Source: Bolinopsis microptera (taxonomy: Eukaryota > Ctenophora > Tentaculata > Lobata > Bolinopsidae). From it: a stretch of 64,000 bases of DNA. This document shows, one piece after another, positions 1 to 64,000 of this stretch. The translations under genes and the position numbers were made by a program. The notes under the pieces are model-generated. The model did no database searches. It saw nothing but the letters and a program-made list of their open reading frames with translations, and was not told the origin of the DNA. The DNA lies in the NCBI RefSeq assembly GCF_026151205.1, contig NC_087075.1, positions 4,748,359 through 4,812,358 of the forward strand. The letters run 5' to 3'. Numbering within the stretch: the first letter of the stretch is position 1; every line of letters begins with the position of its first letter.

Positions 1-1
1 G

Positions 2-1490
2 GATAATAACATGAAACACAGCCCGGATTACAGACCAGTACCACCAAAAATCTGGCCCTTGTTCAAAGTACACAAGCTACCAGAAGAACAAATCAGGAAC
101 AAGGTTGTACCACCACAAAGATTCATCAATGCAGCAAAGCATGGTCCCCTCTATAGACTAGGGCAATGGTCAAGCCCACACCTAACAAAAATCAGCCAGG
201 ACTACTGTGGAGATGAATTCCTGCTTGACACTCCCCATCTTATGAGGAAAATCGAGCAACACAACTCATCCCCACCAAGAGGAAACACCCTACTAGCCAC
301 CCTGGACGTGGAAGCCCTGTACCCCTCCATTAACCCACGTTTAGCACTAGAGGCCATGGCGGACGCTTTTGAATCGGATCGAACCACATCTGAAAGGACT
401 AAGGACGCTTTGCTGAATTTCACCAAACTCTCCTTTAACCACTCTTGTGTTACGTTCCGAGACAATTGTTATAAGTCGGAGAAAGGGATCCCAACAGGGG
501 GATGCGATTCAAGGCAGATCGCTGATCTATTTCTGCACTGGCTTATGCATAAAAAACTTAGGAATGATCTCCCTTGGGATAGTCTCATTGAACTGTTTTT
601 ACGCTACATCGATGACTGCTTCATAATCTGGAAGGGTACGGCAAGGCAGTTTGATTCTTTTGTACAGAAACTGAACCAACTGGCAGCGGAATACGGGATA
701 AGGTTTGGCAGCTGGGAATTGGGGAAGGAGGTGAATTTCCTGGACATAACCTTGTATTTGGACACAACCAACAAGATCCAATATAAGCTCTACACCAAAC
801 CGACAGATGCCAGGAATTTTCTCCGTACTGACAGTTTCCACCCAAAACACGTGTTTAACTCCGTAGCCTTCTCCCAAATGCTTCGGATTGCTAACAGGAA
901 CTCAAGAGAGGATACACGGCAGGCGGACTTACAGCAATTGAAATCGGATTTGCGTCGTAGTGGACACGACTCAGCGAAACTGAACGCCTTAGAGCCAAAA
1001 GTGTTGGAGAAGCTGTTCAATCCTCCACCCAACTCAGAAGGAAGTGTTCATGTTCCCCAAAAAACTTCCATGGTGTTTTCAGTCCAACACCTCTCGGAGA
1101 TGCCCCAGCTTAAATCAGTCTTAAAGGAGTTGGAACCGGACATTGAAGCACTATTAGGCCCAACACAAATCACGGTGGCATCGAAGAAAGGCTGCTCGAT
1201 TGGTAACAGAGTACTGAGAAACAGTGCTATCTGCAGAACACCGGCAGAAAATAATTCAGAGTGGACTCAGAAATGCAATGCACCAAGATGCCGAACATGC
1301 AGGCATATGTGTAGGGCAGGGGAAGAATTTGTAGTTAATGGACAGAAGCTAGTAGTTCCTATCAGATATAATTGTAAATCTAAAAATGTTATTTATGTGG
1401 CCCAATGTAAGCTTTGTAATCTTATAAAGGAAGAAGGTTATGAGATAGTTGTAGAAGACACTTATTTCGGGCAAACAATGCAAAACTTTC
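2..1490 (+). pseudogene. Penelope-like element: reverse transcriptase and 5' part of GIY-YIG endonuclease (interrupted)
   Basis: The frame is open from the window edge (first ATG at 11), so the N-terminus lies outside. Reverse transcriptase motifs are visible in order: LDVEALYPSI (motif A), GIPTGG (motif B), YIDD at residues 199-202 counted from ATG 11 (catalytic motif C), NFLDITLYL, and a KPTDARNFL...HPKH thumb-like block. These are typical of Penelope-like elements, which combine an RT with a C-terminal GIY-YIG nuclease. A Cys-rich CNAPRCRTC stretch and the start of the nuclease (VIYVAQCKLC, then YFGQT) follow. The frame is then broken at 1490 by a transposon; reading continues only into its terminal repeat and stops at 1522. 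The rest of the nuclease resumes at 4170. The element is therefore inactivated by insertion, though its RT core is uninterrupted. The family assignment rests on motifs recognised by eye. Confidence 0.9.
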
Positions 1491-1752
1491 GGGAATTAGG
1501 TCAAAGACCGACCACCGCTTAAGAGCCGGTTAAGAGCCGTTTAAGAGCCGTTTAAGAACCGCTTAAGAGCCGCTTAAGAACCGTTTAAGAACCGGCTAAG
1601 AACCGGCTAAGAACCGCTTAAGAACCGGTTAAGAACCGGTTAAGAGCCGGTTAAGAGCCGGTCAAGAGCCGGTGAGCGGCCGCTTAAGAACCGTCTAAGG
1701 ACCGCTTAAGAACCGCTTAAGAACCGTTGAAGAACCGCCTCTAAAACTGCAT
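1491..1752 (+). repeat. Left terminal inverted repeat made of 11-bp subrepeats
   Basis: From about 1509 to 1740 the sequence is an array of an 11-bp motif of the type cttaagaaccg/cttaagagccg, roughly 20 copies with small changes. The array is mirrored at the right end (about 3820-4161), including the flanking AAGAACCGCC then CTAAAACTGC or ATAGAAAACAG block. Shadow reading frames here have no protein meaning. Iterated subterminal motifs of this kind often bind transposase in other families; that role is inferred here. Confidence 0.85.
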
Positions 1753-1756
1753 TTAA

Positions 1757-3260
1757 GGCCAGAGGGGGGGTAAGGGGTCAAAAAATTCTACCAAAATATT
1801 ATTTTCTAAATCGATTTAATTTTTGATGACAAAAACATTGCTGCTATTCACATATTTGTAGCTGATTAACTTTATTTTATAATTGAGGTTAACCGATTTT
1901 CACAAAATTGAATATACAACATTGAGGTTAATAAAATTGAGGTTCATATTTTATTACACGCCATAATTTGTTGTTATTTCAGTCAGCAAATGTAAACTCT
2001 AAATTTTAGGTTCATAATTATCAGAAAAAGTAATATCCAAACGTGATTAAATGAGGTTAACCTCTTCTTTTAGATATAGCGAGAATAGATCAAATGATAG
2101 AGTTACTATTTTCATCGTAAGTTTACGGTATACACATTTCTAAATAGATGACGTGTTGATTGACTTTCTTTTATCTTGAGAAAATGAAAAAAATGAGGTT
2201 AACCATCACATTTTGGTACCGTAGGGAATATACATACGATTCTTACTTATGAAATGTACCACAATATCGAAGTGAGGTATCTATTGGTATCACAATACCT
2301 ACACTATAATCACGTGACAAAGGTGATTTGAACTGACCATATTTTAGTAGAAGATTTTACCCGTAAATGGCTAAAAAATGAGGTTAACCTCTCATTTTTT
2401 GAATATCTGACCAGTCAATTACATGTTAACCTCAAAAACTTAATCATTATACTGTGCAAATGTTTTACTACATATATAATAACATATTGATAAACCAATC
2501 CCAGTGTTATATGGTCTAAAGCGAGGTTAACAACCAAATTTTAAGCAGTTAGTGTTTACAGGAAGTCTTGGTTAACCTCATTTTTTACAATACAAGGACA
2601 TTAACTACTGAAAGTGGCTAAAATCATTTAAGGGACGGCCAGGTCTGATCAAGCAAACGTTATTAAGTGTATAAAAAGTCCTAACTAACGAACTGTGATA
2701 CATTCCAGTGAATATTCAAAATTTTGAAAACACTAAATTGCATCTATCTCAAAACACATTTTTTGATCTTTCGATTCCTTAGTTGAGAAAACCAGCCAAC
2801 CCCTGATATTGATATTTGGTACAGTGGTTCCTTGGACAACTATCTAGATATCTGGTGCAGCGATTTTATTTATTCGACTCGTTTCTCGAATTATGAGGTT
2901 AACCAATTAAATTTTTCGAATTTTTGACCTGGTTAACCTCATAATTTGAGAACCGAGTCAAATAAAAAAAATCGCTGCACCAGATGTGAGGATAATTGTC
3001 CAAGGAACCACTGTACCAAACCTCAAGATCAGGGATTGGCCGGTTTTCTCAACTAAGGAATCGAAAGGTCAAAAAAGTTACAGCCGTTTAAAGTTCCAGT
3101 TTAACATGTAATTACAGGTAAACCTCAAAATTGAGCGCGCGATATCTCAGAAGCGCAAGGTCAGATTTTGATCCGGTTTTTTTCTTTTTGTTCGTCTCCA
3201 GTAGCTATTATCAAATATGCGAAAACTACAAAAGTGCCATTTACCCCCCCCCCTCTGGCC
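1757..3260. mobile_element. Nested TTAA-flanked MITE-like element (piggyBac- or Kolobok-type target)
   Basis: The segment lies between TTAA at 1753-1756 and TTAA at 3261-3264. Its ends are inverted repeats: GGCCAGAGGGGGGG at the left, and the reverse complement of CCCCCCTCTGGCC at the right, each followed inward by TAA. Inside are about eleven copies, in both orientations, of GAGGTTAACC or a close variant (for example near 1884, 2051, 2194, 2379, 2570, 2894 and 2930), absent from the host element outside. It also holds a large imperfect palindrome. No protein is encoded. TTAA target duplication is the rule for piggyBac and is also seen in Kolobok; the choice between them is not made. Confidence 0.7.
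2765..3075. repeat. Large imperfect palindrome (~300 bp) inside the nested element
   Basis: The left arm, which includes TCGATTCCTTAGTTGAGAAA near 2776, pairs with the right arm TTTCTCAACTAAGGAATCGA near 3046. Matching continues through the dgGACAACTAT/ATAATTGTCC-type block and the ATCTGGTGCAGCGATTTTAT/AAAAAATCGCTGCACCAGAT block toward a centre near 2915. Two opposed GAGGTTAACC motifs sit close to the centre. Transcribed, it would make a long hairpin with mismatches. Confidence 0.8.
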
Positions 3261-3592
3261 TTAAACAACCTAAGAACCAACTTAGAGCCGTTTAAGAACC
3301 GGTTAAGAACCGGCTAAGAACCGGTTAAGAGCCGGTTAAGAACCGCCTATAGAAAACAGATTTATAAATCTACTAATAAACTTAGATCCGGATAAGAACC
3401 GGCTCTTAACCGGTTAAGAACCGGTTAAGAACCGCCTATAGAAAACTCCCCTGCTCCCTCTCATGTACTCATGTTTCATATAATGTACATTATATATGTA
3501 TCGTATCTAGTGCTTAATTAGATATCCACATTCCAGTTGATCAGGTCTGCATGCGTCAAAAACTACTAACCTAGTCTAAAATGGGGAGGGAG

Positions 3593-3808
3593 GGGAGTGG
3601 AGAGGTGCTGGGCCGAGAGCGGGGGTAAGAACAAGAGAGGGAGCAGGGGAGTGAAGAGGTGCTGGGCTGGGAGCGGGAGTAAAGACAAAAGAGGGAGCAG
3701 GGGAGTGGAGATGCGCTGGGCCGAGAGCGGGGGTAAGAACAAGAGAGGGAGCAGGGGAGTGGAGAGGTGCTGGGTCGGGAGCGGGGGCAAAGACAAGAGG
3801 GGGGCCGG
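3593..3808 (+). repeat. 54-bp GA-rich tandem repeat, 4 copies
   Basis: Four units of about 54 bp run through the region, each containing gtgctggg, gagagcggg and aagacaa/aagaacaagag blocks. The unit length is a multiple of three, so both strands stay open, but there is no sign of a real gene. It lies inside the 2.67-kb transposon between the nested element and the right terminal repeat. Confidence 0.8.
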
Positions 3809-4169
3809 TGTAGGGTGTTAAGAGCCGGTTCTTATCCGGTTCTTAACCGGTTCTTAAACGGCTCTAAGTTTATTAGTAGATTTATAAATCTGTTTTCTAT
3901 AGGCGGTTCTTAACCGGTTCTTAAGCGGTCCTTAGACGGTTCTTAAGCGGCCGCTCACCGGCTCTTGACCGGCTCTAAACCGGCTCTAAACCGGCTCTTA
4001 ACCGGTTCTTAACCGGTTCTTAACCGGTTCTTAACCGGTTCTTAAGCGGTTCTTAGCCGGTTCCTAGCCGGTTCTTAAACGGTTCTTAAGCGGCTCTTAA
4101 ACGGCTCTTAAACGGCTCTTAACCGGCTCTTAAGCGGTGGTCGCTGTTTGCCCTATTGGCCAAACTTTC

Positions 4170-4399
4170 ATAAACGTGTCAATGGACACAGAGCCTGTTT
4201 TAAAGTAGAGGATCGTAATAAATCAGCCCTTTCGATTCATGCCTATGAACATCACAGTGACATTTTTACTATTGACAACTATAAATTTGCCATTTTGAAA
4301 GAATGTAACCCCAGGGGATTAAATAGGGAGGAATTTAGGTATATTGAGAAGTATAGAACTAATTGCTTGGGTTTAAATAGATGCAAAGTTGAAAGATAA
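4170..4399 (+). pseudogene. Penelope-like element: C-terminal part of GIY-YIG endonuclease
   Basis: After the right-hand 8-bp duplication the frame continues HKRVNGHRACFK, with later IHAYEHH, FAILKECNPRG and EEFRYIEKYRTNCLGLN blocks, ending at TAA 4397-4399. The KRVNGH arginine, the H in AYEHH and the downstream glutamate (LNREEFRYIEKY) match the arrangement of GIY-YIG nucleases in Penelope-like proteins. It is the 3' continuation of the reverse transcriptase ending at 1490, separated by the inserted transposon. It has no start of its own. Confidence 0.88.
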
Positions 4400-6090
4400 G
4401 GTTCTTAGTTTTTAATTCTTCTTTTTTGAAGCTTCATTTTTGAAGCTATATTTTTGTGTAGTTCATCTCCATTTACCTTGTGTATTTTATTTAGGTTATT
4501 TGATTCTCGATTGTTTGAGGCATTTTAGATCTTCGTATATATAGTACTAATAAAACTAACCAACTTAATTCCTTTGTAGCTAATGATGTAATTTAACGAA
4601 GTATACACTACATTTGCGTGTTTCACTGTCTAGCCCACCAACCATAAGAATATCTAAATCTGCGAGCTTAATATACATCATACAAAAATTGTAATAATAA
4701 GCTTAATAAAATAACACCACGATTTACCACAAACCCCGATTTACCGCGACTTTTCCTTTCTCTTAAACTTCGCAATAAATTAGGGTATTAATGTACTCCA
4801 ACTTGACAGAATGAAAATTGAACGTTCAAAGTTTTCCACTCTAAAATTTAAATTTTTAACAGTCTGCAGCAATTGCAACAACAACAGCACGAACCTTGTC
4901 AATAACAAAATTAATCTATTTTTCAAGGTTTTTATACTTCACGATTAAAAAAATGCGATACGTAGAAGCTGCCAAATTTCGAACGGAAATAATGTACCTT
5001 TAAAGCCATACGAAAATACGAAATACTGAGCAAGACCCCCATACAGATTCAGCTAAAATATAAAACTGCCTGGGAAAATTATAACAATTAGGGATGAACT
5101 TTCAAAATTTTACAACTTTGTTCTGAAGACAACATGAAATAATGATAAAACAATTTTAAGAGATAAAAACTTTGATAAAACATTTCCTGGAAATAACATA
5201 AAATAATTTTTAGAGATAGGACACTCAAAATTTTACAAAAATGTTCTGAAAACAACATGAAGTACAAAGGAGACTCTAATTACACCATACAATAAATTTG
5301 TAGTACTAGTAGCCAGTCCTTTAAAATATTCTCACGATAAATTTTAGTTCATGGCAGCAAGAAAATTAAGTTTTATCTCCAGGGAGAGTTTCTATATTAA
5401 CTAAATTTCAAGTTCACACTAACGTTCATACAATAATTCCTCAGAAGTTGAGTTTATTATATTAAGTTTTAATATTCACGTGTGGTTATTATTAATATTA
5501 TATCACCTTTTATCATTCAGTTGTCAGTTTAAATAACAAGCACGTGCTATCAAGTTTCCAGAGTACGCTTACCATGTATTATAACAGCTTGAATTGTTCT
5601 TATCGGCATCTTATCTACAATTCCATCCTTATCAAGTTGCAATTTGTTGGTCTAGAAAACTTTGTACCACGCACGAGCAATAAACCGAGTTGAAGTTGAA
5701 CAGCCATGCGAGTTGAACGTTTACCGTTGTAACTTGTACATGGCAGCCTGCCAAGTCTGCCAAACAAGATACAAAGTAGATAAAAGATTAAGGCGACTAA
5801 AAAGGCGGGAAACTGCATCAGAAATCCAGATCTACTATTAGTATCATAACCAGTGGCATAGTTGATTTTGTTGTATGTGAGCCTGCAGTGCATTGCGCAA
5901 GGAAAAGAACAACGATGCCAACTGAGACAAAGTTATTTGTCTGTGTAATTACTGAAGGAAGTTGGAACAAATTCTTATGAAATCGCCATGCTTCAGTGCA
6001 GCGTCGCTTGTGAGAAATTTAGACACCGCGCTTGCGTTCTTTTTAGTTGTACAGATAGTGTTGTTTGGGGATCCAGCGGAGACGTTGTCG
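4400..6090. other. Gene-free AT-rich stretch, likely 3' end of the Penelope-like element then intergenic
   Basis: No supported gene was found. The first part probably contains the 3' untranslated end of the Penelope-like element, but no terminal repeat could be recognised. A 92-codon minus-strand frame at 5615-5893 has one hydrophobic run but no recognised domain or splice context. Confidence 0.5.
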
Positions 6091-6091
6091 T

Positions 6092-6400
6092 TGGTTGGAG
6101 CAGTGGCCCTGCCATGCAGTGGTTGGAGCAGTGGCCCTGCCATGCAGTGGTCCTGCTGCAGTGGTCCTGCTGCAGTGGTCCTGCTGCAGTGGTCCTGCTG
6201 CAGTGGTCCTGATGCAGTGGTCCTGCTGCAGTGGTCCTGCTGCAGTGGTCCTGCTGCAGTGGTCCTGCTGCAGTGGTCCTGCTGCAGTGGTCCTGCTGCA
6301 GTGGTCCTGCTGCAGTGGTCCTGCTGCAGTGGTCCTGCTGCAGTGGTCCTGCTGCAGTGGTCCTGCTGCAGCGGTCCTGCTGCAGCGGTCCTGCTGTAGC
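6092..6400 (+). repeat. 14-bp minisatellite (ctgctgcagtggtc)n
   Basis: About 19 copies of a 14-bp unit run from roughly 6130 to 6400, each carrying a PstI-type CTGCAG. They are preceded by two copies of a 28-bp variant with ccctgccatgcagtggttgg. Because 14 is not a multiple of three, the peptide repeats every 14 residues in each frame and long frames stay open on both strands. These are repeat artefacts, not genes. Confidence 0.93.
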
Positions 6401-6558
6401 CTGTAGGACGTTTTATGGTGAGATGGTGGTAACTCTGTCTAAAATATTTAACATTCCTTGTGGGATCAAATTGTAATGATGCGTTGGATGATTTTATCTG
6501 CATACGGTTGTTTCATTTTTCCCCTCAATATTGAAATTGCTTTAAAAAAATTTAGAAA

Positions 6559-6648
6559 ACAAATCTAAATTGATAGACTTCGATTACAATTCATTTGAAT
6601 GTACAAATCTAAATCGATAGACTTCGATTACAATTCATTTGAATGTAC
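6559..6648 (+). repeat. 44-bp direct tandem duplication
   Basis: Two adjacent copies start with acaaatctaaat at 6559 and 6603 and run through gatagacttcgattacaatt to catttgaatgt. They differ at one base. The 6400-7130 interval holds no supported gene. Confidence 0.85.
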
Positions 6649-7130
6649 AGTAATCCACGAACAGAAATAACATGGTTGATTTTTGTGCGTGACTCAAATT
6701 TCCCATGGGGAAATATTTGCACGCTTCAGTTGTTTTTCTGCAAATAGATAACTGATTTGGTAACATTTCAAAAGTTCAAGGCATTGCTGTTATTGCAAAA
6801 CAGTTAGCCATTTACAAATTATATGAGCATTAATATTCAACCTTATCTCAAACTCTGCCTTATAGTATTTTACACCTTTTCTAAATTGGACGGTATTTAT
6901 ATTTAATTACTCACTTATAGAATTTTGGAGTTTATTGGGGTTTTTTGTAAAATGAACCACATATTTGCTTTATACGACGTACGTGGGTACTGGCCAAGAG
7001 CAAATCTTAATTCTGTGCAGTTCATTCGAAATTAAACTGTATTTATAGTTGAGTTTAACTGAAACATAAACCATGATTGCTAACATTGCTAACAACAATG
7101 TTGGACTCATCATTTTCCTGTTCAACAAAG

Positions 7131-7752
7131 GTATGAATTGGATTATTTTCCGTCGTGATTCATACACGGTCGAGAGCAGTCACACGGGAGACCGGAGAAA
7201 GTCCAATCATATTAGGTTCTGTCTTATCAGCATTAGCAATAGTAGTAGGGCCGGGGTGCAAAATTCAGTACACAGGTACACATACGTTGGGGCTTATTTA
7301 CCAGTCGCCGAGTTTTTTTGGTATGACTTGCTATTATCACTCATTCGAGGAATACATCGAATCAAATAAATAAATAATATCGATGTTCATTTTTTCTGAA
7401 TGAACCACCTGCATTTTTCCAATGATTGAATAGAAACTCTAACTTCTCAGATTACTAGTCACATTAATCACTGTCTCCAAGTGTTCGGGAGCCCTTTTTC
7501 TATAATAATCTGGAGCATTTGAAGTCTCAGAGGTCCAATTTTGCTAACAAAAGTTTATTAGACTTATCATATTGCTGACTGCTGTTCTGGGGTCAAATCA
7601 GGATATTACAATAACAGGGTGTGAAACCTTCAAATAAACAAAAGGTTTAAATTGGATTATTTTCCGCTATGATTTATACATGGTCGAGTGCAGTCCCGGG
7701 GAAGAAAGTTTAATCATATTAGGTTCCGTCTCTCCAGCGATAGTGGTAGTTT
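7131..7752 (+). repeat. Diverged direct repeat pair (~110 bp)
   Basis: The segment around 7131-7235 (attggattattttccg...catacacggtcgagagcagtc...atcatattaggttc) recurs in diverged form around 7650-7752. This suggests two old copies of one dispersed repeat. Short frames across the first copy at 7073-7373 have no recognised domain. Confidence 0.65.
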
Positions 7753-7885
7753 TTGGGAGCTATAGGGCCTGGTATTGTGGATTAGCTCCACCAATCACTT
7801 GAAACTCCCCACTTCACTTCACTTCACTTCATGATTGCAGTAGTTCGGGAGCTACTACCGCAATCGTAGTTCAAACAAATGATAA

Positions 7886-8470
7886 CTTACCTTACTGACT
7901 ACCTTACTGACTACCTTACCGACTACCTTATACTGATTACTGACTACCTTACTGACTACCTTACCGACTACCTTACTGAATACCTTACTGACTAGTGACT
8001 ACCTTACTGACTACCTTACCGACTACTTTACTGACTACTTTACTGATTACCCTACTGACTACCTTACTGACTACCTTACTGACTACCTTACTGACTACCT
8101 TACTGACTACCTTACTGACTACCTTACTGACTACCTTACTGACTACTTTACTGACTACCTTACCGACTACCTTACTGACTACCTTACTGACTAGTGACTA
8201 CCTTACTGACTACCTTACCGACTACTTTACTGACTACCTTACTGACTACCTTACGGCTTACTGACTACCTTACTGACTGCCTTACTGACTACCTTACTGA
8301 CTACCTTACTGACTACCTTACTGACTACCTTACTGACTACCTTACTGACTACCTTACTGACTACCTTACTGACTACCTTACTGACTACCTTACTGACTAC
8401 CTTACTGACTACCTTACTGACTACTTTACTGACTACCTTACTGACTACCTTAATGATTACCTTACTGACT
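7886..8470 (+). repeat. 12-bp minisatellite (accttactgact)n
   Basis: Close to 48 copies of a 12-bp unit run nearly without interruption, with scattered variants (accg, actttact, and gattac units). Since 12 is a multiple of three, the frames encode endless TLLT or DYLT repeats. No initiation context or unique flanking protein supports a gene. Confidence 0.93.
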
Positions 8471-8479
8471 GCCTCAGTT

Positions 8480-10187
8480 TTGCAATTCTTGGAAACAATA
8501 ACTATGTTTGCTTGAAGACCTCAAGATTCGTTGATATATTAATAATGACTGTTACACAACATTTTACGGAAACAGGCTGACACTGCCCCGTAAAGTTAGT
8601 TATTAAAACTTACCAATAGAGATCTATTTTATACAATAACAATATATATCATATACAGATTTAGATTTGTATCACTTTGCATTACTCATTTATAATTATG
8701 GACCTTTTTGCACTTTTTATTGGTATTGTTTGTATTATAGTACTTATAGTAGTATAAAATCATATAATAAGCATTAAACATGATATACTTTAGTTTTGTA
8801 AGTGTTACAAGTGGACCGGACATTTGTTTGTCTCGGGCCACCCACCCGGTCCATTTAGTCTGAGCATTATTGTGAGCTTGAGCCAGACCACAACCAATAT
8901 GACAGAGTACTAGTAGGAAAATGATAGTTAATTCTGAGCTATCAGTTACTTTGATTTCTATAATTCGTGAGCTGAAATACCAGGTTAATATTAATTATTA
9001 ACCATCAGTTAATGATGAACGTTAAATTTTTGGTATTCAGTGATAATCCGACACTGTAATATTTGCTAAATTTTAAAATTATTTGTACTTTTTGATTAGC
9101 CCTTACGATAATGTACCACTGACTTGTGACATATTTCATTCATATGTCACTATTAAGTCAACAACGAATATTATGAAAAATAAAAGATTGCCGATGTCAA
9201 CGCGGCTGACCTTCGTGACACATGCGATAATTTAAACTCCAGAATACTCATATTCCCAATGATTATAATGTCAAACCATTGCAAAACGTTTGGGCATTTA
9301 CAATTAAGCAATCTTTATTTTGTAGTTGTAACATGCCAAAATTAAATAGCATCATTTTCTTCACCCCTTCAGGTACCTGTAAAGTGCAGTTTCATCGACC
9401 ATTTCATTTATTTGAAGTCAGAGGTTGCGATCTGTTAATAATGTTTTATGAGTACGGGTTTTGACCCTTCATAACTCATTATAAGGGTAATAACTAGAGC
9501 GTACCACGATTTTTTCAGTTCACCCTGACAGTTTTATTGATCATATATGCTCTGTTCCAGCTCGACTTAGTTCGTCATGTCAATCGTGTGTGCATTATTG
9601 GAACCACCACGAGGGTCACCTGCATCAACCACTTTAAAAGAGTGCAGCTCTGCCAGCTGTCGCGTCGAATATTTTAGCGATTTACAATTTAGCTGATTTA
9701 GTGGTTCACGAATCACGAACGGGGGACCTTCAACGATCAGTCAAATAATTCGAGCAGAGCGCCTAGAACTAGAAGTAGAAAAAAGATTTAGCAAAGTAAA
9801 GTCTCTAAAACTTTCCCCGTGCGGTTATCATGGTTACATGAGGTAATTTATTATTATGGGTTTTAGTTAAAGAGTACGTCGCCGACCTAAAATCTGTCAG
9901 ATCGACGACTGGATGCGCACAAATTAATTGGTCGCGGCCGGCCGGCAAGTTTAATAATGTGAGGGCTGAATCGCTGTTCTTCTTCCGACAGTAGATGTAT
10001 CTGTCAGAGTCAAGTAGCTGTTGAGATCCTGTCCGACCAGAGATGAATTTGGAGAAGGTAGGCATGTTGATAGAATGTAAGAATGTGATACTATTGTCTT
10101 TCATCTTCCAGTATATATATACCTAAGATCAGCTCACTCCCATTGCATGCCATTTGGCACGTACGTCTCACATCCCTTGATACGAGA
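8480..10187. other. Gene-free stretch
   Basis: AT-rich sequence with only short unrelated frames, such as 9279-9464 (+) and 9805-10104 (-). None shows a recognisable domain, signal peptide or splice pattern. Confidence 0.5.
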
Positions 10188-10191
10188 ACCA

Positions 10192-10215
10192 CCCCCCCCC
10201 CCCCCCCCCCCCCCC
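10192..10215 (+). repeat. Poly-C tract
   Basis: An uninterrupted run of about 24 C. A second run of about 21 C lies at 10438-10458. The exact length of such tracts is unreliable in assemblies. Confidence 0.9.
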
Positions 10216-10760
10216 TTTAGCAAGAGCTCCCGTCGTATTATGTGATCTACGAGTCGAGCAGTCAGATCATGAGATGATCATGTTTACTTCTTAATGTACA
10301 GCTATAATATACAGAATTGACATGTGAACTCTACCCTATATCTAGCCCATTTCTGGGTCAATTAAATTCTACTGATGGATCACTGATGGATATTATACGT
10401 CACTAATTGGTGATATGATCTGACCCCTGATAATCGGCCCCCCCCCCCCCCCCCCCCCTTTGTCGGCCTCCCACTGCTAGGGCGCCTGATAGGAAACGCC
10501 CCGAAACGGTGTCAGGTTTGTAACTGATGATTCTGATCCATGCTCCTGTGAGTTTGCTGCTGTATCCCAACTAATATCAGTTCAGCCCTACACTATAATA
10601 GCATACGTTTGTTTAATGTGCTCTCTTATCTTCTTTCTTATCTCACATTGTTTAACAGTGAGATCTTGTGCCTCTCACCTTGTGGCTCAACTCTACCTAG
10701 TATAAACTTGTTTGTAGAGAATATACGATATACGATAGCAGTGATGTAACCTTACCTGCT

Positions 10761-10830
10761 GCCCCCCGGCCCCCCGGCCCCCCGGCCCCCCCCAGGCCCC
10801 CTCACCCCCGGCCCCCTCCCCCCCCGCCGA
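10761..10830 (+). repeat. C-rich (ccccccgg)n tract
   Basis: A cytosine-rich block with repeated cccccggc units. The opposite strand has several G-runs separated by CC, which could form G-quadruplexes. Confidence 0.8.
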
Positions 10831-11482
10831 AAAAGCGCCTCCTGGTCCCTCTTGACGCCCCTCCCCTTTTAGCGCCCCTCTATAAAATTGAACAAATTAG
10901 GTGATTTTAGAGGGTACGCCGGTAAAATCTCTAAAAAAGTGTGTTTCTAGAACAAAACGCGCAGTTTTGCTAGTATCTCAGTTAATAATGAGGTCTGATC
11001 GTCATCTTCTTACATCGTTCGATGTCTGTGTGAAGGTAAAATGGTGATATCCTCTGGATCAGGCAGATGATCCCGCTCGTCGGAGAAGATAAAGGCCTTG
11101 CTCAGCAATGGGTAGGGTTTGCAGTTTAGATAGCCATGTGGCACGCTGCAACTAAATTATTCGAGATTCTTCTCGAATAATTTTCAAGACTTGATGTCAA
11201 CTTATTATCGGAGAAAAACCTAACATTCTACCTACTCCTCATTTCTTAAGACGTCCACTACATGATGTTGCTCTACCAATTTGACTTATGTCCCTTAAGC
11301 GCTTTTAACTACCGTTCACCAAACCTTGACTGCGGCTTTGTTAACAAGGTTTGGCCGGTAGAGGGTCCGCAGTAGTCCCATTACCTTAGTATTGCTGTTC
11401 CACTACTAGAGTATCTCAGTTAAGTTTTTTTTAAATATTCCCACATTCAAACGACAATTTAGTGCCCCCCCTAAGATGCCCA

Positions 11483-11512
11483 GGGGGGGGGGGGGGGGGG
11501 GGGGGGGGGGGG
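11483..11512 (+). repeat. Poly-G tract
   Basis: A run of about 30 G. It drives apparent glycine-rich or proline-rich frames on the two strands which are not genes. The interval from 10831 to 13937 otherwise holds no supported gene. Confidence 0.9.
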
Positions 11513-13069
11513 CGTGGGGCAATTCGGTATCAAAGTCCAAAAATTCGGTATCAACGTCCAAAAATACACAGAACGAATTCACTTTTATACCCTCTGGGCC
11601 TTTTTGCAAGATTTTATTAAAAAAATTGGGCGAGCAATTTAGAAGGATCGAGAATTTTTACTATTAAAAATTTTACAGCTTGGGACCGGTATCTAGTGGT
11701 TACCATTGATTATAATGATACAGCTACAATTAGTAATAGTTTATAATAATATATATTTAATTGTTCATGTCTAGCCTATAGCTAGTACAATTATACTTAT
11801 AGCACATTAAAAGGAATTACATTGTTTTCTGATCTTAGTACTTTTATAATACTTAGCAATCTTTTACTCTTAGCACTATCAGTACTTATAAAGTTACAAA
11901 ACTATCGCAGCTGCGAACTATTGATGTGATTGAACGTTATTAGTATTTAAACCCACTAGTCACTAGATATATCGTAAACAAACGACGGTGTCTAACTTCA
12001 ACTCGGTACTTAATGAACAACGAATTGCTTTACCACCAAAGAATTGTCATTATAAACAAGTTGAAGGCTGCTGAAAGCGATTTTAAGACTGCAGCTTACG
12101 TTGAGAAACCATTTTCATTCTTAAGTGCCTCTGCCAAGAAGTTATGAATCTATTAGAAATTTGAATAATAGGCAGAGTTCTGACGTCGCATGTTGATAAT
12201 CTCATTAAATAAAGTTTGTTTTCTGGATTCGAACGGGTGCGAATCAGAATATTAATAGGGCTTTATAAAGTCACGTATTTATTGGCATTTCTGTATAAAT
12301 ATAGCGAATGACAGTTCACCATACACTTCTACTACTACTACTTCACCATACAGACAAATCTTATTTTTATTGAACTCTGAGTATTAACCTAGCTGGTATG
12401 CAAAATATTTTGCTTCAGCATGAGGTCCCCAAACCATTGTTCATTTACATCATTCTGTTTCAATTCTTAAGTAATTTTATTGGCACGAGATCAGTTGGAG
12501 TAACAAAACCCGTACTGGTTAAGGTTCCTCCTGAACACAAACGAACTGAATATCTACTACCGTCACCCTAAAGGTGTGACCTAGACCGCATATTTTGTCA
12601 GCTCGAAGAAGAGCGCCTGCTTTGGAAACACGCTCCAACAGGGTAGTTTTCCTAACTCACTTTGCTTGATTATTCGCATCAAACACATTAGGCCGGACTA
12701 TGGGGATTACCGACATACTAGGATTAAAAAGCATGTTTTAATCTCTGATTAGGTAGTCTGGTTGTTTGCGTTTTATTTAAATGCCTCCCGTATTTTTAAC
12801 AGGTTTGCTGCAAATGAAATCAACTCTACGTTGGACTTGGAGTGGTTTTTTGGGTTGAAATGCATATTTTCTTTAATGAGGTAGCTGATCCCCAGACCTG
12901 GTAATTCATTTTCTTCAAAACAATTTTAAAGCTGACCAGCTTAAAATAACATATTCATTCACGTCTTACGTGCGTGTTGTTCCTGATTGCAATATCTTTT
13001 AGTTCTACGCCTGCATTTGTTTGCAATATATCTAGTTATATGCTGTTACGTATAAAGGTTCAATTAAGT

Positions 13070-13129
13070 CACGCAGCACTGTGAGATTTAAACGGTTTTC
13101 ACGCAGCACTGTGAGATTTAAACGGTTTT
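13070..13129 (+). repeat. 30-bp tandem duplication
   Basis: Two adjacent copies of a 30-bp unit beginning cacgcagcactgtgagattt and ending aaacggtttt. Confidence 0.9.
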
Positions 13130-13937
13130 GATTTATAACCAAGTGATTCCGCTCGGAGCTGGTGTTTGCTATTTATGCAAAACTCAACATTATTTTCGAA
13201 TCACCCTATATGTTATAGTAGTATAGTAAGTGGGGTAGCTGTTTTTTCATAAAAATTAAAATTGTATTACAAGAATAAATATATTTATAACTAGAACATG
13301 GTTATACTGAAAAAATCAGCGTCATAATCATAATGCATAAGAGTGTCTTCATCGATCGATTAAAATTTTGTTCGAAAAGATGTTTCAGAAATATTTGACA
13401 CATACAAGCAAATAATGGGCGGCTTTATTTAAGGTATTTTCTATGCATGACGTTTCTGACCTTTGTCAATAGTCGTCAAATTTCATAAGCAACTTTGAAA
13501 TGTTATTTTAATGAATGAAATAGTTTTTCCTGCACGCCTCATAAAATAATGCTGCCTGGTCAAAAACCTTTCTTTGATTGCCAGCGGGGTCTGGACTTTA
13601 GGCCGTGTAGACGTGAAAAAACAAAACTCATATGCACGTACTGGACTGCTGCAAAATTATAATATTTTCGATTGATTTTAGGGCTAGGTTTAGGGTCCTA
13701 ACTCTAAACTCCGTAATTTTTTACGGCACAACTCATGAGTCCTGTCCCTTCACTTATCCAATTAATCCTAGAGTCCTGTTTTTCAGGACGCTGCCCTAAA
13801 GTCTCACGCCCTAGAGTTTCACGCTTAAGAGTCCCAGGCCCATATAATTGGCCATTGGCCATCTCACATGAACACAATTAGGTTTATGAATCGCTTTAAA
13901 AATGTCCGTACGTTGCAGGATTTTGCGGCCAGTTTAC

Positions 13938-14335
13938 CGGCCGGTATACCTATTACCGGTACAGCTATTGCCGGTACCTATTACCGGTACCTATTGCTGG
14001 TACCTATTGCCGGTACCTATTACCGGTACCTATTGCCAGTACCTATTGCCGGTACTTAGATTGCCGGTACAGCTATTGCTGGTACATATCGCCGGTACCT
14101 ATTGCCGGTACCTATTACCGGTACAGCTATTGCCGGTACCTATTGCTGATACCAATTGCCGGTACAGCTATTGCCGGTACCTATCACCGGTACCTATTGC
14201 CGGTACCTATTACTGGTACAGCTATTGCCGGTACATATTGCTGATACCTATTGCCGGTACCTATTGCCGGTACCTATTGCCGGTACAGCTATTGCTGGTA
14301 CCTAGTGCCGGTACCTATTGCCGGTACCTATTGCC
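13938..14335 (+). repeat. 13-bp minisatellite (cctattgccggta)n
   Basis: About 30 units of a 13-bp motif, most carrying a KpnI-type GGTACC, interspersed with a variant containing ggtacagctattgcc. The 13-bp period gives a 13-residue peptide repeat in each frame, which explains the open frames here. Confidence 0.92.
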
Positions 14336-14339
14336 CTCG

Positions 14340-15784
14340 CCAGAATTATGAGAGTCCAATATAAATAGTGGACGTTCAGGATTTTGCTGGAGGTGCTCCG
14401 TCCGGACTGCCATATTTCTAATTCCTGACAGTCTACTCAGCCGTCCAATATTTTTCATGACTTCATCCGACCTGTCTCAAGTATACGCTCAAGCTGCAAC
14501 TTAGAAGCTTTAATTTACCCCGGTGCGATGGCAGCTGGAATTTATATTACTTCCAAATAAACTCTAAATTACCAAAGACTGTCCCAGAATTTTGAAGTTG
14601 ACTAGACGCTTTCCTAATAAAAACATCAATGCATTAAATTTCGGTCAAACTAATTTGATTAAGGTTTTCCGTTTCGTAAGTACTTAACCGACCTTCCGTC
14701 ATTGCACTTAAAGTTAGCGCGATCACAGTTCGTGAATCTGCAATATGTGATTTTTTCGCGCAGTTAAAACCAAAGCAAGTTTTTAAGTTAACCGTTTCAA
14801 GTTAATGATCTCGATCAGTATTAGACCGTCTAATATTCAGTTACCGTCTAATTTAGACGCTAACTCAATATTTCCAAACCTCATTTACGTCCAATTTTTT
14901 CGGGATATCATGATTTTTTTCATTGATAATAGACGTCACTGTAAATATTTATTATAATTTATCTCCCCAAATTTCCACAAGCACGGGTTTTGAAGAAACG
15001 TGAATCGATCTATGGAAAACCCATTCGGATTCTTAGAACTTTAGAACAAGATAAATATTGAATATATAGTCATGGTGTACATCCGGTGTCCTCATTTTGC
15101 CGCTGGATCATAATTATGATCGGCAGATAAAGGCCCTTATATCTGACGATCCTAATTATGTGCATAATAATCCTAATCATGTCCCTCTATAATAATTATA
15201 GTGCCGACAAACCATAAGCCGGATCAACGTCACGTCTTCACACATAATGTTTTGTGTAATTTCCTAATCTTTATAAATTCCAAGACCATTTTGATACAAA
15301 GTAAGCTAATAATAATAATAATAACAACCACTTTTATAGATACACACAGTCTCTACGTCTTTATCCTCTGGTCCCTATAGGGTCAGCTGACTCCGGGCCA
15401 GAGGAAAATTACCTATTGCCACGGTTTGATGCCTAGGCAGTCGAGACCTCTTATTGAGACCCGATATAATAATAATATGACTGTTATGATTTAAATAATA
15501 TTCACCGTCACGTCTTGTCCTGAATTCTTCAGCACGTGTTTATAGACCCGGGGGGAGGGTTGCATGCCGTATAAGGGTATTTCTCATAACTTATAATTGA
15601 TATTTCTATGGGGGCTGACCTGTAGGATGTATTTCTCTCCCACGTGACAGGAAAATGGGATCACGAGCATTATTAAATATCGTATCTCGCCTCCTTAATA
15701 AAAATCCTTTATAAAAAGATCAAACAATAAGTCTGCAGGTTGTCAGGTAAGATCAGATATGATCTCCCTTCGCATTTCTTATCA
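14340..15784. other. Gene-free stretch with two short hairpins
   Basis: No supported gene. Two local structures stand out: a perfect palindrome gatcataattatgatc at 15106-15121, and a hairpin with 11-bp arms (tcctctggtcc and gggccagagga, one mismatch) near 15368-15410. The latter follows an (ata)n run and may mark an old repeat. Confidence 0.5.
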
Positions 15785-16056
15785 GCTATGATAAACTGTG
15801 ACCGCATTTCTTATTTGATAAGTATTACCGGTCAGCTTTATGATCAAATTTCACTATATTTGTGATTTTGGATACTAGTGGGGAGCTGCAGCTGTGAACC
15901 ATTTTGTTTCTGACTCGTGAGCTATGATAAACTGTGACCGCATTTCTTATTTGATAAGTATTACCGGTCAGCTTTATGATCAAATTTCACTATATTTGTG
16001 ATTTTGGATACTAGTGGGGAGCTGCAGCTGTGAACCATTTTGTTTCTGACTCGTGA
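15785..16056 (+). repeat. Perfect 136-bp tandem duplication
   Basis: The segment 15785-15920 is repeated without a visible mismatch at 15921-16056. Each copy starts gctatgataaactgtgaccg and ends ttctgactcgtga. Identity implies a very recent duplication or an assembly artefact. Just after it, a ttaaccaatcagg...attgaccaatca block recurs in diverged form at about 17546-17585. Confidence 0.95.
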
Positions 16057-16274
16057 CAGTTGTTAACCAATCAGGTTCCAGTATTGACCAATCAACAAGT
16101 GCAGGATGATCCATTTGTCGAGTGGTAAACTTGGGCCGTTCATCTTAATTTCAGGTCACCAGGTAGCCCTCTTGCCGGCACAATTAAAGGGAATCAAATA
16201 ACATTGACTTTATTTTAGCTGTAGTGGAGATTTTAGATATCAAGCTATTTTTGGCACTTATTATGTGCGTTCTT

Positions 16275-17345
16275 TGATTGATTGATGGAGGAGCACTACC
16301 CAGAGGCATTACTCGGCACTATAACGCCTTAAAATCTTTAATTACAATCAAATATAAATATATGCACACAATGTATAAAATATGAATAATGTATCAAATA
16401 TGATTACGCTATTAGCAAATTTAAATAGTACTATTAAGAATTTCTAAATAACTCTTATCTCTTGACATAAATTTAGAACAGCGACACAGGGTCTGAAGAA
16501 TGCGCGGTGATATTTTTATCTTGTAGTTGTAAATGACAGTGAAATTGCGCGGTAGCGATAGCATTGTAATAATGCTCGAAGATAGTCATATTTCGTTCTG
16601 AGGTAAAAGTTTTGTTGCTCGTCATTATCAACGTATGTTGTACCAAATTATTTAAGTTTCTAAAAGTACGAAATTTGAGTTGTTCCAGTCCTTGTCATCC
16701 GGGTTTAGTGCTTGTGCAGTAAGCACATGCTTGCTGACTGTAGACTTGAATGAATTTAAGAACTTGTCTTGTAGGTGCAAGTCGTGACGTATTTTATGTC
16801 CTTGTTAATAATGTTGACCGTTTTGTTATATAACTTAGGCCCAATGTAAGAAATGCTCTTGTCTGAATAACATAAACGGTTAAAAGGTACTGCAAAAAAC
16901 TGAGGTTCTCTTCTAGGTGCGTTTAAGTTTGAAACAGTGAACATTCTTATAATAGTTGGTGGTTCAGTGTTAGAATATACTTTGTGCATTAAGCATAATA
17001 TACAATATACATCTAGCTATCACGTTCGGTAAAGCTAATACTTCTATTAGCTTTACCGAAAGAATGCCCCTTTTCTGGGCCGAGAAGAATCTTGTAATGG
17101 AGTTTAGTGATCTTGTTCTCCAAACTGTGCAGCAGTAGGGACTGAACAAAGCTGTTGTATATCAACTTAAGTGCTTTGTTAGGTACTGAGCCTTTGAGTT
17201 TGTAGAGAATGCCCGCATTTCTAGATACTTTAGTGGCTAAATTTCTAATGTGGTGGGCCCAATTTAATGACCACGCCAAGAAACTTTTCGTGGTCACTTT
17301 GCTTGCACCCTCCATGAACTCTCCAAGTAAATCTGACATTTGCAC
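16275..17345 (-). pseudogene. LINE retrotransposon 3' fragment (CR1/Jockey-like RT C-terminus), degenerate
   Basis: Two minus-strand frames follow each other in N-to-C order. The first (17345-17013) contains SLNWAHHIRNLATKVSRNAG then LYKLKGSVPNKALKLIYNSF, the post-catalytic segment typical of non-LTR reverse transcriptases. The second (16989-16756) contains RREPQFFAVPFNRLCYSDKS and ISYIGPKLYN, the C-terminal block common in CR1- and Jockey-like proteins. Between them the frame is broken. Further 3', near 16275-16285, the minus strand reads ccatcaatcaatcaaag, a short tetranucleotide tail of the kind that ends many LINEs. No catalytic core or endonuclease is present. It is a 5'-truncated, decayed copy. 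Confidence 0.75.
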
Positions 17346-17397
17346 CTATTATTCTCAGACTGTTCCCCATTTGCACCTATTATTCTCAGACTGTTCC
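17337..17397 (+). repeat. ~31-bp tandem duplication
   Basis: Two adjacent copies start catttgcacctattattctc and end agactgttcc, at the upstream edge of the LINE fragment. Confidence 0.85.
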
Positions 17398-17545
17398 TGG
17401 CAATCATGGCGGAGAGCTTTCTTATACGTGACAAAAGACCACAGCTGGGAATGATCGTTCATGTGATAAAGGGATCGTCTGAGTCCAACCCATACTTTTA
17501 ATGTGTGATTAAATTTTTTCTTACACGTGATATAGGTAACCATTA

Positions 17546-18256
17546 TTAGCCATTAACCAATCAGTGTCCACATTGACCAATCAAAATCCAGAATCGCTGT
17601 CACCTGCGTCAATATGAATAGAAATACCTATTGTTTGTGTCAAGGATATAATAGCGCAGATAAAAGCAATTGATCTGAATACTGGCGGGGAGTTGAACTA
17701 TATTTGTTTAATATGTGACGGCCGTGATAGCGGGTTTTATTGTTGCCAACTGATTGATTAATCGCTGTATTGCATTAAGAAAAATACAGTTCATACGAGT
17801 ATTTTTATCAATATAATTTCAAATTGTTACACTAGTTACACAAAGTAGTACATAATTTTATTATCAAAATTTATGGACTTTCGTTTCACCAACTTTTCCG
17901 GATTATATAATTTTGCACCGTCCGGACGTGACCCCATTTGATAATTTAATAATAAGGAATAGAATATGCTTTCTAATAACATAAATGAAGTTACAACTAA
18001 TTTGTTTGCTTCGGTGTCTTGGTGACCCTTAAATTTAAATTACGCTATTTCATCTCACGACGTTTATCGATTCCTCGATTTTATCGCGCACGTGCACGCG
18101 CGTTGGCACTGAATATAACTTTTAACCCATACATTTAAAGCAAATGTTTTTAACCTCAATGCTTGGAGATATGTTCTTGATTACATATTATAAATGATAC
18201 CTTTATGCTATTTTCTGAAAAACTTCTGATATCCCAATATAGGAAGTATTACGAGT
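17546..18256. other. Gene-free stretch upstream of the spliced GPCR
   Basis: No coding signal. It probably contains the promoter and 5' untranslated region of the downstream GPCR, but no TATA box or initiator could be assigned with confidence. Confidence 0.4.
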
Positions 18257-21200
18257 ATGCAGGAAATTCAACTTCTAGATTATTTCATAGGAATATCACT
18301 ATTTGGAATTTGTCTTGCTGGGTAAGCTGATTTAACTTTGCTCAATACTTTGATTGATTGTTAATTTTATGATATAATTAAATAGTACCTTTTAATTTAT
18401 GCAATTTATATACATAGATATATGTTGTATCCAAAACTTCAGATCACTTTGAAACAAGCAATAGCTTAAAATCAAACTTCACTATTAACATTATATTGAA
18501 ACACAATCTTTAAAAGAAAGTGAAAGTATTAACTGAAAGTGAAACAGTATGTTCTTTTCAGGACTCTGGGTAACTTGTGGATGGTAACTACGATACTACG
18601 TCGGGACGGAGAAAGAGTACTTCAGTGCGTGTTTCTTTCCCAGCTCTCTACAACTGACCTCATCACTTGCCTTATTTCAGCGCCTTTTTCAGGTAAACTC
18701 AAAGATTTAACACAAGGTTGCTGTTTTAAGAATGGATATTTTGACAGTTAGAAAATCTTGAAAAAGTTCGAAAGTTGTTCGATCTAACCAACGTTTGATT
18801 TAATTCTAATAATAATCTGTTTGGACATCGTCTGATTCAATGCTTACTTATTTGACTATAAAATAAATGACATCCGTAATCAAAAGCTGCAATTCGAGCG
18901 CTTTCTTCAGCAAACGATTAATAAACAGTCTTCTAACTGAACGAATATTTCACTTCCACTAGCAGTCTGCAGTAACACACATTCTCATTATGTCCTCAGC
19001 TTATGTGCTGGTTAACAACAGAGACGAGGTAAAACTGTCCGCTCTGCCTGCAAATTTGCTGGGTTTCCTGAGTAACCTGATGCCTATAATGTCTCTTTAC
19101 CTCATCTTGGTGATCTGCATTGCTAGAATGATAGGTATTGTCAAGCCTCTCAGATACAAATCTCTCGTCACTTTTAGGGTAAGTTTAATGTAATACCACT
19201 CTCTAACCCACTACCTTTGTAAAGTTGTGAGGAAGTGTGGGACAGTATGGTGGAAACTAGGCGAGTCGGTAGAGGGAGGAGAAGGTGAGGACTGAGGGAG
19301 GAGGAGTTGGAGGAGGAACTAGGCGGGTCAGTGGAAGGAGGAGGAGGTGAGGGAGGAGGATGTGAAAGAAGAAATAGGCTGGTCGGTGGAAGGAGGAGAA
19401 GGTGAGGGAGGGAGGAGGTGGAGGAGGAACTAGGCGGGTCGGTGGAAGGAAGAGGTCGGTGGAAGGAGGAGGAGGTGAGGGAGGAGGAGGCGGGCCGGTG
19501 GAGGGAGGAGGAGGTTAGGGAGGGAGGATGTGGAAGAGGAACTAGGCGGGTCGGTGGAAGGAGGAGGTGAGGAAGGGAGGAGGTGGAGGTCGAACTAGGC
19601 GGATCGGTGGAAGGAGGAGGAGGTGAGGGAGCAGGAGGTTGAGGAGAAACTAGGCGGGTCGGTGGAAGGAGGAGGGGTAAGGGAGGAGGAGGTGGAGGAG
19701 GAACTAGGCGGGCCGGTGGAAGGAGGAAGAGCCAAGAGGTGAGGGAGGGAGGAGGTGGAGGAGGAACTAGGCGGGTCGGTGGAAGGAGGAGGCGAGGGAG
19801 GAAGGATGTGGAGGAGGAACTAGGCGGGTCGGTGGAAGGAGGAGGTGAGGGAGGGAGGAGGTGGAGGAGGAACTAGGCGGGTCGGTGGAAGGAGGAGGCT
19901 AGGGAGGGAGGAGGTGGAGGAGGAACTAGGCGGGTCGGTGGAAGGAGGAGGCGAGGGAGGAAGGAGGTGGAGGAGGAACTAGGTGGGTCGGTGGAAGGAG
20001 GAGGGGGTAAGGGAGGAGGAGGTGGAGGAGGAACTAGGCGGGCCGGTGGAAGGAGGAGGTGAGGGAGGGAGGAGGTGGAGGAGGAACTAGGCGGGTCGGT
20101 GGAAGGAGGAGGCGAGGGAGGGAGGAGGTGGAGGAGGAACTAGGCGGGTCGGTGGAAGGAGGAGGAGGTGAGGGAAGGAGGAGATGGAGGAGGAACTGGG
20201 CGGGCCGGTGGAGGGAAGAGGAGGTGAGGGAGGGAGGATGTGGAGGAGGAACTAGGCGGGTCGGTGGAATGAAGAGGTGAGGGAGGGAGGAGGTGGAGAC
20301 TGGAGAAGGAACTAGGCGGGTCGGTGGAAGGAGGAGGAGGTGAGGGAGGGAGGAGGTGGAGGAGGAACTAGGCGGGTCGGTGGAAGGAGGAGGAGGTTAG
20401 GGAGGGAGGAGGTGGAGGAGGAACTAGGCGGGTCGGTGGAAGGAGGAGGTGAGGGAGGAGGAGGTGGAGGAGGAACTAGGCGGGTCGGTGGAAGGAGGAG
20501 GTGAGGGAGGAGGAGGTGGAGGAAGAACTAGGCGGAGGTGAGGAAAGAGGAGAGATAAGTTTCTTTTCAAATAGTCTACCAAATGTTTTGTGATTAATTG
20601 GCTAATCTATCCTCCCATCAGCGGTTAGTCATCATTGTCAAGTAGCCTTTGACTAGACTTCATCTTTCACTTTCACTTTCACTTTCACTAATCTATCCTC
20701 CCTTCAGCGGTTAGTTATCATTAGCACAGTTTCATGGACCACTGCCTCTCTTTACTCTGCCTTGCCTTTCTACTTCAGCAAGCAATACGTTTTTCACAGG
20801 TCAGATTCGCAAAAATTACTATTTTGAGGATTATCAATTTATATTGTTCTTTGTTAATAAATGTTTGCGTATAAATTTTTAAAATGCCTCTTTTGTTACT
20901 GTTCTGAAGAATTTTATGCTGAGTAAAAGTGCAGATTATGCATCTTTCCAGGGACACGGCATCAATGACATTTTCAACCTCACATCACTTTCTGGGAGTC
21001 CCTGAACCGTACGCAAAGGTATTTACCAACTATCTGGCTAAACTAAATCAGTGGCGTTATAGCTAAGGGCCCCACAAACCCCGCTCTGGGGGGCGGGGGG
21101 TTGGTTTTAAACTGGCCAAAGTGATTACGTAATATGTGAACAACCCCTAAAATTTAATCATTTAAGTTGTTGACGGCAGTGCCGATAGTGGTGATTGACA

Positions 21201-21642
21201 TTCCCTTGTTCCTGGTGGTCGCATTCCTCTCTGTCATATTCTACAATCTCCGGACTAAAGGTAATTAGACAGGTTAATGAACGTCAAAGTGAAAGTCAAA
21301 GTGAAAGTCGAGGTGAAGCCGAAGGCGATAAAAGATGAGGACTAAAGCGAATTTTCATTTAAAAATAGTTAGTTATGACCCTGTACAGTATACATGGCAC
21401 TTAGCAGTTAGCAGTCTTTTGGTATTACTAGCGAACCAGCACTTTCAAAGCATTTAAATACATTTATATTACTTATCAGATTTTACCCAGCCTCTAAATT
21501 CAGGAATGAAGAAATCAAATCTCCGGCGAGAGGCCTCACATACCACATTGTGTATAGCACTTTTGTTCGCTGTTTGTTACGTTCCCAGTGGCTTCTTGAG
21601 GTTCCTCTTCTTACTCGACCATATAGGTTAGTTTAAATGTTG

Positions 21643-21677
<35 letters not shown>

Positions 21678-22268
21678 AAGAAAAAAATTGAAAGTGAAAG
21701 TAAACCTTAAATTATAAATATTCACCGAATATTATATTCGGTTATTTCAGGAGTCCTCCCGTCTCCAATATACCCAGAGTCAAGGTCCCGTCAAGCTATC
21801 TTCCTATACGTCTTCTTCTTGATCAACACGTACACTGTTACAGTTAATAGCTTTGCAAACCCCGTCCTATACTACACAAGGACATTCAGGTTACATTAAA
21901 TTCATGTCTTGGGTAACCCAATTAGTAAGTTAACAATTAGTTATTAAATTTACGTGATATTTCATCCATGTCAGTTGTCAGGAGTAAATATTTTGCGATT
22001 TGGTATGGGTCCGTTTTGAGCTCTTAAAGATTGAATTATTCGGTTATCAAATACTAACTGGTCATACTCATAGTTAATAAATAATCAATTAGCAATCGAT
22101 AATTGGTTAATGAGTAATTATTTAGTACTTAGCACCAGTTATTAATTACTAAAACTACTATTTTTCAGACGGAGGGGAGCAATCAACCACTCCAACACAA
22201 AAGGGACGAAATTAGAAGTGACTGCAGTTTCACTCGCAGTCAACAAGCGCAATTTAGTGACAATATAA
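18257..22268 (+). CDS. Class A (rhodopsin-like) G protein-coupled receptor, nine exons, 338 aa
   Basis: Exons: 18257-18321, 18562-18692, 18973-19178, 20708-20799, 20952-21018, 21167-21260, 21504-21626, 21751-21889, 22169-22268. All introns are GT-AG and all phases agree. It is a seven-helix membrane receptor. Seen: TM1 with G25-N26; TM2 with LSTTDLITCLISAPF (D54, the conserved 2.50 Asp); TM3 ending CIARMIGIVKPLRY, where ARM replaces DRY; TM4 with a tryptophan (TVSWTTASLY); TM5 VPIVVIDIPLFLV; TM6 with CYVPSG (a CWxP variant); TM7 with NSFANPVLYY (NPxxY). The tail is basic (RTFRRRGAINHS) and ends ...LVTI. The usual TM3/ECL2 cysteines are missing. An alternative stop at 21897-21899 would omit the last exon. 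Ligand is unknown; it is an orphan receptor. Confidence 0.88.
19255..20545 (+). repeat. Purine-rich minisatellite in intron 3 of the GPCR
   Basis: About 20 units of roughly 55-66 bp, each with gaactaggcgggtcggtgga and aggaggaggtgagggaggga blocks. The + (transcribed-sense) strand is nearly all purine with many GG runs, so triplex or G-quadruplex structures are possible. A long Arg/Gly/Glu frame inside (20059-20280) is a repeat artefact. It lies wholly within intron 3 (19179-20707). Confidence 0.9.
20602..20636 (+). pseudogene. Duplicate of the intron 3/exon 4 boundary
   Basis: The 35 bases from ctaatctatcctccc through cagcggttagtcatcatt match the real acceptor and start of exon 4 (20688-20722) with three or so differences. 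Used as an acceptor it would reach a stop codon within a few residues (...VK then TAG), so it is a decoy or remnant exon. A run of ctttca hexamers separates the two copies. Confidence 0.8.
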
Positions 22269-22370
22269 ACTGCGGAAAACAAAATTGTGAATTTTGAGCG
22301 AAATATTTGTCAATAATTATGTTTTCAAATACTCTCACAAGAATGTGTGGAAGGATATCTGAAGAACTAT

Positions 22371-22516
22371 ATGTTTGGTGACATTTAATCGGCTTGTAAC
22401 TTTTTCATTTATTGTATCATTTTAGGAGTCCTTCCGTCTCCAATATACCCAGAGTCAAGGATCCGTCTGTATGTTTGGTAGCATTTAATCGGCTTGTAAC
22501 TTTTTCATTTATTGTA
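22371..22516 (+). pseudogene. Partial copy of GPCR exon 8 in a 99-bp tandem duplication
   Basis: A flanking block beginning atgtttggt and continuing catttaatcggcttgtaact occurs at 22371 and again at 22470. Between them, 22425-22460 copies the first ~35 bases of GPCR exon 8 (21751 onward) with its tttag acceptor and one mismatch. It lies just past the gene's last exon and is too short to be functional. Confidence 0.8.
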
Positions 22517-22519
22517 ATT

Positions 22520-23987
22520 GAGTGGCTCTCTCAGGAATTGATATACTATAAAAATGTTAATTCTAATTTTTGTATTTTTTATTATAGCAATTCTTATTTT
22601 TTGAATGGTTGACGGTCAACATTTTTACATTTTTTGTTGCTAAGTTTAGGTTATGAAATCAAATAAAATTCGTGTAAAAACTAACTTAGTTACAGGGTTA
22701 AGTCAATGAAACGAGCTAATAAGTCAAAAAGAATTATACAGCTGAACACAATGGAGATCTAACAAACATCTAATTTTGTTGAGATGCAACCTGCCAAAGC
22801 CCATGGGGCATGGTGCCTTGGTATAAGAGTATAAGGAGAGTTCTGAATTTACCACTTGCCAAGCTCTGTCACATTGTTGCTAGTAGTCACCACTTATCAT
22901 GATGACAACCTGCTCCAGCTTAGTAACAGACACGCCATCCAGCCATATCCCATAGCTACACGTGGGTGACATCGCCTTTGGTATGCACCGAAACAACGTA
23001 ATAATAGATAAATTTTAACAATAAAAATTTAAGGGGGTCATTTATAACAGTAACATGTCTAAGATGATGAAAATGTAATGTCCCTTGATTTTATTCTTTT
23101 TCAAATTCATACCAGTATGATGGAACAAAAGGATTTAACATTTTAAAACTATTAATATACAATGTAGCACGAGTTAATTAGCAAATATTACAATTTCATG
23201 CGAATAATGCATGAGTACGTTATACGAGTAGAATAGAGAAAAACAGTGTAAATAATTTAACGAGTCAATAATGCTCTGATTCATTAAGCAAGTCAGAGTA
23301 TACAAATAAATAAATAAATTATGTATGTATATTTTTAATATTTACGTTAAATTAAACATAAGTGTTATAAGGGATGTAATAAATACTCCTCTAATAGTAA
23401 TTCCCTCGATTGCAACAAACCGGGTTGAATAGCATTAATATATAACCTCCCTATACCGTGTTCCGTGGCTCAGTATACTGAGCTCATCCCCCCCCCCCCC
23501 CCCCCCCCCCCCCATTTAGTTCGTTCAAAGCATGTGTTTTATAAAATCTCACATCACATCTACTACAGATTGGGATCATGTACTTATTTTTAACCGTTTT
23601 TGCCCTGACAAGCCCGGCATAGACAGGTTTTATTATTAACAAAATTAACAAATTTACCAGTGAATAACGTATTGTTGTGTTATGATCATCAATGAAATTC
23701 TGAACAAATAAATAAAATATCTGAATAAGTAGATAAATACATTTTTTGGTAAGTGAATTTATTAAAATTTTCCATTGGCGTTCCTTCCAACAGGAAGTAA
23801 ACACAAGTTATCCAAGATCGCAAATCTTACTATATCTTATTATATATAAAGCGAGACGATATATATGTTTATAATTATATATCCGTACCATTTTACTGAC
23901 ACTTTACGGTATCAACTTTAATACGACTTTCCGCAAATACGGTAAAAGATATACAACTTAACCTTTTTTGACTGGTTCAAATGCTTC
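22520..23987. other. Gene-free AT-rich stretch with a poly-C tract
   Basis: No supported gene. A run of about 26 C lies at 23488-23513 and accounts for a glycine-rich minus-strand frame that begins beside it. The remainder is AT-rich with no recognised motif. Confidence 0.5.
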
Positions 23988-23988
23988 A

Positions 23989-24612
23989 AAGGGACATACA
24001 CCAAAAGCTTTTATGGCGAGATTCGGGATTCGACTTCATACTATGAAAATATAGATAAAAAACAATATGATTTAATACATTGAAATTTTTTTTTCAAAAA
24101 CAAATTATATTTTCTTTTTGGTAATTTAAAAAAAATTGGTAAAGTCTGTCACTGAAATACTCAAAAATATCACACCTTAAAACTCAAAATTGAGGGAAAT
24201 CCTGTTCCAAAAAGTTGGATATGATCATCAGCTATACACTCGCAAGAATTTTGAAGCGATATCTATATTTCATACTGATTTGAAGGCCATTAAGGGGACA
24301 TACACCAAAACCTTTTTTGCCGAGATTCGGGATTTGACTTCAAATTATTAAAGTATAAATAAAAACAATAAGATTTGATACATTGAGATTCAATTTTGAG
24401 AAGTCTGTCACTGTAATGCCGATATTTCAGTCATTTTTAAAACAAGGTCGAGGGAAGAAAAATTGAAATTTTTGCCTGCCTACTATCAAAGTTGTATATT
24501 TTACCAATCACCCAGGTCATAAGATATCGCTCCAAAAATTCTTGTGAGTGTAGCTAATGATCATATCCAACTTTTTGGAACAGGTTTTTTTTCGATTTGA
24601 GTTTTAAGGTTT
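23989..24612. repeat. Nested direct and inverted repeats (possible foldback element)
   Basis: A block starting gggacatacaccaaaa and containing gagattcgggatt occurs at about 23989-24100 and again, diverged, at 24294-24405. A second block near 24180-24270 (aaactcaaaattgaggg, cctgttccaaaaagttggat, atgatcatcagctatacact) recurs inverted at about 24525-24612. The arrangement resembles a foldback or MITE-derived cluster; no target duplication was recognised. Confidence 0.65.
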
Positions 24613-24835
24613 GAAATCTGGCCTCAAAGAACTTAGTAAAATTCATCGTAAAAAGGCCCAAAATGGCAGATTTAAGGTTTACAATGTTTTTTAAATAATT
24701 TTTACAGAATCGTTATCAGCTTGGTAAGACGAATCTCTTAGTACCAAATTTATAATACTTAAAGACACAAATTTTGTTCGAGCTTAAATTTAAGACAATT
24801 TTTCATATAAAATCATCTATTTGCAGCATTATAGT

Positions 24836-25433
24836 GCAAATTGTCTGAAACAGTACAAGCCGTCTAATTTGTAAAACTGCCCGGTTAAATACCAGGCATC
24901 TAGACAATAAGACAATAATATGGTACAGACAGGAGCATGGAATAGCAGAGCAAGGTTCACTAGATGAAAGCACTTAATGGTACTCTAAGGGGAATTGGAT
25001 ACAAAAGTAGCTCAAAGATAGATACAATAAATTTATAATAGTTTTTTGTGATTTTTGTATCCATTTCCGCTAGACTGTTCATGAGGACCTTTGAACACGG
25101 AGACGTATCATCCTTCTGTCAGTGGACCACTGGGCGCCACTAGTTTTGTCTATTATGCTAATAATTTAATTCATTAGTTTGTACAGCTATTGCTAATCGA
25201 TCATTTGGGTGTCATGAACAACTCTCCTGCGCCGAAGGTAACCTACAAAAACCTGGTAGGTCACATGTTCCTTTTAGTTTTAAAAGTCTACGGCCGATTT
25301 TTCTTTTAAACAGCAAAAGGAAGATATTGCCCATGATAATCTTCGGGATATTCAAAGGCAGGTTTTTCAGTATTCATGAGGTTCATGGGGGAAAAAAGCA
25401 TACAAACTTGGCCACATCTATTGAATACATTTA
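24836..25433 (+). repeat. ~600-bp dispersed repeat, copy 1 (beside the intronless GPCR)
   Basis: This matches 27551-28182 in the same orientation over its full length at high identity, with small indels. Shared landmarks are gtctaatttgtaaaactgcc, aacacggagacgtatcatcc, ggcgccactagttttgtcta and gcgccgaaggtaacctacaa. Copy 2 carries a ~40-bp stretch near 27847 that copy 1 lacks. A third partial copy lies near 28500-28575. No protein is clearly encoded. Confidence 0.85.
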
Positions 25434-25953
25434 CGAGTCATGTGGAATTGGAGCTGTGTTCTCATTGGTTGGTGTCACGTGGTGTGAGTAAGCGGTTGTT
25501 GGGGCAATGGGGCTCTACGATTTCTAGCTGTATCTATCATTAGATGTCGCCAAAAGATTAAGAATAAGGAACTAAAACTAAATAACATATAATAAACAAA
25601 CATCCAACCTCTTTGCTCTGAAGGGGTAGAGTCATTGTGTTGAAGAGGTCAATTTCTGGAGTTCAAGTTTTTTTCTTCTTTTTTTCAATTTTATCTTTTT
25701 TTTATGATTATCTATAGAAGTCTTTGAAATGTCACACCTAGTCTTTAAAGGCGTAACGGCTATCGTGCTGATAGTCTGAATTTACTTTCCAAATGGGAAT
25801 CTTAGCCGCTGGTGGATTGTTTCTGATCTTTAAGTCTCATGATCTTTCTTGTGACTATTCCTCCTAAAGCGACTTATAATGGCGTCCCCTGTCTTTTTTC
25901 CCTTCATGTTGGGCCACTTGTCAGCCGTTTCTTTAACATCATCACCCTTGCGT

Positions 25954-26844
25954 CTATTTAGATTTGTTGAAAAGTGACTTTATGTATTTCCTCATGTCTT
26001 TCTTTCTGGTGAAGTAGATGATCGGGTTGATGGAAGAGTTGACGGGCGTCGCGATCCACAAGGCAGCATTTCCTATTATCATATTTGCCATGTTCTTCCT
26101 TGTTAAACCAAGTCCGCCGAACTGGAAATCGTAGAAGAAAATTGCGTTAGTAATATTGAAGAAGCAGGAGATGACGGCTACCAAAAGTATAGTGACTGTG
26201 GCTTTCTGGTTGGTGTTGGGTCGCGGCGCCTGGTTTGCATTTTGCACTGGAGCAACTCCAAGCTGCTTTCGGTAGCTTAGAAGCTTCCGTGCAGAGATGA
26301 TGGAGGAAATGAGAATTATGACACAAAGTGTGAAGAGAACTGTTATCATCAAGCCATTTTCAAAGTTGTTGAACATTTCAAACCCTTGTGTATTTATGTA
26401 GTAATAGTAGAATCCAAGCAGCAACTTCACGATCTCTTGAACAACGAAAATCAGTGCTGCAACTCCAACAGCCTTCTTGTTGATTTGATAGAAAGGGAAG
26501 CAAAGAGATACGGTTCTTGTAACACTTAGAACACATGTGGCAAAAGCAGATCCATTAATGAAAACATCGAGTATACCGATAGAAACTCTAAAGAAAGGAC
26601 TGCTTCTACCACACATGGACCCTCCACAGTGATAAAAGGTTACCACGGCAATTGCAATTACAGACACTAGCAGGTCAAAAACGTTCAGAAACATAAAATT
26701 TCTGTTGCTCAAGGTTCTTTCGCCTTTTCTGATGAAGTAGGAGAGAGAAATAGAATTGGTAATAGATCCTGTCAATGCTATAGCCCCAGTGCTGAGCGGG
26801 AGGATTTGGCTTAAGTATACTTGAATCGCGGAAGAGGAAGCCAT
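25954..26844 (-). CDS. Class A (rhodopsin-like) G protein-coupled receptor, intronless, 296 aa
   Basis: A single uninterrupted frame gives a seven-helix receptor with a short N-terminus. Seen: TM1 about 17-38; TM2 with NVFDLLVSVIA (D57, the 2.50 Asp); TM3 ending CVLSVTRTVSLCFPFYQI, with TRT at 109-111 in place of DRY; TM4 about 125-147; TM5 about 164-186; a short third loop rich in N, Q and P; TM6 about 214-238 with CFFNIT, lacking the CWxP proline; TM7 with NSSINPIIYF (NPIIY 273-277). The tail is short and basic (KKDMRKYIKSLFNKSK). Helix positions are estimates. It shows no close resemblance to the spliced GPCR at 18.3 kb. Lack of introns suggests retroposition or an intronless receptor clade. 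Ligand unknown. Confidence 0.9.
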   Translation of the reverse strand: MASSSAIQVYLSQILPLSTGAIALTGSITNSISLSYFIRKGERTLSNRNFMFLNVFDLLVSVIAIAVVTFYHCGGSMCGRSSPFFRVSIGILDVFINGSAFATCVLSVTRTVSLCFPFYQINKKAVGVAALIFVVQEIVKLLLGFYYYYINTQGFEMFNNFENGLMITVLFTLCVIILISSIISARKLLSYRKQLGVAPVQNANQAPRPNTNQKATVTILLVAVISCFFNITNAIFFYDFQFGGLGLTRKNMANMIIGNAALWIATPVNSSINPIIYFTRKKDMRKYIKSLFNKSK

Positions 26845-27550
26845 ATTTTATCTTCGCTGTTAGAGAAATAGAATTGAGGTTATTATGGCAGTTAAAATGT
26901 GTTGTGAGCAGAAGTGTAATAACATTATTGTAGTTGTAGCTGATATCCATCGAAAAAATTACAGAAATAAACAGGACTAAATACTTTAAACAGGATTCAA
27001 TTTATTAAATGTACTAGTGTAACCCGGCGTTCGGCCGGGATTTCAGTGCCGCAGTAAAAAGCGTATGAGTAATTAGTAATTACCCGTTGAGTCAAAACCC
27101 GCATTAGGTGAGCAATTCTATTCGGAGTGCCCTCACGTATCCAAATCCAATAGTATTAGTATCTTAAACAATAATCTCATACGCTACTTATGCAGCTACA
27201 TATGCAGTAATGGGAGAGAGAGAGCGAGTCCCGTAACTCTTACCGTTTTCTTGATTAAGCTGATCAAGCCATTTAATGTAACATTTATGGTACAAAACTG
27301 TCAATTAAACCACCTACCACCGGCCGATTTAAAAAAAAATTCTTATCGGCTTCGTCAGAGTTTTGTCGGCACTATACCGAAAAAACCAGTCTTACCGTTT
27401 TTTAATATAAGCGTTCGGAAATTTCCCGCATACACACACACACATATATTTCTTGAGATTATTATAAATGATATACAACATAAAAATACTCTCAAAAAAA
27501 AAGGAAAACAGCATTATTCTGCACAAGAGAGGTAATTTCAGCCTACGAGT

Positions 27551-28182
27551 GCAAATCGTCTGAAATGGTACTGGCCGTCTAATTTGTAAAACTGCCCGGT
27601 TAAATACCAGTCATCTAGACAATAGAACAATAAGATGGTACAGACAGGAGCATTGAATAGGAGAGCAAGGCTCACTAGATGGCATCACTTAATGGTACAC
27701 TAGGGGGAATTCGATACAAAAGTAGCTCGAAGATTGATACAAGAAATTTATAAAAGTTTTGTGTGATTTTTGTATCCATTTCCGCTATAGACTGTTCATG
27801 AGTACCTTTGAACACGGAGACGTATCATCCTTCTGTCAGTGGACCACAATTGTCGCTACAGTTCGTATTTAAGTGGTGCACTCAACTGGGCGCCACTAGT
27901 TTTGTCTATTATGCTAATAATTTAATTTATTATTTTGTACAGCTATTGCTAATCAATCATTTGGGTGTCATGAACAACTCTCCTGCGCCGAAGGTAACCT
28001 ACAAAAACCTGGTAGGTCACATGTTCCTTTTAAAAGTCTACGGTCGATTATTTTTTTAGACAGCAAAAGGAAGATATTGCCCATGATAATCTTCGGGGTA
28101 TTCAAAGGCAAGTTTCTTAGTATTCTGCTGGTTCATGGGGAAAAAAGCATACAAACCTGATCACATCTATTGAATACATTTA
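27551..28182 (+). repeat. ~600-bp dispersed repeat, copy 2
   Basis: Direct-orientation partner of 24836-25433, so the two copies bracket the intronless GPCR. The interval 26845-27550 between gene and repeat holds no supported gene, only a short (ac)n run near 27432. Confidence 0.85.
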
Positions 28183-28243
28183 AAGAATTTCACAAAAAGC
28201 ATTTTTTTATCAAGACACTTATTTTACTTCGGAGTATTCCAAC

Positions 28244-28442
28244 TGCAGCAGTTAGCAGCAGTTAGCAGCAGTGAGCAGCAGTGAGCAGCAGTGAGCAGCA
28301 GTGAGCAGCAGTGAGCAGCAGTGAGCAGCAGTGAGCAGCAGTGAGCAGCAGTGAGCAGCAGTGAGCAGCAGTGAGCAGCAGTGAGCAGCAGTGAGCAGCA
28401 GTTAGCAGCAGTGAGCAGCAGTGAGCAGCAGTTAGCAGCAGT
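28244..28442 (+). repeat. 10-bp minisatellite (gtgagcagca)n
   Basis: About 20 copies of a 10-bp unit, some with gttagcagca in place of gtgagcagca. Followed by a short partial copy of the 600-bp dispersed repeat near 28500-28575. The interval to 29800 contains no supported gene. Confidence 0.93.
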
Positions 28443-29808
28443 TTCTTTGCACTATAATCCTCCTGTGGCTAGAATTCCATTAAGTGAAATTATCTTTTTG
28501 TCAGTGGGCTACGTGTCGCTACTGTTCGCATTAATTAAGTGTTGCACTCAACTCGGCGCCACTAATTTTATAGTACCAGTCCTAACTAAATAACTAAAGA
28601 ATTTACTAACAATGCCCGGCTAACATTTTCAGCTGTTCGTTTATTTCTTCTTTTTCTAAATTTATCATTAGATCTTCACGGAATGATATTGATACCATAT
28701 AATGCAACCGTATTAGCTATCATATAATCTTTAGAGTAGACTTTTAAGTTGCACAAAATGTTGGTACAATGCGCTGCAGTGATACAATCAATCAGCTAAT
28801 TGCAGCTGAAGACTTAACGGGTGATACTCGTAAAATATTTGTTTCAGGACCGTCGACGAGTCCAACTCGGCGCGCGTCCTGGTAGGTTATAAACCTACAA
28901 CTGAAGACAATTTATTTTCTAAATCGTTAACAAATATGAAAGAAAATGGCAGATTCAGAACAAGCTACATTATATTTGTTTATTTATTTTTTTAATTTAA
29001 TCTAAATCACAAAGCGATAAAAACAAACCGCAGAGAGAAAGCTCCAAGCACAGGATTCGTGTCGAGTAGTTATAATTACTCGATTACAAAGTACAAACAG
29101 TCAAAAGAAAATAGGTTTTCCGAACTGATGGACAACTATTCTGTTAGATATGGTTAAAAATTTAAAAACTGTTAGAATACGTCATGATGTGGTTCACATA
29201 TTACATGAGCCAGGTTTACAGTGCGAAGTATCCTCGAACATTGTTAAGTGTGAAATGCTGATATTCCATGACCATATACAAATTTAAAAAGTAATATCAC
29301 ATGGCCTAGGTATTAGTAGGTATCAGTAGAAAGGTATCAGTAGAAAGATATAAGTAGAAAGCAAATTTAGCGCGGGATCACTCGGCGTTCACTGTGACAA
29401 ATATGAGCACGTAAAACCTAATAAAGCACGTTTTAGCTCTTCGTAAATATACATACTGTACTAATGAAGATATAAACATTAGATATTCCAAATACTAATC
29501 TAGCTATAGCTCAGACTTAGCAAATTTAATTTACTGTGACATTTCTAGTATTGCTCTAATGTGTAATGGGATTCACAACAACTTTTGATCAAATTCTGCT
29601 TTCTGGACCAGATTTGGCTCCAAAAAAAGTATGATAACAAAATGCCTTCTCATACGCTATCAAAATTTTCCAAATTCGGCAAGTGTCGTGTTTGAAAATG
29701 TCAATATAAGTATAGCCCTCGGCAAGCCTCGTGTGCAAATTATTTTAATATCGCATGAGAAGGCATGTGGTAAAACCACCATATGGTGCCCACTAAATCA
29801 CTTGCCCC

Positions 29809-29967
29809 CAGGGACAAAAGGATTTCGCGATTATTTTGGCCAAAAATCGCGATACCGCGAATTTTAACAGACTATACATTAATACATTAAACTATACATA
29901 AAATTTGTCGCAAATAATGGGAAAAATCGCGCGATTCCGTACATGCCGCGATTTCCTTTTGTCCCTG
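29809..29967. mobile_element. hAT-type MITE, 159 bp
   Basis: The element starts CAGGGACAAAAGGATTTCGC and ends GCGATTTCCTTTTGTCCCTG, near-perfect terminal inverted repeats of about 20 bp. It is flanked by perfect 8-bp direct repeats, cttgcccc, at 29801-29808 and 29968-29975. An 8-bp duplication plus a CAGGG terminus is the established signature of hAT transposons. The interior is AT-rich with several CGCG motifs and encodes nothing. Confidence 0.9.
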
Positions 29968-30037
29968 CTTGCCCCAACATTTAAAAATCTTATGAAAAAG
30001 CCTTGATTGTATGAAGGTGATTATAATCGATTTATTT

Positions 30038-30550
30038 GTGGAAGCTGATTCCGAATCTCAATCACCCCACATGATGACATAGGGTAAAATTCTTCCCTGA
30101 GGAATTACGGGCAAAAAATGTTTTGGTCACCATATGGAGTGACCAATCAATAAGATATACTCACCAGAATTGAAAATTATACTATAATTATGTATACCAC
30201 ATGGATAAGAGCATGCAATATATAATTGCTGAATCAGGGGGTAATTAAAATAAATCAATGGAGTATTGGCCATCTTTCCATAATCTTAAAGCTCGGAATA
30301 GTATATACTCCGCAACTGCATTATATTTGTAAACCGCCTAAAGGAGGTATTACTAATACTATTAACAAGTGGTAAGCTTTCCCGCTCTCAGTCTCAATTT
30401 TTGAAAAGCCTCAATTTTTGAAAAGCCTCAATTTTTGAAAAGGCCCTGAGGGTATGAAATTAATAAAAATCGGTGTATATTTGGACGCTGATTCCGAATC
30501 ACCCCCATGACGTAGGGTTAAAATACTTCCCTGGAGAGTTAGGGGCTTTC
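30038..30550 (+). repeat. Diverged direct repeats and a 17-bp triplication
   Basis: A block containing gctgattccgaatc, catagggtaaaa and cttccctgagga at 30045-30118 recurs as a diverged copy at 30488-30545. Between them, cctcaatttttgaaaag occurs three times in tandem (about 30398-30450). Confidence 0.7.
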
Positions 30551-30559
30551 CAGCTATAG

Positions 30560-33330
30560 AATAAGAATATTTTAGCTACAGTTATGTCCCTGTTATCTGC
30601 AGAACCCTGTACTCGACTCCAGGCTAAGAAACCTGGCAAAACATTAGTCATAGCATTCAGGGAGATAAGAACACTAAGGTAGGGATACATTTGAAGAATG
30701 TCCAACAAGAGCTGGAGAGAGCTGGAGAGTGGAGAGGGTAATAACCCGTTAATATAACCGATAAACCACATGTTAGTAATAAAATAACGGGGGCACGCAC
30801 GAGGATTGTATTTCAACTTATCCCGCGGCATAAGTTTATCACTGAGCACGATCAAGGATTGTTATGAAAATAACCTCGATAAGCGTTAAGCGTTTTGTGT
30901 CCGGATACTGCTAGCAGTAATTATTTTAATGTATTATACTTTGTTATTTGGGATCACTATCAAGCTATCAGTATGGAAAATAGAATTGGAGAAGTACAAG
31001 GTAATTGGAGAATGGGAAAAGCGAGCGACCGATTTCATTCTCGCTATCATTTTGCATTTGCAGACAGTCATTCAAATTAATATCAGTTATTTTTGTTTGG
31101 GAAACAGAGACACTGGCAGCGGTCCACTCTACCCATGATTATGGGTTTTGGTCAAATTATTATAAATTTTTCATTTACGAAATTTTCACAATTTAACTGA
31201 ATTTGAGCTGACTATATAGCAACCAGGGAATAAAGGAATTGTGTCAGAGCACCTGTATTCCGTAATCATACTACCGAACCAGACAGTATTTTTTAAATAT
31301 ACTATTGTTAGAATCGCCACCTGTATCGACAAATAATCAGTTTTTATCTCTAGATGATCAGTCTCTAGATGATTTCAGCAACTTGGTAATCTATCAATGG
31401 TCGCTCAACCGTTCCTTAAGTGACACTTGATCAGTTACTATCGACGGATTACCAAAATGTCCGCTATATGGATGATACAGCAATTTATCACATATTCATT
31501 ATTCTTATTCATTATTCATCACACTGCTGCACTATAAGCTTATAAGTGAAATATAAATGCTCAAACTCAGCTTAAAATTGAAATATTCTAAACAAAAACT
31601 AAAATTAAACGCTGTTTACAATATGAATAACTCAATAATAAAAATACGTTACAAAAATCCGTGAATAGTAAAATAATGTCCGTTTGCGTGGCTTAGTGTG
31701 GTTCAGTACCTTAAGCTTTTAAGGTGCTAGTCACTGTCAAGAGACACAAGATCTAAAGATCATAAAGTAGAACTGACTGATATAACAAAATGATACAAGG
31801 TCATATAAACAAGAGAGAGGATATCTTCCACGCAGTACCTCGGCTACAGGACCAGGAGACCTATTGTCTTAATTAGAGGCTATACTAATTGTATAATACT
31901 TATTAGTGTAATTTATTGTGTAATTAGTAAGACTACAGGCACCCCGGCACCTGGGTTCATGATTAAAACAAGACCTTTCATTGATATATTAATAAAAATT
32001 GAACATTCCTGAAAATTTAAAATTTGATAAGATGAAGTCAAACAGAAATTAGAACTATATGTAATATTGCAGTTGGTACCTTACTCACAAAATTCAATCA
32101 TTATTGCAGCAGCTCAATGTAATAAAGAAATAAACATTATTCTGCGTTGGTCACTACCATATGGCTGATATAAGGACGGAAAAGTAATGTTTAGATCTCG
32201 TTACCATTACACTTACAGTGTGTCGAGTCTCCGTACTTGTGTTAGGCTCCACTCTAGGGATCTACTGCAGGGCCTGGTACTTGTAGACCGGTTACGACAC
32301 GAGGGTTCACGGGGCAGCTGTGTTCTGGGCCTATGGCCTGACGACAGCCGGATGGGTTTTAGGGGGATTTGATTCATGGAGAAGCATTTATTAATCGCCT
32401 TAAATTTCGTTCACAGTTCCAATCACAACGACCGGATTTGGTCTTAGTCTAGGATACTTTTACTTTTAGGTCATCGTGTCAAACACGGCTTTACTTGGTT
32501 TACTTTAGATGCTGGACTGACAGTTACAGTCACAGCCAATTGAACGATTGAGAGACGGTGATAAAGGGATGCTGGGGTAATTAATAATGGTAAATACAAC
32601 AATTACATACGTGAACATTTTCTTCCGTATGAGATGATAAAATATTGTACAATTGGAATAAACTTGACAGTGCATGTAAAGGATGATCAATCTTCACAAA
32701 ATAGCTACCTCACGTAATTTGACCGGTACATTACGTAAACAGACATATTTCTAACCGGACATTCATGTGAACACTCAAAGGTTCGAAAACCTTAAGTCGA
32801 ACTGGGACTAAATAGTTTATTACCCCAAATATTTTAATTCAACACTGTCCTAATATTAAGGAAATTTTACCGGATACATGATGCAAATATATCTGACGAA
32901 ATTGGAAATTATTTTAATCCACGCCCACATCTTTTGGAAGCTAAAATTTTCATCAACATTTAGTCTTTCTTATCAGGATTTCTTTATGCTGTTTTTTCAA
33001 TGCTATCGTATGCTGGATTGTCCTCACCTCCCCTTGCTGGAATGTTTATAAAGATAAATTAGATAATTAGTTTAATAAACCAGAAATTATTTAATTATAA
33101 TAGTTATCAAGTCATCATAATTGTTAAGTTATTATAAAATAAGTTAAATATGTACTTTAAAGAGTAAGATAGGCATAAATTAAAAAGTAAAACAAGTAAC
33201 AAAAACCTCAGTTTAACGTGGATCAGTTTGTAGAAATAAAACAACCGTGATCAGTGATAAATAATGATTTACGGTTATAAAGTGGGGTCTGCAGTAAAAC
33301 GAAATATTCATTTTTCACATTATACATAAC
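30560..33330. other. Gene-free stretch
   Basis: No recognisable gene. A slightly GC-richer patch at 32187-32372 has an open frame of 61 codons after a possible acceptor, but no known domain and no partner exon. AT-rich elsewhere. Confidence 0.45.
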
Positions 33331-33331
33331 A

Positions 33332-34830
33332 TTATAACATTTTTAGAAACTTACAAATGATCATCTGCTCGTCCTCCTGTTGGATATAACCGTCACAACA
33401 GGAACTAGCACAGCAGCACCTGCCAGCTTTATTGTAGCAGCACATACAGCAGCACCTTCCGTGACGGATGCAGCCGAAATACCTGGAAAATAAGGTGGTA
33501 ATACCTGGGAAATAAGGTGGTAATACCTGGGAAATATCAAATAAGGTGGTAATACCTGGTAAATAATGTGGTAATACCTGGGAAATAAGGTGGTAATACC
33601 TGGGAAATAAGGTGGTAATGCCTGGGAAATAAGGTGGTAATACCTGGAAAATAAGGTGGTAATACCTGGAAAATAAGATGGTAATACCTGGGAAATAAGG
33701 TGGTAATACCTGGGAAATAAGGAAGTAATACCTAGAAAATAAGGTGGTTCAAATAAGGTGGTAATACCTGGTAAATAATGTGGTAATACCTTGAAAATAA
33801 GGTGGTAATACCTGGGAAATATCAAATAAGGTGGTAATACCTGGTAAATAATGTGGTAATACCTGGAAAATAAGGTGGTAATACCTGGGAAATATCAAAT
33901 AAGGTGGTAATACCTGGTAAATAATGTGGTAATACCTGGAAAATAAGGTGGTAATACCTGGGAAATAAGGTGGTAATACCTGGGAAATAAGGTGGTAATA
34001 CCTGGAAAATAAGGTAGTATTAATGTTAATTTGGCATGATTGTGACAAAAATGAACCAACAATGGGCATATAACCTACCACACAACTGCGACTAGGATGA
34101 TGAAGCAGAGGGTGATAAGATTGCTTATAACAGCACTGTAGCACCCAACTGTAACAGGGTTCACTTTGTGTGTTCTCTTCTTGTGCTCCTCCTCCAGCTT
34201 CTTGGAAGATGTTTTTATCTGTTCAACTATTTTGTTTCCTTCTATCGCCTCCACTGATTTCTTCTTTTCTGGTTTAGCATCGGATGGTTTAGCCTCGGCT
34301 GGTTTACCCTCGGCTGGTTTAGCGGCTGCTGCTGCTGGTTTAGCGGCGGCTGCTGCTGGTTTAGCGGCGGCGGCTGCTGGTTTAGCGGCTGCTGCTGCTG
34401 GTTTAGCGGCTGCTGCTGGTTTAGCGGCTGCCGCTGCTGGTTTAGCGGCGGCGGCTGCTGGTTTAGCGGCTGCTGCTGCTGGTTTAGCGGCTGCTGCTGC
34501 TGGTTTAGCGGCTGCTGCTGCTGGTTTAGCGGCTGCTGCTGCTGGTTTAGCGGCGGCTGCTGCTGGTTTAGCGGCTGCTGGTATCTCTTCTTTAGCTGGT
34601 TCAGATTCCGTAGTTTCAACAGCAGGAATTTCTAATTCATCCTCTTCGTCTTCAACGGTCGTTTCAGTTTCGAGAGAAGGAATGGCTATTTCAGTTTCAG
34701 ATGTAAATTCATGTTCTTCAACTTCAACGGTCGGTTCTTTTCCCCCACTTTCAGTTTCAACCGTTTTGATAACAACAGGCACTGCAAGAGCTGCAGATAT
34801 CACAAACAACAAAACCACAAAAAGCCTCAT
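33332..34830 (-). CDS. Secreted/type I membrane protein with KPAAAAA repeats and Cys-rich tail, two exons, 300 aa
   Basis: Exon 1 is 34830-34079; exon 2 is 33482-33332. The start MRLFVVLLFVISAALA is a clear signal peptide; I prefer it to an in-frame ATG 30 codons upstream. An acidic segment follows (about 17-90), then about 13 repeats of K-P-A5 (with AAK and AAAK variants), a basic segment and a hydrophobic helix (VISNLITLCFIILVAVVW). The intron splits the W codon in phase 2; the spliced tail reads YFGCIRHGRCCCMCCY and CCCASSCCDGY, a Cys cluster typical of palmitoylated juxtamembrane regions (inferred). Unspliced, TAG follows the W directly, giving a tail-less form. A strong donor (gtaagt) at about 33354 could add further exons. 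Function unknown. Confidence 0.72.
33483..34016 (-). repeat. 22-bp minisatellite filling the intron, each unit resembling a splice acceptor-donor pair
   Basis: About 24 units of 22 bp; on the minus strand each ends ttatttcccag or ttattttccag and the next begins gtattacc. The final unit supplies the acceptor of exon 2, which itself begins GTATTTC. Some units carry an extra 'gatatt'-type variant. Every unit therefore has a pyrimidine-rich AG followed at once by GT. Confidence 0.9.
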
Positions 34831-35975
34831 ATCTTGAGGATAATAAAATATATCGAACCAAAATGATAAACTACAACAGAAGACTTGATTATCCTGTAAA
34901 ATGCTTGTACAGTAACACACTCGTACCAGTTATAATTAGACAGTGTACATGTTGGAGTTGGAGACTTTTCTCCAGGTTACTGCCATGTGTTACTTTATAT
35001 TACCATATTAGGACATGTAAACTTGTCAACCATGTGGGATTTAATTGTTCACATAATCATAACCATATTACCTAAAAGAATCATATTATGTTCACATATT
35101 ATGAGGGTGGAGGGAGCTTGGAAATGATTATGGAAGTGTGATTGGTACACAGTAGCTACGTGTGGTGTACAGAGGGAGGTATAAAGTGTGTCAAATCTGG
35201 CTTACGTATTATGTAAACGATCTTCTGATATATCAGTAAGTCAGTATAAACCTGGTCAGTTGTTGCAAGTGAAAGGTTACGTGGCGGCCCTGGGGTTTGG
35301 AGTTCGAGATGTTTATTATTTGTTAATTGGATACGTTAATTAAATGTTAATTGGGACGGAAAAGATTTGAGTCATACTGTTAGTTATTTTACAGTTGTTT
35401 TATAATTCGCGATAGTAAGAAAGTTAATTTTACATTATTCATGATTTATTTTTAATAAAAGAAATTTGTAAAAACTGTTAATATTTATGTGTTTTTTTTA
35501 ATTATAATAACTTGAACAAATGAAATTTGCAGGATCTATTCTGTTATTAAGTTATTATTATTAATATATATCATTAAGTTAAAATCAGTCAACAATTATT
35601 AGACAATATAAAATATTTCGGCAAGTTCTCCCAAAACTTTGAATTGCCTCGCTTTAAAAGTTAATAATAAATACCTGAACTAGCTGACTAATCGTGAGAT
35701 TAGTGTATAACTATTTAAACGTATATCAAAATCATTCAAAATACTGTAATAGGACATTTTCTTCAAACAACAAGGATTTAAAATACAGCAATTACTCCTT
35801 TAAATTGAAACCAAAAGAGGGACAAAATTACTTCACCTCTTTGTTAGATAAAAAGCACATTAATTAACTAATTTTTTTGACATCGCTCCTTACTATGGGA
35901 TTGCAACATAATTCCTGTTCTTGAGAAATTTAAAATATTATATCACGTCATTTTAAGACTGGATATATTTGAAAT
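34831..35975. other. Gene-free stretch upstream of the KPAAAAA gene
   Basis: AT-rich; likely includes the promoter of the minus-strand gene at 34.8 kb, but no element could be assigned. Confidence 0.4.
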
Positions 35976-36440
35976 AACAGTCCTTTATATTAACAGCTTT
36001 CCTTAACTTTTTCTCCTCGATCAACTGATTCAGCTATTGTCTAAATGGTCTAACTCTAAAAAATGTCAACGTACTGTAAAACAAATACCTGCGTCACTAC
36101 CTTTCTGCGAATAGGATGAATTGAAAAATTAACAGTCCTTTATATTAACAGCTTTCCTTAACTTTTTCTCCTCGATTAACTGATTCAGCTATTGTCTAAA
36201 TGGTCTAACTCTAAAAAATGTCAACGTACTGTAAAACAAATACCTGCGTCACTACCTTTCTGCGAATAGGATGAATTGAAAAATTAACAGTCCTTTATAT
36301 TAATAGCTTTCCTTAACTTTTTCTCCTCGATCAACTGATTCAGCTATTGTCTAAATGGTCTAACTCTAAAAAATGTCAACGTACTGTAAAACAAATACCT
36401 GCGTCACTACCTTTTTGCGAATAGGACGAATTGAAAATTA
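35976..36440 (+). repeat. 155-bp tandem triplication
   Basis: Three copies begin aacagtcctttatattaa at 35976, 36131 and 36286 and run through ctattgtctaaatggtctaa to gcgaataggatgaattg. They differ by only a few bases. The interval 36441-37900 has no confidently supported gene. A minus-strand segment near 37390-37500 (LPTVPNNTVKHW...CIPRIL) could be a decayed exon of the Ig gene but lacks clean splice sites. Confidence 0.93.
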
Positions 36441-37901
36441 GGCTCTATCAGAAGATTCGTCACAAAAGCTATATTTTCTACGGAGTTTAAAAAGTTGTTT
36501 CAGTTAATAAAGTCTTGAGTCTCACTAAATATTCACTAAATGTCAATGTCCATCGCATATAATTTCTTTGTCCGTCTTGGCATGTTGAATCGTATTATTA
36601 ACATGTGATATATTTTCCTTCACGACTTTGTCTGAACTCTTAATTCAGCCAACACCTGAAAGATTACACATCATAATTATAGACGTACAAATTATGTGGA
36701 AAATAAACTGGCTATTTTAATGTCACATAAAATAAACTGAATTATATTATTTATAAATTGGGACATTAAAAAAACGGCAGAAATTCGGACTCACCACTCG
36801 ATAAAATATCTGACATCGAGTACTGTTCGATCTTCTTCTTCGTAGGGGGCAGTGGTCTTTACTACTAAGGAATAGATCAAAACCACTATCCTGTAGTGGG
36901 ATGGAACTCTCTCGTAACCTATCTGAGTAACAACATGTATTAAATGAGGAGGAGGGTCTTATAAATGTACCCTCTCTTTTTATTTAACTTTAATGTCAGT
37001 TTGATTGGGCGGAATACGGATGGAAAATACAACTTTTTAAAAGTATACCACACAACTTTAACAAATGATGATTACAAAGAAATTTTGAACTCACAGATCT
37101 TCAAGAAACCTAACATAATCCTCGTATCACAGTGCAGAGAGACAGGGTGTATCACAGTGCAGAGAGACAGGGTGTATAACAACCTTGTCTCACTTGTCTC
37201 ACCTCAGTTCACCTGAATGAGATCATGTACAATACCTTATAGCCTTATGTACTGTTTGAATCTAAAGATACAAACTGTCTTTAAATTTAATGATCGCCAC
37301 GAAAATTACAAATCAAATCAAAAACATGTCCCATACTAGCCTGTTATCTTAAGATTTTCTGGACATTATGTTATAGCGTCCTCACTCCTCATATCAGAGT
37401 ATCCGAGGAATGCAGAGTTCATTGTTTATTGTCCAGGTATCTTGTATCCAGTGTTTGACGGTGTTGTTAGGAACAGTGGGTAATTGTTTCAAAGGTATTT
37501 AAAAACTATCAAAAATAGGATTGCAAATGCAATTTCAATTTCAATATAAGTTATGATATAAAGATCCGAATATAAATTTATCATTAAATTTATTATACAT
37601 GAATAAGTTACCAAGTTGTCTGTCAATTATAAAGCATACGAACTTGTTTCGATCTAATCATTTTCCCAAAAGATTAGAAGGAAACATTTCATAGCTTTTT
37701 GTAGGTCAACATCAATATTAAAATCTAACATATTGTCTGTATTTTGTACTCAGTAGTTTTAGTAAAAACTAATTAGTGCCAAAACGTCGATTATTTTATA
37801 CAATTTTACCAGTTATTTACCTTGTTTCATATACTCAAACTCGGTCAGCGGTCTAACGAGACATATGTCTAACATATTGAACGATTGAAATAAAAACCGA
37901 C

Positions 37902-38111
37902 CTGTTTTGAAACAATTTGGAGGTTCTCCGGTCAGAACAAGAGTTTTGTTATGGCAAATCGCTCCACTTCCTCCCTTGTTCAGGTATTTCCTCGGGCATT
38001 TAAAGGTTATTTTCGTTCCGTTTTGTACTGGCAATTTAGGCACCGTCAAAACTGTTAGTTTATTCGTCACATTCCACCATTCTTCCTCCTGATCTTCGCT
38101 CGTACATTTTC
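37902..38111 (-). CDS. Sushi/CCP domain exon of the Ig gene
   Basis: A 210-bp exon, phase 1-1, acceptor ...cactcgcag and donor gtcggt. The peptide has four cysteines in CCP spacing (RKCTSEDQ, ITFKCPRKY, GAICHNKT, PPNCFKT), with G and P/N positions usual for sushi domains (LPVQNGTKITFKC). One tryptophan pair (EEWWNV) lies after the first Cys, unlike the usual Trp near the C-terminus. Sushi domains bind proteins in complement and adhesion molecules. Confidence 0.82.
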
Positions 38112-41100
38112 CTGCGAGTGAAATGATGACAAAAAATCATTTGACCTGGATATTGATGGTAAATATATGAGGGAACGAACCAAACTTTTTCTGACACGTG
38201 ATGACAATGTGTAAAGTCATGTGTAAAGTCATAAAATTCGGTAAATGCCTACCAATACCACTCACAAGAACGTCGATTATTCGTGAACTAGAATCTTAAT
38301 AACCCTGGCCTGATTATAGCTTACATAGTACTATTTTACTATATTAATCAGATTAAAACTCACTGTAGACATTAAGCATCAATTTCGTCTCAGACGGAAA
38401 GTTTTGTTCAACTTTTACCACACAAGTGTACTCTATATCTTCTCGTGGGTCGTTAACAGTCAGAGTAGAGATCAGGATATTCCCAGTCAGCTCCCGTTCA
38501 GTGGATCCTTGAAATGTTTGGCCTCCCTCCATCCAACTCACCGTAGCATTAACAGAAATTCCAGTAATTTTACAGGAGATGATGTTGTCTTTACCGTGAT
38601 GTACGTGTTTGTCTGTAGTTGTGACATCTGCAATGTGATTTGTTTATTTAATTGGTTATATTTCATTTTATTTGGATGAATATAACTTGGGCCTCATCAC
38701 TTAACATCCTCCCAGATTCAGTGCATAAGATGAAGCAAAATAACATTAGATGAAGCAATCTGATAAAAAACAATCATTCAAACAATTTATATTACAAGTT
38801 AACGTACCGTAAACGTTAAGATTGACAGTGGTGTCCGAGTGGCTGGAATCAGGTAAGGATCCAGAAGTGACTCTGCAAGTGTAGGCAGTATCTTCATTCA
38901 CAAGAGTTCCGTTTACAGCAAGAGTTGATGTTTGTGTCCCCCCAGAGTGGTTTCCTTGAACAGCAGCGGTGAACTTTTCAGTTGGAACTGGTCCTGTACT
39001 AGTTCGCCAGGTCACTGTTGCTGTTTCTGTCAATCCAGTGATAACACAGGATATGGTTGTGTCTGAGCCCTTCTTCACTTCTTTGTTTACAGATTGAACG
39101 TCTGAAGTAAGTTTTAGTAAAACATTTCGATTTTTGGCTCTGAGATAAACATTAGAACTGAAATTAAAAAACAGTATGTAACATGACTACAAGAACATAC
39201 CATAAACATTAAGATTGACGGTGGTATCCGAGTGGCTGGAATCAGGTAAAGATCCGGAAGTGACTCTGCAAGTGTAGGCATGATCTTCATTCACTAAAGT
39301 TCCCTCAACAGCAAGAGTTGATGTCTGAGTCCCTCCGGATTGGCTTCCATGAACATGGGTGAACTTTTCAGCTGGAACTGGTCCTGTACTAGTTCGCCAG
39401 GTCACTGTTGCTGTTTCTGTCAATCCAGTGATAACACAGGATATGGTTGTATCTGAGCCCTTCTTCACTTCTTTGTTAACTGGTTCAACGTCTGAAATAC
39501 ATTTTTGTAAAACATTTGGATTTTTGGATCTGAGATAAAAATTAGTACTGACATCAAAAAAACCGTAATGCAAGATGACTGTTAGCGTTTAAGAACATAC
39601 CGTATACGTTCAGATTGACGGTAGTATCTGATTGGCCGGAATCAGGTAAAGATCCGGAAGTAACTCTGCAAGTGTAAGCAGTATCTTCATTCACTAAAGT
39701 TCCCTCAACAGCAAGAGTTGATGTCTGAGTCCCTCCGGATTGGCTTCCTTGAACAGAAGTAAACTTTTTAGTTGGAACTGGTCCTGTACTAGTTCGCCAG
39801 GTCACTGTTGCTGTTTCTGTCAATCCAGTGATAACACAGGATATGGTTGTATCTGAGCCCTTCTTCACTTCTTTGTGTACTGATTCAACGTCTGAAATAC
39901 ATTTTTGTAAAGCATTTGGATTTTTGGCTCTGAGATAAAAATTAGTACTGACATCAAAAAAACCGTAATGCAAGATGACTGTTAGCGTTTAAGCACATAC
40001 CGTATACGTTAAGATTGACGGTGCTATCCGAGTGGCTGGAATCAGGTAAAGATCCGGTAGTGACTCTGCAAGTGTAGGAAGTATCTTCATTCAAAAGAGT
40101 TCCGTCAACAGCAAGAGTTGATGTCTGAGTCCCTCCGGATTGGCTTCCTTGAACAGAAGTAAACTTTTCAGTTGGAACTGGTCCTGTACTAGTTCGCCAG
40201 GTCACTGTTGCTGTTTCTGTCAATCCAGTGATAACACAGGATATGGTTGTATCTGAGCCCTTCTTCACTTCTTTGTGTACTGATTCAACATCTGAAGCAT
40301 TTTTTGTAAAATAAATTCAATTTAGGCTGTAAGATAAAAATTAGTACTGACATTAAAAAACCGTAATGCAAGATGACTGTTAGCATTTAAGAACATACCG
40401 TAAACGTTAAGATTGACAGTGGTATCCGAGTGGCTGGAATCAGGTAAAGATCCGGAAGTGACTCTGCAAGTGTAGGCAGTATTTTCATTCACAAGATTTC
40501 CGTCAACAGCAAGAGTTGATGTCTGAGTCCCTCCGGATTGGCTTCCTTGAACAGAAGTAAACTTTTTAGTTGGAACTGGTCCTGTACTTGTTCGCCAGGT
40601 CACTGTTGCTGTTTCTGTCAATCCAGTGATAACACAGGATATGGTTGTATCTGAGCCCTTCTTCACTTCTTTGTGTACTGATTCAACGTCTGAAATACAT
40701 TTTTGTAAAGCATTTGGATTTTTGGCTCTGAGATAAAAATTATTACTGACATCAAAAAAACCGTAATGCAAGATGACTGTTAGCGTTTAAGCACATACCG
40801 TATACGTTAAGATTGACGGTGCTATCCGAGTGGCTGGAATCAGGTAAAGATCCGGTAGTGACTCTGCAAGTGTAGGAAGTATCTTCATTCAAAAGAGTTC
40901 CGTCAACAGCAAGAGTTGATGTCTGAGTCCCTCCGGATTGGCTTCCTTGAACAGAAGTAAACTTTTCAGTTGGAACTGGTCCTGTACTAGTTCGCCAGGT
41001 CACTGTTGCTGTTTCTGTCAATCCAGTGATAACACAGGATATGGTTGTATCTGAGCCCTTCTTCACTTCTTTGTGTACTGATTCAACATCTGAAGCATTT

Positions 41101-44100
41101 TTTGTAAAATAAATTCAATTTAGGCTGTAAGATAAAAATTAGTACTGACATTAAAAAACCGTAATGCAAGATGACTGTTAGCATTTAAGAACATACCGTA
41201 AACGTTAAGATTGACAGTGGTATCCGAGTGGCTGGAATCAGGTAAAGATCCGGAAGTGACTCTGCAAGTGTAGGCAGTATATTCATTCACAAGAGTTCCG
41301 TCAACAGCAACAGTTGATGTCTGAGTCCCTCCGGATTGGCTTCCTTGAACAGAAGTAAACTTTTCAGTTGGAACTGGTCCAGTACTAGTTCGCCAGGGCA
41401 CTGTTGCTGTTTCTGTCAATCCAGTGATAACACAGGATATGGTTGTATCTGAGCCCTTCTTCACTTCTTTGTGTACTGATTCAACATCTGAAGCATTTTT
41501 TGTAAAATAAATTCAATTTAGGCTGTAAGATAAAAATTAGTACTGACATTAAAAAACCGTAATGCAAGATGACTGTTAGCATTTAAGAACATACCGTATA
41601 CGTTAAGATTGACGGTGGTATCCGAGTGGCTGGAATCAGGTAAAGATCCGGAAGTGACTCTGCAAGTGTAGGCAGTATCTTCATTCACAAGAGTTCCGTC
41701 AACAGCAAGAGTTGATGTCTGAGTCCCTCCGGATTGGCTTCCTTGAACATGGGTGAACTTTTCAGCTGGAACTGGTCCAGTACTAGTTCGCCAGGTCACT
41801 GTTGCTGTTTCTGTTAATCCAGTGATAACACAGGATATAGTTGTATCTGAGCCCTTCTTCACATCTTTGTGTACTGATTCAACGTCTGAAATACATTTTT
41901 GTAAAGCATTTGGATTTTTGGCTCTGAGATAAAAATTAGTACTGACATCAAAAAAAACCGTAATGCAAGATGACTGTTAGCATTTAAGAACATACCGTAT
42001 ACGTTAAGATTGACGGTGGTATCCGAGTGGCTGGAATCAGGTAAAGATCCGGAAGTGACTCTGCAAGTGTAGGCAGTATCTTTATTCACAAGAGTTCCGT
42101 CAACAGCAAGAGTTGATGTCTGAGTCCCTCCGGATTGGCTTCCTTGAACATGGGTGAACTTTTCAGCTGGAACTGGTCCAGTACTAGTTCGCCAGGTCAC
42201 TGTTGCTGTTTCTGTCAATCCAGTGATAACACAGGATATAGTTGTATCTGAGCCCTTCTTCACATCTTTGTGTACTGATTCAACGTCTGAAATACATTTT
42301 TGTAAAGCATTTGGATTTTTGGCTCTGAGATAAAAATGAGTACTGACATCAAAAAAACCGTAATGCAAGATGACTGTTAGCGTTTAAGAACATACCGTAT
42401 ACGTTAAGATTGACGGTGCTATCCGAGTGGCTGGAATCAGGTAAAGATCCGGTAGTGACTCTGCAAGTGTAGGCAGTATTTCCATTCACAAGAGTTCCGT
42501 CAACAGCAAGAGTTGATGTCTGAGTCCCTCCGGATTGGCTTCCATGAACATGGGTGAACTTTTCAGCTGGAACTGGTCCAGTACTAGTTCGCCAGGTCAC
42601 TGATGCTGTTTCTGTCAATCCAGTGATAACACAGGATATGGTTGTATCTGAGCCCTTCTTCACTTCTTTGTGTACTGATTCAACATCTGAAGCATTTTTT
42701 GTAAAATAAATTCTATTTAGGCTGTAAGATAAAAATTAGTACTGACATTAAAAAACCGTAATGCAAGATGACTGTTAGCATTTAAGAACATACCGTATAC
42801 GTTAAGATTGACGGTGCTATCCGAGTGGCTGGAATCAGGTAAAGATCCGGTAGTGACTCTGCAAGTGTAGGCAGTATCTTTATTCACAAGAGTTCCGTCA
42901 ACAGCAAGAGTTGATGTCTGAGTCCCTCCGGATTGGCTTCCTTGAACATGGGTGAACTTTTCAGCTGGAACTGGTCCAGTACTAGTTCGCCAGGTCACTG
43001 TTGCTGTTTCTGTCAATCCAGTGATAACACAGGATATAGTTGTATCTGAGCCCTTCTTCACATCTTTGTGTACTGATTCAACGTCTGAAATACATTTTTG
43101 TAAAGCATTTGGATTTTTGGCTCTGAGATAAAAATGAGTACTGACATCAAAAAAACCGTAATGCAAGATGACTGTTAGCGTTTAAGAACATACCGTATAC
43201 GTTAAGATTGACGGTGCTATCCGAGTGGCTGGAATCAGGTAAAGATCCGGTAGTGACTCTGCAAGTGTAGGCAGTATCTTTATTCACAAGAGTTCCGTCA
43301 ACAGCAAGAGTTGATGTCTGAGTCCCTCCGGATTGGCTTCCATGAACATGGGTGAACTTTTCAGCTGGAACTGGTCCAGTACTAGTTCGCCAGGTCACTG
43401 TTGCTGTTTCTGTCAATCCAGTGATAACACAGGATATGGTTGTATCTGAGCCCTTCTTCACTTCTTTGTGTACTGATTCAACATCTGAAGCATTTTTTGT
43501 AAAATAAATTCTATTTAGGCTGTAAGATAAAAATTAGTACTGACATTAAAAAACCGTAATGCAAGATGACTGTTAGCATTTAAGAACATACCGTATACGT
43601 TAAGATTGACGGTGCTATCCGAGTGGCTGGAATCAGGTAAAGATCCGGTAGTGACTCTGCAAGTGTAGGCAGTATCTTTATTCACAAGAGTTCCGTCAAC
43701 AGCAAGAGTTGATGTCTGAGTCCCTCCGGATTGGCTTCCTTGAACATGGGTGAACTTTTCAGCTGGAACTGGTCCAGTACTAGTTCGCCAGGTCACTGTT
43801 GCTGTTTCTGTCAATCCAGTGATAACACAGGATATAGTTGTATCTGAGCCCTTCTTCACATCTTTGTGTACTGATTCAACGTCTGAAATACATTTTTGTA
43901 AAGCATTTGGATTTTTGGCTCTGAGATAAAAATTAGTACTGACATCAAAAAAAACCGTAATGCAAGATGACTGTTGGCATTTAAGAACATACCGTATACG
44001 TTAAGATTGACGGTGGTATCCGAGTGGCTGGAATCAGGTAAAGATCCGGAAGTGACTCTGCAAGTGTAGGCAGTATCTTTATTCACAAGAGTTCCGTCAA

Positions 44101-46683
44101 CAGCAAGAGTTGATGTCTGAGTCCCTCCGGATTGGCTTCTTTGAACATGGGTGAACTTTTCAGCTGGAACTGGTCCAGTACTAGTTCGCCAGGTCACTGT
44201 TGCTGTTTCTGTCAATCCAGTGATAACACAGGATATAGTTGTATCTGAGCCCTTCTTCACATCTTTGTGTACTGATTCAACGTCTGAAATACATTTTTGT
44301 AAAGCATTTGGATTTTTGGCTCTGAGATAAAAATGAGTACTGACATAAAAAAAAACCGTAATGCAAGATGACTGTTAGCGTATAAGAACATACCGTATAC
44401 GTTAAGATTGACGGTGCTATCCGAGTGGCTGGAATCAGGTAAAGATCCGGTAGTGACTCTGCAAGTGTAGGCAGTATTTTCATTCACAAGAGTTCCGTCA
44501 ACAGCAAGAGTTGATGTCTGAGTCCCTCCGGATTGGCTTCCATGAACATGGGTGAACTTTTCAGCTGGAACTGGTCCAGTACTAGTTCGCCAGGTCACTG
44601 TTGCTGTTTCTGTCAATCCAGTGATAACACAGGATATGGTTGTATCTGAGCCCTTCTTCACTTCTTTGTGTACTGATTCAACATCTGAAGCATTTTTTGT
44701 AAAATAAATTCTATTTAGGCTGTAAGATAAAAATTAGTACTGACATTAAAAAACCGTAATGCAAGATGACTGTTAGCATTTAAGAACATACCGTATACGT
44801 TAAGATTGACGGTGCTATCCGAGTGGCTGGAATCAGGTAAAGATCCGGTAGTGACTCTGCAAGTGTAGGCAGTATCTTTATTCACAAGAGTTCCGTCAAC
44901 AGCAAGAGTTGATGTCTGAGTCCCTCCGGATTGGCTTCCTTGAACATGGGTGAACTTTTCAGCTGGAACTGGTCCAGTACTAGTTCGCCAGGTCACTGTT
45001 GCTGTTTCTGTCAATCCAGTGATAACACAGGATATAGTTGTATCTGAGCCCTTCTTCACATCTTTGTGTACTGATTCAACGTCTGAAATACATTTTTGTA
45101 AAGCATTTGGATTTTTGGCTCTGAGATAAAAATTAGTACTGACATCAAAAAAAACCGTAATGCAAGATGACTGTTGGCATTTAAGAACATACCGTATACG
45201 TTAAGATTGACGGTGGTATCCGAGTGGCTGGAATCAGGTAAAGATCCGGAAGTGACTCTGCAAGTGTAGGCAGTATCTTTATTCACAAGAGTTCCGTCAA
45301 CAGCAAGAGTTGATGTCTGAGTCCCTCCGGATTGGCTTCCTTGAACATGGGTGAACTTTTCAGCTGGAACTGGTCCAGTACTAGTTCGCCAGGTCACTGT
45401 TGCTGTTTCTGTCAATCCAGTGATAACACAGGATATAGTTGTATCTGAGCCCTTCTTCACATCTTTGTGTACTGATTCAACGTCTGAAATACATTTTTGT
45501 AAAGCATTTGGATTTTTGGCTCTGAGATAAAAATTAGTACTGACATCAAAAAAAACCGTAATGCAAGATGACTGTTAGCATTTAAGAACATACCGTATAC
45601 GTTAAGATTGACGGTGGTATCCGAGTGGCTGGAATCAGGTAAAGATCCGGAAGTGACTCTGCAAGTGTAGGCAGTATCTTTATTCACAAGAGTTCCGTCA
45701 ACAGCAAGAGTTGATGTCTGAGTCCCTCCGGATTGGCTTCCTTGAACATGGGTGAACTTTTCAGCTGGAACTGGTCCAGTACTAGTTCGCCAGGTCACTG
45801 TTGCTGTTTCTGTCAATCCAGTGATAACACAGGATATAGTTGTATCTGAGCCCTTCTTCACATCTTTGTGTACTGATTCAACGTCTGAAATACATTTTTG
45901 TAAAGCATTTGGATTTTTGGCTCTGAGATAAAAATGAGTACTGACATCAAAAAAAACCGTAATGCAAGATGACTGTTAGCGTTTAAGAACATACCGTATA
46001 CGTTAAGATTGACGGTGCTATCCGAGTGGCTGGAATCAGGTAAAGATCCGGTAGTGACTCTGCAAGTGTAGGCAGTATTTTCATTCACAAGAGTTCCGTC
46101 AACAGCAAGAGTTGATGTCTGAGTCCCTCCGGATTGGCTTCCATGAACATGGGTGAACTTTTCAGCTGGAACTGGTCCAGTACTAGTTCGCCAGGTCACT
46201 ATTGCTGTTTCTGTCAATCCAGTGATAACACAGGATATGGTTGTATCTGAGCCCTTCTTCACTTCTTTGTGTACTGATTCAACATCTGAAGCATTTTTTG
46301 TAAAATAAATTCTATTTAGGCTGTACGATAAAAATTAGTACTGACATTAAAAAACCGTAATGCAAGATGACTGTTAGCATTTAAGAACATACCGTATACG
46401 TTAAGATTGACGGTGCTATCCGAGTGGCTGGAATCAGGTAAAGATCCGGTAGTGACTCTGCAAGTGTAGGCAGTATCTTTATTCACAAGAGTTCCGTCAA
46501 CAGCAAGAGTTGATGTCTGAGTCCCTCCGGATTGGCTTCCTTGAACATGGGTGAACTTTTCAGCTGGAACTGGTCCAGTACTAGTTCGCCAGGTCACTGT
46601 TTCTGTTTCTGTCAATCCAGTGATAACACAGGATATAGTTGTATCTGAGCCCTTCTTCACATCTTTGTGTACTGATTCAACGT
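37902..46683 (-). CDS. Tandem-immunoglobulin plus sushi domain protein (partial gene, 22 exons seen)
   Basis: Read on the minus strand, 20 near-identical Ig exons (46683 down to 38808) are followed by a divergent Ig exon (38627-38364) and a sushi exon (38111-37902). Every exon is in phase 1 at both ends, so any set can be spliced in frame. If all are used they encode about 2,100 residues of extracellular repeats. The architecture (Ig array then sushi/CCP) is that of a secreted or cell-surface adhesion or recognition protein. Neither the signal-peptide exon (expected above 46.7 kb) nor a transmembrane or terminal exon (expected below 37.9 kb) was identified, so the gene is incomplete at both ends. 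No Ig stop codons or broken cysteines were seen. Function is unknown; an immune or allorecognition role is only a suggestion. Confidence 0.82.
38364..38627 (-). CDS. Divergent immunoglobulin domain exon
   Basis: A 264-bp exon, phase 1-1, with acceptor after tgcag and donor gtgagt. The Ig core is seen as NIISCKITG (B-strand Cys), ATVSWMEGG (C-strand Trp) and DIEYTCVVKV (F-strand Cys). It resembles the array domains in layout (VTWRTS versus VSWMEG; LMLNVYS versus NLNVYG) but is much diverged, consistent with an old copy at the 3' end of the array. Confidence 0.85.
38808..46683 (-). repeat. Array of 20 tandem Ig exons, ~400-bp period
   Basis: Exons (plus coordinates): 38808-39101, 39201-39491, 39601-39891, 40001-40291, 40399-40689, 40799-41089, 41197-41487, 41595-41885, 41996-42286, 42396-42686, 42794-43084, 43194-43484, 43592-43882, 43993-44283, 44394-44684, 44792-45082, 45193-45483, 45594-45884, 45995-46285, 46393-46683. 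All but the first are 291 bp. Each encodes one 97-residue Ig domain: TISCVITG, VTWRTSTGPVP, a variable EKFTHVQGSQSGG segment, and DTAYTCRVT. Introns are 107-110 bp (acceptor tttcag or cttcag, donor gtatgt) and nearly identical too. Two intron families alternate, one ending in an 'aaatacat' acceptor type and one in a 'gcatttttt' type. Changes cluster in the loop after TGPVP (A/T-E/K-K-F-T-H/S-V-Q/H). Confidence 0.92.
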
Positions 46684-46790
46684 CTGAAATACATTTTTGT
46701 AAAGCATTTGGATTTTTGGCTCTGAGATAAAAATTAGTACTGACATCAAAAAAACCGTAATGCAAGATGACTGTTAGCGTTTAAGAACAT

Positions 46791-47598
46791 CACAATGCTG
46801 GCAAGCATGACCGCCGCTCTTATATTCACAATACTATTTACCCCCTTTACTATTTACCCCCTTTACTATTTACCCCCTTTACTATTTACCCCCTTTACTA
46901 TTTACCCCCTTTACTATTTACCCCCTCTGCTATTTACCCCCTTTACTATTTACCCCCTTTACTATTTACCCCCTTTACTATTTACCCCCTTTACTATTTA
47001 CCCCCTTTACTATTTACCCCCTTTACTATTTACCCCCTTTACTATTTACCCCCTTTACTATTTCCCCCTTTACTATTTACCCCCTTTACTATTTTCCCCC
47101 CTTACTGTTTACCCCCATTCTAATTCGATAGAAATAGTTATTTGGAGGATTTCAAAAAATTTGTGCAAAATACGCGCCAGCATGTTATACGAAATTAGGT
47201 AATCACAATGCTGGCAAGCATGACCGCCGCTCTTATATTCACAATACTATTTACCCCCTTTACTATTTACCTCCTTTACTATTTACCCCCTTTACTATTT
47301 ACCCCCTTTACTATTTACCCCCTCTGCTATTTACCCCCTTTACTATTTACCCCCTTTACTATTTACCCCCTTTACTATTTACCCCCTTTACTATTTACCC
47401 CCTTTACTATTTACCCCCTTTACTATTTACCCCCTTTACTATTTACCCCCTTTACTATTTCCCCCTTTACTATTTACCCCCTTTACTATTTTCCCCCCTT
47501 ACTGTTTACCCCCATTCTAATTCGATAGAAATAGTTATTTGGAGGATTTCAAAAAATTTGTGCAAAATACGCGCCAGCATGTTATACGAAATTAGGTA
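46791..47598 (+). repeat. Duplicated block of 16-bp minisatellite (tttactatttaccccc)n
   Basis: Two copies of a ~400-bp block, starting cacaatgctggcaagcatga at 46791 and 47204. Each holds about 17-18 units of a 16-bp motif, then ends attcgatagaaatagttatt...gttatacgaaattaggtaa. The second copy is about 18 bp shorter, roughly one unit. The block abuts the Ig array exactly where the next exon's splice donor should be. Confidence 0.93.
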
Positions 47599-50500
47599 AA
47601 AAACCCAAAATCGCCATATTCAGGTGCCTTAAAAACCACGTTAAAAATGAGTAAGAGATCTGAAACTTTGCAGGGTGTCTAGACGTTGACCAAATCGAGT
47701 GTAAATGAAATCTCAAGTTTCAGGAGTATCGGGAAGTGGGTTTCCTGGAACCCCTGTTTTACAACAGATTGTCGTGAAGTATAGTATATAATATGTATAT
47801 ATGTATAGACGCTTTGGCAGTCAATTGTAGCCTACATGTAAGTGTCCGTAGATTCAAAAGTATAAAAGATAGAGTCATTTCGAACCACAGGTTTTAAAGA
47901 TAATTGTTTATACTTTAGTTTACATTATATTGAAAAATAATTTAACGTCATCATCATCACTTGATGACGTCATCAAGTTAAGTGTTTTTAAAACTTGATT
48001 TTTGACAAAATAACAACTTTTAAAATCGATTTTAAACCATTAAGGAGTAATTTTATTCAAAATCTGAGGATATTTTCATCTTAGATAATTGTTCAAGCAT
48101 TCTGAAAATCTACCGGAAAATGTTCCTACTTTGCTCCTTCATAAAGATATTCGCTATTGAAGTTAGTGCTTTTTTGAAGAATAATTGTATAAAAACACAA
48201 AAGTTGTGAATCAGTATTCTCTGGTGTTGGGCCATCCCTTGGGTTGTGGAGCTCAATTGTGCTATCTAAAGGTCTAAATTGTGTTATAGGCTAGTTTTAA
48301 AGTTGAAAATCGAAAAGTTGCACACGTGGGGACACGCCCAAATTGATTTAAAATTGCTAAAATCACTGAAAATTGTTATTTTCACGATTTTTATCAACTT
48401 TGGAGTCCCGTTGTGATTCAAGTTCTATTTGAATTTTTCTGAAACTTTGCATGCTTATCAAACTATATATAAAATACCACTATGCAAAAATTTACGGTGA
48501 TTCAATATTGTATGCGCACGCAACGTCCGCTTAAAGTTTGCACGTGCGAAAGGTGAGCATTTTGCTCATTCGTGATTTCGAATATATTCTGCTTTCCCAC
48601 GATATTTAAATGGCATTATATATGAAATGAGTAAAAAGTGCCATATTCAGTGTGCTATCGACAGATATGCCTACCTAAACACAAGGAAATGTTTTAATGC
48701 AATTTTAAGACGTTGAAATTGCATCTTTATAATTATTAACTTATAACTGATTAATTAAGTTATCAGTTGACCCTGACATTAAACAAAAAGAGTTGATCGT
48801 TTACCAAAACTCATAATCAATAATTATGGGTATAGTAGACAAATACTGTTTTAAGCTTTTTGACAGAAATCTGTTACTGGAAACTGATGGAAACGCTAAT
48901 TGATACCCAAAACTAGAATGTCGAGTTCACGCTTTGATCATAATTTCCCAACTCGAAATACGTCTACTAAGTGACAGAACATAAGGTTTTGACGAAAACT
49001 GTGACCTTCATGGTTTCTCACAACTATGACGTAAATTGATTTGTAACAAATTGAATTCCTTTGCTTATCGACTAACAAAACACACCTGACAATTTTCACC
49101 TACGTCAGAGATAACCTGTTCTAGTGTTGAATTCTCGTGGGTTGTCTGTTAAACGTGTAAAATGAAACCCTATTGACCATGGTGTTAATTTTTTAGTACG
49201 GATTGCGTAACAGCAAGAGTACTGAGTAACCATATATGGTGAGGAATGAAGATACAAGAACAAAATTTAATAATGTCGTCATATAATTAATGATGATATC
49301 TGACGCGATTGTGACGTAAATTGCTGGGAGTTTCCTGGCTGTAGTTAATTAAACCAGATTGTAGCATGAAGTATAAAAACCCACCTCTCGCTTCAGTCTT
49401 GGAAAGATTTTTTCAAGTTGTGTCCTTTGTTATAAAAGCTTTGAAATATTTATTTTGCTCATTTTCCCTTGTAAGTAATGATTTTTTGGCCTTGTGTCTG
49501 TCAAGGTCACAAATAATTTTACGGCTTTGCATACATCGGGCACCTTCTTTGTCTGCCTCTACGTGGCATAAATGTGAAACAAAATCATATTATTGAAGCT
49601 TTATTGCGACCCTTAAATAAAAATATACATTAAATTTCATTTAATTAATTTGATTATCTTAGTCTTTGCGTCAGTCATTTTCAGTTTTCCAAATAAATTA
49701 TTTCATACGGTCATGTCACGTGATCGAGACAACATTTTAAACCTGTGTCCTGTTTGGTGATACGGAGTCAGTGTTCAGAAATGCATGTTTTAAGTTGGTT
49801 TTAATTGTCGGGGGCCCTTGCACTTTTAGAAAAACCTTATAGCTCGACTGGAGAGTGGCTTAGCCCTAAATGATATGATTGGATCCACTGAAACAAGTTA
49901 TTAGTATTACAAAGTGCTAGTTCTGGCTAAATCGCATTATGGCATTATTTTCTTCGGCCTCCTTGATCATCTTTTTTTTGTGAAATTGAAAAAAGTTATC
50001 CTGGAATTTTATAATGTCCGTTAACGTAATATTCGGTAAAATCACACATGATAAGGGGTTGTCCTCTTTTTTCATCCGTATACTGTTAAATATGTAAAAT
50101 AGGAGGTTTTCAGTAACCAATAATTTATTTTATGTAGTGGATAACATTTGCATCGTGCAATAGCTGACATGTCAGGACCCAGAGCTCAACTTATAACGGC
50201 CTGGTCAGAGAGAATAAAAATCCAGGTATGTCCAATTATAATCATATCGACAAAATAATGCATCGTTTTATTTTCATACCAGACATTTATTATATAGGTA
50301 TAATAATTGTAGTTTTGAGTAAACATATTTTGTTGCACATTTTGTTCAAACTTTGTGTCTAGTGTACTCATTGAGTCATTTGAGTCTTGAGTACTACTCA
50401 AAACTCACGCATAGCAGTTGATAATACAACATTCCATTTCCAATGTTAGAGAGTTACGGTATTCATTACGCATAATATTGGTTCAAATAATGGGGAGCAG

Positions 50501-50790
50501 TGCAGCTGTATACACTGTCTAGTACAAACTCCAGTGGTTTTAGGCTGGGTGAGTTAACTCTCAACTATATCAATTTTCATTTTATTAGTTTTCGTTAATT
50601 TAAGGGACCATAGTTATAAAATATAAATATAAATCTTATTATTTTGGTCTCGTAAAAATATATTAGAAGCTCCTCAATTTTCAGAATATGGACAGTAATA
50701 TTGATTATTAATTGAATTATTACAACCTCTTTGTATAAATCAGTTAAGACTTTTTCGAAAAGGTGACATCCGTTTAATAATAATTATTTT
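47599..50790. other. Gene-free stretch
   Basis: AT-rich sequence with no supported gene. Short frames at 49366-49596 (+) and at 49917-50120 and 50186-50401 (-) show no domain, and no exon with a signal peptide for the Ig gene was recognised on the minus strand. Confidence 0.45.
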
Positions 50791-50804
50791 TCAGGGGAGT
50801 GAAA

Positions 50805-51010
50805 ATGACAAAATCTCAATTATTTTATCATGTTGTTGCACGGTCAATTAGCTGTATTGTGGATACTTATTTTATTTCCGGAAAAGATATTTTAAGAAGT
50901 TTCATAAAAAGCATGTTTTACAGGAACTTTGGAGTCAAGTTGTCTCAAATCCAACGCTCATTTATGGGTTGGCATCCTCTGAAGCTCCTGAAAATTGTCA
51001 TGTCCAGAGG
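50805..51010 (+). CDS. Possible 5' exon with start codon (uncharacterised)
   Basis: A 68-codon frame from ATG 50805 directly after an acceptor (atttttcag, 50785-50794), ending at a good donor (gtgagt, 51011). It contains no recognised domain. It ends in phase 2, while the next identified exons are read in phase 0, so it cannot be joined to them directly; another exon or another gene is possible. Confidence 0.3.
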
Positions 51011-51174
51011 GTGAGTAAAACTGTTAATTTAATGATTACCCCATTTTTTTGGATCCTTTGTTATTAAATTCAGGTTGCTGTAGACTAAAACACAAAATAG
51101 ATTAGTAATAGTGTCAATCTCGAGTTTGTTTAGATTATTAGACAAAGCTTTTTTTAAGTCAATGAAAATTACAG

Positions 51175-54100
51175 GAAAACGATTACCTATGTGAAAATAC
51201 GACAACCGGGGGTGGAGTTCTTGTACTGAAACAGAAAAACATTAAATGTAAAACGACACAAGCTCAGAGATCCAAGAAGAAAGAAAGAAAACAAAAAGTT
51301 TGTAACTTAACTTTGATATTAAAAAAAAGCTTATCAAAGTACGATTAGATTAATGATAATTACAATCGATTATTTTTTACTTTCTATACAATTACGAGAA
51401 ACATTGGCAGGCTTATAAAGCTAAGGTGAGTAAAAACAAACATGGACAATGCAGAACAGAATCCCTATCATTTGGAATTAATTTACACAACGGATTCGAA
51501 AGACTAGGCCTAGAAGAACAGCTGTGCAACAATTCAAAAAATGTAAGATTATAATTATTTGCATCCATAACTGTTTGTTTCTGACTTGTAATTAATTATG
51601 AGACATTTTTGTTTTATTTAGCTGTAAAATTGTGCAGCGTAAAATCATTATAGGTCGCATAAAATTTACACTTTACCAATATTTACATTAATTATAATAT
51701 TGCACAAAATTGCAGGAAAAATGTCATTCATACGAAAATAAGACAACAGGGGATGAAGCTGTCGCACAAAAAAAGAAACCCGTTAGAAAAACAAGAGCTC
51801 AGCGAAACAAAAAGAAAGAAGAAAAACGAAAAGTTTGTAAAATTTGTATTTTGAAATATTTTGATGTTTTTAATTAAATCTTTTTTATGCGCATTCAATG
51901 CAGACTAATTAACACTCCTTCCTAAAGAAATAAATTATAATACGTAGCGATTGAAATATATCAAAAGGTACTTAAACATCGATATTGTAACGAATTACAT
52001 GAAGAACAATTTGCAGGCTAAGGCTTTACAGTTAGAGATACAATTTCTAAAGCAGTTTGACGAAATAGAAATCATACAAAGATTGATATCTATCGAAGAA
52101 GAAGAAAAATATGAAAAAAGGACTGCAAAAAGAAGAAAGAAAGCAGCTAAAGTAAGTCTAGTCGTAAATTTAATTAAATCTCACAATTATAATTATTTGC
52201 ATGACCAACTTCTTATATACGACAACTTGGTTCATTTTGAGGTTTCTTATACTTCATTCCCAGTGCGAAATCATCAAAGACATTAGTGGAGGAGGAACAG
52301 ACAAACAATTCACAAAGAGTTTCAAGAGAAATTCGAAGAGAAAACGAATAGGAAGGAAATATAAAAAGCAAACTTCTGAGTCTTCCGTACACAAAAAAGG
52401 TAAGAAAATGTTATAAGAGTTGTGTTTATAAGTTGAGGATATAATTACTTTTACAATTTGGTGATTTTTTGATAGAGCAGCTTTCTGTCCGCAGGTCTTA
52501 TTGATAATTTAGTATTATGATCCTCAATGTCTGGCATTAGAAGGCTTTCGTAACCTTCGAGACTGCTTCGACTTGTTATATTTATCATTTTCAATCTACA
52601 GCCGCACTTTTCAGCTTTAATTAGAAATATTATAGTTTAACGTGCATGATGCAATCATAAACGTCACAAAATATTCCACAATTTGTTAATTCTAATGTCC
52701 CTTCTTTCACTTTGAAATGTTATTTTCATTGCACATTTTTGAAATACATGCCACTTCTAAACACAAAAATAATCAACACATTGGCCACAAAGTACGCACT
52801 GTACGTATTTTTTAATAATTACGTACGCATATTGTTTGAGCTTAAATTATAATATCCGGTCAATTATTACATATTTCACAGTCTCAATATGAACGTAAAC
52901 CCTCCATGTAACGATATTTAGCCTTTGGCTAATACTTTACGATTAAAAGGTAAACAAACTCATTAAAAATAGATTAGATCAGGAGGGTGCTATCAATCAC
53001 ATTGCTATTTGAATTTTATAAGTTTCTCCGCGAATAGCTAGCCTCGCTGCACAGCTGTCGTATGTTAGGCCAAAATATCTCACTACATGTAGTATGTACG
53101 CGTCGGTACTTTATTATCTTAGATCCCGAGAATATGAATATATTTGAGACTCGCACCAAATCTTTTCACCAGCCTGTTTGTTATAATCGTAATAATAATA
53201 ACGATTATATTCTTTATGCAGTTCATGTGAAAATATTTCTGTACATTGTATTTCAGATTTTCCCGAAGAAGACAGTCTTGAAAGCAGCAGGAATTCTTTG
53301 TTCAAAGATAATCAGAGAGATGATCAGCCTTTCAAAAGGGAAAGTGAAAGAAATAGTTCGCCTTCAGATGATAGAATGAAAGAGGATGAAGAATACCTAA
53401 TGAATGAGGAGAAATATGCTAAGGAAAGTGAAAGACAAAGTTTTCCTTCAGATGATGGAATAACAATGGATGAAGAATACCTAATGAATGAGAAGCAAGA
53501 TGCTAAGGAAAGTGAAATACAAAGTTCGCCTTCAGATGATGGAATGACAATGGATGAAGAATCCCTATTGAATGAAGAGCAAGATCCTAAGGAAAGTGAA
53601 AAATATCTACTAAGAAAAATGAAGCGTGCATTACGAAACATTCGCTACCACTCTTCTCCCGGTGGCAGATCTGCGCTAAACAAAGCAAAAAGCAAGTACC
53701 ACTCTTCTCCCGGCGGCAGATCTGCACTAAACAAAGCAAACAGCCAGTACCACTCTTCTCCCGGTGGCAGATCTGCGCTAAACAAAGCAAAAAGCAAGTA
53801 CCACTCTTCTCCCGGCGGCAGATCTGCACTAAACAAAGCAAACAGCCAGTACCACTCTTCTCCCGGTGGCAGATCTGCGCTAAACAAAGCAAAAAGCAAG
53901 TACTTCTCTTCTCCCGGCGGCAGATCTGCACAAAGTAGGTACTTCAATTCTCCCGGTGGCAGATCTGCACTAAACAAAGCAAAAAGCCAGTACCACTCTT
54001 CTCCCGGCGGCAGATCAGCAGCTAAGAAATATAGATCAGTCCCACATGTGAACGATCGAATGAAGGAAGGACTCCGAATGTTTAGGCAAAAACCAGAAAC

Positions 54101-54485
54101 CAGGCAAAAACGGAAGGATTATGAAGATTCGAAGAAAGAAAAACTGTCGCAGTCTAGAAGAACTCGGTATCGCCGAAGCAGATTGTTTGAAGAATTTGGG
54201 GAAGATTTTGACGATGACATAGATTATTGCTTGAAAAGGAAGCAGGCCATGAAACAGATAAGGACGCACACGACCCGCAACAATAAAAAATTGCAATTCC
54301 TGTTACACAAGGAGAAGATCAAGGGGTTCAGAAAAAGTGTCTTCCTCCCTAACCTACCATATGTTTCAAAAAGAGGAACTTTCAAATCGAAAACGTTCAT
54401 GAGGTCAAAGAGCAGGCTGACATGGAAAAATGCCGTTATTCGATTGATGATGGAGCATTTGAATGAATACCAACAGCATCATTAA
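51175..54485 (+). CDS. ORF1 of the Helitron-type element: Lys-rich protein with 17-residue repeats (spliced)
   Basis: Exons 51175-51297, 51716-51832, 52017-52151, 52264-52399 and 53257-54485 agree in phase (0, 0, 0, then 1). The first two resemble each other (ENTTTGGG versus ENKTTGDE; TQAQRSKKKER versus TRAQRNKKKEE), so they are duplicates. The third is predicted coiled coil (LQLEIQFLKQFDEIEIIQ). The long last exon has three ~28-residue acidic repeats (ESERNSSPSDD type), then eight copies of YHSSPGGRSALNKAKSK, alternating KSK and NSQ forms, then a basic region. A 15-bp mini-exon at 51411-51425 could lie between the first two. The true start codon is not identified. The final exon overlaps ORF2 by 23 bp. 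Role unknown; a nucleic-acid-binding partner of the transposase is plausible. Confidence 0.6.
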
Positions 54486-57400
54486 AAAATGGTACCCGTC
54501 TCTCAATTTTAAAGGAAAAACCAACCATTACAAAAAGAATTTTGTCGCATCACAGCTTCAGAGGAGAATTTTGAACAGCCGTGATCTGTGGATCAAAGTT
54601 TTATATGGCCGTTGTCATAAGTTGAACTTGACATCGGAGCAGCTTCTCAACAAAGAAAAGTTGGACACATCTGAAGAGAAGCGCCATGACAGCATCCTTG
54701 GCTATAAATGTCACAGAAAAGGTACGGAACCTTACTTTCCTATGTACAGCTTTCTCGGTGGGGAGCCATTCACATTTCGTTACAACAAGGCTTCAAAGAA
54801 GAGCAGAGAGGAAACGAGAAAAAGTGAACGATGTACTACCGACTGCATTCCTGCTGGGGGTTTTGCAGTAACTCGCTTCAAAGACTTCTTGGCAAGATGC
54901 AAAAATTTAGAAGTGAGAAATTCCAGAACCTTCGTTCAAGAGTCAAACAAGTGTGGCAATGTCAAAGCAAATGAAATCTACAGCTTGATAGTCGAGCAGC
55001 GTAATCACCCCGAAATCTGTTTAAGGAGGGAGGCGAAGAACAAGTGCTCAAGTGACTTAGTTCTGCTGAGACAATTGAGCGTCCACTCCAAAAATGCTCG
55101 ATCTATCTATAAGACTGTCAATGAAATGAAAACAGCCGACCAATTTGTGTCAGACTTGGATACGGCAACTGCAACAGGGGATATCGAGTATTTGATTAAA
55201 CTGCTGCAATACGAACCCCTGATTGCAGAAAAAACGTTCAAGGTTGAGAGACCGGAACAAATCATAAATGAGCAGTTTATGGAAGAAAACTTTCCTAAAC
55301 AGTATTTAGAATTCCTGACTGCAGTCAACGCCAACCATACAGTGCCTTGCATTTCTTGTCAAAGGCTGACTGAGGACGATCCTAAGAAATGTAAAACCAT
55401 AACATCTCGATGGAAGAAGGTGAACATCGTCAACTCAGAATACATGCTTCTTCTCCACTATCTGCAGTCAGATGAATGGCTTAAAATGGGAGGTGTTTAT
55501 GTTGACACGTTGGTGGGCAAAAGAATTTGCAACTACTGTCACACTAAAATGGACAAAGGGGAAGTTCCAAGGATATCAGTGAGGAACGGGATGAACGAAG
55601 GGATCGTTCCCATGGAAATAGCTGATTTGTCCCAGTTTGAGTGTATGTTCATTCGACAAATTTCAATGTTCCAAACGTTTTTAAAGCTGGGACCAAGTGT
55701 TGGAAATCGGCCAAACAATGAAAAAATGGCGGCAGTCAAAGGATTTAGTGTCCACATCCCGGTCCCAATACAGGCGAACGTTGAGCAATTAGCGGGAGGA
55801 GTGCCTCATGGACTGTTGAATCCAAAGAATTTTATTGTCCTTCATGGTCTGCCAAACAAAAACAGGAAGGTTTGGCAATCTTTGATTAATGTGGAGAAAG
55901 TCATTAAGGCAATAAAATGGCTCGTGAAGAACAACCCTCTTTATGAAAAAATAAACGTTCCAACAAAGAGTGAGATTCTTGACATGATGTGTGAGGTTGA
56001 TAGTGATATTGAAGATGGAGAGGGAGCGATTCCAAGAGACTTCTTTGATAGCTTTGATTGCTCTGACAATAAGAAAGCTCAAGATCCCTCCGATTCATCC
56101 TCTGCTACTTCTAGCGCTGGTTCGAGTATCAAACCGTCTACTAAGAGAACTTGCCATAAGAACAGTTACACGTCTGAAGACATGGACATGTCATTGCCTG
56201 AAATGCTACCTGCGGAAAAGAAAGAAGATGTTGCCGATATAAATGACGAATATCTTGACAATTTATGTGAAATGGAAAGCGGCAGCAACGATGATAATTC
56301 AAGCAATAGCTCCATATTTTCACTTCGTAGTACATTCACAAAATCAGCTAAATTACCCAATGACTCAACAAACATGGAAAGTGAAATCAGTGTTGATGAG
56401 GAACCACGCCAATCATGTGACAGTGAAATTAGTTTCAATGAGAATGAGACCATAGATAAGGGCGGTAATTGTCATATAAAACCGTTCAAGAGCGTGACCA
56501 GTGTCGACTTTAAAGACATGGAATTGAGTCTTGACGAAGAAGATCCCTCCTATAAGAATTTATGGAAGTTTTCTGCAACAGTCAGCAAAGAAGAAATGGC
56601 CCGGATAAAAAATATCTCTAATAGTAACAGCAGGAGGAAGTTGATTGCGCTAAAATGTGTGGTGCATATGGCTAGGATGCTAAACAGCAATGGTTCCCTT
56701 TGCGTTCGTTGCCATCAAGATGTCAAAAATTACAGAGATAGAGTCATTAATCTGTTGCGATTGGGAAAGAACACACTAGGCTACCAGCTGCTTCACATCC
56801 AAGCTATCCTAACGTCGTTTGCAAAGATGAGATCAGCATTGCTTGCAGAAGATGACTCGATCAAAACCAACAAGTGCTCCTTCTGTGTCCTAAATAAAGT
56901 CTCTAAAAATCCCCTCAAGAAGAAAGCTAGGCGTAACACAAAAGGCAGCATAAAAGCAGTTTCGAATAGCCATCAATTGAGAGCAAGCTGGGGAGCCAAA
57001 TTCTTTTATAGCACAAAAGTAAAAACTTTGTCCCTGTTAGATTCTATGAAAGAGGAAAGGCAGTTATGTGACGGATGCTACGAGGACGTTGAGAAAAAGT
57101 CAAGCAAAGGCATTTCACACTTTACGAAACCCTCACGATCTCTAACACTCAAAATACAAAAAAGGTCTACAGCTTTGTATGACTCGTACTGTGAAGTACA
57201 GGGGCTATATGCAAATGCTAATGATAATGAGTCACGTAGAGATGGTATGTGCATAAAGTGTGATCACCATATTTCCCTCTGCCAGGATATCCTCGATAAG
57301 AGGTTCGAGGATTTGGAATTACCTGCAGAGGAAATGAAATGTTCTGAGGTTATCGGCTTGAAAGATAAGGAAGAAACTAGGCTTCTCACGGAGAACTTCC

Positions 57401-60400
57401 CTGAAAATATTTCTGCTAAAGAAAGGTCCACTTTAAGATCCAAAAACATGTTCTATAGCGACCATATTCTTCGCCATATTGGCACCGCTTTAGTCAAGTC
57501 CATCCATTGTCAACATTGCAAGAAACATCTCAAAGCAACTATAGCAGCCTTTAAAAGACTCGCGAAGTACAAGAAGCCGTCACCTGAGAATCAACCCGTA
57601 AATCTTGAAGACTGTGATCCCAGTGTACTCCAAAGTTTAGACGTTTTCTACTCTGAGCGATTGGCAAACTCACTTTTACATGGGTGCTGCTTCAAGTGCG
57701 AGAAATCACTCGACTTAATTGGAGGCGGATCAGAAAGTAGTGATGATTCCTCTGATATGACATCAGCTTCAGGTTCATCTGCCAAGATTTCTTCAGCAGC
57801 AGAGGAGTATTCAAGTCCAAATATTTTCTTCGAGGACGTGAAATCAGATAATGGAGATAAAAAGGGGCCTAAGAAAATGATGGAAGAGATGACTGAGGAA
57901 GACTACAAGAACTTAATCGAAGAATTCACTGTCACTGGTATGGATATCCTCGACGATAATCCTGAGTTAATGGATGATCTATACAGGTTGTTGAGATTAG
58001 ATGATGATCCTGTAGATCTGACAGACACAAAGCTGGACCTGCTGGCTTTTCCTGAGATCTTCAGCTGGGGTGTTGGTGGAAGGAAGGGTTTTAGAGGCGA
58101 AGAAGCGAAGCCCTTGCAATACGAAAAGTGTAGACTGATGTCCAGCAATGGGCCAACTCGAAGAAATGTACAGCATTTGTTTCACTTAGCAGGGGAGAAT
58201 GAGCGTAGAAAAATCCGTTCTAGCATCTTCGCCACGCTAAAAAATGTACAAGGCATGGGACACCTAGATGCGGCGACTTTGCTCAACAAAATCAAGATGA
58301 AAGATCCAGCATTATTGAAAAGGATAAACAAAGTATTGAGATTGGTTCCGAACACACAAGCTTATTGGGAAAGTGCCCGCGCAAAACTTAAAGCGCAAAT
58401 TGAAAAGTTTGGTCCCCCAACCTTTTTCGCCACTTTTAGCCCCAATGAGTACGACTGGGAGGACCTGATTCAACATTTAAAAGATGTCAACAGTGACATC
58501 CCTAATATAGATGACCTGTCTCCTTCTGCTTTGCTGAATAAGGACCCTGTATTGACATCAACTTACATCCACAAAAAGTTCGATGCTCTTTTAAAGTTTA
58601 TAATTGATGCAGAACCGTTGGGGAAAGTCAAGTCATACTTTGTAAGACATGAATATCAATCTCGAGGTACTATTCACTTCCACACATTTATTTGGATTGA
58701 TAAAAGTCCCCTGATCGGCAAAAGTTCTGATGCAGAGGTTGCAAGCTTCATCCAAAAACACATCACTTGCAAACTTCCTGATCCAGTGAATGAAGCAACA
58801 TTGTTTGATGTAGTGGGTAGCTACCAAAATCATTCGTGTAGACCGTATTGCTTGAGAACATTTAAAAAGACTAAAAATCCTTCAAAGGCCAACAAAACTA
58901 GTTCAAAAACGCAAGTCGCCTGTAGATTTGGGTTCCCAAGACCAAAATCACAGAAATTTATCCTTCATGATGTTCTCTCGTGTGTGATTGGAAGAAAAAC
59001 AAAGCAGATGAAGCAACGATTGTATGATTTGCCAAGAAGTGAAGAAGAAAGAAGAATAAATGACTATAACCCAATATTATCCTTTCTCTGGAAAGGTAAT
59101 ATGGACATTCAATTCCTTGCGGAAGACAGTCACTCGATCACGCAGTATGTTACCAAATACATAACAAAGGGAGAAACGAGTGTTGTAGACATTGATGAAG
59201 CAGACTTGAAAGATCTGTCCAAAACATCGTATCAGAATCTTTCCAAGTTTGCATTCCAGCTTCTCAAATCTCGTGAAATGGGGGCACATGAAGCAGCTGA
59301 TAGGATCCTTCAAAACAGTGGCGAACTATGGAGATCCTCAGAGACTTTTGTGTGGCTCCCATCCACCACTCCAGATCGTAGGACTAGGGTAATGAGGAAC
59401 CTTAGTGACTTACAGAATCAGAAGCCTGACAGCACTAATCTATTCTTTGACGATTGGGTACACGTTTTTTATCCCAATAGGCCTCGAACAAAGGATTTTG
59501 AAAGCATGACGCTCTACGACTTTGTCTCTAAGTACGAAAAAGCGATAGGGAAACCTGAAAAATTTGAAAAGAAAGACGAAGACAAGTATATCAAGATCAA
59601 AAGTGAAGATGGAAAATATATACGAACTCTTCAACGGAGAAAGAAAGAACCCGTTATATACCATCACAACTATTCCTTAAATACTGACCCTGAGCTGTTT
59701 TATTACAGCATGTTATCTCTTTATAAGCCTTGGCGAGATGAAGCGGACATCGCAAGCTCTCATGACAAATACAGCGATGCGTTTTTTGATGCCGTCGAGG
59801 ACTTTTCACAGCTCAAGGAAATGTCTAGCAAGAAGATCAATATTGAAAAGGCTAGAGAGAAGATGGAAAAGGAAGCAGAAGCAAAAATGGCAGCATCTGG
59901 GACAGCTACTCCTTCACAGGCTGAGGATGACATCGATCTCGGAAATCAAGGTCTTAGATCCGGCCTACGAGATTTTGAGATAGTCAACGATAGAAGCGAA
60001 ATAAAGTCTCATAGGGAACTCGAATCGTTCGTCAAAACATTGAACGAAGATCAAAAAAGAGTGTACGTCAAAGTCACCAAACATATTGAGCATATGGTTC
60101 GACACAGGGACAAAGAATGCACGGGCAAAGAGTGCAGTCGACCTCTCAATTTATATGTAAGTGGGTTTGGCGGAACAGGAAAATCTTATTTGATAAAAGC
60201 TCTTCAAGGGTATCTTTGGGTGCAAAAAAACCTCTTCGATGAATCAACTGATATTGCGTTGACTGCACCAACAGGGCTTGCTGCAGCAAATGTGGGAGGA
60301 CAAACGCTTCATAGTCTTTTTAGTTTGCCAGTTGAGCATGGTGAAAAACTGCCCAAGTATACCGCACTCAAGAAGAATTCGATGCAGCAAACAAGGACTG

Positions 60401-63255
60401 TACTCAAAGACTTAGCATTGCTTGTTATCGATGAGATTAGCATGGTGTCGGCAGAGATGTTGATGTCAATAAACTTAAAATTGCAAGAGATCTTCGGTGC
60501 TGATGAGTTGTTCGGCGGAAAAACCGTTATCGTCTTTGGAGATCTTCTACAGTTGCCTCCTGTTCATGGCAAACGGCCATTTCAGGATTTGTCTGGGGAC
60601 GATGTCCATAATTTAACTGGAGGCCTTAGAATCCCGAGTCACCTTTGGGAGAACTTTGAGTTTGATGAACTCACTATAAATCAACGGCAACATGGAGATG
60701 CTAACGAAAAATGGAGTGGTATGCTTGGCAGGATTCGTATTGGCCGTCAGAGTCTAGAAGACATTAACATTCTGCAAGAGCGGCTTATCCCAGTCAGACC
60801 ATGCGAACTGCCTAGCCAACACTTGGATCAAATCGTTGATTACTACCTCAGTTTACAGAAACAGTTCCCTACTACTGTCTGTCTATTACCCAAACGAAAC
60901 ATGATGGAATCTTTTAACGCCACAGTCATGAAAAAACTCTTTCCTGATACAATTAAAGTTGAAGCAGACGATGAAGTCGACGGCAGAACAAAAGCTGACA
61001 AAAAAAAGGCATTAGATGCAGTTCTGAAGATTGATAAATTGGGTGATTCTCGAAATACAGCCGACCTTGAAAAGTGCCTCATTTTAAGCGAGGGTGTCCG
61101 AATAATGCTCAGAAAAAACATTGATACCGCGAAAGGGCTCGTGAATGGTGCTATGGGAATAGTCAAACAAATCGTGCGGCTGTCCGACGACCCAAACTCA
61201 ATCGTTGAGAAACTTTTAGTGCAATTTGACGGAGTCGATGGCGATGTTGCAATAACAAGGGATACTCGCAAAGTGAAGTTGTTCGAAGAGTCATACCTCC
61301 ATCGTCGACAGTTTCCTATCAGCACCGGGTACGCCCTCACCATCCACAAAGCGCAGGGCATGTCTCTGAGTCACGTGTTTTGCGATTTAGGCACTATGAT
61401 CTTTGCAACTGGTCAGATTTATGTCGCTTTAAGCAGGTGCAAGACTCTTGAGGGACTTTATTTGGTAAACATAGATGAGTCCCGGATAAAAGTTGATCAT
61501 CTAGCTATCAATGAATATGTCCGACTAAAGAGTAAGCCAATTATAGCAGCAGGTATACATTTCATGACTGATGATCAGCCAGATTCGAGCAAAAAAGGCA
61601 AGAAAAGAAAGCCGAAGAAAAAGACGGAACGCATCTGGTACGAAACTGACGCAGCAAAAAAAGCAAAGGCGACCTTCGACGATATTTTGAAGAATCACAC
61701 AGATGATCAGAGAAAAGGTCCTAAGAAAAAGCAGTCCACCAAATCAAAGAAAAAGAAGCCAACTGCTGAGAGGAACTCCAATTTATCTGCAGCTAACATC
61801 AGCACACACATAAATCAAATTCACGCTGGAATTCCTGACGAATTTATTCCAACTGCTGATATTGTGAGCGGCTCAGAAATGATGGAGGTATACAGGAGAG
61901 CTCTGGTACCCTGTTTTAGAGCCAACTCCCCAAACAGCTTCATTTTGAGATCTGCTTTAGAGTTGGACCCCGACCCATTCAACTGTAGACAGACCCGTGA
62001 TCTCTGGTTGACCGGGTCTACCATTGCAAAGTATATTGCGGTGATCAAAGATGGTTTGGCTGAGGACGCAGGTCCAACTCTGTACAGTATGGGACCTTAC
62101 TGTGGTGCTTATCGGAGTGTGCGTGGGCGTCGCCGTCAATCTGGATTGCTTGAAGATTTCATAAGGAACACATTTGCCGAAAGGCCGTTCACTCGACTTA
62201 GGTATAGTAAATTTGACGTTTTTGTCTATTAATTCTTTGACACTTTTGTCCATTTATTTCGTAATTATAGCAACGACTGTTCTTGTGTTGGTAAATTGAT
62301 TGATAAAAAGTGTAAGGTATGCAAAAATCGAATGCAATTCCTAAACCTATATATTTCAGACAGTTCAAAGTTCTCCCCTTCACTCCTAGGGATCACATAA
62401 TACAATACGGAGATCCGATGACGTATGATATAATTGCTATGGTCGGCAACCCTGGTAATCATTGGTATACGGTCATCATTGACAACAGAAATCGACAGGT
62501 ATGCGTTATTCAAAATATTATATAAAATCAATTTAAACTGAGAAGCTTTTGCGATTGGTCTGATCAGGCACGTAGCCAGGGGGGGAGGGGGGAATTGAAC
62601 CCCAGAAAAAAATAGGCCCCCTAGTACCCATGGTCGCCTGGTAACTGGGCTGTGTTTATGACTGCAGTCTGCTTTTTAAAAATATACAAAATCAATTTAA
62701 ACTGAGAAGATTTTACGATTAGTATGACAGCAATCTTAAAATATCTCAGCGTTTATCGGTATTAATCGTGTTCCTTGTACAGGTTCTGCACTTTGACTCC
62801 CAAAATTGCTCAACCGTAACCATGAAAGATCGTTGCCACTCACATTTAAGGCTACTTAAAGACTTCCGACAATACCAGAGGTGAGTTTAACGTTTAACAC
62901 AAATGCAATATAAATGTTATATTTGCTAGTCACAATTTATTGTTACTGTTAGAATGGGCATTGCTTTGTTCACACTGATAGTCTAAAATCGCACATTATT
63001 TTCAGAGACAAGCTACCTATTGTTGTCAATGGAGATTTGAATACTGATGACTATACATTTGTTGATGGTCAATCCAGTATTCAAAGAAATGGTTATGACT
63101 GTGGCGTCTTCTCTCTGGTGAACATCGAAAAATATATAACTGCCAGACCATTCAATCATCCTATAGTACAACCTTTGATGAAACTATTTAGACTTAGAAT
63201 ATTAGCAAAACTTTATCACCAAAGTGTCATATCATTATCAGGATTAGGGGGTTAA
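54463..63255 (+). CDS. Helitron-type transposase: CxxC fingers, HUH Rep, Pif1 helicase and Ulp1-like C48 protease, four exons, 2,741 aa
   Basis: Exons: 54463-62201, 62360-62498, 62783-62880, 63006-63255, phases in agreement; the unspliced frame would stop at 62232. Seen in order: CxxC pairs (VPCISC 294, ICNYC 355, then five more between about 745 and 1075) separated by an acidic Ser-rich stretch (510-690); a Helitron N-terminal block (FPEIFSWGVGG ~1196); Rep with FFATFSPNEYDW (~1320), HUH-type RGTIHFHTFIW (H1405, H1407) and paired tyrosines in QYVTKYITKG (Y1562, Y1566); Pif1 helicase with GFGGTGKS (1901-1908), VIDEIS (D1990, E1991), GDLLQLPP (~2026), NQRQ and TIHKAQG (2293-2299); a Lys-rich linker; and a C48 protease with GNHWYTVIID (His), VLHFDSQN (Asp) and QRNGYDCGVF (Gln, Cys). 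Rep nicks and rejoins DNA, the helicase unwinds it, the protease presumably cleaves a polyprotein or SUMO-like target. No stop or frameshift is visible, so it may be active. Confidence 0.9.
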
Positions 63256-63288
63256 ATGTTCTCAGAAGATGGAATCATTTTTTCACCT

Positions 63289-63616
63289 TATCTGCCTTTA
63301 ATGATATCATGTAAGATGGGCTGCTTGTGATAGCGTTATGCCTCTCTCGGCTCGCAGTCTGTCAATTATTCTTATAATGGAAAGTTTCTGGCAACTAAAA
63401 ATGTTTTAATTTGTGTCGGAGCAAATTGATATCAATTTACGATTTTGATGTATATCTGCCTTTAATGATATCATGTAAGATGGGCTGCTTGTGATAGCGT
63501 AATGCCTCTCTCGGCTCGCAGTCCGTCAATTATTCTTATTATGGAAAGTTTCTGCCAACTAAAAATGTTTTAATTTGTGTCTGAGCAAATTGATATCAAT
63601 TTACGATTTTGATGTA
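63289..63616 (+). repeat. 164-bp tandem duplication 3' of ORF2
   Basis: Copies start tatctgcctttaatgatatc at 63289 and 63453 and each ends acgattttgatgta. Only a few bases differ. They lie in the 3' untranslated region or 3' end of the Helitron-type element. Confidence 0.93.
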
Positions 63617-63756
63617 TTAATTCTTCGTGCAATTTGTTGTTATTTGCTGTTATTATGTAATATTATGTTGATGTTTGTTTTGATTTATTTGTTTATATTT
63701 GTGATGTTTTAAATTATTTTTTGTTGTTGAATTTTGCATAAGTAATTTAGCCAAAA

Positions 63757-63770
63757 CCCAATAAATTGGG
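63757..63770 (+). terminator. Possible poly(A) signal within a short palindrome
   Basis: The palindrome cccaataaattggg contains AATAAA at 63760-63765, about 500 bp past the protease stop codon. It may be the polyadenylation signal of the ORF2 transcript, or the subterminal hairpin of the element. A second AATAAA lies near 63852. Confidence 0.4.
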
Positions 63771-64000
63771 TAGGATGGACCGTCGCCTTAAGTCAGTTAT
63801 TGAAATTATATTTATAATGCTACTTATCAGCTGCGTTACACAAAGCTGTGCAATAAAAGTATAATAAAACGAGTCAAAGATGTGATATAAAAAAGTGACC
63901 GTTCTTGTCCCGTAACAGCGCGGTCGCTTGCTTTGACCGTCATGTCACCAAATCACTCATCAACATTGTTAATTAAAATTTAGATTAAGTTTAACTATTG

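Follow-up and report, generated by a model that had tools for sequence, protein, structure and literature searches.

A ctenophore gene with a lectin-type head and 27 near-identical Ig exons: a possible length-setting stalk

Exon array and gene at the locus

The window analysed here (64,000 nucleotides of Bolinopsis microptera DNA) carries, on the minus strand at 38808-46683, 20 near-identical immunoglobulin (Ig) exons in a tandem array with a unit of ~398-401 bp, for which TRF gives a period of 398 bp, 20.0 copies, 94% matches, and a score of 13,700. Nineteen of the 20 exons measure 291 nt and one measures 294 nt, and a splice-site check found every one of the 20 open, of phase 1-1, and bordered by AG before and GT after. 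Two structural claims of the earlier note on this DNA are thereby borne out, i.e., that 20 near-identical phase 1-1 Ig exons lie here and that, all of them being symmetrical, any number can be joined in frame. A degenerate pattern of the conserved core matches the genome 295 times (95 + 200), and its reversed form has 0 matches, so the array is real and far above chance.

The repeat units belong to the Ig domains (I-set/C1-set), with which Pfam, the core cysteines and tryptophan, and the fold all agree. In Pfam, C1-set (26.0 bits, cut-off 21) and I-set (24.6 bits, cut-off 23.7) both pass, and Ig_3, Ig_2, and ig score under their cut-offs; C19, W32, and C75 are invariant among 26 aligned repeat domains. 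An AlphaFold model of the repeat domain, with 26 related domains as input, is an Ig sandwich (pLDDT 81.2, pTM 0.69) in which residues 41-50 have a mean pLDDT of 60. Its best Foldseek match is NCAM Ig1 (5aea_A, E 2.0e-5), followed by myosin-binding protein C and, lower, titin M1 and M3.

The array is part of a larger gene (Table 1). The interval 37902-46683, which the earlier note had treated as the gene, keeps its array anatomy, while the gene itself extends ~26.7 kb further in the 5' direction and contains 7 more repeats. The spliced model comprises 37 exons, 9,535 nt, and 3,178 aa, with 0 stops and all joints in phase; with no fewer than 37 exons, the ctenophore gene looks intact. The encoded order is signal peptide, SUEL lectin, F-type-lectin-like domain, one Ig domain, 27 near-identical Ig domains, one further Ig domain, and a sushi-like domain, and the introns that join these domains are of phase 1. 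The 27 near-identical repeats (7 beyond the window and 20 inside, the latter being repeats 8-27 in 5' to 3' order) are all open with intact splice sites. The start codon lies at L001:9334, ~9.3 kb beyond the window end and 26.7 kb 5' of the interval above (L001 being the next 10 kb after the window end, so that an L001 position plus 64000 gives the window-equivalent position); the donor of the signal-peptide exon is GTAAGT. The gene spans ~35.4 kb, and its last sure exon ends at window position 37902. The model is drawn from genomic DNA: exon boundaries were set from splice signals and, in the 5' region, partly by homology to a neighbouring paralog.

Table 1. Features of the gene and of the insertion within it (positions in the window unless prefixed L001; gene features listed 5' to 3')
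Feature	Position	Strand	Basis or remark
Signal peptide exon	L001:9268-9334		gene model
SUEL lectin, 2 exons	L001:5942-6459		Pfam and PDB matches
F-type-lectin-like domain, 4 exons	L001:4620-5423		Pfam and PDB matches
Diverged 5' Ig exon	L001:3962-4237		gene model
Ig repeats 1-7	L001:1126-3818		gene model
Window part of insertion	46790-64000		minisatellite, Helitron-type gene, terminal-inverted-repeat element from 63747
Ig repeat 8	46393-46683	-	phase 1-1
Ig repeat 9	45995-46285	-	phase 1-1
Ig repeat 10	45594-45884	-	phase 1-1
Ig repeat 11	45193-45483	-	phase 1-1
Ig repeat 12	44792-45082	-	phase 1-1
Ig repeat 13	44394-44684	-	phase 1-1
Ig repeat 14	43993-44283	-	phase 1-1
Ig repeat 15	43592-43882	-	phase 1-1
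Ig repeat 16	43194-43484	-	phase 1-1
Ig repeat 17	42794-43084	-	phase 1-1
Ig repeat 18	42396-42686	-	phase 1-1
Ig repeat 19	41996-42286	-	phase 1-1
Ig repeat 20	41595-41885	-	phase 1-1
Ig repeat 21	41197-41487	-	phase 1-1
Ig repeat 22	40799-41089	-	phase 1-1
Ig repeat 23	40399-40689	-	phase 1-1
Ig repeat 24	40001-40291	-	phase 1-1
Ig repeat 25	39601-39891	-	phase 1-1
Ig repeat 26	39201-39491	-	phase 1-1
Ig repeat 27	38808-39101	-	phase 1-1
Diverged 3' Ig exon, phase 1-1	38364-38627	-	Pfam ig and I-set above cut-off
Four-cysteine exon, sushi-like, phase 1-1	37902-38111	-	partial PDB match
Candidate terminal exon, hydrophobic C-terminal tail	37488-37619, end approximate	-	splice phase and hydropathy search; tentative

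The head of the predicted protein carries two lectin-type domains. The first can be assigned by homology to the SUEL / rhamnose-binding lectins (Pfam PF02140, E 1.9e-17, 63.8 bits vs a cut-off of 31.4), with PDB matches to the L-rhamnose-binding lectin 5h4s (E 1.9e-39) and to CSL3 (E 7.1e-28); because latrophilins match as well (E 2.7e-9 and weaker), sugar binding by this domain is putative. The second shows homology to F-type lectins: Pfam returns F5_F8_type_C_2 (E 2e-8, 35.2 bits vs a cut-off of 27.8), and the best PDB match is the F-type lectin FBP32 (E 6.8e-15), with a Streptococcus fucolectin-related entry (E 2.3e-11) and the eel lectin 1k12 (E 2.4e-6) behind it. The fucose motif of F-type lectins is described as HX24RXDX4(R/K), together with a cation motif (PMC5712786, as far as its covered text goes). 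The latter is fitted by AVDGN, and the strict fucose motif is absent from the translation, which, counted by eye, reads HX25RXD, and the basic residues that follow stand at D+3 and D+7 and not at D+5; the domain is therefore named F-type-lectin-like.

At the other end of the protein, the closest paralog of the diverged 3' Ig exon is 59% identical and lies just 3' of an array on C2. The sushi domain that the earlier note placed after the array is plausible but weakly supported: the exon in question has four cysteines and a partial PDB match to a complement receptor related protein (1ntj, E 9e-5, residues 29-53), and no Pfam family is found for it at E 0.1. No membrane anchor was established. 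The best terminal-exon candidate from a search by splice phase and hydropathy is weak, as 5 of 300 dinucleotide shuffles equal its tail in hydropathy.

Between repeats 7 and 8, a single intron harbours an insertion of ~18.3 kb, from window position 46790 to window-equivalent position 65121. Both halves of the intron flank it, the intron donor GTAT is kept, and the intron GT and AG are in place. An ORF at 54463-62232 contains Helitron_like_N (E 3.6e-23) and PIF1 (E 3.9e-27) and also DUF6570 by Pfam, and the right end is formed by an inverted-repeat element of ~1.4 kb that has further copies on C2, C4, and C10. This right end was considered as a Helitron 3' end and rejected, as the same end occurs at 12 places (at most 1 mismatch), mostly in inverted pairs; occurring in such pairs with an AT duplication, it marks a terminal-inverted-repeat element, and the insertion is accordingly composite. 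At the left end lies a minisatellite (46832-47513) of 16-bp units (TACTATTTACCCCCTT), which sits in a 397-bp segment that is present twice at 99% identity.

Two other reading frames were seen on the minus strand of the window: an ORF at 34078-34920, whose 281-residue product has a signal-like beginning, contains KPAAAAA repeats, and matches no Pfam family, and a single-exon frame at 25954-26844 that is reminiscent of GPCRs of the rhodopsin type, with a 7tm_1 match (E 1.7e-4) that falls short of the curated cut-off.

The exon family and the evolution of its repeats

The genome holds at least 295 Ig exons of this kind. Arrays of the same exon are found on C2, C4, C7, C11, and C13 among the matches listed, which comprise the best 150 of 815 rough candidates for the array survey and the first 100 of the 295 places for the core pattern. 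Array lengths differ among loci, and so do contexts, with some arrays adjoining SRCR and other modules. A neighbouring paralog on C4 (C4:4852000-4871999, from L002 and L008) has a similar Ig array, a 5' Ig exon, and F-type-lectin-like exons; some of its repeats are interrupted, of its 3' Ig exon only the beginning is present, and a SUEL domain was not found 5' within the paralog DNA examined. On C2, Ig exons, SRCR domains (PF00530, E 1.5e-12), a sushi-like exon, and a domain without a family come after an array.

Further observations were made on C2. Beside a 400-bp Ig array (L003:5746-8525 and L005:7485-9979), SRCR domains alternate with a repeated domain of ~150 residues that has no Pfam family, for which reason a methyltransferase-like name for it was dropped. 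At 18.54 Mb (L020:2463-8803), a different tandem array, with a period of ~880 bp, repeats a pair of diverged Ig exons, and a thrombospondin type 1 domain is found nearby. Elsewhere in the genome, innexins are present (18 matches), the best matches to a Hox-type homeodomain (19 matches) reach only 30-55% identity, and mitochondrial COX1 has no match in the assembly.

Within the gene, neighbouring repeats have a mean protein identity of 94.5% (25 pairs, range 82.5-100%), and nucleotide identity amounts to 95.9% for 26 exons and 90.2% for 25 introns, the 294-nt exon being left out of all identity, entropy, and dN/dS counts. Nineteen of the 26 repeat proteins are distinct; the repeats at the edges are the most diverged, and homogenisation is strongest in the centre of the array. 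Inside the window array, stretches two to five units long are found repeated at 98-99.9% identity. For comparison across the family, full-length, gap-free, and stop-free 291-nt exons of at least 60% identity were taken from a subset of the arrays known in the genome (145 exons, 107 distinct, 12 arrays, with the C11 arrays entered as three groups though nearly alike at 97-98%). Leaving out the single-exon group L014, 122 of 144 exons are closest to another exon of the same array. This within-array identity, together with the multi-unit copies, indicates that the repeats evolve in concert, through unequal crossing over or gene conversion.

The Ig exons across the family are under purifying selection. 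The dN/dS is 0.23 for the 107 distinct exons and likewise 0.23 among the 12 array consensuses, and in the segment after TGPVP (residues 39-53) it reaches 0.55 and 0.96, respectively. In dN/dS along the domain, the check that the earlier note had suggested, the segment thus does not exceed 1 across the family; positive selection across the family was sought by dN/dS and not found, the segment being at most about neutral. The claim that the exons are rapidly evolving and variable is not supported, given the likeness of neighbouring repeats, the family dN/dS, and the behaviour of the segment. Considered on its own, this gene gives dN/dS values of 0.59 overall, 1.12 in the segment, and 1.53 for residues 55-78; these derive from very few synonymous changes and leave room for diversification. 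The differences were also said to cluster after TGPVP. Within the window array such clustering is not significant: among the 19 exons of 291 nt, 5 of 15 sites vary in the segment and 18 of 82 outside it (p 0.34 by Fisher's test and 0.12 by random sites, with rank 21 among 97 circular windows). Across the 107 distinct exons of the 12 arrays, the segment is more variable than the rest (entropy 0.60 vs 0.30, p 0.005 by random sites, rank 4 among 97 circular windows).

Known systems of similar build

In its layout the gene resembles the bacterial Periscope Proteins (Sgo_0707, SasG, Rib), in which highly identical tandem folded domains stand behind an N-terminal ligand-binding head, and in which a break with the low-identity rule is taken as a sign of useful length variation (PMC8201768, PMC9704523, in the parts covered). 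That rule states that neighbouring domains of large multidomain proteins are usually <50% identical, an arrangement regarded as lowering the risk of misfolding (PMC8201768, same parts). The gene described here shares near-identical tandem domains (27, with neighbours at 94.5%) behind an N-terminal head of lectin domains, assigned by homology and putatively ligand-binding, a high DNA identity that favours change in repeat number, and the break with low identity between neighbours, as far as the covered parts of those papers allow the comparison. It differs in being an animal gene in which a separate exon encodes each domain, introns lie between them, and the fold is Ig of the I/C1 type; the Periscope Proteins are bacterial with C-terminal wall attachment, whereas here there is no cell-wall anchor. 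The word stem 'eukaryot' is absent from the main texts of PMC8201768 and PMC9704523 in their covered form. The array-length differences reported here are between loci of one genome, as opposed to variation between strains or individuals. This gene may work like the Periscope Proteins by analogy, and it is not filed as a member.

FREP-type proteins of molluscs combine one or two Ig domains with a lectin-type domain (fibrinogen) in one secreted protein. The joining of Ig and lectin-type domains is shared, but here the lectins are SUEL and F-type-lectin-like instead of fibrinogen, and the Ig domains are 27 near-identical ones instead of one or two. In arthropod Dscam exon clusters, where diversified exons are chosen in a mutually exclusive way, and in Hydractinia Alr, arrays of Ig exons or polymorphic Ig domains are used for recognition; in contrast to these, the repeats described here are homogenised and not diversified. 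For ctenophores themselves, hundreds of I-set/V-set genes are reported, and their SRCR/CTLD/Ig/sushi repertoire shares the phylum and the combination of Ig and sushi domains with this gene, but the covered part of that paper treats TIR2, NACHT, SRCR, and CTLD genes and contains no mention of near-identical Ig exon arrays or of this architecture (PMC11797021). A long chain of Ig domains also recalls titin/connectin, two domains of which are among the structural matches; an identity with titin is ruled out by the signal peptide and the lectins ahead of the Ig domains, and ctenophores are reported to be without connectitin (PMC12198301, in its covered part). A literature search, with subscription papers and supplements outside its coverage, returned no title or abstract on near-identical ctenophore Ig exon arrays or on a SUEL/F-type-lectin/Ig protein.

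A length-setting stalk and its alternatives

On balance, it is probable that the Ig array serves as a stalk that sets the distance of the lectin head, and that its repeat number, changed by recombination, sets reach and valency. The repeats are copied and kept alike instead of being diversified, which makes length more likely than specificity as the property that they set, and near-identical repeats that are maintained point to a stalk whose repeat number matters or is at least tolerated. The array would hold the lectin head off the cell or matrix surface as an extended structure, an extension that is taken from Ig chains in general (single domains were modelled here). Judged by its homologies, the head would be the obvious recognition part of the protein, with putative glycan binding, and its probable use would be glycan recognition in innate defence or adhesion. 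Recombination, and perhaps exon skipping (each exon being 1-1), may alter the repeat number and with it reach and valency; picking among near-identical exons would alter length and leave specificity unchanged. Selection would maintain the fold of each repeat and not diversify it. The same stalk unit is used in several contexts, i.e., in arrays of other lengths, some of them beside SRCR and other modules. Points that weigh against this reading are the dN/dS values within the gene, the departure from the strict fucose motif, the failure to establish a membrane anchor, and the mobile DNA that splits the array. It is tentatively possible that the gene belongs to an animal counterpart of the Periscope Proteins, a ctenophore multigene family whose near-identical Ig exons, by recombination and perhaps by exon skipping, tune the projection of glycan-binding heads, and in which individuals would differ in receptor length and not in the sequence of the binding site.

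Identical repeats could also arise passively by recombination and have no length function. The corresponding explanation, namely, an ordinary lectin/Ig surface or matrix protein in which unequal crossing over and gene conversion have produced a functionless repeat number, is considered somewhat unlikely; it accommodates the peak of homogenisation at the array centre with the most diverged repeats at the edges, the homogenised introns (90.2%), and the many arrays of differing length, and it is opposed by the family-wide dN/dS of 0.23 and by 27 of 27 repeats being open and spliceable here vs the interrupted units of the neighbouring paralog. These latter points speak for maintenance of the repeats, which leaves the importance of their number aside. 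The variable recognition or allorecognition receptor of the earlier note, built on the choice or diversification of Ig exons, appears improbable. Lectin heads do suit recognition, and a recognition-type protein is supported insofar as the SUEL and F-type-lectin-like domains are in the same frame; all exons could be freely combined, residues 39-53 (the low-confidence loop of the model) are the most variable stretch across arrays, and two regions exceed a dN/dS of 1 within the gene on little data. Near identity of the repeats, the low family dN/dS, and the lack of significant clustering in this array, however, argue against Ig exons as the variable part.

Least expected, and highly unlikely in our judgement, is a decaying gene whose array was cut by the 18.3-kb insertion and whose full protein is no longer made. 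Mobile DNA does split the array, in the paralog nearby the repeats are broken and the 3' Ig exon is truncated, and the terminal exon is without a confident candidate; yet 37 exons are free of stops and frame breaks, and GT and AG of the split intron were left in place.

The significance of the gene would lie in the rule on neighbouring domains, to which polyubiquitin is a known eukaryotic exception (PMC4862688, in its covered part). A secreted-type animal protein with 27 Ig domains whose neighbours are ~94.5% identical, which recurs in an early-branching phylum as a family of at least 295 exons, would offer a natural test both of this low-identity rule and of length variation as a diversifier of surface recognition. 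The SUEL/F-type-lectin/Ig architecture predicted here would join the receptor repertoire of a phylum whose recognition systems are poorly known.
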